A stretch of 64,000 nucleotides of DNA from Arctopsyche grandis. Taxonomy: Eukaryota; Arthropoda; Insecta; Trichoptera; Hydropsychidae. Below the pieces are notes generated by a model that worked only from the letters and a program-made list of their open reading frames with translations, was not told the origin of the DNA and searched no databases. A program made the position numbers and the translations under genes. Position 1 is the stretch's first letter. The number at the start of each line of letters is the position of its first letter. The stretch spans positions 21,413,001 to 21,477,000 of the forward strand of contig NC_135362.1 in assembly GCF_051622035.1 (NCBI RefSeq), written 5' to 3'. Positions 1 through 64,000 of this stretch are shown here, in pieces.

Positions 1-2728
1 GTTACTATCGCGTAACACATGTGGTTTCAAAGCACAAATTTTTTGATTTAATAGGTTTTTAATTGACGGTGTGATCATTCAAATCAATTTGTATGGCATA
101 TAAGTCGTTTCATGGAATTTAATTGATGATGTAACATTGATTATTTTTTAATTTTGCAAGTTCGTCGTTCCTTCTTGAATCATTTTAGCCCGGCTAGAAA
201 ATGACTATTTGATAATATTGTCAGAGATGCGTGATTTGATCAAAAATGTGAAACACGTACATTATAGCGTACGCTTCACGGGCTCTATCATTAATCCTTC
301 GACAATAACAATTGTTGCGAAACAGAGGTTGTATATGTATTTCAATGTATTATATATTGACCTTGTGAATAATTGTCTTTTTTATTTAGTTACAGCCTCT
401 TTATAGTGCATGCATTAACATTATAAAAAATAGAAGTCCTATTGAAGTCATGCAATCTTTTAAAATTATTATACAAAGCGTGTCCAAAGTTCGTATTGCC
501 TTTACACACATCCGCTTATTGAATTCAGCTCCTTAGTCTTTAAGACTTTTAATTAAGTGATACCAAATCAAATCATTGTTGCTTTAGGAGTATGTACATA
601 CGTAGTTTCTGTCAGGAGCCCCTTCTGAACGTTTACTTCTCTAGTACTGACATTAAGTGTCTCTTTTTTGCTTAAGTTTGAATAAATTTGCAATTTCAAG
701 AATTTCGATAAGTAGACTAAAAAAGAAACGAAAAATAACAAGCAGTGTACAATGTTTTTATAAAATTTAGTAAAATAGTGTTAAATTAATATTTCTTTAT
801 TTGTTTATTTCAAGTGTCAGATTCCTTTGATCGCCTTCGTTTTACATAAGATCAAAGACCATGATGACTGAGGAGCCAGAAAACAACAACAAAATAACGA
901 TTGAAAATGCTGATGAGAAGGTAATTAACTCACTATTGTGTTGTAACCTTTGATACACTTGTACATTGGGGTCGCATTGTGAACGGTGAACCTCTGAAAA
1001 ACAATTAAAAATGTGGGTTACGGTTTCTAATAATATCCACGTGAAAAATTCAGCCATTTCACATTCAAGACGCCACTTTTTTCCCGTGCAATAAAGCGCC
1101 ACTTATAACCATTTGTAGGTTGATGTTTCCACGATAATAATGTGAGAAAATTATGTTTCTTTCGTACGAGATTGCACCAAAGAATGTATCACAATTGCTA
1201 TACAACAATCGATATGGAACTAGTGTACTTTTATAAATTTTCCTTGTATAATGGAAATCTTTAGATACTAAACGATATATTTATATATTTTATATTTAGT
1301 ATCTTATGTGAACATATACCATGTTAAAAAAATACTTTTTTAGTAATTATAAAAGGACAACTGAAGGTTTGGGGTATCGTGACGCACTAGAAACCTTCTG
1401 TCGTTCCCTGGTTATATAGTATAATATTTTTTACAAGAGATACTAAGTATATTTCGGTCAACGTTGTCGTATATTGACCTGTAATAAACATATGTATGTA
1501 AATGTTACAGTTGAAGTGTATTTTCCAGTTGTAATATATTTTGACTAGTTGGAACAAATTCCGTCTAACCCACGTAAGTTGATTCATATGGCTAATTACA
1601 TTCCAACTGGTCAAAATATATTACAACTGATAATACAGTTCAATTATAAGTTGCTGCCAGGTAAGATGGAGAGGTTACGTTTTCGTGAAAACGTCACTCG
1701 ACCAGTAAATTGAATTGGAAAGTCACATTTTGGTTTTGAACACATTCTTAGAGTTATCGTAATACGGTTCTCATTACCTTTATTCGTAATATCTAGCAAA
1801 TATTAACGCATTGTTAAATTCTAAAGCATTCGTAAAAATATCAGAGCTGTTAAAACTTAACTGTTGTATTATAACTGGTGCAAATTGTTGAAAGTGTATT
1901 TGTGCTTGTAGAGTTATAATTTAGTAGTTGAATTATATTCGAATATGAATGATCTAAAACGCTAGTTGGAATATATTATAACTGAAAATACTCTTTGACT
2001 GTAACATATACATATATAAAATAAAAAAATAGTCGTAGTGCAAAATAATAGTCGACGATAGATTGGACGAACTTTATGCCGCTACAAGTGAATCCAAACT
2101 GTAAAATATGCAAAAATGAAAGTCAAATGATAGACTGTGGGTTGTGGTTACATTGTTTAGGCATTTACATATATGGTCTTTAATGATTCACGAATTAAGC
2201 GTAGGTATATTTTGACAAAATATTAAAGAAGGTTACTTACACAGATTGAGGAAAAAATTCGTTTTTTACATATGTACCTCTTATTAACGCTTTAAAAACA
2301 CGATCCTTTGCGATTTGTTGATTGGATCTCCTCGTGAATAAGGAAAATTATAATACGGGTTTAATTATAATAAGTTTTTCAATATAAATTAAGCTTTGAT
2401 GAGATTAGTAAACATATTAATACACAGTCGCTTGTATTTTTACTGTAGGTACCACACTATGTACATATATAGGACCAGAATGCGAGGGATTATAAATGAT
2501 GCACGTGGATTAGATAAAATGGCGTATATTATGCGTTTTTCTATCATGCCCGCCAAAGGGCTAGTGCCTTATACACAGCTACATTGCTACATAGTTCCCA
2601 AACACTACGCCCATACACACTATGCATTATCGCTAGCCACGCACTCATCACGTTCAAAAATCACTCTTATAAGTATATATGTATGGGATTCGGATTGATT
2701 ACTTTTAGATTAGTACTAGTGTATTATA
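1..2728. other. AT-rich intergenic stretch without recognisable genes
   Basis: Short ORFs on both strands look random. The only structures seen are an inverted repeat at 1526-1629 and a third related copy near 1955-1985. Confidence 0.5.
1526..1629. repeat. Short foldback repeat
   Basis: Arms 1526-1554 and 1601-1629 are 29 bp with one mismatch, around a 46-bp spacer. The motif CAGTTGTAATATATTTTGA recurs in degenerate form near 1958-1985, so this is a small repeat family. Class not identified. Confidence 0.55.
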
Positions 2729-3110
2729 CAGTGGCGTCGCTAGGGTAAGGCTCACCTGGTGCGATAAACCAAGGTGTCACCCTCCCCCATCTTGAAGTTA
2801 TACATTTACAAAGGAAAAAATAAAGTAAATAATTTTTTTTTCTTCAGTGTCAGATATGAGAATCTTGACTTGGATAGCCTGAAATATGGCTGCTACTTCT
2901 TAAATGGTTCTTGATCTGATCTGGAGTTCATAATGAAAACCATAAATGCGTTCAAACATCACCTTCTTGATTTCTTCTTGTAAAGTGAATTCAGCATCCC
3001 TTGTTAGCTCCCCTGCCAACCTTTTTTTACTCCCAGATCTTCTCTCTATTGCAACTTTATGATCATCTGATTTTAAAAGCGCCTGTTTAATTGCATGCTC
3101 CACTAAGTGA
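2729..3110 (-). pseudogene. hAT-like transposon relic (ZMYM1-type transposase fragment)
   Basis: A CAGTGGCGTCGC terminus, typical of hAT elements, begins at 2729. The minus-strand frame 3103-2900 encodes KKRLAGELTRDAEFTLQEE and MFERIYGFHYELQ, which resembles the middle or C-terminal part of ZMYM1/THAP-type hAT transposases. No complete catalytic domain remains. Resemblance judged by eye. Confidence 0.4.
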
Positions 3111-3159
3111 TCGCGCTTTTCTAGTTATCTTCTACATAGCTTTTAGTAATGATAATAAT

Positions 3160-3380
3160 GACGGTTCGGTGATTACTGGTCACAAATTACTCGTCACAAA
3201 GTCAGTAAAATCTCTATAACGGAACATCTGGCAGCCGAAAAGTCCATCATACTAACGATAACTATCATAGTAACGAGAACTTGAGTGCCAAATATTGTGT
3301 ATTCGCGATTTTCATGGCAAAAATTGTCTTTGTGACCACCCCAATGTGACGAATAGTCCAATTACCAATAATGACACCCC
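3160..3380. repeat. Dispersed GGTTCGGTGATTA repeat, copy 1
   Basis: It begins GGTTCGGTGATTACTGG and contains CGCGATTTTCATGGCAAAAATTG-type sequence that recurs at 47440-47570 and, more diverged, at 12380-13020. Probably a non-autonomous DNA element; superfamily not determined. Confidence 0.45.
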
Positions 3381-3622
3381 TAGCCACCCTTTAGTTGGAA
3401 TGCCTTTTATTTTTGCATTGCGTTAGATAAATTCAAGTAAACAAACATGTTCCCAGACGGTATCGTTTTAGCTGCGCATAAACATTAATTTATTTAAAAT
3501 TTGTAGTATTATTTAGTTATATGTATGTTTCATTTGGTGTAATCCCCTGGATTGTGAGTGGTGACAACCGGTGCGCTCTGCACCCCCCGCACCTGCCTTG
3601 TGGAGCTACTAGTTTCCGCTGC

Positions 3623-3967
3623 GGTGCAAACGATCGAAAAGCGCCAGATAGACTGAACCACAGATTAACGATACGTGTACCTTATGCGTGCGCACTGCTC
3701 GCACTTACACTAAGCGAAATCTACCCGAAGTCCCGACATACCTACCCTGCATACGTTCTGTGCTTCTGATACTTTTTTACTTATTAAATTATTAAAAACT
3801 CGCCAGAAAGATCCAACTCAATTTTAATAATTGCACCTGTGCACAGCGAAAGGTTACTCGTCATCTGATGTGCAATTTTTCATTCGTGAAGTCGAGAATT
3901 GAATTTAAAGCAGCCATCCAGTTAATCTGTGGTTCAATCTGTCTGGCGCTTTTCGATCGTTTGCACC
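3623..3967. repeat. Foldback MITE with 47-bp arms
   Basis: Arms 3623-3669 and 3921-3967 are inverted copies with about two mismatches and begin GGTGCAAACGATCGAAAAGC. The 250-bp centre has no gene. Such a unit could form a long hairpin RNA if transcribed. Confidence 0.6.
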
Positions 3968-3979
3968 AAACCCACTAGT

Positions 3980-6020
3980 TTCATATGACTTATTTTACTT
4001 ATACGGCGGTTGTTTCCTAGGATGGGTAATACGATTACGTAAATTGAAAAATAAATGATGTAATAAAAATATTAATTTCAGTAATAGGCTCTTTGGGACC
4101 ACCATACTCAATTTTTTTAAGTCAGTTGATTATTTTGGAGCGTGTCGGGTTTCCCACAGTGAACATTTGTTGTGGATTTTATTGATGTTAGTTTTTGTGT
4201 GATCAGATTTCATTCGACGAAGACAGTCAGTTATTTACAAAAATAATATCGTCCTCACCTACATATAGATTGATTAAATCCGACACTGGTTGGTCCTTGT
4301 TACAGATTTGCTCATTGTAACGCGCGTTGCATATGATTACGGCTACTTACGTTAACGATGAGAAGGATGTAACGGTCAAGTGAATTCGTAATGAAATATA
4401 TATAAATATTTATGTATAAATACATATATATATATATATATATATTTTGTACGTTAGTTGAGCACGTAACTCAGTTGGTTCTGGAAGTAGTCGTGCGTCT
4501 TATAACGGAAATGTATTATTGTGCACCAACAATTGCGCGTACCAAATGTGTGGAATGCGTGCTGTCTAGCACGCAGGTCGTCCTCAATTTACGACAATTT
4601 TTAATCCGTGAAAATGACTGAAAATTCAAAGTAACTTGCCATACCGGTGAGAACTTTTTATTGAGCCAGAGGTGCTAATTTCTAGTGCGAAAAGTTCTAT
4701 TTGTTAGTGTGGCCGTATAAATATGTATACAATTACATGGAAGTGTTGTATTCAAAAATACTAAAAGTGAGCAGTAATTCGTAGTGTAATCAAAATGAGT
4801 ATACCGTAAATTGTAGAAAGAAAATATTATTTTTAGTTATACGTTTTAGTTTTTACGAAATGTTTTCCTTTTAAGTCAGATGTTAGAATACTCAAGTGGC
4901 CATCAGACATCCTTTCGAAATGTATTGTTCAACAAAATATACTTATATTTTTATATAAATACGTACATATTTGTTGAACAAATGCATGTAAATACAAACA
5001 TCAATTAATAAATTTTTCGAAAATTTCCTTATTATATTTAATTCTTTAATTTTTCCTTATGTGTATTAAATAAGAACGGTGATTCCATGGTAGTGGTCTC
5101 GAACTGGGGTAAGTTACCCCAATTGGAAAAAAATGAATATCTTTGGGGTAATGAACGGCTATTGTACGTGTAGTTTTCATGATTGTGACTGTACAATTAT
5201 TCATTTAAATAGATTTAGTAAATTTAATGATCGTTGAGTTTTATGGAAACAGTAGGATTTATATAAAAAAAATACTTTTTTACCTCAAATCAAGGGGGTA
5301 ATATCGATGTAAACAAATATATGTCCATTTTTTGTGGGTCGCCTGCGAAATATCAATTCTTGTCTTGCCTTTGGTACTTGTCTTGTCGGCTTGGTACTAG
5401 TAATCATTCCAGGAACTTTTTCCAATATCTCTATTATGTTATTTCAACTTTTAATTCAATATTTATTAAATGCAAATGAATTATTATCCTAGAATTTAAA
5501 AATATTTTTGTTTCATTACATACATACGCTTGTAGATGTAATAAACATAACATTATCATTATTATTCAAAATTGATGACAAATTATATTTAAGTATAGAA
5601 ACGAAGAGTTCATTTAACGAGAATTCGTGAAAACGGTATTGTGGAAAAAATTTTCATTTTGGTACGCGTACCTACATCAAGTGTAAAAATTTTGCACATG
5701 GTATATATATTTTTTTGATCCAATTATAAGTGGAAAACACTTTCTTTTTATATGTAAAGCCAAAAAGCAGTTTACATTTAAGAAAAAAAGTTCATTGAAA
5801 CTTAATGATTATAGAAAAGTTTGAAAGGTGTTATAATATTTATAGTTAATTAGTCTTAAATTGAAAACTGGATTTGCATACCGGATATATTTGTATGCAT
5901 GTATGTATGTATGTATGTACATATGTGTGATATACATATGTTTATACATTAAAACATACAAAGAAATATTAATTTTTATATAAATATATACGTACTAAGT
6001 ATTGATTTTTTTTGTTTAGA
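3980..6020. other. AT-rich intergenic stretch with microsatellites
   Basis: Contains TA repeats near 4420-4445 and an ATGT run near 5896-5920. Near 5090-5340 there is a stretch starting AGTGGTCTCGAACTGGGG, which resembles a hAT (Buster/Charlie-like) end. No gene recognised. Confidence 0.35.
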
Positions 6021-6029
6021 CCATTTTTC

Positions 6030-6625
6030 ATATCATCATCATCATTTACAGCCATTCGCCATCCACTGCTGGATGAAGACCTCTCCAACACGCTTCCATT
6101 CGTCTGTTATCCATCTCACCCCACACATTTTCCTAATTTCGTCCACCCATCTTCCCTGCGGTCTTCCTTTTACCCTTTTGCATTCTCTCGGGTACCATTC
6201 AAGCACTTATTTTTTACACCTTTCGTCCATTTTTCTAGCCACGTGACCCGCCCATTGCCATTTCAATCTTTTTACTCTATCCACTATGTCCACTACCCTT
6301 GCCAGACTTCTCACCCACGTGTTCCGTTTTCTGTCTTTTCTCGTAATGCCAAGCATACAGCGTTTTATACTTCTTTGAGTGCATTGGATTTTTTGTAGCA
6401 TCTTGGCGTTCAGTGTCCAAGTTTCACATCCATACATCATCACTGCCAAAACGCATTGATCGAAGATCTTTTTCTTCAGGCAGAGTGGCACTTTTTATTT
6501 AAAAACAGCATTCTTTCGTCCAAATGCACTCCATCCTAATTTCATACGTCTCTTTTTCTCTTCATCTTTACTACCAGACATCTCAATTATTTGACCTAAA
6601 TATAATCGATCTTTAAACAGCTGCA
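6030..6625 (-). mobile_element. 3' end of an RTE-type non-LTR retrotransposon (broken)
   Basis: On the minus strand the reading frames give LYLGQIIEMSGSKDEEKK and LGWSAFGRKN, a stop, then FDQCVLAVMMYGCETWTL and RLKWQWAGHVARKMD, the C-terminal part of an RTE/endonuclease-reverse-transcriptase ORF2. The element ends at 6030-6045 in TCA/ATC trinucleotides on the plus strand, the tail expected for this class. The 5' part, with the endonuclease and RT core, is missing. Confidence 0.75.
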
Positions 6626-8715
6626 GACAACATTTCAGACGATTTTTACACCAGGTTTACATATATTTACATGTTCAAATAAGTTTTCTTTTCGATTTGT
6701 GGCACACAAGCTGAAGAAGGATTGAGATCTCTGCCATATATGTACATACATACATACATACATATTTATGTATGTACATATAATGTGTACTTATAAACTG
6801 ATTTCGTCCAAGAGTGGAAAATGAAACAATTTCAACCGTGTTTTTACTTTATTTAACGTGCACGTGCTCAACCTAGTTTTTATACACGAACTCCGTTATC
6901 TTTAATAATTTTATTTAAGACGAAAAATAGGATTGTAACACTTTTCTCTTGGAGTTTTTTATGCATTTGAACTTTCGTTAGCGATTCTTTATTTGAAATT
7001 TATATATATTATATACATATATACATGTTTGTATGTACGTATTTTATGCTATTTTTCAATGCCAATTATAATGAATTAACCTTGAATGAATGAACTTCGT
7101 TTCCATTATCATGTATAAATTAATATAAAATATATGTAATGCGAAAAACTTTGCTTCCATTCGTTAAATACATACATACGAATGTACATATACCAATGAA
7201 CGGGAAATACATTTTGTATACTCACAACAATTTCGAAACACGCATGAAGTTACTTGCATTGAACGATGACAAAAATTGAAGGTTATTGAAATTCATGTGG
7301 CAATGGTGCTAAATCCTGTTCATACATTCTACCTTAATTAAATATATGTATACCTATACAAAAATTTTGTTTCGTAAGCGGCTACATACTTATCTATACA
7401 CGATCTAGGTTAAAAGCTTGATTAAAGTGTTGGCGCAGTTTGGGTTTTTTTAAATATGAAAAATAACTCATGCATGTTGACGGACGGATGTAGTTCATCG
7501 TTTCCCCTTTTTTGCAATTAACCGACTTTACCCGGTTAATTCTTTAAATTGTCACAATAAATGCCACACTGGGAAAACACGTAACGATTTTTTAAATATT
7601 TTATCACCGAGTTTCAGATAAATATTAAAATTGTTTTTTTTTTAATGTCTGACGAATCAAGTTTTACATATAAATGTGAAAACGAAGAAAACCATTTTTA
7701 TCAATAAATTCCGTTTATTAAAATATATATGATAATTATACGGAAGAGTCCTTCGTTGACTTTTGGAAAATTTTCATTATGTTCATATCAATGTTATATT
7801 TTTTTGCCTTCGAAGTGCCATTTTTATACAAGGCTAAATTTAAATTTGTAGAATACAATAACAACAAAAGTTTTCTTATTTGATTGATCGTGAAAATAGA
7901 GGATTCCCTAATTTGTAATAAAAAATTCTTACGTGTAAGAAACAAGATGAAGAAATTATTAAAAAATCATTTTAAGTAGTTTGTTTTACCTGTAGGGTCG
8001 ACCTTGACAACTTGTTTTACTTAAATATTCTGACCTTTGAAATAAAATGAAAACGATTCCGGTTTTCTATGATTATGCGTACACCAAGTAATATTTAGGT
8101 TTAAACTGGTGAAAGTTTAACTTATAGATTGACTCAAGACAATTTATTAACTTAAATTATACGTAGTACCGATAATAAGAGTGCTTGATTCACACACGAA
8201 TTCATTTGATATTACATTAATCAAAAAATAAAATTTATAATAAAAAAACAAAATGTTTATGCATTTGCACGAAAAAAATATAACAAAGATATACATAAGT
8301 GGTATGAATAATATAATATATATTATATGATAAAAATTTCATTTTTTAAATTGTTCAAAAATTATGAATTCACTATTTTTACATTTTATAGTTGTGTGTA
8401 CTCGTTGACTTTCACCAAAAAAACTACAATTGTTTAAAATATATGTTTTATAATATCATAGATGCTTATATAAAATAAATATATCATGTGAGCACGTGAT
8501 TGGTATATATGCAGATTTATTCTAATATCATATTTTTATTGGTTGTTTTGGAATTTTTAATAACCGAATGAATTCCGAATTTACTACGAATAAAATTGAA
8601 CTTTTAATGTTCAATTGACATGCATGTAAAAACCGGAATAGGCAATTTCAGTTTTCAATATTAACTATAAACAACTATGGTGAGATAGGTATATCCTAAA
8701 GTTATTATATTAGAA
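6626..8715. other. AT-rich intergenic stretch, nothing recognisable
   Basis: Short random ORFs, CATA/TATG microsatellite patches near 6745-6780, no conserved coding signature or transposon end identified. Confidence 0.45.
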
Positions 8716-10140
8716 CAGTGGCATAGCTACCGCGCCCGAGACTTAGGGGGAACGGAAAAGCGGCGCGCCTTTTTTACTGATTTTTTAATTTGTTCTGTAA
8801 TCATTTTTTTTAAATCTTCTTATTTTTCAGCCTATTTGCATCTCGTTTTATTGTATGTACATATATCTCTTTTATTCTTGTATATATTTTTTTAGTGTTA
8901 AAACAATAAAACAAAATTATATAGGCACGAAAACCAATGAAATTTACAAAATTATAAATTTTTCACTGTCAACATCAGCAGGTGGGAAGTTTTTAAGGAA
9001 AATTCACCATCAGTTACTTTAAACAGATTGTGTACTGCTTGTTGGTCGTCCAGATTAGACTTTAATGCATTTCGATATATAGGTACATATTTTATTTTTA
9101 TTTTATTTTTATTTTACATATATACCAGGAAGGCCTTACAGGTAAATCCCAATGCGCCTTCCTGGCCAATTACAAATACAAATGCAGCATTTTTATTATA
9201 AGTTGTTGAATTGCGAGACACTGAAAAAACTCGCAAATTAACGAGACATCTATAAATTGTACATACATTTTTATTGTACATCAATCAAATTTCAAATAGT
9301 GGTGACATAGTAGGTAGGAAGGATTTTTAGCCAATTTTTTTTCCGGGAACCGTTTCAACAATGAAATTAGAGAAAATTGGCAAACTTGATAGGAAACGAT
9401 CAACCTGGAGTCACAAATCCAGGTCTGACCAACAGCATACTCATTTTCATTCAGGGATAGAACTCGGCACCTTCTTGACGGTAAGCAGAAGCTTAACGTC
9501 CGAGCTATGCTGCTGGCTATACATATGTATGTACAGATTTTTTAAAATTTCTTACAGAAATGACTTTAAAAATCAAAAGAAATGATGAACAATCAGAAGC
9601 AAAGTGACTTATAAAGAAAATGGAAAGCTTGGAATTTATTCTCCTACTCCTGCTTCTTGAAAAATTCTTCGGCCTCTCAACTTTGTTTCAAAGCTACTTC
9701 AATCAAAACATGCTGATTTTTTCAGTGCTCAGTCTATATAGAAATGCATATTGTGAGATCAGTAATTTTAGAAATAAATTTGAAGAATTCCTAACAATTT
9801 CAACAATATTAGGGTTGAAGCCAAGATTGAAATTGAATCGTCAATCTTTTATCTGAAAGCATTTCGATGAACTTAGTCATGATACACGATTCCAGGATCC
9901 ATTAAAATAACTTTTAAACAATTTTTAATGTGGCACTAAACAAGACCTTAGTGCAAATGAAGGTTCGTATCACGTTATTTAATGAAATTGTTTCAAAGTT
10001 CGATGACAATTTACATATGTGTATCGTGAAGCCAAATCTCTAGCCTACTAAAACGTCAATGACTTTCACAATTCATTATCTAATCAGGTGGTTGATTTCC
10101 GATCGTGCTTAAAAGAAAATAAACCTTGTAAAATAAACAA
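8716..10140 (+). pseudogene. hAT relic copy A (ZMYM1-like transposase), with nested insertions
   Basis: Starts with a hAT-type end CAGTGGCATAGCTACCG at 8716. Frame fragments near 9020-9085 read TLNRLCTACWSSRLDFNAF, the family's RLCDTRWSSR region. 9620-9850 reads FILLLLLLEKF and CEISNFRNKFEEF, also typical of ZMYM1-like transposases. It aligns over its length with copy B (minus strand, 49374 to about 48370). Copy A is interrupted by a SINE (about 9085-9535) and bordered by a 637-bp MITE at its far end. No intact ORF survives. Confidence 0.7.
9085..9535 (-). mobile_element. tRNA-derived SINE, copy S1 (nested in hAT copy A)
   Basis: On the minus strand the right end carries a tRNA-like head (TAGCTCGGACGTTAAGC as box A, GAGTTCTATCCC as box B), followed by a body shared with S2 and S3 (GTTTCCTATCA, TTGCCAATTT, TTGTTGAAACGGTTCC), and a T-rich/A-rich tail at the left. 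The uninterrupted paralogue in hAT copy B shows this block is an insertion. Confidence 0.65.
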
Positions 10141-10144
10141 GGCC

Positions 10145-10781
10145 ACTGGCCATTGAGATTGAATGACCTTTAACCTCAAAATTTTTAAATTTTTAAACAT
10201 GTTTATTGCGATTATATTTCATTTAAGATTGACAGTGTTTATAATTAATAAATGCATGGTAAATGGTACTATATATGTATGTATATACTACTCGCTCTTC
10301 ATATGTATGGATGGTAAACAGACTATTTCACACATCGTCATAAAAACCGCGATAAAATTTCGATCTTTCGACTTTCGTTTAAGTCACTTTCGATGTAGTG
10401 ACGGCCGCCGCGCAGTAACGTATAATTTCCACCCATTCCTCCCTTATACATATGTCCCATATACGAAAATGAAGATATGTCTCGAAGGGGGGGATGTCGT
10501 GTCCATCTACATCAGAAGTCGCCACGCGGGGTATTTTTGGGCGCAATTCATTTTTCCAATACTATCCTATTGACCTATTTTTTAAAAAGCTATTTTTTTT
10601 AGCTTTATTCCACCTATCGGTCTGACAATATTTCCTACATTCTTTTGATCACTTTAAAACTTTGCAATTTTGAAGGTTTGGCCCCTCATAGAGTTTTTAT
10701 CTACATATTTCCGCTTACTCGATAGTGTAATCTTTTAAAAATTTTGAGAGGGTAACAGCTCATTCAATCTCAATGGCCAGT
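10145..10781. mobile_element. MITE with about 50-bp terminal inverted repeats
   Basis: Both ends begin ACTGGCCATTGAGATTGAAT and inverted similarity continues to CAAAATTTTTAAA. It is 637 bp with no transposase. No clear target-site duplication was seen, so the superfamily is left open. It lies at the end of hAT copy A. Confidence 0.65.
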
Positions 10782-10799
10782 AGTTTTGTTTGTTTTTTT

Positions 10800-12340
10800 G
10801 TATAGATGCAGTTGACAGGGATTTTAATTATAAAATATAATATACAAATATGTATATATTATATTTTATTGGTAATTAGTTCACATGTGTACTTTAAATG
10901 TTCTTTTTCCTCGCCTTCAAAGTCGCAAATTATGCAGTTACATCTTTAAATTCATTTTATTTTAACATCGCTTTAATAGATAATTGCAGACAATAGTAAT
11001 TACTGTACCATAACGGAAAACTATTGAATGTCGTGAGAAGGAGTACAAATAGATGAAAATTCGACACGCAATGAGTTGCGTATCAAATTTGGAGTATAAA
11101 ATTTTCAGTATTGTTTCATATTAGTCATGTGAATAATTTTAGCTTTTAACTTATTTAACTTTTTTTTTCTTTTAATTCTCTTCTTTAATTTTAAGATGAC
11201 TTCTTTATTATTTTATTCATCCCTTTTATTTATTCACCCCTTTATTATAACTTTATATTAATTGAAATATGTCAATTAAAAATTAAAAAAAAAACAGGAT
11301 CATTTTTTTGTATTATAAATGTCCCTTGATAATTTCTCAATAAATATAATATTATTAAAGGAATGAGTGCACTTAAAACACAATTAATATTTATCATTTA
11401 TTTAAATTTTTATTAATGTTTGTTAGAAAAAAAAATTCTGGTATGAAACTGGTGGGGGTCAGTACGTCCAACAAGGTTAAGAACCACTGATCTACAACTG
11501 TAAATCTGCCTAGATCGGCAACCATCTCCTGGGATCTTTATCTTCGCAAAACGTTTATAATTAATGTTTTAAATATTTAAGTTCATTTAGAAATTGATCA
11601 CAACCTGTTTCCAACTATTTTTGAGAAAGTGTTTTCCCTTATTTTTATTCTATACTCGTGGTTTTATCCGACTTCTCTCAGTATTTGTAATATAAACCGC
11701 TTAAATATAGCTAATCTAATAGTACACATTTTAATAAATTCATTTGAATAGTTTTATTTTATTTAAATTTATTTGAATATTCATTTTTTTTTTTATTAAA
11801 TTTAACGTCACGGATTCTACGAATCAAAACTTACATAAATACAAAGTCTCTTTCAAAATTATATATTAGATTTTGTTCAGATAATGTCAATAAACCCTCA
11901 ACAGTTAAGAAAGTGAGAAGAGGTTAGTAAAAAAAGAAAATTATTTTGCCACTTGTTGAATAAATTGAAATTTTTCTTGTAATTGCATTATAATGTTATC
12001 AATATTTTAACATGAATTTATTACTAAATTTACATGTATAGGTTTTATTTTAGTTATTAAATAGAGTTTTTTTTATTTTTTATTGTGTAATTATCAATTT
12101 GTTAACAAATAAATAATGCTTTCACCGAACGTTATCATTTTATATCATTTTAAAATGTGATTTTTTTTATTAATAATAATTTATAGAGTAATACAGATAT
12201 GCAGTGCTACCAACTTAAATCGGCCAAATCTTAAAAATTTTAAGTATTAAATATAAAGCTAAAATTAATCGAAATAAAGTTATGGTGTATCAAGTGAATA
12301 GTATTTATTTAAAAGTTAGAAGTGGTTGAAATAAAATTGT
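10800..12340. other. AT-rich intergenic stretch; one hAT-like end
   Basis: Mostly A/T homopolymer-rich sequence. On the minus strand from 11489 it reads CAGTGGTTCTTAACCTTG, like ends of hAT Buster/Charlie elements. No gene recognised. Confidence 0.4.
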
Positions 12341-12379
12341 CCCTCATAAATTCGTTAAAAATTTATAGTATTGTATAGT

Positions 12380-13020
12380 TGGGAAACGGATTATTTCGCA
12401 AATTACGATCGAGAACACGACAATTGTAACCACGAAAATCGCGAATACGTAATATCTAGCACTCGAGTTGTCATTAGTATGATAGTTCGCGATGGATGAA
12501 ATTTTCGGGTGCCAGATGTTCCGTGATCGAGATTTGAGTGACGTGTGAGATCGTTTTGGTTCGGTGATTAGATCCCAAATGTGAATCGCTACCAGGATAA
12601 CATTCGCTACAAAAATTGCACGCGCGATTCTCCTGTTCATCGTACAGGAAAATTGCCGCACAGAAAACTGCTCAAATATTGCTCAGCAAATGCGATTTTT
12701 ATTATTATCGACTAGACATATGAACTTCTCATGTTGATACGGACATACGAGTCCGTAACGTCATTTTAAATTTGTTAATAATAAAAATCTCGTAAAAAAG
12801 CATATGCTGAGCAATAATTGAGCAGTTTTCTGTACGGAAATTTCCTGTGCGACGAATTTTCGTGCGACACGAGACCCGCAATCCACATTTGGGATGTAAC
12901 CCGTTTACTTACCCGCATCTGGTTCGGTGATTACTAGTCAAATGTAAACCGGTCACAGGATAACCGGTCGCTCTGATCGGTCACACCTGATCACCCGTCA
13001 CACCAAAACTGGTCAAACCC
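12380..13020. repeat. Foldback element of the GGTTCGGTGATTA family
   Basis: Imperfect arms around 12640-12708 and 12775-12855 (CAGAAAACTGCTCAA, TTGCTCAGCA) flank a 70-bp centre. Outer parts carry GGTTCGGTGATTA on both sides and, at the right, repeated ACCGGTCAC-type motifs. Related to copies at 3160-3380, 28310-28424 and 47440-47570. Confidence 0.5.
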
Positions 13021-13029
13021 TAAAAATTT

Positions 13030-13290
13030 TTTTATTAGTCCTTTCAGGAGTCTGTTCTTCAGACGTTTTAGGATGCTGCTCATTATTTTTTCCAAAGGGG
13101 TTCTTATCAGTTCTTCTAAATGGCTGCTTTTCGATCCTTTCCAGTGGTCGGTCTTAATTCCTTTCAGAGAGTTGCTCATCAGTTCTTCTACAGGGCTGAT
13201 TATCAGCCCTTTCAAGAGGTTGGTCTTCGTTCCTTTCATAGAGCTACTCTTCAGTTCTTTCAGAAGATTGTTCTTCAAGTTGTTCCGATA
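13030..13290. repeat. 24-bp minisatellite, about 11 units
   Basis: Consecutive 24-bp units on the plus strand follow a pattern near CTTCAGTCCTTTCAGAAGG then TTGCT, each diverged by several bases. Since 24 is a multiple of 3, frames stay open on both strands; the minus strand reads as degenerate 8-residue units such as LLKGLIIS. I regard this as a noncoding tandem repeat, perhaps part of the adjoining transposable element. Confidence 0.75.
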
Positions 13291-13894
13291 TTCTGGCATT
13301 TTTATGTAATTAGTTAGCGACATTTTATGTAATAAGTTAGCGAATTATTTTGTAGCAGTATGAGGGATGAACGAATGAGACGACTGGCATGTTGAATGCA
13401 CGTGTTTTATTTATGACAACCGAAGGCAGAGTGAGTAGCCGCTCTCCGAACCCAGCCGAGTTGGTCCCCACTCGCAGGAAGGTAACCCAACTCGACCATG
13501 TCGTATAGCGAGCCGCCACAGCAGTGAAATTTATCTAGAAAGGCAAAACAATCGACGACGGTGAGAGCAATTATCGCAAAGCTTTGTACTTTACATAAAA
13601 AAGTAGTTTTAAATTCCAATATTTTATGTAAAAATGCATAGGAATTTCCGAATTATAATTTTTCTCAGAACGATTTGGAGGCCCCTTAAATTTAGAGGCC
13701 ATAGATATGCGCCAATTTTGCTGTTCGATAGTCGGCCACTGGTGACGCCACTGACCTGGTCCACTGCCTAAAATAAGTACCATTAAAATTACTGTAAGAT
13801 CGCCAATTTAGTAGTCGGTGGTCATCAGTGTAAGACAGGTAGTGCTGGCTGCTGCGAAGTTGCGACGTTCGTTGAGGGGGTCACCAGTTATAGA

Positions 13895-14351
13895 ACAGGG
13901 AAGGTATGTTGACCGTATCCCGGTCTAACGAAACACGTGTTGTGTAGTTTGAAAGAGGATCGTTTATTTGCGTTCAATTGGTACAATGGTTATTGTATGT
14001 ACGAAGAGGTTTCTTCGGAGATGTGATCTAGTTGAACTCTAGAGGCTCAATCTGCCGGTGGAGGTTGCTGCGTTGCTTTATATATGGAAGTTCTAAGCGT
14101 GGCGTGTGCAAAAGATCTCTTTGTTCTCCAGGGCACGTGTTCTCAGGGCGAGAGTTTTATGGGTTCATACGCCTGAACGTAGTTCGTGGTTTTTATGGGT
14201 TCAGTGAGTTCTTCCTTTGTTTCCAAGACACGTGTATAGAAACACGTGTCGACCTTTTGACGAGGCGAGCGTGTGCCATGCGTTAATGACTTTCCTGGAT
14301 ATGTGTCGCAGTGACCTGATGAGATCATTTCTGTTGTACTATATGCCTACA
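13895..14351. repeat. Diverged partial copy of an LTR-like repeat
   Basis: Nearly identical in its flanking parts to 45655-46119, which lies inside a solo LTR, but about 75 bp in the middle (from about 14080) is unrelated. Here the LTR ends are not preserved. Confidence 0.6.
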
Positions 14352-14535
14352 TTACATATAACGAAAAAAATCAATTTAAAATTGAAAACATCGAAGTCAT
14401 AATTTGGCAAAATGTTGTAGTCGAAGTCCCATGTTTGAATGAGTGATTGCGAAATAGAACGGATTCAGGTCGGCGGAGATGGTCGGGTTCGAGCGTGTCT
14501 AGACAAACGTCAAACGTCAAACGTCAGTCGCGTCA

Positions 14536-14747
14536 GCTGGCGTAGTGGCGTTCGGCGTATCGGCGTATCGGCGTATCGGTGTGTTGATTGTGTTATTGCG
14601 ATTGTGTTGCAGGGGCAGGGGCAGGGATTGAAAGGAGTGGGGGCAGAAGAGGGGGGGGAGGTGGAGCTGGAGGGGGGAGGGGGCTCGCGAAGAGGTGGCG
14701 CGTGGAGGCGCGGGTCAGTGCGGCGAGCGAGTTGCCGGTGCGTGGCG
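14536..14747 (+). promoter_or_regulatory. GC-rich leader/promoter region of FATP-A
   Basis: The 200 bp before the FATP-A start are strikingly G-rich (GGGG runs, repeated GGCGTATC units near 14550-14580) in an otherwise AT-rich region. By position this is the 5' leader and probable promoter. No TATA box or initiator is claimed. Just after exon 1 lies a short GACC tandem run at about 14948-14972. Confidence 0.4.
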
Positions 14748-14917
14748 ATGGTGGTTGCGGGCGCGGCCGTGGCTGCCGTGGCTGCGGGTCTCTGCCTGTT
14801 GCTGGGATGGCCGTCGCTGGTGCAGCTGGTGCTGGTGGCCCTCGTCGCCTACCTCGCCGCTTCCGGCTCCTGGCGCTGGTTCTACATCGCCGCCAAGACT
14901 GCTCCTCGAGACCTCAA
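14748..14917 (+). CDS. Fatp: FATP-A exon 1 (membrane anchor)
   Basis: This GC-rich exon encodes about 57 residues: a run of Val/Ala/Leu forming one or two hydrophobic segments, then [16 protein letters not shown], the typical junction between the FATP anchor and its synthetase domain. It ends in phase 2 before GTTAGT and fits the phase of the acceptor at 25895. The first exon of gene B (33816-34009) has the same plan (hydrophobic stretch, then AKTLPRDIK, phase 2), which supports the assignment despite the 11-kb intron. No other RDLK-type exon lies between here and exon 2. Confidence 0.82.
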
Positions 14918-17900
14918 GTTAGTATCATTTCATCTTCATCTTCATCTGACCGACCGACCGACCGACCGACCGGTCAAACTGGTTTCTCTCATCACTCGTC
15001 TCCACTTCACTTGACTTCACTCATCCTAATTGATTACCTCCTCTATTCCGTCATACTTTACAAAAGTCTTTACAAATCTATCAAAACCATTACCGAATGT
15101 TTCAAAGTCGCTTTCTGAAAAACCTGCATACAATTAGAGGTTGTGATTTCTCGACTTTTTTTGATTCTCGAGATTCGAGAATCTCATTTTCTCGGAATAT
15201 TTGAATCTCGAGATTTGAGAATCTTATTTTTTCAAAATATTTGAATCTCGAGAATTCGAGATTTTCTTTTTTGTTTCGAATCTCGAGAATTCTCGTATCA
15301 TTTTTTTTTTTTTTTATATAGTGAATTGATTTTTTTAGCATATAAAATCGACAACATCAAAAGGACACAAACACTACATATGTATATTATATCGGGGGTT
15401 TATATCTAACTTTATTAAAGACATGATGAAAGAAAGATATAGAACATTGAATAGAAAAGAAAGTAAAAATATACAAAAGTAATTTAAAACAGTAAAAATA
15501 ACAACGTGTATCAAAGAATTTTATAAAATTCCCAGTTTCGCCACCCGGGTTTGCCCGTGTTTTTGTGTCCGGACAAATAATAAAAATACTGAACATCTAT
15601 GCATATTAAAATACGGAATATACATTGATTAATATATAAAGAGCAGATACACGAATAAATAAATAATAAATCAAAATTCTTTGTTTTATGTGTGTTGCAG
15701 TGGGTCATATTGTCAGTGAAAATATATTTTCACTAGCGATTTAGTGATAACCGAATAATCCCACTAGTGACTAGTACCTACATGCACATATATGTAACTT
15801 TATAATGGTGCGATTTCGTTGTGACATGTGTATATGTACTTATATGATGACCGGATAATAACTTACTGGACAAATAATAAAAAAATACTGATACATATTA
15901 CAATACTTCACAAAATTATTTACGAGTTAACAAGTATACAAACCAGACAGTTTATTGAACAAAAACATGTAGTGATAAATTTAAAATATTCTCGATATTT
16001 TCGAGATTCTAATAAACGATTTCTCGAGATACGAGAATCTCGAATTTTCACAATAAAATATTCTCGAGAAACGAGAATCAAAATTTCTCGAGAAATCTCG
16101 AGACGAGATTTCTCGATCGCAACCTCTACATACAATATGCATATACATATATGTATGATCGATCGAATTGTTGACTTTTAGGTAGGTGTTAAATTTCGAG
16201 AATTATATGAATTTAAACAGTACGTATGAGTACGTTCGTATATAAAAAAACCGGTTTTTCTTTAGAATTCAAGAATCCTTATCCTACGTCTAATTTCCTT
16301 TTATGTAAATATAATATTCCAAAGTCGGCAATTAATGTTCTTTGAACTGCTTATACAAATTAAAATTTAAACGAATAAAAAATTCTAGCACTAAGTTTAA
16401 TTAGTTTCAGTAACGTTCATTTCGGTAGTTTTATATGCTGTTTCTTACATTTCATATACATATGTATGTATGTACGTATGTATGTGTGCAGAATATAATA
16501 TTATATGTATTTACATTCAAGACGGATAATTATCTTTTATTACTGTCATTCGTGTACCTATGTTTATTACATAATATGTTTATTTTTATTTTATATGCAA
16601 TTGAATCGGTCAAAGTGCATATTCAAATACATGTATTGGTTTCAGAGAAATATAAATACACTGTTTGACACGAAAAATGGTACAGAGACGAGATATGACT
16701 TTTCTTAGGATTAATAACAAAAATTCGTTTATTTTATCGAGGTAAGCCCATTGATGTATAATACACTAGATGGGCCCTGACATGTTATTTTGGTCGGAGA
16801 TCTTGTCTTCACTAACTGAGGGGTGCGGGGGGTTTAACTACCGGGGAAGTTGAGTTTTTTCCCTACGACGCAGCGGTACCTACTTACCTACTAAGAGAAA
16901 CTGTGCATGCGCCATGTATTTTGCATGCGCCAAAAGGGAGACAAGTACATATAGCACGTGCGGGCGGATCTAGTGTATTATACATCAATGGGTAAGCCAG
17001 TTATCAATATAATTTTTGTTATTAATCCACAAGAATAGTCGCAATATGTAGCAATATTTTTCTAAGTGGAATTTTATTTAAATCTCATATAAAGACAATT
17101 TAATATATTATCCCCATTCATTCAATTCAGAATCGTGTTAATACGAGTAACTACTAGTACGAACTTTTATGTCGCAATTTTACCGATTTAAAATTCAGTA
17201 CACTTCTTTTTTTCAGATTTTTCAGATATAGAAAAATCGTGCGATTTAAAAAATAAATATACCTATATCCGAATCTCGAGCCAATCAACATTTTTTATTA
17301 CCAGATTCGTTTTCACTGGGTATAGGTCTATAAGAAAAGTCATATCTCGTCTCTGAATCAAAAAAATCGTCATTTGTCGAACAGTGTTATGTGATTTCTT
17401 CATTCGTGTCTATCACAAGAAATCATCAATGGGATATAAAAACAAAAATATTTATTTTTATTTTGACTTTATAATTAATTTTTGTCGTTTATAAATTACT
17501 AGTGAACAGCCCGTTGAAACATCATCGCATGCGTATAAAATTATTATAAATAAAACTAAAAAAAAATCTGGAACCGGAACCGTTATTTTCGTAGACGCTC
17601 ATAGATATTTTTCAATTCTTTATTTGTAATAATTTTCAATTCTTAAAAATACGCAGACTTCCATAGAGAGTTTTCAATTCTTTATTTAAAGACTTCCTAT
17701 TTTTTTCTATTATTATTAGCTATCGCCTCGAGGCAAATCGAAATCGATTCACTCGGCTTTGATTGGTTTCCCATAAGTTCTGTACGATTATTGAATATTA
17801 ACGTTATTTAGAGCACTCTTTGTATCCGTACCATGGTATCCGCGAGGGGGTAGGTTCGACTCAGCGTCCTGGAATTAGTTTTATTTTTCAAATATCGTTA

Positions 17901-20900
17901 AAATATAAATTAATATCAATTAAAAATATACCTATATTTAATTGTTTTATATGAAAACAAAAAAAAAATGGTTCAAAACCTCGCTAAATACAATTATTAA
18001 AATTACGTATTTTTATGTGGCAAGAAGGAATATTTCAATTAATGTTTAAAAAAAAGGCGAAATGAAAAATTGGATTTGGCGTGATGTTCGTGACCATTAG
18101 CTCAGTTTAGACCTACATATATGAGGCTATTTTGAGATGACTGGTTCGAGTCGCGGCAAAGTCGTCTCGACAAAAAATGAATTTATCGATTTTTATCGAT
18201 TCATTCATTACGTTCGGCGAGCGTTAGGACACACACACACACATACACCCACACACACAGATTACCGTCTTTATATATATGTGCCCATAATTATGAAAGT
18301 GGTCTAAGTCAAGAAAATTTTTATTTTTTTTAAAGTCGATTTTATCGTTTAATATCAAAGGAAATAAGAAAACTAATTCAAATTCTGTTTACAACTCCAA
18401 TGACTACCGCTGAGTCAGAACGGTGTTTTTTGTCAATAAAAAGAATAGACATACATATGTATATAAGAAACGATTGACGGCTCGGATTGATTGTTCAGGT
18501 AAGATTAACGACTATGTCTATGCTGTCAATTGAAAACTACGTACATAGATAAAGTAAAAAAAATGATCATGAACAATGAAAAATTTAACGAAAAGGTGAT
18601 ATGCCTTTTTTTAAGGAAAAAATACAGAAGAGTCAATTTTATAATGAAATAAAAATACATATAATGTTTAATTTTAATAATTTTGATGTTAATAGTAATC
18701 CGTAATCCAAATAAACATTTTTTTTATTTTCAATCAACCGCAGCACCCCCAGATATCTTATCCACGAGCCACCACTGACTATATACATATAATACATCTT
18801 AGTCTATTATAATAGTTTCTGATCTAGTGATCATTTTCTATTTTACAATTTTATTTATTTTTGCTAGTATTTATATTTAATATTAGTGTACAACATAATA
18901 GAAAAAAAACCAAAACCTATTGGCAATTTTTATAAATGTTCATAAATACATTTTATTCATAATATTTAGTCTCTTAAGTCTCTTAAAAGTCAAAAAACTC
19001 AAGTATTTTTTGCTTATTTATAAGTACATTGTATGTAAATAAAATTCTCGTTAAGAATCTTTTATAGACAAAATATGATAAAAAAAATTCGGAAACGTAT
19101 AAAATGTACATATGTATGCATATTTTAAACGTTTCCATATTTTTACTTTTTATCATATTGTCTATAAAAAACGCTTATCGAAAAATAAAGCCGATCTATT
19201 TATTATAATTTATGGTGTGCTTCTGAACAGTTCAAAGTACACATGTATACTTAACTGATTGTATGTAAATACAAAATTTCAATGTGAACTAGTTATCAGG
19301 CAGTAGATTATTCTAACTGCTAATACAATACCTTTTGTACCTATTATTCTATAATTTATATAGTATTCTATAATTTATAAATCTGATACATGATTAAAGT
19401 AAATATTATGTAATTGTTGACATTATACATATGTATTTGATAAAAGCTAGAAATTTTACTGGTTTTAAATACGTTGTTAACAGGTGGGGCATGAGGAGGC
19501 TAAAGCCCCCCCCTACATATTTATTTTTTCCAAAAAAATGAACTTAATATATTTAATATATTTTTACATTTTATGCAAGATAATTACCGTCGAGGATTTA
19601 GAGTTTTGTAAAGGTGTGTTTAGGCTCTTTATATATATCTTGCAACAATATAAAATAAACAAAGGAAGTCTATTAATGAATGTATTTTTCCAAAACTAGT
19701 TTCATCTTCTTCATTGTTGTTCAATATAAATGCCAAGCCACAATCTAAAATACTCAGCAGTTAGGGATTTCCATTGATAAATTCTGCTATGGTTATTAAT
19801 TCAGAAATTTCGGTGTAAACCAGTCTTTATAAACGTTGACAAATGCATGACACGGATTACACGTTCTATGTTTAATGCAGTTTTTTTTTATGCTACCCGG
19901 AAAGGCTTAGCGGGTAGTAGTCTCTTTTTCTTTGTAGATGCTCAAAATGCAACGTCTATTGGCGTTTTTCAGGCGCATGGAATTGTTGGCAAAACGCCGC
20001 TCGGCGTTGGTCAGCTTGGTAGTTGATAATTTATTCAACAATAACAAATATGATGAACCTTTGGAACCTTCAGTACTATAAATATTAGCTCATTGCTAAT
20101 ATTTATAGTACTGAAGGTTCCAAAGGTTGTTTAATTTGAAATTTGTTGAAAACTTATTCTACATACATACATAAGTCGTCGTATGAAAAGATTAACCTCT
20201 TCTTGCATATTAATCACCGGCTTACTGCATATTTTTCGAGCATTAATGCATTGACTATAACGTTGAAGCCACGGCCCAAATTCAGTAAACGCTTATGTGA
20301 ACATCCATCAAACGTGGACATCGTCGATGTCAGTTGCGTGTCAGGAGCTACGTAATTACGTAAAGCTACGAATCACTAATTCCATATGCTCATCTCGTTT
20401 CGCGTGACATCGCTTTCATGCATTAGACCTTGGGGCATTCTCGCCAATTGTGGGTCAGGGTCGCGCCGCTCTGTCCGACTCTGGTTTGACTCCTCGAAAA
20501 AATTTTCAGATTGAATTCTGGTCCGCGTCAAGTAAGAGACGTTGGTAGTCAGCGGCGGTGGAACGGAACGGGTTCACAGTTAGATGAGAGCCGGTGCTCC
20601 GGATGTTGGGAGTTGCCGATGAATTGCTGCTGCCGGTGGTGTGGGCTTTGGACTTCAGACTGCGAATATTGGTACCAATTGTCGCTTTCGTCACGTCGAC
20701 CAATCATCTCGTATATCCCTATGCTTCCTTAATTATGTTGGTGGCAGTTCAGAAGCGTCTTATAATTAAACGTGTGCGAAATGGTGATCTTTGGACCGCG
20801 ATTAATCGTGTCATTTTCACGGTCATAACTTTGCCTTTCGTGAGCCCACTTTTTGTGCATGCACAGTACTTTTCCGCAGGTTGACTTCGTGCAATTTATG

Positions 20901-23900
20901 ATGAACCCATCTCTGCATTAAAACGCCTAAAGCCACTTCTATTATTATAACATTTATCTGCCCAGAAATGTTATAATAATAGGCCACGTCTGTCCTGGGT
21001 CATCTTAGGTGACCTATGAGCATGTTTAAAGTTCTTTTTACTGACGAGCTCCATCCATGTCTCCCACGTCTTCTCGGCTGTTTCCTCATCTCTAGCAGTC
21101 TTAGTGTCATGTGGACCTTACCATCTGAGTCGTCTCTGGAATTTTCTTTTCACAAAGCAAATGTGCAAGATAACATGACGGCAATGAAATCTTCCTCGTC
21201 GTTCTCCTCATGCCTCAAGGTCGTTACTTTCCCGTCTTCTGACCTTTGATGCGGTCCTTCATGGTCTTCCAGCCCTTTCGACACCTCACAGCTCGAAGTG
21301 ACTCAACTAGTTTTCTCATTGGCAGCCTTGAACTGGTCACTCCATCTTGTTGGGAATCTTCCTCTTCCTCTGCTGCCCTTAAGGCCGAAATCACACAGGA
21401 AAGAACGGCACGTCGTGTGCTTGGCTACCCGTTGTGGGTTTCTCCCACATTTCTTCAAAAATGGGATACACCGTTATCGATCACTATCAACCAATGATAA
21501 AGTTTTACCGAAAACACTCCAGGGGCGATTTTGAGACGGTGTGTGCTGGGCGTGCCATGAATATGTGCAAGACATGCCACATTATTTTCGCATGTTTAAA
21601 AGTATCTAAAAAAAACCATGTGCCGCGTTCCTTCCTGTGGGATTTCACCCTACCGCTCCCGAATTTTTAAAGCTGTCCTGTTCTCAAGTACTTTTGAGAA
21701 TGCATGGAGGTCAGACGACTTGCTTGACTTGTGTCCTTTTCTTGTTTCCATATTTTATTAAAGGTGTACCACTACTAGGTCATTCACTCGTGGGTACGTC
21801 ACTTATGGTATCCAATATCCATAATTATATACGTTGCATCTTTCAGTGTACGTACATACATGTATATTTGGAAATTTATGTGTACGATACTTTTTCAATC
21901 GTAGCAGGCTGTTTTATTTTTAAATACCTCTTCTTATTAATAGTATTACTAGATTTATAAATTCAAATTTTAGTATCATCTGGAATCATCCGGTATATGA
22001 GTACATATTGTTTTTCAAAATGAGGTCAAATTTAATACGAAAGCTTAAATATAAGCAACTCGGTTTAATAAGATAATTGCCAATTGTGATTTTAACACTA
22101 GCTATAAAAAGCAAGGATGCGAAGTGTCAACTGGGTGAGGACATCCAATTCAAAAACTAGGGTATGTCCTCTTAATCGAGGCACCTGGTAACCCCACTGA
22201 TGAGCTCGATATAAATTTTGAAGTTTCAAAACCATCACGAAGATACGGATACGCGTATCTTTAGACATTGACTTTGTCAAATCGTTGACTGATACTAAGT
22301 ATTTATTTACTTTTGTGTCGTAATGTTTTTAAAATGAAATATACTCTAATTGTATATGTATACATATTTCCGTGTGCGTAAAAAGTAAACAAAAATGGCA
22401 TTATCAAATCATGCTATTAATACATACTCAGTGGCTAATAATTTTAATTTCGTCACAACAAATAAGTAGTTGTTTTGTAGATTTTTTCACAGTCATCTCA
22501 AAATAGACATTAATCTGATTTTTGTAATTAATGTTTGCGCCTCTATCGGAAATTTATCTAGGAATGCCTACATAAATCACTGAGATTAATTAGATAGCAC
22601 TGAGATTAATTGATCTTTAATCAGTATGATTGTAAAAATCATTTTTTGTCCACCTTGAAACGAGCCGACCTTTCAGCCTTTTCAGTTTTGTTTCGAAAAT
22701 CGTATGCACATTTTAATTTTAATAATGCTCAAAGTTTGCATTACAATTGTGTGTAAAACTTTACTGTGATTTTGTCGCCGATTGTACCCAAAATTTCGAC
22801 AGCGATGTCATTCAAAATAATTTGCCCTTGATTATACAAAATGGAAATCATTACGAATTTATTTAAAAAAAGTATTCAACAAAATTGGTTTGCCTTTTTC
22901 GTCTCTCCATGTCTAAGAAAGAAAATATTGTTGTTTAGGGATGGGTTCAGGATTAAAAAAAAAGGCCAAAGTCGCTTCACAGCATTTATTCAACGATTCT
23001 GAAGGTCCACACGTAATCACCGCTCCAGAATACTTGATCTACCGTGTGTACCTCCTTATAGAGTACAAGTTACCCTGCATAGCATCCCCGATCTGGCGTG
23101 ATGCTGGCGTGTCTATTGTTTAGGCACTCACACTCGCCCCGTTCTGTGAGAACCCCAGCGTATCCTTTGTTCGGGCACTTACTGAGTCCCGCTAGACTAT
23201 TCCGGGGTCTCTATTGTTCACCTACGAATTAACTAATACAGTGGATACTCTCTCCCATGTTCCCAAGTTACAATATTATGAAGTTTATCTAATTTGATTT
23301 GCTGATACTATCTTGCTGATTCGGTTTGTTTATTTTTTACACCACGATATCAAATGTTCGAATTCGAGTATCGTTTTTATTTATTACCTAAACATGTGTA
23401 GCTTTCGTTCTGAGTTCAAATTTCTCTTAGGCACCTGGTGAAATTTCTTTCATTGTTTATGTGATTTTTTTTGTTTGTCATCTCCAAAATTCGATAACGA
23501 TGAAACTAGTTAACATCGTCTCCGATGGATGGTACCGGTTTGCTCAGCCACCTTGGCCTTGTTCTTCGTCGATCGTCTCTTCGCAGCAGCCGGCGAATGA
23601 CCGTTTCGTTGATACGAGGTCAAATCCATTCACTTCCTATACTAAACGAAAAAAAAAGAGAAATGAAGAAATGAACCGTTCACCTAGATATGCATATTCA
23701 CAATAGGCAACGTGCTACATCGCAGAAAAATTGATACATGCCTTATATTATATTAATTCTACATTTTTCAAAATGTCTACTAACCATCAGAATGCTTTCT
23801 TATAAGATTTTGATGAGTTTGAACGACGTGTGATTAATATATTAAGTGGAATAGTTTGACGTATGCTAAAGTTCGGTAGTTGAACTTTGATGTTAATGCT

Positions 23901-26900
23901 TGTTTATAAATGAGTACGTTTTTGCATTTCTTTTTAATATAGAATACATACAATTCAATGATTGTTAGTGTGTTTGTACAATATTTTGATGAGACGAATT
24001 TGAACTACTTAAAATTATGCTCACCATGTACGCGTCGTTAATTCGTAATTACATTTATTGTTTAATCATTCCAACACCGTTATGAATATGAATATTATTA
24101 TTTATTATACATACAAGCTGTTCTACATTATATCAAAAATTCAAATTTATAGGTATGCATATACGGTAGATGTATTAATTGGCATAAATCGGAATTAGAT
24201 TCTAGAACGTATATTAAGCGGTTTCTCAAATATAATTTACGTAATTAATCAACTAATCCCATTAAGCGATGGACCAAAACGTTGTATTGAAAAAGATTTT
24301 GACACATTGATTAATGGCGTAACTAGAAAAATTTGGCCTGAATGCAAAGATACTATATTATTTACATTTTTAGTAAAAAAATTAACTTACTAACTTTAGA
24401 TGTTCTTCCTTGTCTTTAAATTCTCAAATTCTGCAATCATACATTTTAATGATATTTTCTGAGCCTCTTCGTGTTCAATAGTTAATTATTGCAAGCCTGG
24501 ATTGACCTATTGAATTCATTCTATATACATATGTATTAATATTTGGTGACTCCAAGGGCTCGCATGCACCGCATACCCCCGCGTCAGTGTTTACGCCACT
24601 GACTTTGATGATAAATCACTGGAAATTGACAGTGAAAAAATAAAAAGAGAATTTGAAGATTTTTAAGAATGTAAATGGTTTCAATACATTGATCTATTAT
24701 TATATTCATTTAAAAAAAAATATATATATACATATATTTTTTTTTACGGATGCCATTACGGATTTCACACCTGAACGACACCTATAATATTAAACTTGTA
24801 TAGATTATAAATTTCAAATCATATTCAAATAGTTAATGTAGGATGTTTTGCCAATTTGATGAGGAACCGTTTCAACAATGAATTCAGATAAATTGGCAAA
24901 CTCTGATAGGAAACGATCGACTTGGAGCACAAATATCCAAGTCTGGCCAGGAGCACTGTAGTACTACGCCGAATAAATTCTCTTCAATCGAGGTCAACCC
25001 AGGGCTTGAGCCCAGGAAACTCCGGTGGCTAGCATTAACGCAACCACCGAGATAAATTGCTGGCTATTTTAAATCCATGATTCTATTTTTACTAGCCTCT
25101 TCTTACTTTCACTTACGATTTTTATAATAATATTTGCCAAATAATGTACGTGGCATTCAGTCATATGAAATTTGTAAAAGGAAGTAGCATTTTTTATGAA
25201 ATTTTCAATATTAACTTTTGGAATTGGATGCTTTCTATTTTGTTGAAAAATATAGGTTTTGAACAAATTGGCCGTCCTTTGTATTTGATATAAAATTGCG
25301 ATTACACAATACATTTGTGATTCCATTTATTTGTATACACGGTTGTTGAACGTTGAAATTGTACGCTTTCTTTGCACACCATTATCATTTTTTGAATTGT
25401 CAACGGCGACAAATAATGCAATTGACGCTTCATAATAACTATACTGAACTAAAGTCATATTTGATGAAAATCAGAGTGCACTTTCTCCAACCCGACCGTT
25501 GTGTTAACGCTCTGTGAAGATATTCGTGTCATTTTACCCGACTTTCCACTTTCACTGTCATATTTAATAATTTTCGATCTTAACTTACGCGCTCAGCTTT
25601 CAATGCTTACGTTTATCGTTCTGAAAGTTTACACTTTCTATGTATTCTATGCGTAACAACCAATACAAGTATTATATTACTCGGGTACTCGGCGTTACTT
25701 TACACTCTGATATTATTTTCATCGGTTAACAGTTACTGGCCACAGTTAGACTGAGATATACTTTCATCTCGCATTCCTAACGGTATATAAAATCTTCAAC
25801 ACCTAAATAATAACCATGCGATGTAAACATTTTGATCGATTTTTTTATAAATCTCTTTTTGATTTGATTAAAATTTGTTTTACTGTCCATTTTAGAGCAT
25901 TGACTGCGTACGTGAAATTACTATGGCAAGTAAAATACTTTACGAAGAACAATATGACGATGCCAGACATCTTCGATAAATTGACAGCTATCGATCCTGA
26001 AAAATCATGCTTTTTGTATTTGGATGAAGTTTGGAGCTACGCCAGGGTATATATAATTATGTATTATCATTGCTATTATTATTTAATTGGTGAAAATAAT
26101 TTAATATTTAATTTTTATTCAGATTCAGGAGTACAGTTATCGTGTAGCTAATGTGTTCAAAGCTCACGGTTATCGAAAAGGACAAGCAGTTGGTCTTTTA
26201 GCAAACAATTGTCCACAATATCCTGCTGTTTGGCTGGGACTCGCTCGTTTAGGAGCAATTACACCCCTTATTAATAATAACTTACGATCTAAAGCCTTAC
26301 TTCATTCTATAACTGTGGGTCAGTGCGATGCGGTGATATTTTCAGAAGAGTATGAAGATGGTATGTATAAACAAAATTAGTCTTGAGTCCATCCAAATTC
26401 AATTTTGATAAATTAAATATATGCTTGGATTGACTCATCTCATTTCGGATCACATAAATTCTCCTAGTGTAAATTTGTCCCGCAAATATTATTCCCATGA
26501 ATTCACTGTTATCGTATAAATAAATAGTGTTAACCAAAATTGTTTATTTTTAGCTATTAAAGATATTGCAGCCGATCTTAGTCCGTCAATATCATTATAT
26601 CGTTGGAGTCCTGCCGGCAACAAGTCCGATAACGCAGGAAGTGACGGCATGGTCAAAGATTTGACATCTTTATTAGAGAGTGCTTCCGTTGTTCCACCAG
26701 TTCATCCACCTGATAGAACTTTCCACGATAAACTATTATACATATACACATCGGGAACTACTGGGCTACCGAAAGCTGCCGTTATTACTCATTCAAGGTA
26801 AACTTAAATACACATTTAAAAATGTTTGTGTTTTTTTGCTATGTGCGATAAATATGTCGAATGTAATTTGCAGGTATATGTTTATGTGTGGCGGTATTCA

Positions 26901-29900
26901 TTATTTGTGCAAACTCACAAAGAAAGATGTTGTTTACACTTCATTACCACTCTACCATTCGGCAGCTTGTATTACTGCGGTTGGACAAGCTGTGATTTTT
27001 GGTTCTACCGTGGCGATTAGGGGTAAATTTTCTGCATCGAACTTCATCAAAGATTGTATTAAATACAATGCTACTGTGAGTTTTATTTGTTTTTATTGTT
27101 TATAAACTAGGCATAGACATTCCAAGCATGATACCTACATATATTTGATTTTAACTAATGTCCTAATGAATGATACGTAAAATCAATAGAATAATTACTA
27201 TTTTGTGTACATTCCGATAGTATTAGTATTTCCACTTTATATATTTTCTATAATTTATTGCAACTGGGGACAATGTAAATGCGCATTTATCGTTAGCTAA
27301 AATTTGCATTTGTATGAAAAAATATATCATTAAAAAAAAAAAATGTACAGTATACAAATAATTTCTAATATATTAATAAAAACAGCCATAGAAAAAATTA
27401 TAGTTAGATTATAGAACAAAAGAACACATAAAAAGTCGTATGTTTCTTCAATACTATATAATATTTGTACACTTATAAAAATAAAATGCGAAATAATATT
27501 AAAAACCTCTTATAAATAAATAAAAAACACGCGATCATTTGAAATTGTTTTAATTAGGTCAGCATTTCAATATCAAATGTGGGCATTTGATTAGTTACTT
27601 TCGCAACATATAAATATAAAGCAACTAAAATGAATTTAATGGGCATTAACGCTGAGCATTAAATATCTCGCATATAAGATCGGCAACGTCTCAACCTTAA
27701 CTCGTGTTTAGTTTTAATAATTCGCCAGTTAAAAATTTGTGAATTAATCTGAAAATTTGTCGTAATTAAAATCATATGAGTTTTTCAGTTTTCCTTTTAT
27801 TTGTTAAATGATCGATTTTTTTTTTATTTCATACCACAAATAAACTATTGCTCAATGTAACAGTTTTAAAAAGCAGCTATTTTTTTTAAATGCATCGTTA
27901 AATCGTACCCATTTTAAATTATGGTAATTAAAAATATTTATATCTATAGCACAAGTTTATGGTCAATGCAAAATATTTTCTTTATTAAAAAGTGCTTCCA
28001 TTGCTCCTCCATTTCTTTCTACGCGAGAAAACATATTAGATATCAATTATATAATTTAGTATTTCCATTTCATTTTGAATTCAATTGCTTATTAAAACTG
28101 CATTTCAAATAAGTTCAGATTGAGGTGACTTTGATATTTTTTATGTATACATATATACGATAATGTCATAATTTAATTTCTCCTTGTACATTAGGTCAAT
28201 TAAGGTTGTTTGGCATTTACAAATATTCAGTAATAATAGTGTACTATATTTTTTTTTACCATAATGCCATTACGGTTAACCCCTGAGTGACACCTATGGT
28301 ATTAAACTTGTACATATGTATGTATATAAATGTATGGTAAACGGATTATTCGGATTTTCCGTGGTTGAAATTTTTGTGACTTGCGCGAGAACGCTTTTTG
28401 TGGAATAATCACCGAACCAAATGTATAGATTATAATTTTGAATTCATATTCACACAGTAGGTAGGATGGTTTTGCCAATGGTTTAATGAGTAACCGTTTC
28501 AACAATGAAATCAAATAAATTGGCAAACTCTGATAGGAAACGGTCGACTTGGAGTCATAAATATCTAAGTCTGACCAGCAGCACTGTAGAAATACTCTGA
28601 ATAAACTTTTCAATCGAGGTCAACCCGGGACTTAAACTCAGGAACCTCTTGGTGCTAAATATAACCACAGAGTTGTGAATAATAATGATCAATAACTTTT
28701 TTTTTTTGACAAATAGTCAAGCAGTCTACCATAGTTACTGGCCATCTATTTACTAAACATATCAAGTATAGTTACTGCTAGAATAAATAGAGGCTATAAA
28801 GTTTGTTATGAATTGAAAATAAAAAAAATGTAATTGTGTTTATTTTACATAGGTTGCAAATTACATCGGAGAAATGTGTAGATATCTCTTAGCTGTTCCT
28901 CCTGGTCCAATTGATAAGCAACACAAACTTCGTTTGGTATTTGGAAATGGCTTGAGACCTCAGGTAAATATTATATAATATGACTGTGCACTTATTTAAA
29001 CAGTGTACATATTGTATACTTATAGTGTCGCTTTGTAAAATGTAGTTATATAATGATACTTCCAAAAATTTTGTATTACAATTGTTGCTTGGTGTATTTT
29101 AGATCTGGAAACAATTCATCGATCGTTTCAATATTCCTATAGTAATTGAATTCTATGGGGCTACAGAAGGAAATGCTAATATAGGTAAGTTTATAGTTTT
29201 TTTTCAGTATTCCATATGTAAAGATATTTGAGTGTGTTTTGTAACCGATTTTATATTTTAATTCAGTGAACTGTGACGGTACTATCGGTGCTATCGGTTT
29301 CGTATCAAGAATTATCCCAAGTGTCTATCCAATTGCTCTTATTAAAGTTGATCAGTATACCGGAGAACCTATACGCAATTCCAAAGGACTATGTCAGGTA
29401 CAATCATAAAATATTAAATACATGATATGTAGTATGCAGTATACATTATAAACCTGTTATATTGAATTTTTAGATGTGTCAACCGAATGAGCCTGGTGTT
29501 TTTATTGGAAAAATTCAGCCAAACAATCCTACACGAGCATTTTTAGGTTATGTAGACAAGGCAGCTTCGGAAAAGAAAATTATTCGGGACGTTTTTACGC
29601 ACGGAGATTCCGTTTTCATTTCAGGTTAATATTTTAAAACCAGGTTTATTATGATGACATGTCAATAAATGAATAATGAATGCAATGATTTGTTTTCAGG
29701 CGACATTTTGGTTTCTGATGAGTTAGGATATTTGTACTTCAAAGATAGAACTGGTGATACTTTCCGATGGCGGGGTGAAAATGTGTCTACTAATGAAGTT
29801 GAGGCTGCTATATCGCAAATTATCGATCACAGGGATGCTGTTGTTTACGGAGTTACAGTGAGTTTTTCGAAATTATTTATATAATATAAATAAAAAAGTC

Positions 29901-30306
29901 GTTATTTTATTTTTACCTTTCTTTAGGTGCCTCACATAGAAGGACGTGCTGGAATGTGTGGAATAGCGGATCCGGCTGGTACTTTAGATCTGACCAAACT
30001 GGCTGCAGGATTATCTCGAGACCTACCACCGTATGCTCGTCCTATTTTCCTCCGGATTCTCAATCAAGTTGACATGACAGGTAATATTATTGAAATTATT
30101 TATGCAATACAATCGAGCAACAATATTTACAAATAATTTTATTTACAGGAACATTCAAAATGAAAAAAATTGATCTTCAAGAAGATGGTTTCAATCCTAG
30201 TGGTATAAAGGATAAAGTATATTATTTAGATACGAAGAGTGGTCAGTACGTTTCACTCACAGAAGATATTTATGAAAAAATAAATTCCGGACAAATTAGA
30301 CTTTAA
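14748..30306 (+). CDS. Fatp: Long-chain fatty acid transport protein, gene A (SLC27/FATP, very-long-chain acyl-CoA synthetase)
   Basis: Twelve exons join in one frame to 649 codons: 14748-14917, 25896-26046, 26123-26360, 26554-26797, 26874-27075, 28853-28963, 29103-29184, 29267-29397, 29474-29624, 29700-29857, 29927-30080, 30149-30306. All junctions are GT-AG and phases agree. FATPs couple uptake of long-chain fatty acids to ATP-dependent CoA thioester formation at the plasma membrane or ER. Visible: an N-terminal hydrophobic anchor (about residues 3-40), the AMP-binding loop [14 protein letters not shown] (about 250-263) followed by [15 protein letters not shown] (389-399), and the FATP signature [15 protein letters not shown] (509-523). 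Length matches the usual 640-650 residues. The start was chosen because the hydrophobic anchor follows directly; the frame stays open upstream to 14439 but that part is GC-biased and not FATP-like. Intron 1 is about 11 kb and full of transposons. Family certain; which vertebrate FATP it matches best (1 or 4) is not resolved. Confidence 0.93.
15135..16128. mobile_element. Non-autonomous hAT-type DNA transposon, 994 bp, with 8-bp target duplication
   Basis: Ends are inverted TAGAGGTTGYGAT, flanked by a perfect direct repeat CATACAAT at 15127-15134 and 16129-16136. The subterminal regions (15140-15300 and 15985-16120) are packed with palindromic TCTCGAGA-type motifs, as in hAT subterminal transposase-binding repeats. 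No transposase is visible. It lies in FATP-A intron 1. An 8-bp duplication is the hAT hallmark. Confidence 0.82.
16659..17386. mobile_element. MITE with CACTGTTYGACA ends, copy 1 (contains a nested element)
   Basis: Inverted ends start CACTGTTYGACA and share ACGAGATATGACTTTTCTTA further in. A second copy lies in the opposite orientation at 49544-50281. The end similarity is clear; target duplication is not, so the superfamily is unassigned. It is interrupted by the 246-bp element at 16747-16992. Confidence 0.7.
16747..16992. mobile_element. 246-bp MITE with perfect 25-bp inverted ends, nested
   Basis: Both ends read CCCATTGATGTATAATACAC and continue identically to 25 bp. TAAG flanks it on each side (16743-16746, 16993-16996). 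The uninterrupted paralogue at about 50137-50201 has a single TAAG, so this is a recent insertion with a 4-bp duplication. Confidence 0.85.
18229..18262. repeat. CA microsatellite
   Basis: Short ACACAC tract with a few interruptions inside FATP-A intron 1. Confidence 0.8.
18330..18780 (+). pseudogene. hAT transposase C-terminal (dimerisation) fragment
   Basis: Plus-strand frames read [18 protein letters not shown], then after a short TATG interruption MLSIENY-like sequence, which is the hAT dimerisation region. It is followed by a terminus GAGCCACCACTG near 18778. Frameshifted and truncated; lies in FATP-A intron 1. Confidence 0.65.
20056..20128. repeat. Perfect 34-bp inverted repeat with 5-nt loop
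   Basis: Arms 20056-20089 and 20095-20128 are exact reverse complements starting AACCTTTGGAACC; the loop is TCATT. Perfect identity in AT-rich intronic sequence suggests a recent origin. No flanking transposon ends recognised. Confidence 0.9.
20939..20982. repeat. 17-bp perfect hairpin
   Basis: Arms CTATTATTATAACATTT (20939-20955) and its reverse complement (20966-20982) with a 10-nt loop, inside FATP-A intron 1. Confidence 0.75.
20990..21385 (-). mobile_element. Probable degraded non-LTR retrotransposon tail
   Basis: On the minus strand near 21375-21310 a frame reads [17 protein letters not shown], resembling the conserved C-terminus of non-LTR ORF2 proteins (GRPPTRWSD). The rest is frameshifted. 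Higher GC than its surroundings. Tentative. Confidence 0.35.
21385..21655. repeat. Foldback MITE, about 270 bp
   Basis: Left end CCGAAATCACACAGGAAAGA and right end, inverted, GGTGAAATCCCACAGGAAGG show imperfect terminal inverted repeats over about 30 bp. No coding content; in FATP-A intron 1. Confidence 0.5.
21660..24730. other. FATP-A intron 1, unassigned part
   Basis: Mostly AT-rich with short random ORFs. A hAT-like terminus CAGTGGCGTAAAC reads on the minus strand from about 24604. I see no exon with FATP similarity here. Confidence 0.4.
24735..25068 (-). mobile_element. tRNA-derived SINE, copy S2
   Basis: Minus-strand head reads ATCTCGGTGGTTGCGTTAAT and GGGCTCAAGCCC (box A/B-like), then the family body (GTTTCCTATCAGAGTTTGCC, TTGTTGAAACGGTTCC), then AGGTGTCGTTCAGG and GGATGCCATTACGG-like sequence before a T-run at the left. 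About 330 bp; in FATP-A intron 1. Confidence 0.7.
28250..28680 (-). mobile_element. tRNA-derived SINE, copy S3 (interrupted)
   Basis: Aligns with S2 along its length but has an extra block at about 28310-28424, between TTAAACTTGT and TATAGATTATA, that S2 lacks. It lies in the FATP-A intron between exons 5 and 6. Confidence 0.7.
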
Positions 30307-32794
30307 ATTATATACGTATGTATATAAATTGAGAGAAAAAAAAACACTTACAAATATTTTGTGCACTACAATTACTATTTTAGTGTATGGAATATGTGAA
30401 AACTGTGATTTAACTGTTGTATGTGCTCACATTTTTATGCATTTTTTAAATTTATAAATTGTTTATGTGGAATTCGGCATAGCAATAAAATTATATTTAT
30501 CTTTCACAATCAATATGTACATTTCATATGAGTATGTTAAACGGTTGAAATTGATTAATTGTTCAGTGCTATACTGAATAGCAATAATTGTAGAAGCTTT
30601 ATGCTTTTTGCTTCCCTAATTGTTTAGGGCAAGTGTTTTAACTTCCAAAATATTTTAATTACTAAATAATACCCATAGTCTTTTATTGTGCATTATCTAA
30701 TGCATTGTTGATGTTTCATAATTTCGAGACTATCGTAATATGTTATTCATTCCAAATTAATAAATATTCATATCAATATATAATTATGACACTTAGTTTA
30801 TGATTAAAATTCTGTTTTGAAGAATCGGTGCTATCAAAGAATCGCGCATGACAATAGATGAATATGAAAATTTTAGTTAAAAATGTATATATGATTAGAG
30901 AGTTGGATATGATAAAGCGAATCAAAGACTAATGATATTTTAATTTACAAATTCAATGTAGTGTGATTGGAATAATTGTGAATTTGAATGAATTATTACA
31001 ATAAATTACTTTTTTTTTAATGTTTTTACTTTTCTATTTGATACTATAGTGTCCATTTATACATATTAAATTATATATTTCATTAATAAGCTGGAATGGG
31101 TAAATGATATGTAATTAAACACCACACATACAGCAGCGCACACACTGAAATTATTATAAATCATTGAACTGCAATTTGTAAAATGATTTCTAATTTTTTA
31201 TTCCCACCTTAAAATTTTTTAGTCTCAATTTCTTTGCGGGGATTGTATAAACGAAATATATTTAATTTTTTGACACTAAGTGTATATTTTTACATGATTG
31301 TTAAAATATTTTTACATTAAAATTATAGAACTGTTAAATATTGTTTATTATAAATATATATTTCTTCAATGCATGTTCCCTCATTTGACACTTATTTTCT
31401 TTCTCTTATTTACATTTGAATTGAGAATAAGCAGAACAATGTTTCTATTGCTTGTTAGGTGATCCCTATTTTGAGTCACAGCCATTGGCTTCAATGAAGA
31501 ATCTCTCACTTAATTCTGCCCTTTTAACTATGAACGTATTGAACAATGCTCTCATGATAAGTATGCACCAATTGTTACTACATTTCTAAATTGAAAACGC
31601 AGGAAGTTCCAAATTAAATTAGTGTGTATTACATGCGCGAGAATTTTAAGCTTCTTGTCAATCACTACATGTAGTACATTGTATATTTCAAAGTGTTATT
31701 TATGTATAAAATTTACAAAACATAAGTACCTACGATCAATCATATTGATTATTGCCTTCGGCTCTACATATGTATATAATTAAATAACTTTTAAAATGGC
31801 AATATAGCAATCGATACTGTGTAAATAATATTTTATTTACTGAAATTAATTTCCTTCCCTGAATATATATGTATGTATGTTGTTATTATGGGGTGATGGC
31901 AATTTTACATATTGACAATATGAGCATGCGCTCATTCGTAACCCTAAAATAACCGCAACTCAATAATTTAATGCCTTTTTTGGTTACGCAAACATTGATA
32001 GGATGGTAGCGTAATTTATATTTATTACGGTGATAGCTTACTTTAAATGTTTGGTATATTTTTTATAGGTTTATATTTTAAATTTTGATTATTCGTATTC
32101 AGGGCTGCGCCGAGGAGTTCAGCCGCCTGTGTGCAAACTTAAATCAGGCGATCTTTAATTTCATCAGAATTTGCATAAATCATATTAATTCGGGGTATAG
32201 TGTTGAAAAATTTAATCACAACAGACAGAAAACCAAAAAGTTTAGTTTTGAACAGGACCAGACGACAAGAGATACTGAACGTTATCAAGTTCATTCCTGA
32301 AAATATAGTGTTTTTACCCCCAATCCCACATCTAGGATATTGTTCTTTCGATGACCAACCAATACTCAACATCCTTGAAGAAATACATCTAGCAGTCGTA
32401 AAGATAACAGAATATAAAATACCTAGCTCTATGGGGACCAAAGCTATACCTGCTATCCCGTTATTTCCCCGAATTATAGTTTGTGTACCTAATAAGTATG
32501 TACATATTTAGTTGAAATCCTAAAAGATAATTCAATTTCGGTCATATGTATATCGCAGCTAAAACAATGCCAACAAAACGTACGAATATGATAACAAAAG
32601 AAAAACTTCTATATATGTATATACTGTTTGCTACCAATGTTTCCTCTAGGCTAATATATGGCGCTAACTCTCTGAGCATTTACCGCCATCTATTGACAAT
32701 TTATTTAATTAATTTTGTTTTATATTGTTTATGTGTAGGTAGGTAGTTTTTACAATTATTTTTTCATATTAAACAATTAAATATATTTAAAAGG
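30307..32794. other. FATP-A 3' UTR and spacer between the FATP genes
   Basis: AT-rich. Overlapping open frames on both strands at about 32139-32511 (about 100 codons each) match no family I recognise and may be chance or a repeat relic. No other structure seen. Confidence 0.4.
30484..30489 (+). terminator. Candidate poly(A) signal of FATP-A
   Basis: The first AATAAA after the FATP-A stop codon lies 178 bp downstream. Other AATAAA-like hexamers follow in this AT-rich 3' flank, so the site actually used is uncertain. Confidence 0.45.
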
Positions 32795-33174
32795 GGTCTA
32801 CCTCACGGGACCGAAAGTGAAACGCCCGAAAACGCAAATATCGGAAGCCAGAAATCGAAAATCGAAAGATCTTAAGTCGAAAGCTAAAACAAGGATCTCT
32901 CCCCCCGTCGTACATACTCACTTAGTTTGCGCGAGCAGGATACAACAGGAACAAGAGGAACAGGCTTTTCTTCCCGTAATCTGCGCGCGCACGTTAAACA
33001 AGGTTGTATGACAAAAAGAGAGATAATTTCACCGCATGCCACTCATATATATTATATATACATAGTACCGTTTACCATGCACCTTTTTTTTTTTTTGATT
33101 TTTCGACTTAAGATCTTTCGATTTTCGATATTTGCGTCTTCGGGCGTTTCACTTTCGGTCCCGTGAGGGAGACC
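32795..33174. mobile_element. MITE M, copy 1, with inverted ends GGTCTMCCTCACGGG
   Basis: The left end begins GGTCTACCTCACGGGACCGA and the right end is its inverse (starting GGTCTCCCTCACGGGACCGA), continuing over about 70 bp through CGATATTTGCG-type sequence. The centre has CGCGAGCAGGATACAACAGG and a short TATATA tract. About 380 bp, no coding. A second copy with an expanded TA tract begins at 46278. Confidence 0.8.
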
Positions 33175-33815
33175 GGCCAACACCCATGCGATGATATTTC
33201 ATCGGGCACAACACTTGTATAAATATAATAGTAACAGTCTAAATCTAGCACTGAAGGATATATTACAAATACTCTATTCACGCATAAAAATAATAAATTG
33301 ACATGCATTTGAAGTAGTAGTACTAAATTATATAATCCCAAGACACAGTGCGCGAATGCACTCGACATAGTCGGAGAGTCGATGGGAGTAAATGAAATCG
33401 TGTACATTTATGGTCGATGTGAGAAATTTCCATCAAATCCTGGAAAATGGTCGAACGGGTAACGAATGAAAACGATCATCCGATCGGTCGTTTCAGTTGA
33501 TCTGGATAATCCAACAGCTGCATTGTCCGGGTTTCTCACCTTCGATGAGTGGCGACCGCGGTTCTGCGTTAATGTGATTTGTATTTCAGGTGGTAGAGGG
33601 TTGAAACTCCCCTAGGCTTGGGGTAGGAGGGTGGGCCAGCTGTGCGACAGGGGTTGTGCGCGCGTCGCTCGCTCCAGACCTTTGCAGCTTTAGCCGGTAC
33701 GGTAACAAATTACATAATTATATTAAGCGAGGAGGAGTTGAGAGGTGGCCGTTGCACACCAGTCAATAGTGGGTGACGATTGCGTCAGGCAGACGATCCA
33801 GGAAGTGGGCGAGGG

Positions 33816-34009
33816 ATGCATGCCCTTCTGGCGCTGATGGCCCTGATGGCCGGTGCGGCTGCCGCTGCATGGGCTGCCTGGGCTGCCTGGACTAATTGGG
33901 GACTTTTGCCGAGGCTTCTGCTGCTCAATCTGCTCGCTGCTGTCCCCTTCATCGTCAAGTATCGTCGCAGGATCCACGTCGTCGCCAAGACCCTTCCCAG
34001 AGATATTAA
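33816..34009 (+). CDS. Fatp: FATP-B exon 1 (membrane anchor)
   Basis: This exon begins at the ATG of [13 protein letters not shown], continues through Ala/Trp-rich hydrophobic sequence and a Leu-rich segment, and ends AKTLPRDIK in phase 2 before GTTTGT. It joins the acceptor at 36310 to read DIKFLYRY. The local GC jump (about 33600-34010) resembles that around FATP-A exon 1 and probably marks the promoter and first exon. A TTG further upstream is in frame but has no support as a start. Confidence 0.8.
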
Positions 34010-37000
34010 GTTTGTATTTTCACGGTCGATCATTTCATTCGTTTTCATTTCGACGATGTTGTATATGTATTTTCACTGTGTCTTGGGATTATATTCACAT
34101 GAATACGACATTATACAATGTCGTATTCATGTGCGCATAAGTAGATGCGTGATTCGTTCAATCGTATTAAGTGAACATGCATAAAAGGTTACCGTTTCGG
34201 TTGTAGAAGTGTTAACGTAAAATGTGTCGATTTTGATTGCACAACCGTTTTGTGTGTTGTTGTTTATTTTTAAGAGGGCTGTACACCCGAAACCTTAATT
34301 TTGTTGCCGTTCCTTTCTTCGATATATATATATATTGAGTGAATGTATATATTGAGTTAATGCGACAATATATATCAATATATATATATTGCGACAGTTG
34401 CGCTTCGGCCAGATAAAACGTAATTTAAATCGACAAAATCGAGGTTTCGCATTCTCCTATTTTCTCGTCCGAAACTGGACCAATTTTTAAAAAAATTTCA
34501 TCATCGGTATGAGAAAGATATTTTCTGTGCAACTATGCGCGTATTTTTTTTTAAATCGACCGCTAAATAAGCACGCTGGACTCTTTTCGTGGGTGTAAAA
34601 AAGAGGCGATTTTATAGATGTTTGGCGGCTCCTAGCTCTTATGAAAAATAACTAATCAAAAAAATAAAACGATAGATGCATCCCAATGGTGGATATCTAT
34701 AGCATATTAAAAAATAATTTATCTAGTGCCATAATTGAGGAAGGGAGAAGTGTAATACGTTTGTATGGACAAGGCGTTGTGGTCAAAGAGTTTTTAAAAT
34801 TGGTAATCTACAAGGAAACTTGAATACAGCAGAGTAAAAATATTTACTCGATGAAATTTAATGATTACTTTTCATTTAAAAATGTACTTTAATAGTAAAA
34901 TAATATTGTGCTATAATATGTTAATGTAAATTCACGCTATATTTGTTATTTATTAATTAACTAGTTGTTTTACTCGGCTTCGCTCAGTATTTTTAATATA
35001 AACAGTTTAAACATGGCGAATCTATTCATTTGTTTTTTTATTAAATTTATTTGAATCGACAAAAAAAAAAATTCAACCAATCGAATCGTCGTCATAGAAA
35101 TTTTGACGTGTTTTCGATGTTCTCAACCAAAAATACTTACATACAAAGTCTCTTTCGACATTATGTATTAGATTACATCTTTTTAAGACATATGCGATCA
35201 ATCAATAGGCCGCGAAATTAAAAAAATACTGCTAATAGCACTTTGCTTTGTTAATGACTGACTTAGTGAATGATTAAGTCATCAAATTTTTCTTTTTATA
35301 ATTACTACTTCTTTCTTCAAAAGAAATCAAGAAAGAATTGCGTCTATTTAAGGTTGAAATATTTATAATTATTTTTCAAAAAGAAAATACATATATTGTA
35401 TTATTTAAACCATGTAACTTTAACTGCCAGATTGGAATTTCAAAAAATCAAGTTTTAAATCTTCTAAACTTTAAAAACTTGAATCCATTTTTAGTTAAAT
35501 CAAATTATTCCTTTCGATGAGCTAATCGTTGATTAATTAATCACATTGATTTACATTGTTTTTGAATATTATAAACATTAAAATATACTAAACGATTCCA
35601 ACATTTTCCTGTATATTTTTAGAGGCGAAGGCATCTATTCAAAAGCATAAAAAAAAATGATATGCCCTAAGCATGAATACATTTTATTTTAGACTTAATT
35701 TACATACATAAACAGCATAAAAAAAACTCTTTGAATGAAATAAAAAAAAGATGTTGACTTTGAGATGACCGTCAAAGGCCTATAATACATTTATGTATTA
35801 TTGGATTAAACTCTTGAGAGCCTAGTCCAGTCTGAATGAAGCTCTATTGATTTTAATTTCAGCTTGACATTTTCTTTCATCGTGTCTGCTTAGAAACAGA
35901 CCAATAGAATAAATTTGTATTTGTTAATTTTATATTCCAATACGGAATAACTTTGACGAAGAAACTACTCAATTATTAATGGAAATTATACTCGTTTTGC
36001 GTCCAAACGAATATATTAAATATTCTGTCGATATTGACGTCTTTGACGATTGTTTGTGTTGAATAATTTATATGGTAATTATTTGACCTATTTTATTACT
36101 CCGCAATGTGAAGGTTCTAACTTATATAGTTCACACTATTAAAAACACGCAATAAAAACACTGACAATTTACTTTATTTATTAGATTTTTTACATTAGCT
36201 AATCAAATACTCGTCGATATAACGTCAGATATTATACATATGTGTTGATACATTAATTTTGAATAGAAAATATATGAAATATTTGTATCTAATATGATTC
36301 CAAATTTCAGATTTTTATATCGGTATTGCTATGGAATGATTCGTTCTAAGAAATGGGATCATGATAACGAAACTGTATCCAGTCTGTTTACAAAACGTGC
36401 TACCAAATATCCCAAAAGTTTATGCATCATTTGCGAAAGCAAAACGTGGACGTTTGAAGAGGTTTTAATTTTACTTTACATTCACATCACTTCTTTGAAA
36501 ATGTATTAGACTTTTTTGTATTAATTTTTAATCATTTAAAGGTTGAACGATACTCCAATAAGGTTGCTCAAGTGTTTTGGACAGCTGGACTGAGGCGCGG
36601 AGATGTTGTATGCGTCTTTATGCCAAATTGTGCCGAGTACATATGTGTTTGGTTGGGCCTTTCAAAATTGGGAGTTATATCTGCCTTGATTAACAGCAAT
36701 TTACGATATCAACCATTGATTCATTGCATTAACGTGGCTAAAGCAAGAGCGATGGTTTTTGAACAATCTCTTGCTGAAGGTATATATTAAAAAAAAAAAA
36801 CACATGTAATTCAATATTTTTAAATTTCTCAAATATAACAAAAATGTTTCGTAGATGTTTTTGCCATCGAAGACTCACTTGGAGATCTCCCATTATATTG
36901 TTTGGGAGATTTTAAATGTAAAACCACCAAACGAATCAATTCACTAGTATCATTATTGGACGAAATGCCACCACTCATGCCGCCTATTGTAACTCGTCCC

Positions 37001-38981
37001 AATTACAAAGATTGTTTATTATATATTTATACTTCTGGTACAACCGGGATGCCCAAAGCTGCTGTTATTCCAAATTCAAAGCAAGTTTTTACTATAAAAC
37101 ATACACTTTTCACATTACTGCGGTATTTGTTCACATTAATTTTTAAAATTCTAGATATCTGCTAGTCGTCGTGGCAACTGTTCATATGCTTGGTTTGAAA
37201 TGGTGGGATAATAACAAAATCGGAGACATTATGTATAATCCACTACCTTTGTACCATACAGCTGGGGGAATTGTTGGAACTGGAGCCGCTCTCGTAGATG
37301 GTATACCCACCGTCATCAGACCGAAATTCAGTGCTTCTAACTACTGGAGTGACTGTATAAAATACAAATGCACGGTATAGATAAATAATTGACGTTGCTA
37401 ATTAAGAAAATGCATATATTTTACAGATATAATATAATGCATTCCAGGTAGCTCAGTATATTGGAGAGATGTGTCGATATTTATTGGCACAACCTCATCG
37501 CCCTGAAGATTCAAAGCATTCAGTTAGAATAATGGTCGGTAATGGAATGCGTCATGCTATATGGCAAGACATGGTTGATAGGTGTTAATTTTAATTTTGT
37601 AATATTGATTTTTTCACACGCTTGATTAAAGATTGAATTCTCACGTATATGACTATTGCAGATTCAAAATCTCTCAAGTTAATGAAGTATATGGTGCAAC
37701 AGAAGGAAATGCAAACATAAGTGAGTCTAAATATATGTATGATAATTACAATAAAATTAGTTTATTTATCGGTAATGATTTACTTCCGTGTATTTATAGT
37801 TAATGTGGACAACACAGTTGGTGCTGTTGGGTTTGTGCCTTCTTTGTTACCCGTAAGGCTACATCCTATTGCCGTTATCAAAGTTGATGCTACTAATGTG
37901 CCAATCCGCGGGCCTGATGGTTTTTGCGTGAGATGTGCTCCAAGTATGAACAATAGATGAAAAAATATACAAAATATTATAAATTTATGTATTAATCTAC
38001 TGAAAATGTATTACAGACGAACCGGGCATGTTTATAGGATTAATTTCGCAAGGAAATGCCTCACGTGAATTCCATGGTTATATTGATAAGGTATAACAAT
38101 GAGTAAAACTTTATTCGCATTGTATGTTGTGTACATAAAACCGTTAAAAGAATTTATATTTTAATTTTAGGAAGACAGTGATAAAAAAATTCTAACGAAT
38201 GTTTTCCGAAAAGGTGAGAAAGCTTTCCTTTCTGGTGATATATTAGTGATGGATGAAATGGGATATTTATTTTTTAAGGTATGTTCAATATATTGTTATG
38301 TACATTGAAATAGTTTTTAAGCAATAAAATAGATACATACATGTATGTATACTAGATTAAATAAAACTATTTGTTATAGGACCGAACTGGAGACAGTTTC
38401 AAATGGAAGGGAGAGAATGTATCTACAGCGGAAGTTGAAGGAATCATCTTAAACATAACTGGAAATTGTGCTTGTATTGTTTACGGTGTCTCCGTAAGTC
38501 ATTTCATATTTTAAATGTGTTTTTAATTTAGATTTTACAAAGTAATAAGTTGAAATAGAGAAGCTAGTTGTTGATTAGTACATATAAAATATTCAGATTC
38601 CGATGGTGGAAGGCCGAGCTGGAATGGCAGCGATAGCAATCGACGATAAGCAAGATTTGGATTTGGCAAGATTAGCTGCAGGCTTAGACAGGATGTTGCC
38701 TTCGTTTGCTCGTCCCTTATTCCTGCGTATTATGAAAGACATAGAAATAACAGGTATTCAGAATTAAAACAATCTTTCGACTTGTGTAAACTTTCTTGGT
38801 ATTAAATGAGTGATATTTTTCTGCAGGTACTTTCAAATTGAAAAAGCTGAGTTACACAAAAGAAGGTTTCGATCCGGATGTTACAAAAGATGCCATATAT
38901 TTCCGCACGAATTCAAAAGTTTGGCAACCGATGACAACACAACTGTATAAAGATATATGTCAGGGACGTGTTAAGTTATAA
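33816..38981 (+). CDS. Fatp: Long-chain fatty acid transport protein, gene B (tandem FATP paralogue)
   Basis: Thirteen exons give 657 codons in one frame: 33816-34009, 36311-36461, 36542-36779, 36855-37080, 37155-37374, 37448-37581, 37662-37720, 37800-37943, 38017-38090, 38171-38278, 38380-38493, 38597-38753, 38827-38981. Same role as gene A: ATP-dependent activation of long-chain fatty acids at membranes. Visible: an Ala/Trp/Leu-rich anchor, [14 protein letters not shown] (252-265), VYGATEGN (397-404), [15 protein letters not shown] (from 517). Odd points: the intron after 37080 has a GC donor (GCAAGT); several 3' introns sit at different places from gene A; the HSRY that follows the AMP loop in gene A is NSKY here. 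Exons 2 and 3 have the same lengths as in gene A (151 and 238 nt), as expected for a tandem duplicate. No stops or frameshifts, so it looks functional. Confidence 0.92.
34010..36310. other. FATP-B intron 1
   Basis: Holds a 17-bp perfect hairpin at 34096-34133, a TATATA patch at 34324-34390, and AT-rich unassigned sequence. No exon-like segment with FATP similarity seen. Confidence 0.45.
34096..34133. repeat. 17-bp perfect hairpin in FATP-B intron 1
   Basis: Arms CACATGAATACGACATT (34096-34112) and its reverse complement (34117-34133) around the loop ATAC, about 90 bp after exon 1. Confidence 0.85.
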
Positions 38982-39247
38982 ACAGTGATAATATATATAT
39001 TTTTTGCACATTTCAAATTCCCAAAGCAATTCGTAGATTAGGCAAAAAGGTGTACTAAAGTCGATATGTAGCAAATTTTAATTTATAGTATGTGATTTTC
39101 ATGAGCAAATTGAAGACCCTAAGCAAATGGTACTTAAAATATAAATCTTATTCATTAGCTTATTGTTAATGCTTGAGGAAGTACAAAGAATGTGCCTTTT
39201 CATTCAATGTACGTTTTTCTATATTTAACTTTAAATTCACATAAAGC

Positions 39248-39253
39248 AATAAA
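39248..39253 (+). terminator. Candidate poly(A) signal of FATP-B
   Basis: AATAAA followed by an A-run lies about 270 bp after the FATP-B stop. It leaves roughly 850 bp to the convergent golgin-97 stop codon. Confidence 0.4.
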
Positions 39254-40109
39254 AAAAACGTATCCTTAGCACATATTCGAAAATATAAAAAAATATGAAC
39301 TTTAACAATATAAGTCCTTTAAAACAATACAAATTCATGTGCCAGATTTCACACACTACTTGCACACTTTCTCACATAAACACTGAATCAATAGGCGTTG
39401 GTTAAGGACTACTAAATTTATTGCGAACACCTGAAGTACATATTTTTTTAAGTTAGTCTTACTTATCTAATATAAAACACAATTCAGTATGATGTTAATC
39501 TTTTAGTGCCAAAAAAAGGATAATATTTATTAAAATATGTATCGAATTGTTAGTGCCAGATCTAAATATTAGTGTAATATCAAAATTTGACTCTGTAAAT
39601 TGTACGCATTCATTCATAAAAACGAGGAGTCATTCCTGTTTTAACACTTGGTGTTCATTTATACGTCCGAAATGTTGTAATTTATTTAAAATAAAAGATC
39701 GATTGAATACTGTGGATATATATTTTTTATTTAAAATACTGCAAGAGATGATACAATCAAACATTGGGTGGTGGTACAGATCGAATTGATACATAAATAA
39801 TAAAGTAGAATGTATAATAATAAATAATATGCATATATACAAGTATATATTGTAAAGATAAAGTTAATTATGACGTAAATAAAACAACAAAATATACATA
39901 CATGTCATTAAAAATAAATATGAAACTGACACGCAATAAGCACAATATGTATACTTAAAAATACTGGATTATAATAAATACTGTAAATATTGACAAAAAC
40001 TTTCCAAACTTTGTAGGGAGAAATTTGGGAGAGCCAAAAATAAATAAATTGTTCAATAAATTGTGATTTTTATAAATTATTTCGAAAATTATAATGTGAC
40101 TAGCGTATT

Positions 40110-40115
40110 TTTATT
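40110..40115 (-). terminator. Candidate poly(A) signal of golgin-97
   Basis: TTTATT on the plus strand is AATAAA on the minus strand, 50 bp after the golgin-97 stop. A further minus-strand candidate may exist in the AT-rich sequence before the FATP-B 3' end. Confidence 0.35.
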
Positions 40116-40164
40116 ACTTTAGGACTTTTTTGATTGACACAGTCCAAAGTCAATTATTTTATCA

Positions 40165-43100
40165 TCAGCTTTGTGGGTAGCGGGGGGCTGACGGTGCCAA
40201 CCAAGCTGTGAGACCACTGCGCCACCCTAGAGTGTCCCTCAATAGAGATTCTTCTTGTTCCGATAATCCTAATAAAGCGCCAACTGCTTTTGTTAATTGA
40301 CGAGCTTCAATTTCTCGCGACGTGAGAAATTTTATGAGAACATGTTTAAGATACTTTTTGCTCACGTCCGGATCTTCTGCAGAACCTTCCACTACACTAC
40401 TGCCGAGGGGATCTACCTGTCCACCTCGCAGTTCTCTCTGAAGAGTTTTTCGCATATCTGTGAGTCTATTCTGGAGCACTCGTACACTCTGAAAATCACC
40501 AACAAGTAAAGCAAACATAATACAAATTTAACCCTTTGCCCGCGGCAATAAATATAGCGAACAAGCCCTGTCCGCAGCGGCACCTTTTTCGCGAATTTGG
40601 CAATCGAGTTTTCGACCTTAAATACAGATTTTAATATTTACTCAAGTAACCAGATATGTTAATTAACGCATACAGTATTATTTTAAACAATAAAATACAT
40701 AATATATCTCGTAGTTTTGGCTTAATTGTCAAATAATCATTCTTCATACAATTGAGACGTATCGTCTCAATTGTATGAAGACGTGACGTCACATAAACGA
40801 GGTTTCAGTATGGTTCCACAAAAAACTAATTTTGACTGGTATATATTCATTTTAAGCAAATTGAATAGATGGCATTCAACTCTCAGTAATATATTCAACC
40901 AATTTTGAACCTTAAAACAGTTGAAATAGGCGCATATAAGGCTCAAAATCCCGTGCAAAGTTCAGAAATTCTATGGAAGACAGCCGCGCTACAGACTTGT
41001 CGCCCAAAGCTTCCATAGAAGACGGCCGCGGGCAAACGGTTAAAATACTGTTTGAATTTAAAAAGTAATCACGTAAAATAACCTTTGCTTTCTCTGACAT
41101 TTGACAATTTAAATCTTTTACACATTCTTGAAGTTGCTTCTCCGATGTTAATGCACTATCCCTTTCCGTTTTTAAAAGTTCTATTTCATTTTGCCTTTGT
41201 TGCTCTTGATCTCGCAACCCAACTAAAGTATTCTGATCCTAGAGAGAATTAATCGCAAATTAACATTTCAAAAAAAATCGTGTAGTGATTTTTAAAATAT
41301 AATATAATATATTCACTTCAAGATTTTGTGCAACAGTTAGTGTAAGATTTGCAATTTTTTCTTTCAATTCCACAACTTCAACATCTTGCTGTCGCATTTC
41401 TTGCCGATAAATCTCTAGCGTTTGTGACATGTGAGCGTTTCTTATAAGTGCTTCATCTTTATCTCTGCGTTCTCTGTGCAATAAAAGAAAAAAGGAACAA
41501 TTAAAAATGGACATTTCGATATAATCATGTTTTTATTGTATAAAAATACTGACTTGTCATATCGAGCATGTATTTCATTCAATTCTTTTTTAAGACTTTC
41601 ATTCTGTTCTTTTATTGCAACTAGCTGGTTTGATAGATCAAGTGAATGCTGTTTCTGAGTTTCGAGTAATACCTGTGTCTTTTCTGTGATATTTTGTTGT
41701 TGCTGTAATTCACTTCTTAATTTCTGAACGGATTTAAATAGATTGTCTTTTTCTATTGAACATGTTTCGATTTCTTTTTTTAAAGTAGTATTTTGGTCTT
41801 TTTTATTCAGAATTGTTGCTTTTAAACATTTATTTTCATTTTCTAATGCTTCCACTTCCTTTTTACATGTAGTCAAACGTTCTTCTACTTCGGATAAATT
41901 GCTCTCCATGTTTACCTATGATAAAAAATTAAATTTGGAATAGACATTTTGCAATATTTAGTTATAATTAAAATTGTATTATGAAAATGATCCAACAAAA
42001 ATTGGTGTAGAAACACAATAAAATGAATCCTTAAAAACTGAAAATAAATAAGGCGGTAGCTTCTTGTAAATTCCATGCATTTGAAAGGTATGCAAAAAAG
42101 CCTATAGCATGAATAATTAAAATACTTTTAAAGTATAGGAATAACATTACAATCCATTTACGATTTAATATAGGCACCGTTTCCATTATTTTATCTTGTA
42201 TGCATAAACATTTCGTATATTAAATTTATATAGGTCGAATACACACATGTATAAGTTAGTAATCATAGTATAAAAGCTGTATACTTTTTATTTGTTAGAA
42301 ACAAACATTAAATAATAATAAAAAAAACTATATATGTAAACATACATCATGCATCTTTATTGTCAGTTGTTAGTACAATACAAAAAAAAGCAAAAATGAT
42401 TAATATAAATAAATATTAATAACAAAATTTGTATAAAAATTCTACTCCATAAAATTTCAAAATAAAACAAAACGCAAAAAATATAACACAAGAATTCGAA
42501 ATTACGATCAATCAATAGAAGTGAAGACAAAATTAAAAGCCCGCTCCTGAAATGAAAGAAAAGAAATGCTTTGGAGTTTATAGTTTATTTTACGACACCT
42601 TTTTAATATAAAAAAAATCACTTCTGATGTACACCGGAAAAGCTGAAATTGTTGTGCATTTTTATTATACATATATATAACAAAAAATAAAGTAAAAATA
42701 AATAAATCATTTTACTAAAAGCTATCTAAAAAACCTAAGAACACACAGTGAGAAATAAATTAAAAATAACTGATGATTTCAGTGCAAACAAGCGATGCGA
42801 TGATCTTTGACATATCAATAGCTTTATATATCAAATGAGTACACTGAAAGGTAATCAGGGGATCGGGAACGGGTAGGGACTCACTGAAATATCACGATGT
42901 CGCAAAGCTTCTTCTCGTGCTTCTCTCCTAGCACGCGCTACATCTCCAACTTCTGCAGCCAACAACGCCATCTGTTTTAACATTGTTATATTGGAAACTC
43001 AAAACATAGCTAAGAATAACCTTGAACACAATTTAAATAAATTGAACTTCAAAGAAAATTACCCAGGTCTTCTATATTTTTTAAAAATTTAAATATAAAT

Positions 43101-44487
43101 GTTATTTATTATTATACAAATCATCACAGAAATATGTACCTTTGCTTCTTTGTCTTCGAGTGTTGCTTGAGCTTGTTCCAATTGTGTTTCCTTTTCTCTT
43201 AACCGTTCGAGAATACCATCTCTCTCTTTTTCTACTCGCCGTCTTTCCGATCCCTCCTCACCAGCTTGTCGAGACAAACGGCCAACCTAATACATACTAA
43301 AGCGTGAATACATAACGATAAAAACAATATTACCCCACTTGAACATGATGTGATTACTTGAGTTTCAAGTGTTGCAATTTGTCCGCTCCAAGAAGTTTTT
43401 ATGTCGTGTAAATGAAGTTGGGCTTCTTCTAACCTACGTCTCAGAGAGGTTTCAATTGAACTTGCATCAGATGGATTGTTTTCATCTAACAAAATCAATA
43501 TTTAGTACATAAATATTATTATAATCATCTTAAAACTATTTAATTTCAAAATATACCATGTAAGGGTTCTTCCACTAAAGACAAACGGTGCAAAGCATCT
43601 TCGGTAGCTTGTGCTAAGCGTATCCTCTCCATTGCCCAATCACGCCGTTCCATTTCGATTTCTTCCTACAGTTAGAAAGTCATAATTACTGTTAAACTAC
43701 TCAACACCTAGTTAATTGTGAAAAAAGAGAATATACCATTAATGTATCTAATTGATCTTGAGTTCTAGCAGCTGTAGCCGATGTTATTGCTAATTGTTCT
43801 GATAAATTTGACCTCTTTCGACTTTCCTCGCGAGCTTCTCTTCGTGCTGCAGCTGCTTCACCACTCCAAACAGCTACATTGAAAAATGGGCAAGATTGAA
43901 ATATGCGTTCTTCATTAAAAACTAATTTAATATGACATACAAAATTAAATAATATACATACCTTGAGCGGCTTGCATATTGTTTTGTAACGATGTTATTT
44001 TTTCACTCCATTCTCTTTCCTTTTCTTCGATATCTAACATGTGCTGACGTTCTTTTTTCTCCAGTGCTTGTACATGTTCTTTTTTTATAGATTCAATGTA
44101 CGATAACAGTTCATTTTCTTTTAATGTAGCACCATTTATTGACTCGGATATTTCATTCTAAAAACCAAGATAAGAGTTACGCTATATATAATACATATAA
44201 CTGCATGCATACAAGTACACATATAAAAAACGAGTTAGTAAATGTACCTGCGAAGTCATAAAATTTTTGTTATCAGTATCTGTCGATGTACAACTAGACG
44301 TGGAATTCTACAAACCGACAAAAATTATCGACTTGTACACTTAAATACCAATTTAAAGATATGCAAATTTTTCAAATATATGTACCTGTCGAGGTGAACG
44401 AGGTCTAACGGGGAATCTTGGTTGTATATCATTTCCGGTCTCTTCTTTAATCTTGTTCTTTAAAGAAGTGAACATTTTGGCAATCAT
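40165..44487 (-). CDS. GOLGA1: Golgin-97-like trans-Golgi tether with C-terminal GRIP domain
   Basis: Twelve coding exons on the minus strand join in frame to 654 codons (5' to 3'): 44487-44386, 44307-44248, 44157-43962, 43873-43737, 43665-43557, 43485-43358, 43286-43140, 42971-42885, 41915-41554, 41473-41317, 41238-41083, 40488-40165. The N-terminus (MFTSLKNKIKEETG) matches the golgin-97 start. The middle is long heptad coiled coil rich in E/K/Q/L. Near the end LTDMRKTLQREL precedes the GRIP domain (about 590-640) starting KKYLKHVLIKFLTSREIEA. In the family the conserved GRIP tyrosine (here about residue 593) binds Arl1-GTP at the trans-Golgi network. Human golgin-97 is longer (767), mostly in the rod. 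Two in-frame ATGs (44487, 44475) could start it. An acceptor at 44493 just upstream implies a separate 5' UTR exon. The 970-bp intron between 41916 and 42884 could hide a skipped exon. Confidence 0.9.
40532..41039. mobile_element. piggyBac-like MITE in a golgin-97 intron
   Basis: TTAA occurs at both borders (40528-40531 and 41040-41043), with inverted ends CCCTTTGCCCGCGGC / CCGTTTGCCCGCGGC. TTAA duplication is the piggyBac hallmark. 508 bp, no transposase. Fills most of the intron between the last two golgin exons. Confidence 0.75.
40741..40781. repeat. 19-bp perfect hairpin inside the piggyBac-like MITE
   Basis: Arms TCTTCATACAATTGAGACG (40741-40759) and its reverse complement (40763-40781) with a 3-nt loop TAT. 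Confidence 0.85.
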
Positions 44488-44492
44488 ATATT

Positions 44493-45435
44493 CTGCAAAA
44501 ACACAGTAACAGTAAATTTAGTATGTAGTTTTATTTTCAAAAATAATATATCATTGGCATACATTTTTTATTTGGAGTCGGATACTTGAATAGTTCAACA
44601 AATATATGGATGTGTTGTCATTCCAAAAAAAAGATCAATTGTTCATGTAATTTAAAATCAAGAAATCTGATTATAGAAAGCAATGGTATGCTGTTATTTT
44701 TCCATTAAATTGTACAAAATAAAAAAGGATTTACCGAATTGCAGTTGTCAAAATATTACTTACACGGGTAGGATCCGTCAAAGAAAAGTACGTCTATATA
44801 TGAAGCGATCTTTATAATAACCAATACGATAAACATTTGATGAAATTTTCACGAATGCACTTACGAAATAATCAGTTACAAAATCGGAGAACATATTGGG
44901 ATGTCACAATGTGAACGTTGAAGGTGAAACGAGCGGAGTAAATGGCATAATACCTGGTCAAATGCAATATGGTAACACCTGTCAGTGATTACAGAACAGG
45001 TAAATTAACATCAAGTGTAGATAAAGCTGATAAGGAAGCGTATCGATCCGACGAGTATATATATATTATAAATGTGGGCGGTTGCGGGGTTGCGTCTGCC
45101 GCTCACGTCAAACTATCGAGGATTAGGGGTGTGAAGTGGGTGGGGAGCGGGAGGGGAGGCGGGGCAGATGCCCCCCTTGCCGGTGACACAACACCAACTG
45201 ACACTAGAAACACGCCCAAATACGGAAAAGCACGACCATTACCATTATATATATATCAGCTGTAAATGTGAATAAAACATTGCGTATAAAATTTTTAGAC
45301 GCAGGCATGAAAACATACTGAAGATGAGCATTTTATTTGGGTTTGTGGGAGGCTTTAATTGAGTAAATTCACGTGACTTGGGCCAATTGTTCTGTTAGGT
45401 CGTGAGATAAAATCAATCACTTTTTAAATACATAT
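44493..45435. other. Golgin-97 5' flank
   Basis: Expected to hold a noncoding first exon and promoter of golgin-97, since an acceptor sits just before its start codon. A GC-rich patch with an open plus-strand frame lies at 45070-45240 but its translation is unlike any known family. Confidence 0.35.
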
Positions 45436-46267
45436 TGTTACGTATACTAAAAAGAGCCGCCGAGAGAGCGTCCTGAGAGACCGTGTGACCGGTATAAGTG
45501 GTTTTAAGGATTAGCGATAGGCTAAGTGCAAGTAAGCTAAACAATGATTGCACTTCCCAGAATTGACCTGTACCGTACGGAAGACATATCCGTACGTGAC
45601 CATAACAATAGGTAAACAAATTAGACGTCGAAGATGTCCTGAGAGATCTGTAAGACAGGGAAGGTATGTTGACCGTATCCCGGTCTAACGAAACACGTGT
45701 TGTGTAGTTTGAAAGAGGATCGTTTATTTTTGTTCAAATGGTACAATGGTTATTGTATGTACGAAGAGGTTTCTTCGGAGATGTGATCTAGTTGAACTCT
45801 AGAGGCTCACTCTGCCGGTGGAGGTTGCTGCGTTGCTTTACAAACGTTTTGGGTTGAAGTGTGTCGTGTGCACATATTTTGTTCTTGGTACTCGCGCTGC
45901 CCTAGTTATGCTGCGAGCGTGGTTTTATGGGTTCATACGCCTGGACGTAGTTCGTGGTTTTTATGGGTTCAGTGAGTTCTTCCTTTGTTTCCCAGACACG
46001 TGTATAGAAACACGTGTCGACCTTTTGACGAGGCGAGCGTGTGCCATGCGTTAATGACTTTCCTGGATATGTGTCGCAGTGACCTGATGAGATCATTTCA
46101 GTTGTACTATATGCCTACAGATCTATCCCTTATAAGGCGATACTTAGGCGATATCAATTCATTCTGGACTGAGCACTGCCAGTGCGTGTATCTCCTTAAT
46201 CATCAATAAATCCTGTGAGACGACTGTTGGCCTTTTACTTGGATCCTCCACCCACCCCTACGCAACA
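45436..46267. mobile_element. Solo LTR (Ty3/Gypsy-like), 832 bp
   Basis: Ends TGTTACG...CGCAACA form the expected short inverted termini. ATAT flanks both sides (45432-45435, 46268-46271), a 4-bp target duplication. AATAAA lies near the right end (about 46206). No internal retroelement genes. The segment 45655-46119 recurs at 13895-14351. Confidence 0.7.
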
Positions 46268-46277
46268 ATATAATAGC

Positions 46278-46785
<508 letters not shown>

Positions 46786-46799
46786 GTAGATGCTTTCGG

Positions 46800-48370
46800 G
46801 TCATAGACATGACAGAAACTGTAATATAAATAAAGAATGAAAATAGTAAGTAAAAAATTAGAGTTCCAAAATACGCTTAATTACACTGAGCAACAAAAAA
46901 TCACGTTTTTTAGTTACCAGAGCGGAGACTAACCAATCTTTACTAAATTTGACCCACTGAATTCGAATATGGTAATGATTTTTGTTGGTTGGTGATCATT
47001 TACGAGATATGAGCGTTTAAAAAATGCGCGGTTTTTACACTGTTTTGGCTTTTGCGGTCTTTAATTCAAAATATAGTATAGTTGTGCTCAAATTGTGTAT
47101 TGGAATCAATAGTCAGATGTTTTTTCTATTGATTGTGATTTTTTATTGTTTTAAAAAACTTATAATTAATTGTCTAGCAAATTTTAAAAGTCAAAAATAT
47201 ATTTTTTTTTTTGCGTTTATTTGCCCACTTTTTTATTTCACCACGTTTATAAGGATTGGTTTTCTATCCCAATTTTTTTTTTTATCTAAACGTACTAACT
47301 CGAGTGGTTTTTGCGTAAGAAAGACTTTCGTTCAGTTTTCGTATGCGTATAACAGAAGCGTTTGTGCAAGCGAGATGGCAAACGAGAGTCCCACCACACG
47401 CGCGTAAGCGACGGACTTGCCATCTCGCTTGCTCTCATACTAACGATAACTGTCATACTAACGAAAACTCTAGTGCCAAATATTCCGCATTCGCGGTTTT
47501 CATAGCAAAAATTGTCTTTGTGACCATCGCAATGTGACTAATAATCCAATTACCATTTTTAGATTGATAATAGTTATTTTTTCATATTGAGAGTTTAGAA
47601 ATTTGGGCCCTCATGCTTTGCATGACTCTGCTGCTAGGTAGCTACGCCACTGATGAACAATATTTGGTCTAGTGATAAAACGCAATTGAATGTTGAAACA
47701 TCAAAATGTTTGCGAATCACTTACATGTTTAAGAATTAAACGGTTCTTTGTAGAATTTTATAAGAGCATTCAAGAAAATGAATATTTTTTTTCATAAATA
47801 TACGTTTATGACTTCAATGTTCTTGACTTCGACGGTGGTTGCTTGGATTTTTAAGTTAATGTACCGACACATTTGTTTATCGGTAGGTTGGTTTTAGTTT
47901 TGAAAGTTCTTTAAAAAAAGTAGTGGAGTGTATGTAAGTGTAAGAATTTTAGAAACAAGTTTAGTGTTTTCGAATTATCACCATTTAATGCTCTGCAAAT
48001 CATAAACATAAAAAGGTTTGCGGCTGCTATGCAGCTGAACGACAATTGGAGTCGCACTATTGCAATTTTTTTGTAAACATACTTACCCTGACTTATAATC
48101 ATCAAAGATCGTCGTTGAGACGATGCACAAAAAATGGTTCACTATTGTCAACCATGCTTTTTGGCTCATTTGCTTTGTAGCGGTCTATTGTAATTTGACG
48201 AGCATCCAGCCAACGCCGAAGACTAATAATAATCACTGCAGCATTTGTCGAATAAACATATTTCAAATACTAAATTTATTTGTTTACCATAGCACACATT
48301 TACAAAGTTTGATTTTTATGCTAAGAAAATGCAGGCAATCACACAGTAAAACTTTATTTTTATAAGGTTT
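46800..48370. other. Intergenic repeat-rich stretch
   Basis: Starts a repeat-like CACTGAGCAACAAAAAATC at about 46886. A GGTTCGGTGATTA-family copy lies at 47440-47570, and a hAT-type terminus reads CAGTGGCGTAGCTACC on the minus strand from 47652. No gene recognised. Confidence 0.4.
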
Positions 48371-49374
48371 ATTTTCGTGTAATCACGATCGGAAATCAAG
48401 CACCTGATTAGACAATGATTTGTCAAAATCATTGACATATTGGTCGGCTAGAGATTTGGCTTCACGATATACATACATACATACATATGTATGTAAATCG
48501 TCATCTGATAATTCAACGACATTTTTTCTTTGCAGGAAAGCGAACTTTGACACAGTCATTAAATGACGTGAATGAACATTCAATTGCACCAAGGTTACTT
48601 CTAGTGCCGAATTGAAAATTCTTACTTTTAGATAAGAGATTGATGATTCTATGTCAATTTTGGATTCAACCCTTATTTAATTGCAATTTTATGAAATTGT
48701 TACGAATTCTTCAAATTTATTTCTAAAATTACTGATCTCGTCATATGAATTTCTAATGATAGACTGAGCACTGATAACATCGTCGTTTTTTGATTGAAGG
48801 AGCTTTGAAACAAGGTTGAGAGGCCGAAGAATTTTATCAAGGAGTACGAGTAGGAGAATAAATTCGAAACTTCCTATTTTCTTTTGATTGTTCATCTGGT
48901 TGGTCCCTTTGCTTCTGATTGTTCATCCTTTTTTTTACTTTTTAAAATTATTTCTGTAAGAGACTTTAAAACATCTGTACATATGTATATGTATCTCAAA
49001 GTTCATTGATGGAATCTAATCTGGACGACCAACAAGTCGGGTACACTCTCTTTAAAGTAACTGACAGTGAATTTTCCTTAAAAACTTCCCACCTGTTAAT
49101 ACTTATAAATTTGTAAGTTTTATTGGTTTTTACGCCTCATGTAATTTTGTTTTATTGTTTTAACACTGGAAAAATATATACAAGAATAAGAGAACTCTCA
49201 GCTTTATGTACATAAAATAAAACGACATGCAAATAGGTTGAAAAATAAAAGAAGTTTTTAAAAAATTTGTCACAAAGAAATTACAGAACAAGTTTCAAAA
49301 TTATTGAAAAAGGAGCTCCGCTTTGCGTCGCCCCCCGAATTGCAGGGTCTGCGGGTGCGGTCGCTACGCCACTG
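48370..49374 (-). pseudogene. hAT relic copy B (ZMYM1-like transposase), uninterrupted
   Basis: Begins on the minus strand at 49374 with CAGTGGCGTAGCGACCG. Frames read CWSSRLDSINEL near 49060-49000 and FEFILLLVLLDKILRPLN, then YDEISNFRNKFEEF at 48880-48700. It aligns with copy A (8716-10140) but lacks A's SINE. The catalytic N-terminal half is absent in both copies. Confidence 0.7.
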
Positions 49375-49543
49375 TCCTCGAGTCAAATAGACGTCTATGG
49401 TGATCACAAACTTTGTAGTAAATGACTTCCAGTTGAGGTTTTATTCAGATTTTATTTTAATATTTCGATTTGTTGCTTATTTTCATTGTATTCAATTTAT
49501 AAACGATATTCATAGTCATAGATCTTCTCAGACTTTTAATAAT

Positions 49544-50281
49544 ACTGTTTGACAAATGACAAATTTTTTTTTTGTTCACAGACGAGATATGACTTTTCTT
49601 ATAGATATATGCCAAGTGAACACGAATCTGGTAATAAAAACTGTTGATTGGCTCGAGATTCGGAGATATGTGTTTTTTAAATCGCGGGATTTTTCTATAT
49701 ACATACATACATTGACATATTTTCAAAATATGTCAATTTCCTTTTTAAAATGAATATTGGAATCTATAGTTGGGTATTTTATCTTTCATTTGTAGTAATT
49801 TTCAGCTTTCAAATCTCTCTAAGTAGTCGTCCAGTTCAAATCAAAAGTACGTGTTTTCACTTGGGATTTTTTCCCACTGTTAATACTATTTTATATTGAG
49901 TATTTTCTATTGAAGCATGTTTATTGGGATAGTGTTCTGGCCACACTATTTTTTGTCTTCGTTTAAAAGGGTTAATTGGAAGTGTGCTGCATTTTAAATG
50001 GGTAAAATTGCGAGCAAAAAGCTCGTCCTAGTATTTATACGAATCTGAATTGAATTAATAGGGATAATATATTTAATTATCTTTATATGAGAATTAAATA
50101 AAATTGCACTTAGAAAAATCATATTTCGACTAATCTTGTGGATTAATAACAAAAATTCTATTGATAACTCGCTTACCTCGATAAAATAAATGAATTTTTC
50201 TTATATGTAGATATTTACTGGGCATATATCTATAAGAAAACTCATATCTCGTCTATGAACCATTTTTCGTGTCAAACAGTG
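49544..50281. mobile_element. MITE with CACTGTTYGACA ends, copy 2
   Basis: Inverted relative to copy 1 (16659-17386). It retains the sequence into which the 246-bp element inserted in copy 1, and so serves as an empty site (about 50137-50201). Confidence 0.65.
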
Positions 50282-50284
50282 TAA

Positions 50285-53200
50285 TCAAATGAAGAATTGA
50301 TCTATTTAATATACATAGGTCAAGTTTTTTACTCAGAGGTGACTGGCGTATGCGGTTGCCAGATTTATTCCAGTCAAACCAGGACCCCCCTCCCACCCGA
50401 AAAATTCATTCGGGACACTGGGACACGAGGCTTTAAACCGGTGAGCGTCCCGATCAATCGGGACGCCTGGCAAGGCAACCCTACGTATGCCATATGCTTA
50501 CATATGTACATATATTAAATGCCGCAGTTTGTTCTCTTCTGTGGCACGTACCAATTTGATGGATTCGTCACCTGTCGCAAGGGGCATCAAGGTTCTCAAC
50601 CAGATTTCTGTTGGCTTGGATTTGTGTAATCTAAAATATGCTGATTTGGTTGAGGGATTATTTAATTTGATATCGTAAATGTGTGCTAATATTGTATTTG
50701 TTTTTATATATAAATTTATTTGTTTCATATTTTATTTTCATCTGATATTTAACAAATCCATTATGCTGAATTCGTACATTTTATTAGTTTCATGTATATA
50801 TTGTATGTACATATTCATAAATAAAAAATATTCAAAGAATTCAGCTCACTATTTTTGATATTCCAAATATATTCGAAAATTAACCCATTGAAAAAAAAAT
50901 AGACAGTGTTTGAATCGGAGTCGTGTTTCTTTTCCACAACCCTAACTTAAAGACTTACCATTGTATGTTCATGCACACATGACTTTTTAGGTAAACAGCA
51001 TGATTTTTCAGTTGCTCCTAACGTTTTGATAGTACATATTATGCACAAACTTGTATTGTATGTAATTTCGTATATTCACACAAAAAGTAAGATATAAAAT
51101 ATGTAAATAAAAGAACGGTTGACATAATTACTTGTTTATTAACTATATACTCAGAACTGATCCAGAGATCTTCATCACATCATCATTAACTTACAAATAT
51201 AATTTCATAATGTTGACGTATGCACACGTCAAAATCATGGTATATTGTGAATTTTGAGAATTGAAATTTTTTCCTGACATTGGTTTTTTCTTTTTAATTA
51301 AAAACAAGAATTTGATATCTTTGTAATTTTCACTTATTTACATTTTCGTTATCATTTTGATATTGAAAAATTATGATAAAAATTTAGTTTTTTTTTTTTT
51401 TTTTTTTTGATTTGGAATAAGTCATTTTTAATGATAATATAATATTAAAAATATCACAAAATTATTGAAATAAAATTTGAAGAAAATATTAATTCTAAGT
51501 TGCTAGTGATTTTTTATCCAAAGGAAGGATATATTCGATGTAGATTATTACATAAAATATAAAATCAAAACAAATTTTAAATAATTACTATGAGAGAAAT
51601 CATTTTATTCATATAGCATACATACTTATTAAACTGTATTATTTAAAAAAATGTATCCATTACAATTTATCCAAAACAATTTATCTAAAGTGCATTGTCA
51701 CTATTCTCATTTAAGGCTTTACAAACAAAACTGCAGTGATAAATTTAAACTTATCACACGTCCATTTCAAACATTATGTATTATAATTTTTAAAACATAT
51801 TTAATCACATTCAAAATTATGTACGGTGTTTGATACATACAGATATACCAGTACAGAGTCTTTGTTTGAGGGAGCCAATATGACAATAGACACCCAGCTG
51901 TTCAGACCCAATAATCAGATACCCAGACTAATCTCATTGCACAACATGTCTTGTCGTTTGTCTTATTGGTTCATTTTAAATAAACTAATTACTTATTTGG
52001 TCTATTAAGTAAAACTAGTTGATTTCATATTTGAGATCGATTTTTAGGATTGTAAAACTTTTGTTAATGACAATGGGTAGCAAATAGAGTGCCTAAATAC
52101 TTTATGCGATTTGGGGTTCACATTTATATGTAGTAGGTATATCTCGGGCGGAAAATTCTTTAAATTTTTTAAAACAACGCTCAAAGGAAACTATGATCTT
52201 GAACTGATCGCAGGAGCAAATCATTTATGCAATTCGAGTCATCCGATATTTGATGAACCTTTAGATCTGATACCAGTTGTAAATTATAGAGAGATAACGT
52301 CAACAGCACATTTCTGCATAATAATAAATATAGGATATTTCTCAAAGTTTGCAATTTGTTCTTGAAACCAGTACAGGAATGGACAAGGAGAGATAATACT
52401 GTATAATGTCAATAAATAATTTAATAAACACTCTGATTTGGTTGCCCTTTGCGACATTGCTTTAAGAAATTTCAATTTGGAACACCAGATATTTTTAAAT
52501 AGAAAAATTTGTGTAAAATGCTTATATAAAATAATATTTATGAGGTGAAGGTCCTTTTCATTTAATTTAAAATAATAAAATATATAAAAACTTCATAGCG
52601 GACTGTATGAACTTTAATGGAATGAATTCCTCAAAATCGGCGTTTTGGGCTTAATTTTTATATCATAGTTGTGTTGATCAGTGTTGAATTTTTCCGGAAA
52701 TGGACCTTGCATTAGATTGATTCAAATTCGAAACGTCGCCAAACATATCCGTGTTGAATTGTGGAACAGAAACATTTAAAACGTGTTTATTTTTGGAAGA
52801 CTGAGAACAATGAATTTATGTTTAAATGATGAATTGTGCTATAGAACATTAAATTTGATAATATTGTTTTATAAAATTGTAAACACTGTTTTGCCATCAA
52901 ATTTCAAGGCTTGAGTGTAAACATGCACATCCTCGCATACATACGGAACATTCAAAAGTTTCCACTCAGTCTGTACTTGCACACACCCTCGCATTCCACA
53001 CATTCAGACATGCACACGTGTACACAAACACACATTAATACACACACGCGCATACATACGTAAACAGGTGAATGTTAAGTATGTACAAATATGTGTTTCA
53101 ATGTGCATGGTGTAATCATATCACAAATTAAAATAACATACATATGTATATAATATATATTCAAAGTGAATATCTAATCACATATTTTTTGAAAACGATT

Positions 53201-53300
53201 TCTTGACATTATGTAGATGATTGAATGTTTCTTGCTCATAGTTTACAAATCTAAAGAACATGTAAACTACTCCTTATGAATATTTTATGGTCATCTTTAC
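50285..53300. other. AT-rich intergenic stretch
   Basis: Holds a 20-bp-plus T run near 51389 and open frames near 52111-52365 (for example ELIAGANHLCNSSHPIFDEP) that I cannot assign. A CACA-rich patch lies at about 52980-53060. No gene recognised. Confidence 0.4.
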
Positions 53301-56126
53301 AATCTTAGGGCACATTTGGAGTAGTTTCAAAAATAAAGTAGTAAATACGTATAACTAAGCATACATAGCCCCGAGCTTTGGAGCATTGGCCGGATGTATC
53401 TGAGGTGACGAGGGAATACAGCGGGGGCGGTGAGGTGGAGATAAGCTATTTGCGGTCAAGTTTGACGACAGACCGCAACCTCGTATTAAAAGCTCACTTC
53501 TACATACAAAGCAAACTTAAAATATTGGCCATTCATCAGTAACGGAGTTAAGAAATTGGGAAGACGATTGCAAAATTTCCTTTGACTATAAATTCAGGTG
53601 TGACACACGTATGGTTATTAGTGCAAGCTTCAACACTGTTTGCATTCCTTGTTTGCAAACTCCAATTTAACATTGAAATATAATTAGGGTGTATGCACGA
53701 AGGAATGCAACGAAAGTAAGCATGCATAAACTGCCAGATAAAGGGTCCGCTTAAATTTACAACAATACAAATTCTTCAATCGCCAATCATACATAAAAAC
53801 TAAAACTTATGAACTTGTTAATTACACATACGTTATATGCGATAGATTAAGAGGAATAATATAATATACATTTAAAGTCCATATTTATGTAATGATTTAA
53901 TATTTTTTCTGTTATAGAATAAAAGCTACTAGCTAAACACATATGTTAGTTTTATTTTAAATAAGCTACGAGGATACAGACACTATAGAAAATAATATAT
54001 TAATCGCAATCAACCCCTATAGCAATGGTTATAAAAAATAATGCAGAAATTTGCAAATAAAATATATGTATGTACGGATAGTATAAGTATGCTAGCTCAA
54101 TAAAAACACAACGAACACAAAATAGAAAATTTCCAACGTTAGCCGAAAGTGGTTAAATAATGGTTTTGCACCGATCTGTATTGTCTACAAAGTTTCACTT
54201 ATCATAAATGCAGGTGTCAAAAGGAGTCGAGTGCCATAATATAGAAACCGCTAAACTATTGGTGTTTTTTTTGTAATGGAGTCGTCCTTACGCTAAAGGT
54301 TAAGGTGTTAAAATGTATTTATTTTTTCTTATTTATTAATACATATTTACTTATAAATTGCGATAAAACAATTAACTAGCTAAATAGTACATAAGATAAG
54401 TGAACTTTTGACACCGGCCGAGTTAAGCGAGCGACTAGCGAACGAAACAGCTGCAAGCGGCAAGCAAGCAACTCCCCTCTGCTGTCAACTCCAGCCCTCT
54501 TCCGAGCGCCTCCTCTACTTATTACTACGTTAAATCTAATATTTTTATTCAACTGTGAATTGAAAATATGGGTGATTTACTCATCTTATAAATGTAACTT
54601 TATATCTAATCATAAAACAAAACTAGAAATACATATGACGTTCAACTATTGAGATATAAGGTTTAATATCTTTTCTTATGTATATGGAAAATTGGAAATA
54701 AAAACTGAGCATTGAAATATCTAATGGAATCTATAAATTTCTGGTGGGAAGTTAATGTGCTAAAATTAAGACTAGGCTATTTCTTAGCTATTTATTAAAA
54801 AAAAAAAAAATTCCAATACAGAATATTGAAGCAAATGTTGGTAAAAAAAATATAAATCCACCTCACAGGAGATATATATATAATATTTTAAATTATATAT
54901 GTACATCACAAAAACAGTTTGACTTACACCTTTACACGTGCGAACACATTTTCAATAAACATGTGTGCACAGTGATATCCGGCCGTCATCAGGAACTTAT
55001 ACTTTTTTTTTATCGTTATAAACAAATCAATAACAAAATGAAATATTTCAAAAACTATTCATTTCATGCACGAAACACACACGCACGCATTCTCACTCCA
55101 ATCACAATTGTATGTGTGTGTATACATATATATACATATTCTTTATACACATATATACACATACGTACACATATATATTGTATATTATATAACATAGTTG
55201 TTACTCTTGTTGAGTTGTTATTTATTGATATATCACAATCAGTTTGTTCACACTGAAACGCTGTTAAGCAACATACGCCGTGTCGGCTGTACTGTTACAT
55301 TATATATTTACATTATGCTTTCACACTTTTTTCCTTAAGGATATAAAATAACTTACAAAAAAATATTCGTATTCTTAAAATTACAACTAGCTGACGGCCA
55401 GAAAAAAATTCCACGAGTGAAACAATTCAGGCCCAATTACAAACGTACAGTTTACTCTGATATATCAGATGATTACTAGAGGCAGTCAAGAGAAAAGAGG
55501 AGGTAATTGAATATGTATATTAATACATACAATATATACGTGTGTTTTGTTGTCTGCACAAAGACGAATATTTTTTGGTTTTACAAAATTAAAATTTAGC
55601 ATACCTGCCTCTGCTCTTCCAACTCTTATTCTTTCCATATCAAATCTAAAACTACCTTAAAAGTAAATTCTTTAGAGAATATAATATCATGTACTTTTTA
55701 CGATAACTTTATTGATACAAAACCATTGCATCCTTCATATGTGTATTCAAATATATTATTAAATCTCCTTTTTAAGGGGTAATAAGATAATATTTTTCAC
55801 ATTATTCATTACAATTAGTATACAAAATAAAACACAACATAAAAATACATATAAAAATGCATCACGTCCATATTGACCAATAAATGTTGATTTTTTTTAT
55901 ACAAATCAAGACAAAACTACTAATTATAGGGATGATTTCAGTTGTATAACAATATTATGTAACTTTCGATGATTGAATATTTTAATTTTAATATTAAGTG
56001 ACAGTTCAATTGTAAAATTTAAAATTTAATAAACATTTGAAATAAAACATTTAAATGGGCCATTTTATGACCAATCGAAAACCACATGTAAATCACAATA
56101 AATGAGATGAGAAGAGAAAAAACAGG
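53300..56126 (-). other. Probable muscleblind 3' UTR/flank
   Basis: Downstream of the zinc-finger-isoform stop. Contains GC islands at about 53380-53500 and 54410-54530 in AT-rich sequence. No open frame of note; the islands may be conserved UTR elements. Confidence 0.3.
54426..54508 (-). promoter_or_regulatory. YGCY cluster, candidate muscleblind-binding element in the 3' flank
   Basis: Read on the minus strand, this 83-bp GC-rich island has eight YGCY tetramers (RGCR on the plus strand), the core motif bound by muscleblind proteins. It lies about 1.6 kb downstream of the zinc-finger-isoform stop at 56127 and could be in its 3' UTR. Clustering is seen directly; binding and autoregulation are inference. 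Confidence 0.3.
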
Positions 56127-57680
56127 TCAAGGAAGAGGAGGCGCGGGTGGCAACGGCACGGGGATGTGATAAAAGCGGCACGCAGTTCGATGACAGCGAC
56201 CTCCTGCTGCATCCCTGCACACCGCTACACTACCCCCTTCCACAGCCAGACCACAACCTGAAATTTTAATTATATTTGTGTTAATTTAGGAATGAAACTA
56301 CAAATATGCATAATTTATATATCATCGGTATACTGGTAGAAAATGTTAAGTCAAAAATTGGATATTTTGAATTTGTTAAGACAAAAAATGAATAATGATT
56401 TATCTCATACAAAAGAGAACTTCAAACTTCTTCATTATCTCAAAACAAGAAGCTTTCTGCCAGTATACCGACGATATATGATATCAACTAAAACAAATCT
56501 CAGAATGTCAATTGATAGATAAATTTATACATATTTAAAAACAAACCTTCTCGAACATGAACAAGTTTGCAGGTGGGTCTGGTACAGCCTTGTCGATTAA
56601 AATCTTGGCACACCGGGAGGGTGTCCAGTAACTGAAATATTTAAAAGTATTTCATGAATTGTGAAATTTTTGCAAATTTAGTCTTTTGGGAATACTGACG
56701 AAATCAAAAGTAAGAAAAAATTTCCAAATAAAAATACCGCATAATTTAAACGAATGCGAAAATAACATTTAATGTAATATTCAAATATGGACATTCAATG
56801 AGCTGCTGAAATAATGACTTTATTAAAATAAAAATAATGTTTTCACCTGAAAAGGTATTTAAAATATTAAATGCTAGATGCATTTTGATATTTGATAAGA
56901 CCATTCATATAAAATGTGTGTGTTTTTTTTATATTATATTACACATACAAATATATTAATTGTATATAATTTGTATGCATACAACTTTTGAAATAATATA
57001 ATACAAATTTAAAAATGAAAAATATATTGTATGTAACTTAAAATGCTTATTATGGGAAATACTTCTATATTGTACAATTAAAATAAAGCTAGGAAGACGA
57101 AAGCTATCACTCAATATGAACAACAAATACGAGAAAGCGTGCGCTTTTTACTATTATATGTATAATATATATGTATATAGCCTGATTGGGAAGCACAAAA
57201 GCAAAAAATTTGGCAGTGTATAAAAGCTAAATAATAAGTGTCAACGATTAAATGTGTTATGTAAATTAAATTATAAGGTTTGTTAGAATTCAGGCAACCA
57301 AACCCAGTTTTGGTTATTGTAATTTTACAGTTGATTGGGCATATGAATCATTTGAAAAACTACTTAATTTATACACAAAACAGAAACAATAGCTACTTGT
57401 TTGAAATTATGTAGGTGTCGGGGTGGAAAGAATTGAATATTCTTCAATGGATTATAGCATAAATAATTAAGTCAACTACTTACATATATGGTCAAGCAAA
57501 AACTGCGAGGAAACTCTTCAAAAAGGCAAAATACACTCTTAGGAAACACACTGTTCATAAAGTTGTTATTTGTGGGTTTGATGTCCGAAGTACCTGTCCT
57601 CTTTCATCCGTGTAGAGTACATGCTGTGCATTTAGAGGCACGGCGCAGCCTACAGCCATGCACGGTAATATAGCGGTCAG
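56127..57680 (-). CDS. mbl: Muscleblind downstream exons encoding a second tandem CCCH zinc-finger pair
   Basis: Three minus-strand exons agree in phase: 57680-57594 (29 codons, ends YTDERGQ, donor GTACTT), 56631-56547 (LLDTLPVCQDFNRQGC, then CKLVH) and 56257-56127 (VAVCRDAAGGRCHRTAC, then RFYH, then a Pro-rich tail and TGA). Each finger has C-x7-C-x4-C-x3-H spacing, the pattern of the second finger in muscleblind/MBNL pairs. Acceptors at 56632 and 56258 are good; that of the first exon (GAG before 57680) lacks a clear pyrimidine tract, so its 5' edge is uncertain. Strand and phase allow splicing from the upstream muscleblind exon at 63275, skipping the 320-residue terminal exon. Insect muscleblind genes are reported to make isoforms with a second finger pair, which this fits. 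A separate small CCCH gene is the alternative. Confidence 0.75.
56317..56479. repeat. Inverted repeat within the intron between the two zinc-finger exons
   Basis: Arms 56317-56342 and 56454-56479 match at 24 of 26 positions (TCGGTATACTGG core) around a 111-bp spacer. Could fold in the pre-mRNA beside the 56547 donor and 56258 acceptor, or be a small MITE. Confidence 0.65.
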
Positions 57681-60600
57681 CTCCACACAACAGTCACCGT
57701 ACACACATGACGATGCATTCATCCAAATACAGGATAGAAACCGACACCAAGAGGAGATTGTGAAATATCAGTATGAAATTAATAAGTAGGCAAGTTATTT
57801 TGTGGTTATCAGTTGTCATCACATTTGGGAGACATGAAACAAAAAGCACTTTTTCTTAAAACATGCTTTTGCAAATAATAATAATAATATAAAATTATAA
57901 AAAAACAAAAAAAACACATGCATAATAATTAAAATAATAGACATATTTACCATAGACTTGACATATACAAAACAAGTTTTACCTATGAGCCTAAAATAAC
58001 AATAACAAGTGGTCATAACAAAATACTAATGTGTAGGCTAGTTCAAATACAGTGACATTGCTTCACACATGTTCATGTTAGCAAGCAATTAAATGCGCCA
58101 AAGCTGATTACATTTCTTTCTTGACTGAAATGTACATACTTATTTGTATGTATTAAGTTAGGTTCACATTTATATATCAGTAAAGGCTTTATGGAATTAA
58201 TCTGAAACAAACACATATGGGTACTAAAAAAAGCCAAAACTAAAACAATAATAAGTAAAAAGCACAAAGGAAAGTTATCTACAAAAGGCAAAAAATTATA
58301 GACTACCAACTTCAAAAACAATCTTTCCAAGGATTATTAACAAAAATGATGCTTACTAAGCAGCCACCCTAAAGTGTGTCGTTTGAGATTTGATTTTGAT
58401 CATTGCTATAAATGCGTTTAAGAATTTTCAAAACGGTTGGTAAGAACAAAACTGTTACTATACTAAAATACAGTAGATGCTAAAAAATTACACAATAAGG
58501 TAAAAAATCTGATTCGAGAGGAAATCAATGACTGTTTTCTATTACAAATGTATAAAAAAATTCTATTTTTTATAAGCAAATAAAAGCACTTTTCACACTC
58601 GATGGATAAAAACACAACACAAATAGGTCATCAATGGAAATAATCAAAACGATAAATTAAATAAATATAAAAATACTGTCTCCTTACATGATTTTTTCAC
58701 TAATGCCACATTAGAATTTTATTTTATTTCTACTTTTAGCATACATTATGACTACGGCATAAGTTTCATACACATAAGCTGCCATGAGGTAATCCGCAAT
58801 CATGATTATTTAAATGTGCAATAAAGGGTGGTGCAGACGACGGTATCGAATCTTCAGCGTGAATGCCTGAATCTTTATATGTAGTTGGTAACCATTCTAC
58901 AGATCATCATATTTCAACTATGTACGTGTCTATATTGAGAAAATATCAGGATTAGATTGATCTTTGAAACGATTGAAAATTTTCATATGTTAGTATATTA
59001 CAAAATATGTATGTTGTGTTAGAGATTTGCTAAGTGTAAAAATATATAAATTAGTATGAAACAAGAAACAAACACACGCACACGCACACACACACGTACA
59101 CACACTGGTCGAATAAAATAAAATAGGAAACAAAAACTGTTGTTGATTCGACCAATTTTCTCTGAATGTTTACAAAAAGCTCTGGATATTGAATGAATAT
59201 GAATGAGTTTCAGTTAATCATTAAGCTGTGCAAATAATTATGAAAATTGGTAGTTAAGGTTTTGCATATTACAAAAATAAAAATAAAACAAATACCTGGG
59301 CACCAAGTTGATTACTTAAATTTTCTATTCCATGCTACATTAGGAGGCGTAGTGTTAGGGCGCACCCGGCTGGCGGCTCCGTACAAGCAGTGCCAAGTCA
59401 GTCAAGCTCGTGTAGTTGAGACACAAACAATGGAGCCACATACCAAATTAAATTCATATGTATATATATATACATACATATATATATGTGTGTGTGTGTG
59501 TATATATATATATAGATACACATATATACATATATGTGTGTGTGTATACATGTATATATACATGTATATACGTATTTTTATTCAAAAAAAGCTGTAACAA
59601 CTTACTACTAGTAAATAGAATTAATGATCTGTTTTAGGGTAGGAGGTTAAGGCCATTCTGTAGCCAATTTACTTTAAATACGTACAGGAAAAACTGCATG
59701 TCATTCACTACCATACTAGGTAACTCAAGCTCTGTAATTACTACGAGAAAACACATTGCTGAAGCAAAACGAACACCTGATGAGAAGACACATTTCACAG
59801 AGTGTGGTTCCTCATCACTATTTGAGATATAAGTATGTATATAATATGATTGTAACAAAGATCTCAATAAAAATAAATAATTTCAGGTAAAATTAGTAAA
59901 AATGAACCAGTCAAATAAAGGTTTTAAGTGTGAGGAAAAGATAGGGATGTAAATTTAAAATGTATTCAAAATATACATATATAATATTTGTAGTCCAAGA
60001 ATTCGGCTTGTGGTTGTGATTCTTCTCGGTTCCCAATATTGTTAAGGTGGTGCTTAAGAAGCCATTTATTTTAAAGCAGTGTTATTTGTTTAATTATTAT
60101 TAAATATGCTATATATATATAATAATTAGAATACAAATTTAAAGTAAATTAAATGGAAAGTTCTCAGAGCACTCTCAATTTTTAGCATAGTTGAAGTATT
60201 TTTGTAATTGTAAATATATATATATATTATCATAATAGTATGAGAACTTACATTATTTGTCGGCGATGATATAAAATATCAACGTTTCCATTGACTTTTT
60301 AAGTATCGGTTGCTGAGTTAAGATTCTTAGTGCTGTACATAATGTACAGGCAATGACAATACATATAAAAAGCATTCAACAGTATTGTACTGATGGATTC
60401 AAAAATACAACACTCGTGTTTGGATAGTTGATTGTTTTAGTTAAAATGTTTGTGAAATGATAACAATTAATGTAAAAAAATAATGTGTCGAGGTGCAAAT
60501 CTTTTGATTGAAAACATATTGACTTCATTCAAAAGCTTTATAACTTAACAATTTAAGGGAATAGGCTGGGAGTGGCTACAGGAAGCTTAGGGTGTGAGGC

Positions 60601-62188
60601 ACTGTGACTTTAAGATAGAGAAAAGCAGCTGTGATATGCCAAGAGGAAAGTACAGCTTCCAGATTGATAAGCCAAATTTATTATTATACCAAAGATGATG
60701 TAACCAAGTAGGTAATAAAAAACAAATAATCATGCATTTCAAGCGTTATTATTACAAATACTGACTCCATATTTATATATATATATATAGTATGTAAATA
60801 GTAAATATGTGTGTTTACAAATAGCAAGGCGCAGAGAGTTGGTAGATGGCGTGATACAAAAGAGACACAAAAGCAGTAGTCTTCTACGAGATCTATGTAT
60901 TTATCTTAATGGGAACAGTTTAGGCAATTTTAACGTCGAATTTATTTAGGTAACACTACTGCCGTTTTGTCTCACTTCAACCACTCTGTACAAAGTTACA
61001 ACATGTAAACCTACTTATAATTAAATAAAATTTTCCCATCTACAAAACATTTTGGTTGCTTTTCTTACTTTTCATATTAAAAAAATAGTTATATTTAGCA
61101 ATTACAGCCGCAGGGATGATTTCACCCGAGAAAAAGACTTGAAAGCTGAGCTTTCGTTCTTTTCCATTCTAAACTATCCACGCTAATCTACCACTATCAC
61201 AATTTAAAATAATATTTATCCATATTCATTACTACAAATAATGCTTTAATATTTAATTAATATTGGTGAATTTTAAAATTTGAAAACAAAAATAACTCAT
61301 TACATTTAAGTGAAGCGAGTCGATAGTTGTTTAGAATACAATTCAGCCAGGAAGACTACAAAAATATATATAAATCTTTAAAGATATTAAAAAATTACAA
61401 TCGAACAATTATTTCTATTTCTAATAAGATAATTTCAAACAACACAAATAAACAATTATTTAAAAATAATTTGATTTAATATTAGGAGATAAAATTATAA
61501 CATTTTGCCAAAATAATAATGGCATATAACGCAGACAAATATATTTCAAGTTAACTGCGATAATATGTGAAAAAAAATTACACCTCTTTGAGAGGCAAGC
61601 ATGCTGTGAAGGTTGACTCTACAGGGAGAAGTCGCAACATGCCTAAGTCAAGGTATCAAAGTAAAAAAAAAACGGAATTTACAAAAAGTATGTTCTTTTC
61701 GATTTACTTTAACACCATCATCCCTAATATTTAAATAAAACACACTTTCACAGGAATATTACAAATATTTTTGATTAACAAGTATTGGTATAAAAAAATA
61801 AAATCAAACATACTTATATATCACTTTATAACTAAATTAAAGATCAGAGGTATCTTGGTTATACACCCTATTAGTCATAAACAAAAATAATGAATCGAGA
61901 ATGTCAACACAGAGGAAAGGCAGGAGAGTCCAGCCACACAAATGCCACTGACAAATGCACCTGACTTGCACCTTGCCACCGCTCCGAACAAAACTAATTT
62001 TGACTAGAAACAATTATCGAACTAGGCTTCAAGGCCTCGGGCCATGCCCGTGCCAGCCCTCAAGTAATAATTTGGCGTTATACACCGAATAAACATTGCA
62101 TCTGCATAAAATTTGTGCTCATTGACAATTCAATGATTGTTAAAAAATTAAATATAACATAATTATGAGAAATTAATTAATATAATAT
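57681..62188 (-). other. Muscleblind 3' UTR / introns between alternative ends
   Basis: AT-rich and free of long open frames apart from the possible exon at 59296-59407. TG/TA microsatellite at about 59460-59575, CA patch near 59080. A short GC patch lies at 62025-62060 just after the 62189 stop. Confidence 0.35.
59296..59407 (-). other. Possible additional muscleblind alternative exon
   Basis: A GC-rich island in AT-rich sequence. On the minus strand it has an acceptor-like TACACGAG before 59407 and a donor CCCAG/GTATTT at 59296/59295. One frame reads LTDLALLVRSRQPGAP then stop; another reads YGAASRVRPNTTPP. No zinc finger. It may be an alternative terminal or untranslated exon, or a conserved noncoding element. 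Only composition and the splice-like edges support it. Confidence 0.25.
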
Positions 62189-63316
62189 TTAAGTAGTCTT
62201 CATTTTTTTATAAGGGTTTATAATAACAGAAGACGAGGATGTAGGAACAGAAGAAGAGGGAATTTGGTAAAGTAAAGGTTGGTGGTAAATTGAAGGCATT
62301 GGTGTCATAAGCTGTGGAGGTAACATTGATAGAGAAGGTGAAGTCCATTGTAATGGAATTTGTCCACCCAATTGTCCTTGCAGCTGATTACTAAGTTGAG
62401 AACTAAGTTGAGATTGTGAAAACTGTGAATTAACTTGAGGTGAAAATTGTCCATTTAACTGATTATTGATTTGATTGTTGATTTGATTATTGATTTGATT
62501 ATTGATTTGATTATTGATTTGATTAGAAAGCTGTGATGGTAGCTGACCACTAAGATGAAGATGATTAGCTAGCTGATTTTGTAAATGCTGTGCTTGTAAA
62601 TGACTTGGTAACTGAAATTGTTGAGATTGAAGTTGAGCACGTAATAGCGGCGGATAATTCGGAAGGATAGAGGGAGGTGGACGATATATTAACGAAGAAG
62701 CAGAATGGGCTGGTGTAATTGAGGATGTTATAGTTGGAGTAAGTGAACTAGACACAGATATTGCAGACGGACGAGGTGTTGACAGAGCCTGTTTATTCAA
62801 AGCTACACCCGTGTAAGTAAGAGCTGTAAGTGGAGTAACAGTTGTAGCGGAGGGAATTTGAGCAGCTAATTTGGCTGCGAAGTTAGATTGGGCCACTTCT
62901 TTAGCAACAGTAGCAGGGTCAGGAGACGGAGTTGGTGCAGGTGGAGTTGTCGGGGAAGTGGTAGAGGGCGGCACGGGCGGGCGTGGCGAGACGGCAGCGG
63001 GGGGCGCAGGGGCAGGGTACTCACATGACACGGGCACAAATGGCTGCTGCAGCTGCATTAGTTGCTGGTAAGTGGTGGCGGGCTGATAAACAGGCATGCC
63101 TGATTTGTCTGCCGCGGCCCGTTTAAAAGGAACCATTCCTCCAGGGAATCCCTGAAAACACGTATACATTTACACTCAATGATATGATACACTCACCGAA
63201 ATAACAACCTATAATATAACAGCAGATATTATACATTCATTATAAAAATAATATTTTTAGAAACTAAAACTTACAAAATTTTCATAGTAGAAAGATCCAA
63301 CAGTCTTCATATCCAT
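62189..63316 (-). CDS. mbl: Muscleblind, C-terminal portion (partial; N-terminal zinc fingers lie beyond the right edge)
   Basis: Two minus-strand exons are seen. 63316-63275 (42 nt, phase 0 to 0) encodes MDMKTVGSFYYENF. 63151-62189 starts GFPGGMVPFKRAAADK and ends NPYKKMKTT then TAA (320 residues). The run MPVYQPATTYQQLMQLQQ and PFVPVSCEYP is diagnostic of insect muscleblind. Later parts are Pro/Ser/Thr-rich, include AAKLAAQIPSA and LTYTGVALNKQ, and then become Gln/Asn/Leu-rich with a QINN tandem repeat. Muscleblind proteins bind YGCY RNA through CCCH fingers and regulate alternative splicing; this exon is the disordered tail of the long isoform. The exon carries a strong internal donor-like site (GTGAGT after 63025) that could give a shorter isoform. 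Upstream zinc-finger exons are outside the window. Confidence 0.9.
62458..62525 (-). repeat. 12-bp in-frame tandem repeat (QINN units) in muscleblind
   Basis: About five copies of a 12-bp unit encode Gln-Ile-Asn-Asn within the Gln/Asn-rich tail. The period keeps the frame, so copy-number change would lengthen or shorten the tail without disruption. Confidence 0.85.
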
Positions 63317-64000
63317 CTGGAAAAGAAATTTATACGTATTATTATCCTCGCATACACACAATAAAAACAAAATGTCATGAAAGATGGTTTTGGCAGTCAG
63401 ATAAATGGCTAAGAAATTCAATATAGTAAAATAAACACATTTGATATTTATAGGAATAATTATATATATATGTAATAGGATTATAAGGAACGCGGTAGTA
63501 AATACATAATTACCACCAGTAAATATTTTATACCTTTGCTAACTGTCAAAAGCATCTCATGCAAAAAATAACTAGTTTCAAATACTACTAGGTGTTGGTA
63601 AAATAGGGTGCATTACTTTTTATGTTTTATTGATTAAATTAAAAAAAAAATATATGTTCGTAGTTGATTATTTTAACATACATATATTTTCAGAAAAAAT
63701 TTATATAAAATTTGTGCTCTCACACAAAATAACCAAAAAATCAGACATACTTTGGCATACATTCATATTAAATACACATTTAAAAATTTTGAATTGTGCT
63801 AAATTTTGTCAAAACAAAAAAAAATCACATGGGGATAAAATATAAATAGAGTTCAGTGCAATCATAGATCAGTTCAGAAATAGCCTTTCTTGCATACACA
63901 CAAATTATTTAAAAGTGAACGTTAAAAATATGTTACACAGTGATTACTTTGTAAGTAAATGCACCCTTTATTAATGTTTACAGAATGGAAAGGCAAAGAG

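Follow-up and report, generated by a model that had tools for sequence, protein, structure and literature searches.

A muscleblind-type zinc-finger pair on alternative terminal exons in Arctopsyche grandis, and a candidate splice route leading to it

The minus strand of the window, as we call the whole stretch of 64,000 nucleotides analysed here, encodes a well-formed pair of muscleblind-type CCCH zinc fingers on alternative terminal exons, and this pair is real. We lean towards the view that a muscleblind (mbl) gene ends in these exons at its 3′ side and gains from them an alternative C-terminus, of the MblF kind, that carries the fingers; an exon further upstream, exon B, would then be a composite terminal exon. 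The finger-bearing end comprises the following features.

57594..57649, minus strand: exon C in its preferred form, CAVPLNAQHVLYTDERGQ, 56 nt, phase 1 in, phase 0 out
56547..56631, minus strand: exon D, finger 1 (CQDFNRQGCTRPTCKLVH), 85 nt, phase 0 to 1
56127..56257, minus strand: exon E, terminal, finger 2 (CRDAAGGRCHRTACRFYH) then IPVPLPPAPPLP and the stop TGA, 131 nt
55981..56030, minus strand: three ATTAAA polyadenylation-type hexamers (starts 56030, 55992 and 55986), found by pattern scan ∼100–140 nt past the stop

The two fingers are adjacent and both read Cx7Cx4Cx3H, one of the two spacings (Cx7Cx4 or Cx7Cx6) by which membership in this class of CCCH pairs was judged. Across all six frames, the window contains the exact pattern at just two places, the fingers of exons D and E, as against a mean of 0.04 occurrences in 100 first-order Markov simulated windows; a same-strand pair within 1 kb was seen in none of 100 such simulations. 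The D–E intron (56546-56258, phase 1) separates the fingers, and no single open frame contains both. Splice sites were ranked among the 2833 acceptors and 3353 donors of the minus strand of the window, using approximate matrices written from general knowledge and not trained on this species. By this measure, the exon D acceptor ranked 408/2833 and its donor (AAG/GTTTGT) 186/3353, while the exon E acceptor ranked 704/2833. In AT-rich DNA, the ATTAAA hexamers past the exon E stop are weak evidence for polyadenylation.

Homology searches support the muscleblind character of the pair. Against Pfam zf-CCCH_10, the exon E peptide alone scored over the 27-bit cut-off (E 3.3e-7, 30.1 bits) and the exon D peptide alone under it (E 4.3e-5, 23.3 bits). 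The match became much stronger with a 93-residue peptide that starts at an in-frame ATG (57659) and covers exons C, D and E (E 6.8e-12), and with a 146-residue join that adds exon A and the short form of exon B, described below (E 2.5e-11). The 93-residue peptide retrieved six PDB sequences at E ≤ 1 with phmmer, the best being 5u6h (1.7e-10). Five of the six are named MBNL1 or MBNL2 and the sixth, 2e5s, is labelled OTTHUMP00000018578; within PDB sequences, the best relatives of the finger pair are thus MBNL proteins. Three of the four alignments printed were used to count identical residues, giving 26/59 (5u6h), 26/59 (2rpp) and 22/63 (2e5s). Other collections yielded no confirmed relatives: 13 pattern matches in viral contigs and 196 in genome contigs (a collection without insect genomes) gave none, and plasmids returned just two matches, with E-values of 8 and 9. 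A literature search for the strings VCQDFNRQGC and QLMQLQQ found no paper.

The two fingers differ in how closely they keep to the MBNL pattern. Phe202 and Tyr236 of MBNL1, aromatic residues two positions past the third cysteine, are described as intercalating at the GC step of RNA (PMC9780971); in this column, finger 1 has Leu and finger 2 has Phe. Finger 1 moreover has a shortened loop, and finger 2 retains both the aligned aromatic and GRC. The initial annotation had singled out finger 2 (VCRDAAGGRC) as the variant, yet it is the more ordinary of the two and finger 1 is the odder. Because of the Leu in the intercalating column and the shortened loop of finger 1, we predict that the D/E pair probably binds RNA more weakly than the MBNL pairs do, or in a different manner. 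The same two departures would also fit exons C, D and E being relics in decay that have dropped out of splicing. We regard this as very improbable: all zinc ligands are intact, the frame is unbroken, and the C–D–E boundaries are all GT/AG. Likewise, GC content is 0.49–0.61 in exons C, D and E, well over the 0.24–0.32 of the introns and 3′ flank, and falls from 0.61 in exon E to 0.27 downstream of it.

Which of the known muscleblind pairs does this one resemble? We take 5u6h, 3d2n and 2rpp to represent ZnF1-2, and 2e5s, 5u6l and 3d2q to represent ZnF3-4. On this assignment of chains to pairs, the phmmer scores (44 bits for 5u6h versus 39.7 for 2e5s) slightly favour the first-pair group. The first pair of MBNL and mbl is also intron-split, as is the D/E pair, but its intron is reported to lie inside ZnF2 (PMC13044900) and the D–E intron lies between the fingers. 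The second pair (exon 5 of insects, ZnF3-4 of vertebrate MBNL) shares with the D/E pair the tandem CCCH arrangement and the match to zf-CCCH_10 and MBNL structures. It is, however, described as sitting on a single exon (PMC3315501), and ZnF1 and ZnF3 of MBNL1 are given as Cx7Cx6Cx3H (PMC9780971), unlike the Cx7Cx4Cx3H of finger 1. The intron position therefore fits neither the ZnF1-2 nor the ZnF3-4 layout, and the intron within the pair, together with the spacing of finger 1, led us not to adopt the D/E pair as the canonical second pair.

According to the published description, Drosophila MblF (transcript RF) carries a second, weakly conserved finger pair with 32% identity and 49% similarity to human (PMC3315501). 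Both this pair and the D/E pair are divergent tandem fingers, and the divergence is similar here (22/63 with 2e5s, 26/59 with 5u6h). In addition, a loose finger-pattern scan of the window gave five matches and no canonical second pair; the three matches other than the D/E fingers are, by eye, low-complexity or Cys-rich frames. As no canonical second pair was seen in the window, MblF-like is the likelier label for the D/E pair and the best available one. The label is drawn from the published description of MblF and does not imply orthology. An extra finger pair of this kind is thus already known from flies (PMC3315501); the literature search gave no further paper on a two-pair insect muscleblind among the matches listed, and a narrower search on four-finger muscleblind isoforms of insects gave none at all. 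The contrast of two versus four fingers proposed in the initial annotation is weakened by the fly literature, since exon 5 of the fly gene is described as bearing a separate, well-conserved pair on one exon that is present in other insects too (PMC3315501). The canonical pair, if present, would lie upstream of position 64000, so that two, four or six fingers are possible.

Upstream of the finger exons, on the same strand, lie the exons to which they might be joined.

63275..63316, minus strand: exon A, MDMKTVGSFYYENF, candidate upstream joining exon, 42 nt, phase 0/0
63025..63151, minus strand: exon B, short form, GFPGGMVPFKRAAADKSGMPVYQPATTYQQLMQLQQPFVPVS, putative MblC-type block, 127 nt, ends in phase 1
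62189..63024, minus strand: tail extension continuing exon B, first P-rich and later Q/N-rich, 278 residues up to the TAA; retained if the donor at 63024 is unused

Exon A has a high-ranking acceptor (48/2833), a donor (TTT/GTAAGT) of rank 334/3353 and a GC content of just 0.29; its position and frame suggest that it is an mbl exon. The acceptor of exon B ranks 170/2833. In its long form, exon B (63151-62189) encodes 320 residues within an open frame spanning 62189-63169. It begins with PFKRAAADKS, which by eye resembles the FKRP block of MblC (PMC2238819) and likewise the KRAEK nuclear-signal motif described for MBNL (PMC13044900). The fly MblC-specific sequence is reported to be 64 residues long (PMC2238819), in contrast to the 320-residue open frame of exon B, and exon B reads FKRA where MblC has FKRP. 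The MblC block is stated to occur in all species analysed in that study (PMC2238819). The searches run gave no match of exon A or B to muscleblind: Pfam returned a best E-value of 0.18 for the 326-residue exon B frame, and a 55-residue exon B query produced 594 pattern matches in genome contigs and 600 in viral contigs (two collections without insect genomes), none of them confirmed. Thus, of the initial muscleblind reading, the part concerning muscleblind-type fingers on downstream exons holds, whereas we infer the muscleblind identity of exons A and B from resemblance by eye.

Two further features were noted in and around exon B. At 62460-62525 (minus strand), an in-frame 12-nt tandem repeat of 5.5 copies with 96% matches codes for the repeated NQIN units in the Q/N-rich tail, and is possibly length-variable. 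A very strong donor-like site, TCG/GTGAGT (score 9.69), lies at 63196 on the minus strand within the A–B intron. Past the TAA of exon B, a scan of 62188-60800 found the nearest ATTAAA at 61480 and the nearest AATAAA at 60946.

Directly after the PFVPVS block, exon B contains an internal donor at 63024 (CAT/GTGAGT, phase 1), which ranks 28/3353 among minus-strand GTs and scores highest of the 38 GTs evaluated within the exon. Finding such a donor is in itself weak evidence, because one as strong is present in 23 of 64 minus-strand controls of equal length taken outside exon B. The phase of the 63024 donor matches that of the exon C acceptor at 57649 (CTGTAG/GC, phase 1, score 0.40, rank 377/2833). 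The join is open, and exon A, the short form of exon B, exon C from 57649, exon D and exon E together form a 146-residue open frame up to the TGA. The 3′ border of exon C is set by its donor (CAG/GTACTT, rank 104/3353), so that the exon ends at 57594 in phase 0; this donor, at 57593, fixes the reading frame. The 5′ border has several candidates. A sequence CTGAC at 57680-57676, 27 nt ahead of 57649, is branch-site-like. Two other acceptors are in phase 0, namely 57623 (score 1.93, rank 171/2833) and 57680 (score −4.87, rank 1759/2833), and the exon has two more AGs, 57600 and 57598, no more than 7 nt from its end. Base composition did not place the start of exon C, as GC is 0.62 at 57624-57649, 0.52 at 57650-57680 and 0.44 at 57681-57767. 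The initial annotation had proposed three phase-matched minus-strand exons bearing two fingers and a stop; the fingers and the TGA stand, as do exons D and E with corrected borders, but its start of exon C at 57680 was rejected for its poor acceptor. Joining the short form of exon B to 57623 or 57680 was likewise rejected, being out of frame. By phase, 57649 could also be joined to any phase-1-ending exon outside the window.

The in-frame route from 63024 to 57649 also removes the need, asserted in the initial annotation, to skip the 320-residue exon: skipping exon B is possible, and through 57623 it is in frame as well, but it is not required. In such transcripts, exon A would be spliced directly to exon C, using either 57623 or the weak acceptor 57680, and the finger isoform would lack both the MblC-type block and the nuclear-signal-like motif. 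The phase-0 end of exon A leaves either join in frame and open, and by rank 57623 is the better acceptor when compared with 57649. Against this, the first usable AG (57649) would have to be bypassed, 57680 scores poorly, and the isoform would lose a block reported from all species analysed (PMC2238819). We consider omission of exon B a rather unlikely course, and use of the internal donor the preferred one.

The frame of exon C is open upstream to 57767 and includes the ATG at 57659, with which a 93-residue protein could start. Exons C, D and E might accordingly form a small independent gene, driven by a promoter of its own, that arose when an mbl finger pair was duplicated and became detached. 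We judge this improbable, given that the presumed mbl exons lie directly upstream of the three exons and on the same strand, that the acceptors 57649 and 57623 are phase-matched to the donors of exons B and A respectively, and that a finger-bearing mbl isoform has a precedent in the fly (PMC3315501).

If, as we prefer, the exons belong to mbl and both ends are used in transcripts, one splice choice would separate two proteins. Ignoring the donor at 63024, the cell would read exon B to its TAA and produce an Mbl protein with a long low-complexity tail. With the donor in use, just the first 127 nt of exon B would be retained and spliced to exon C (from 57649), followed by exons D and E, so that the protein would end in the additional CCCH pair and a short stretch rich in proline. 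Both forms would share the opening 42 residues of exon B, which hold the MblC-type block with KRAAADK, whereas the 278-residue tail and the finger pair would be mutually exclusive, and the finger pair may tune the RNA-binding valency of the protein. A bolder and rather doubtful extension is that one mbl gene has three such tandem pairs: a split first and a single-exon second, both upstream of the window, and the divergent third described here. A single donor inside the composite terminal exon would then trade the 278-residue disordered tail for the third pair, making valency (two, four or six fingers) and the tail a single splice decision, possibly controlled by Mbl itself.

Such an exchange would plausibly shift the role of the protein. 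Fly transgenes with one versus two finger pairs are reported to rescue different splicing defects, although amount or localization was not excluded as the cause (PMC3315501), and in MBNL1 the fingers are described as associating with kinesins and the unstructured tail as anchoring at membranes, the two jobs being separable (PMC10256740). If real, a gene in which a single splicing decision replaces the tail by fingers would offer a natural test of how these modules share their work. The routes also differ in a way that is experimentally clean: both isoforms keep the MblC-type block under the composite-exon model, and the finger isoform loses it under skipping. The analysis adds a corrected candidate splice model for the finger-bearing end; the kind itself is known from flies.

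The nearest other recognised gene 3′ of exon E encodes a GRIP-domain coiled-coil protein near 40.2–44.0 kb (10 of 200 ORFs of at least 60 aa were scanned). This golgin-like gene (40168-43994, minus strand) matches GRIP at 40168-40527 (E 3.9e-11) and coiled-coil families at 41445-41915, the latter all under the cut-off; as Pfam matched nothing at 40915-41238 or 43704-43994, its 5′ extent is a guess. Between it and exon E (43995-56126), 20 of 41 ORFs of at least 60 aa were scanned and none passed a Pfam cut-off, the one weak match being DUF1523 (E 0.0088, 15.9 bits versus a cut-off of 23). Rfam and tRNA scans of the window found nothing.

Elsewhere in the window, AMP-binding enzyme frames occur at 36458-37162 (plus strand), 29127-29214 and 37663-37750, with PF00501 matches of 3e-13 and, just below the cut-off, 5.5e-7. 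Together with an 88-nt direct repeat, 70% identical and reading YGATEGNAN by eye at 29.1 and 37.7 kb, these frames suggest that an acyl-CoA synthetase or fatty-acid transport gene is present twice. Two pairs of repeat segments at 13895-14351 and 45655-46119 (plus strand), 98% identical and ∼31.8 kb apart, are perhaps a recent mobile element. A further repeat pair lies at 32785-33064 and 46268-46542 (plus strand; segments 91% and 93% identical), its second copy adjoined by a 237-bp AT dinucleotide array (46523-46759). Finally, the region 14439-15115 is GC-rich (0.58–0.71) in an otherwise AT-rich window and has long open frames on both strands.
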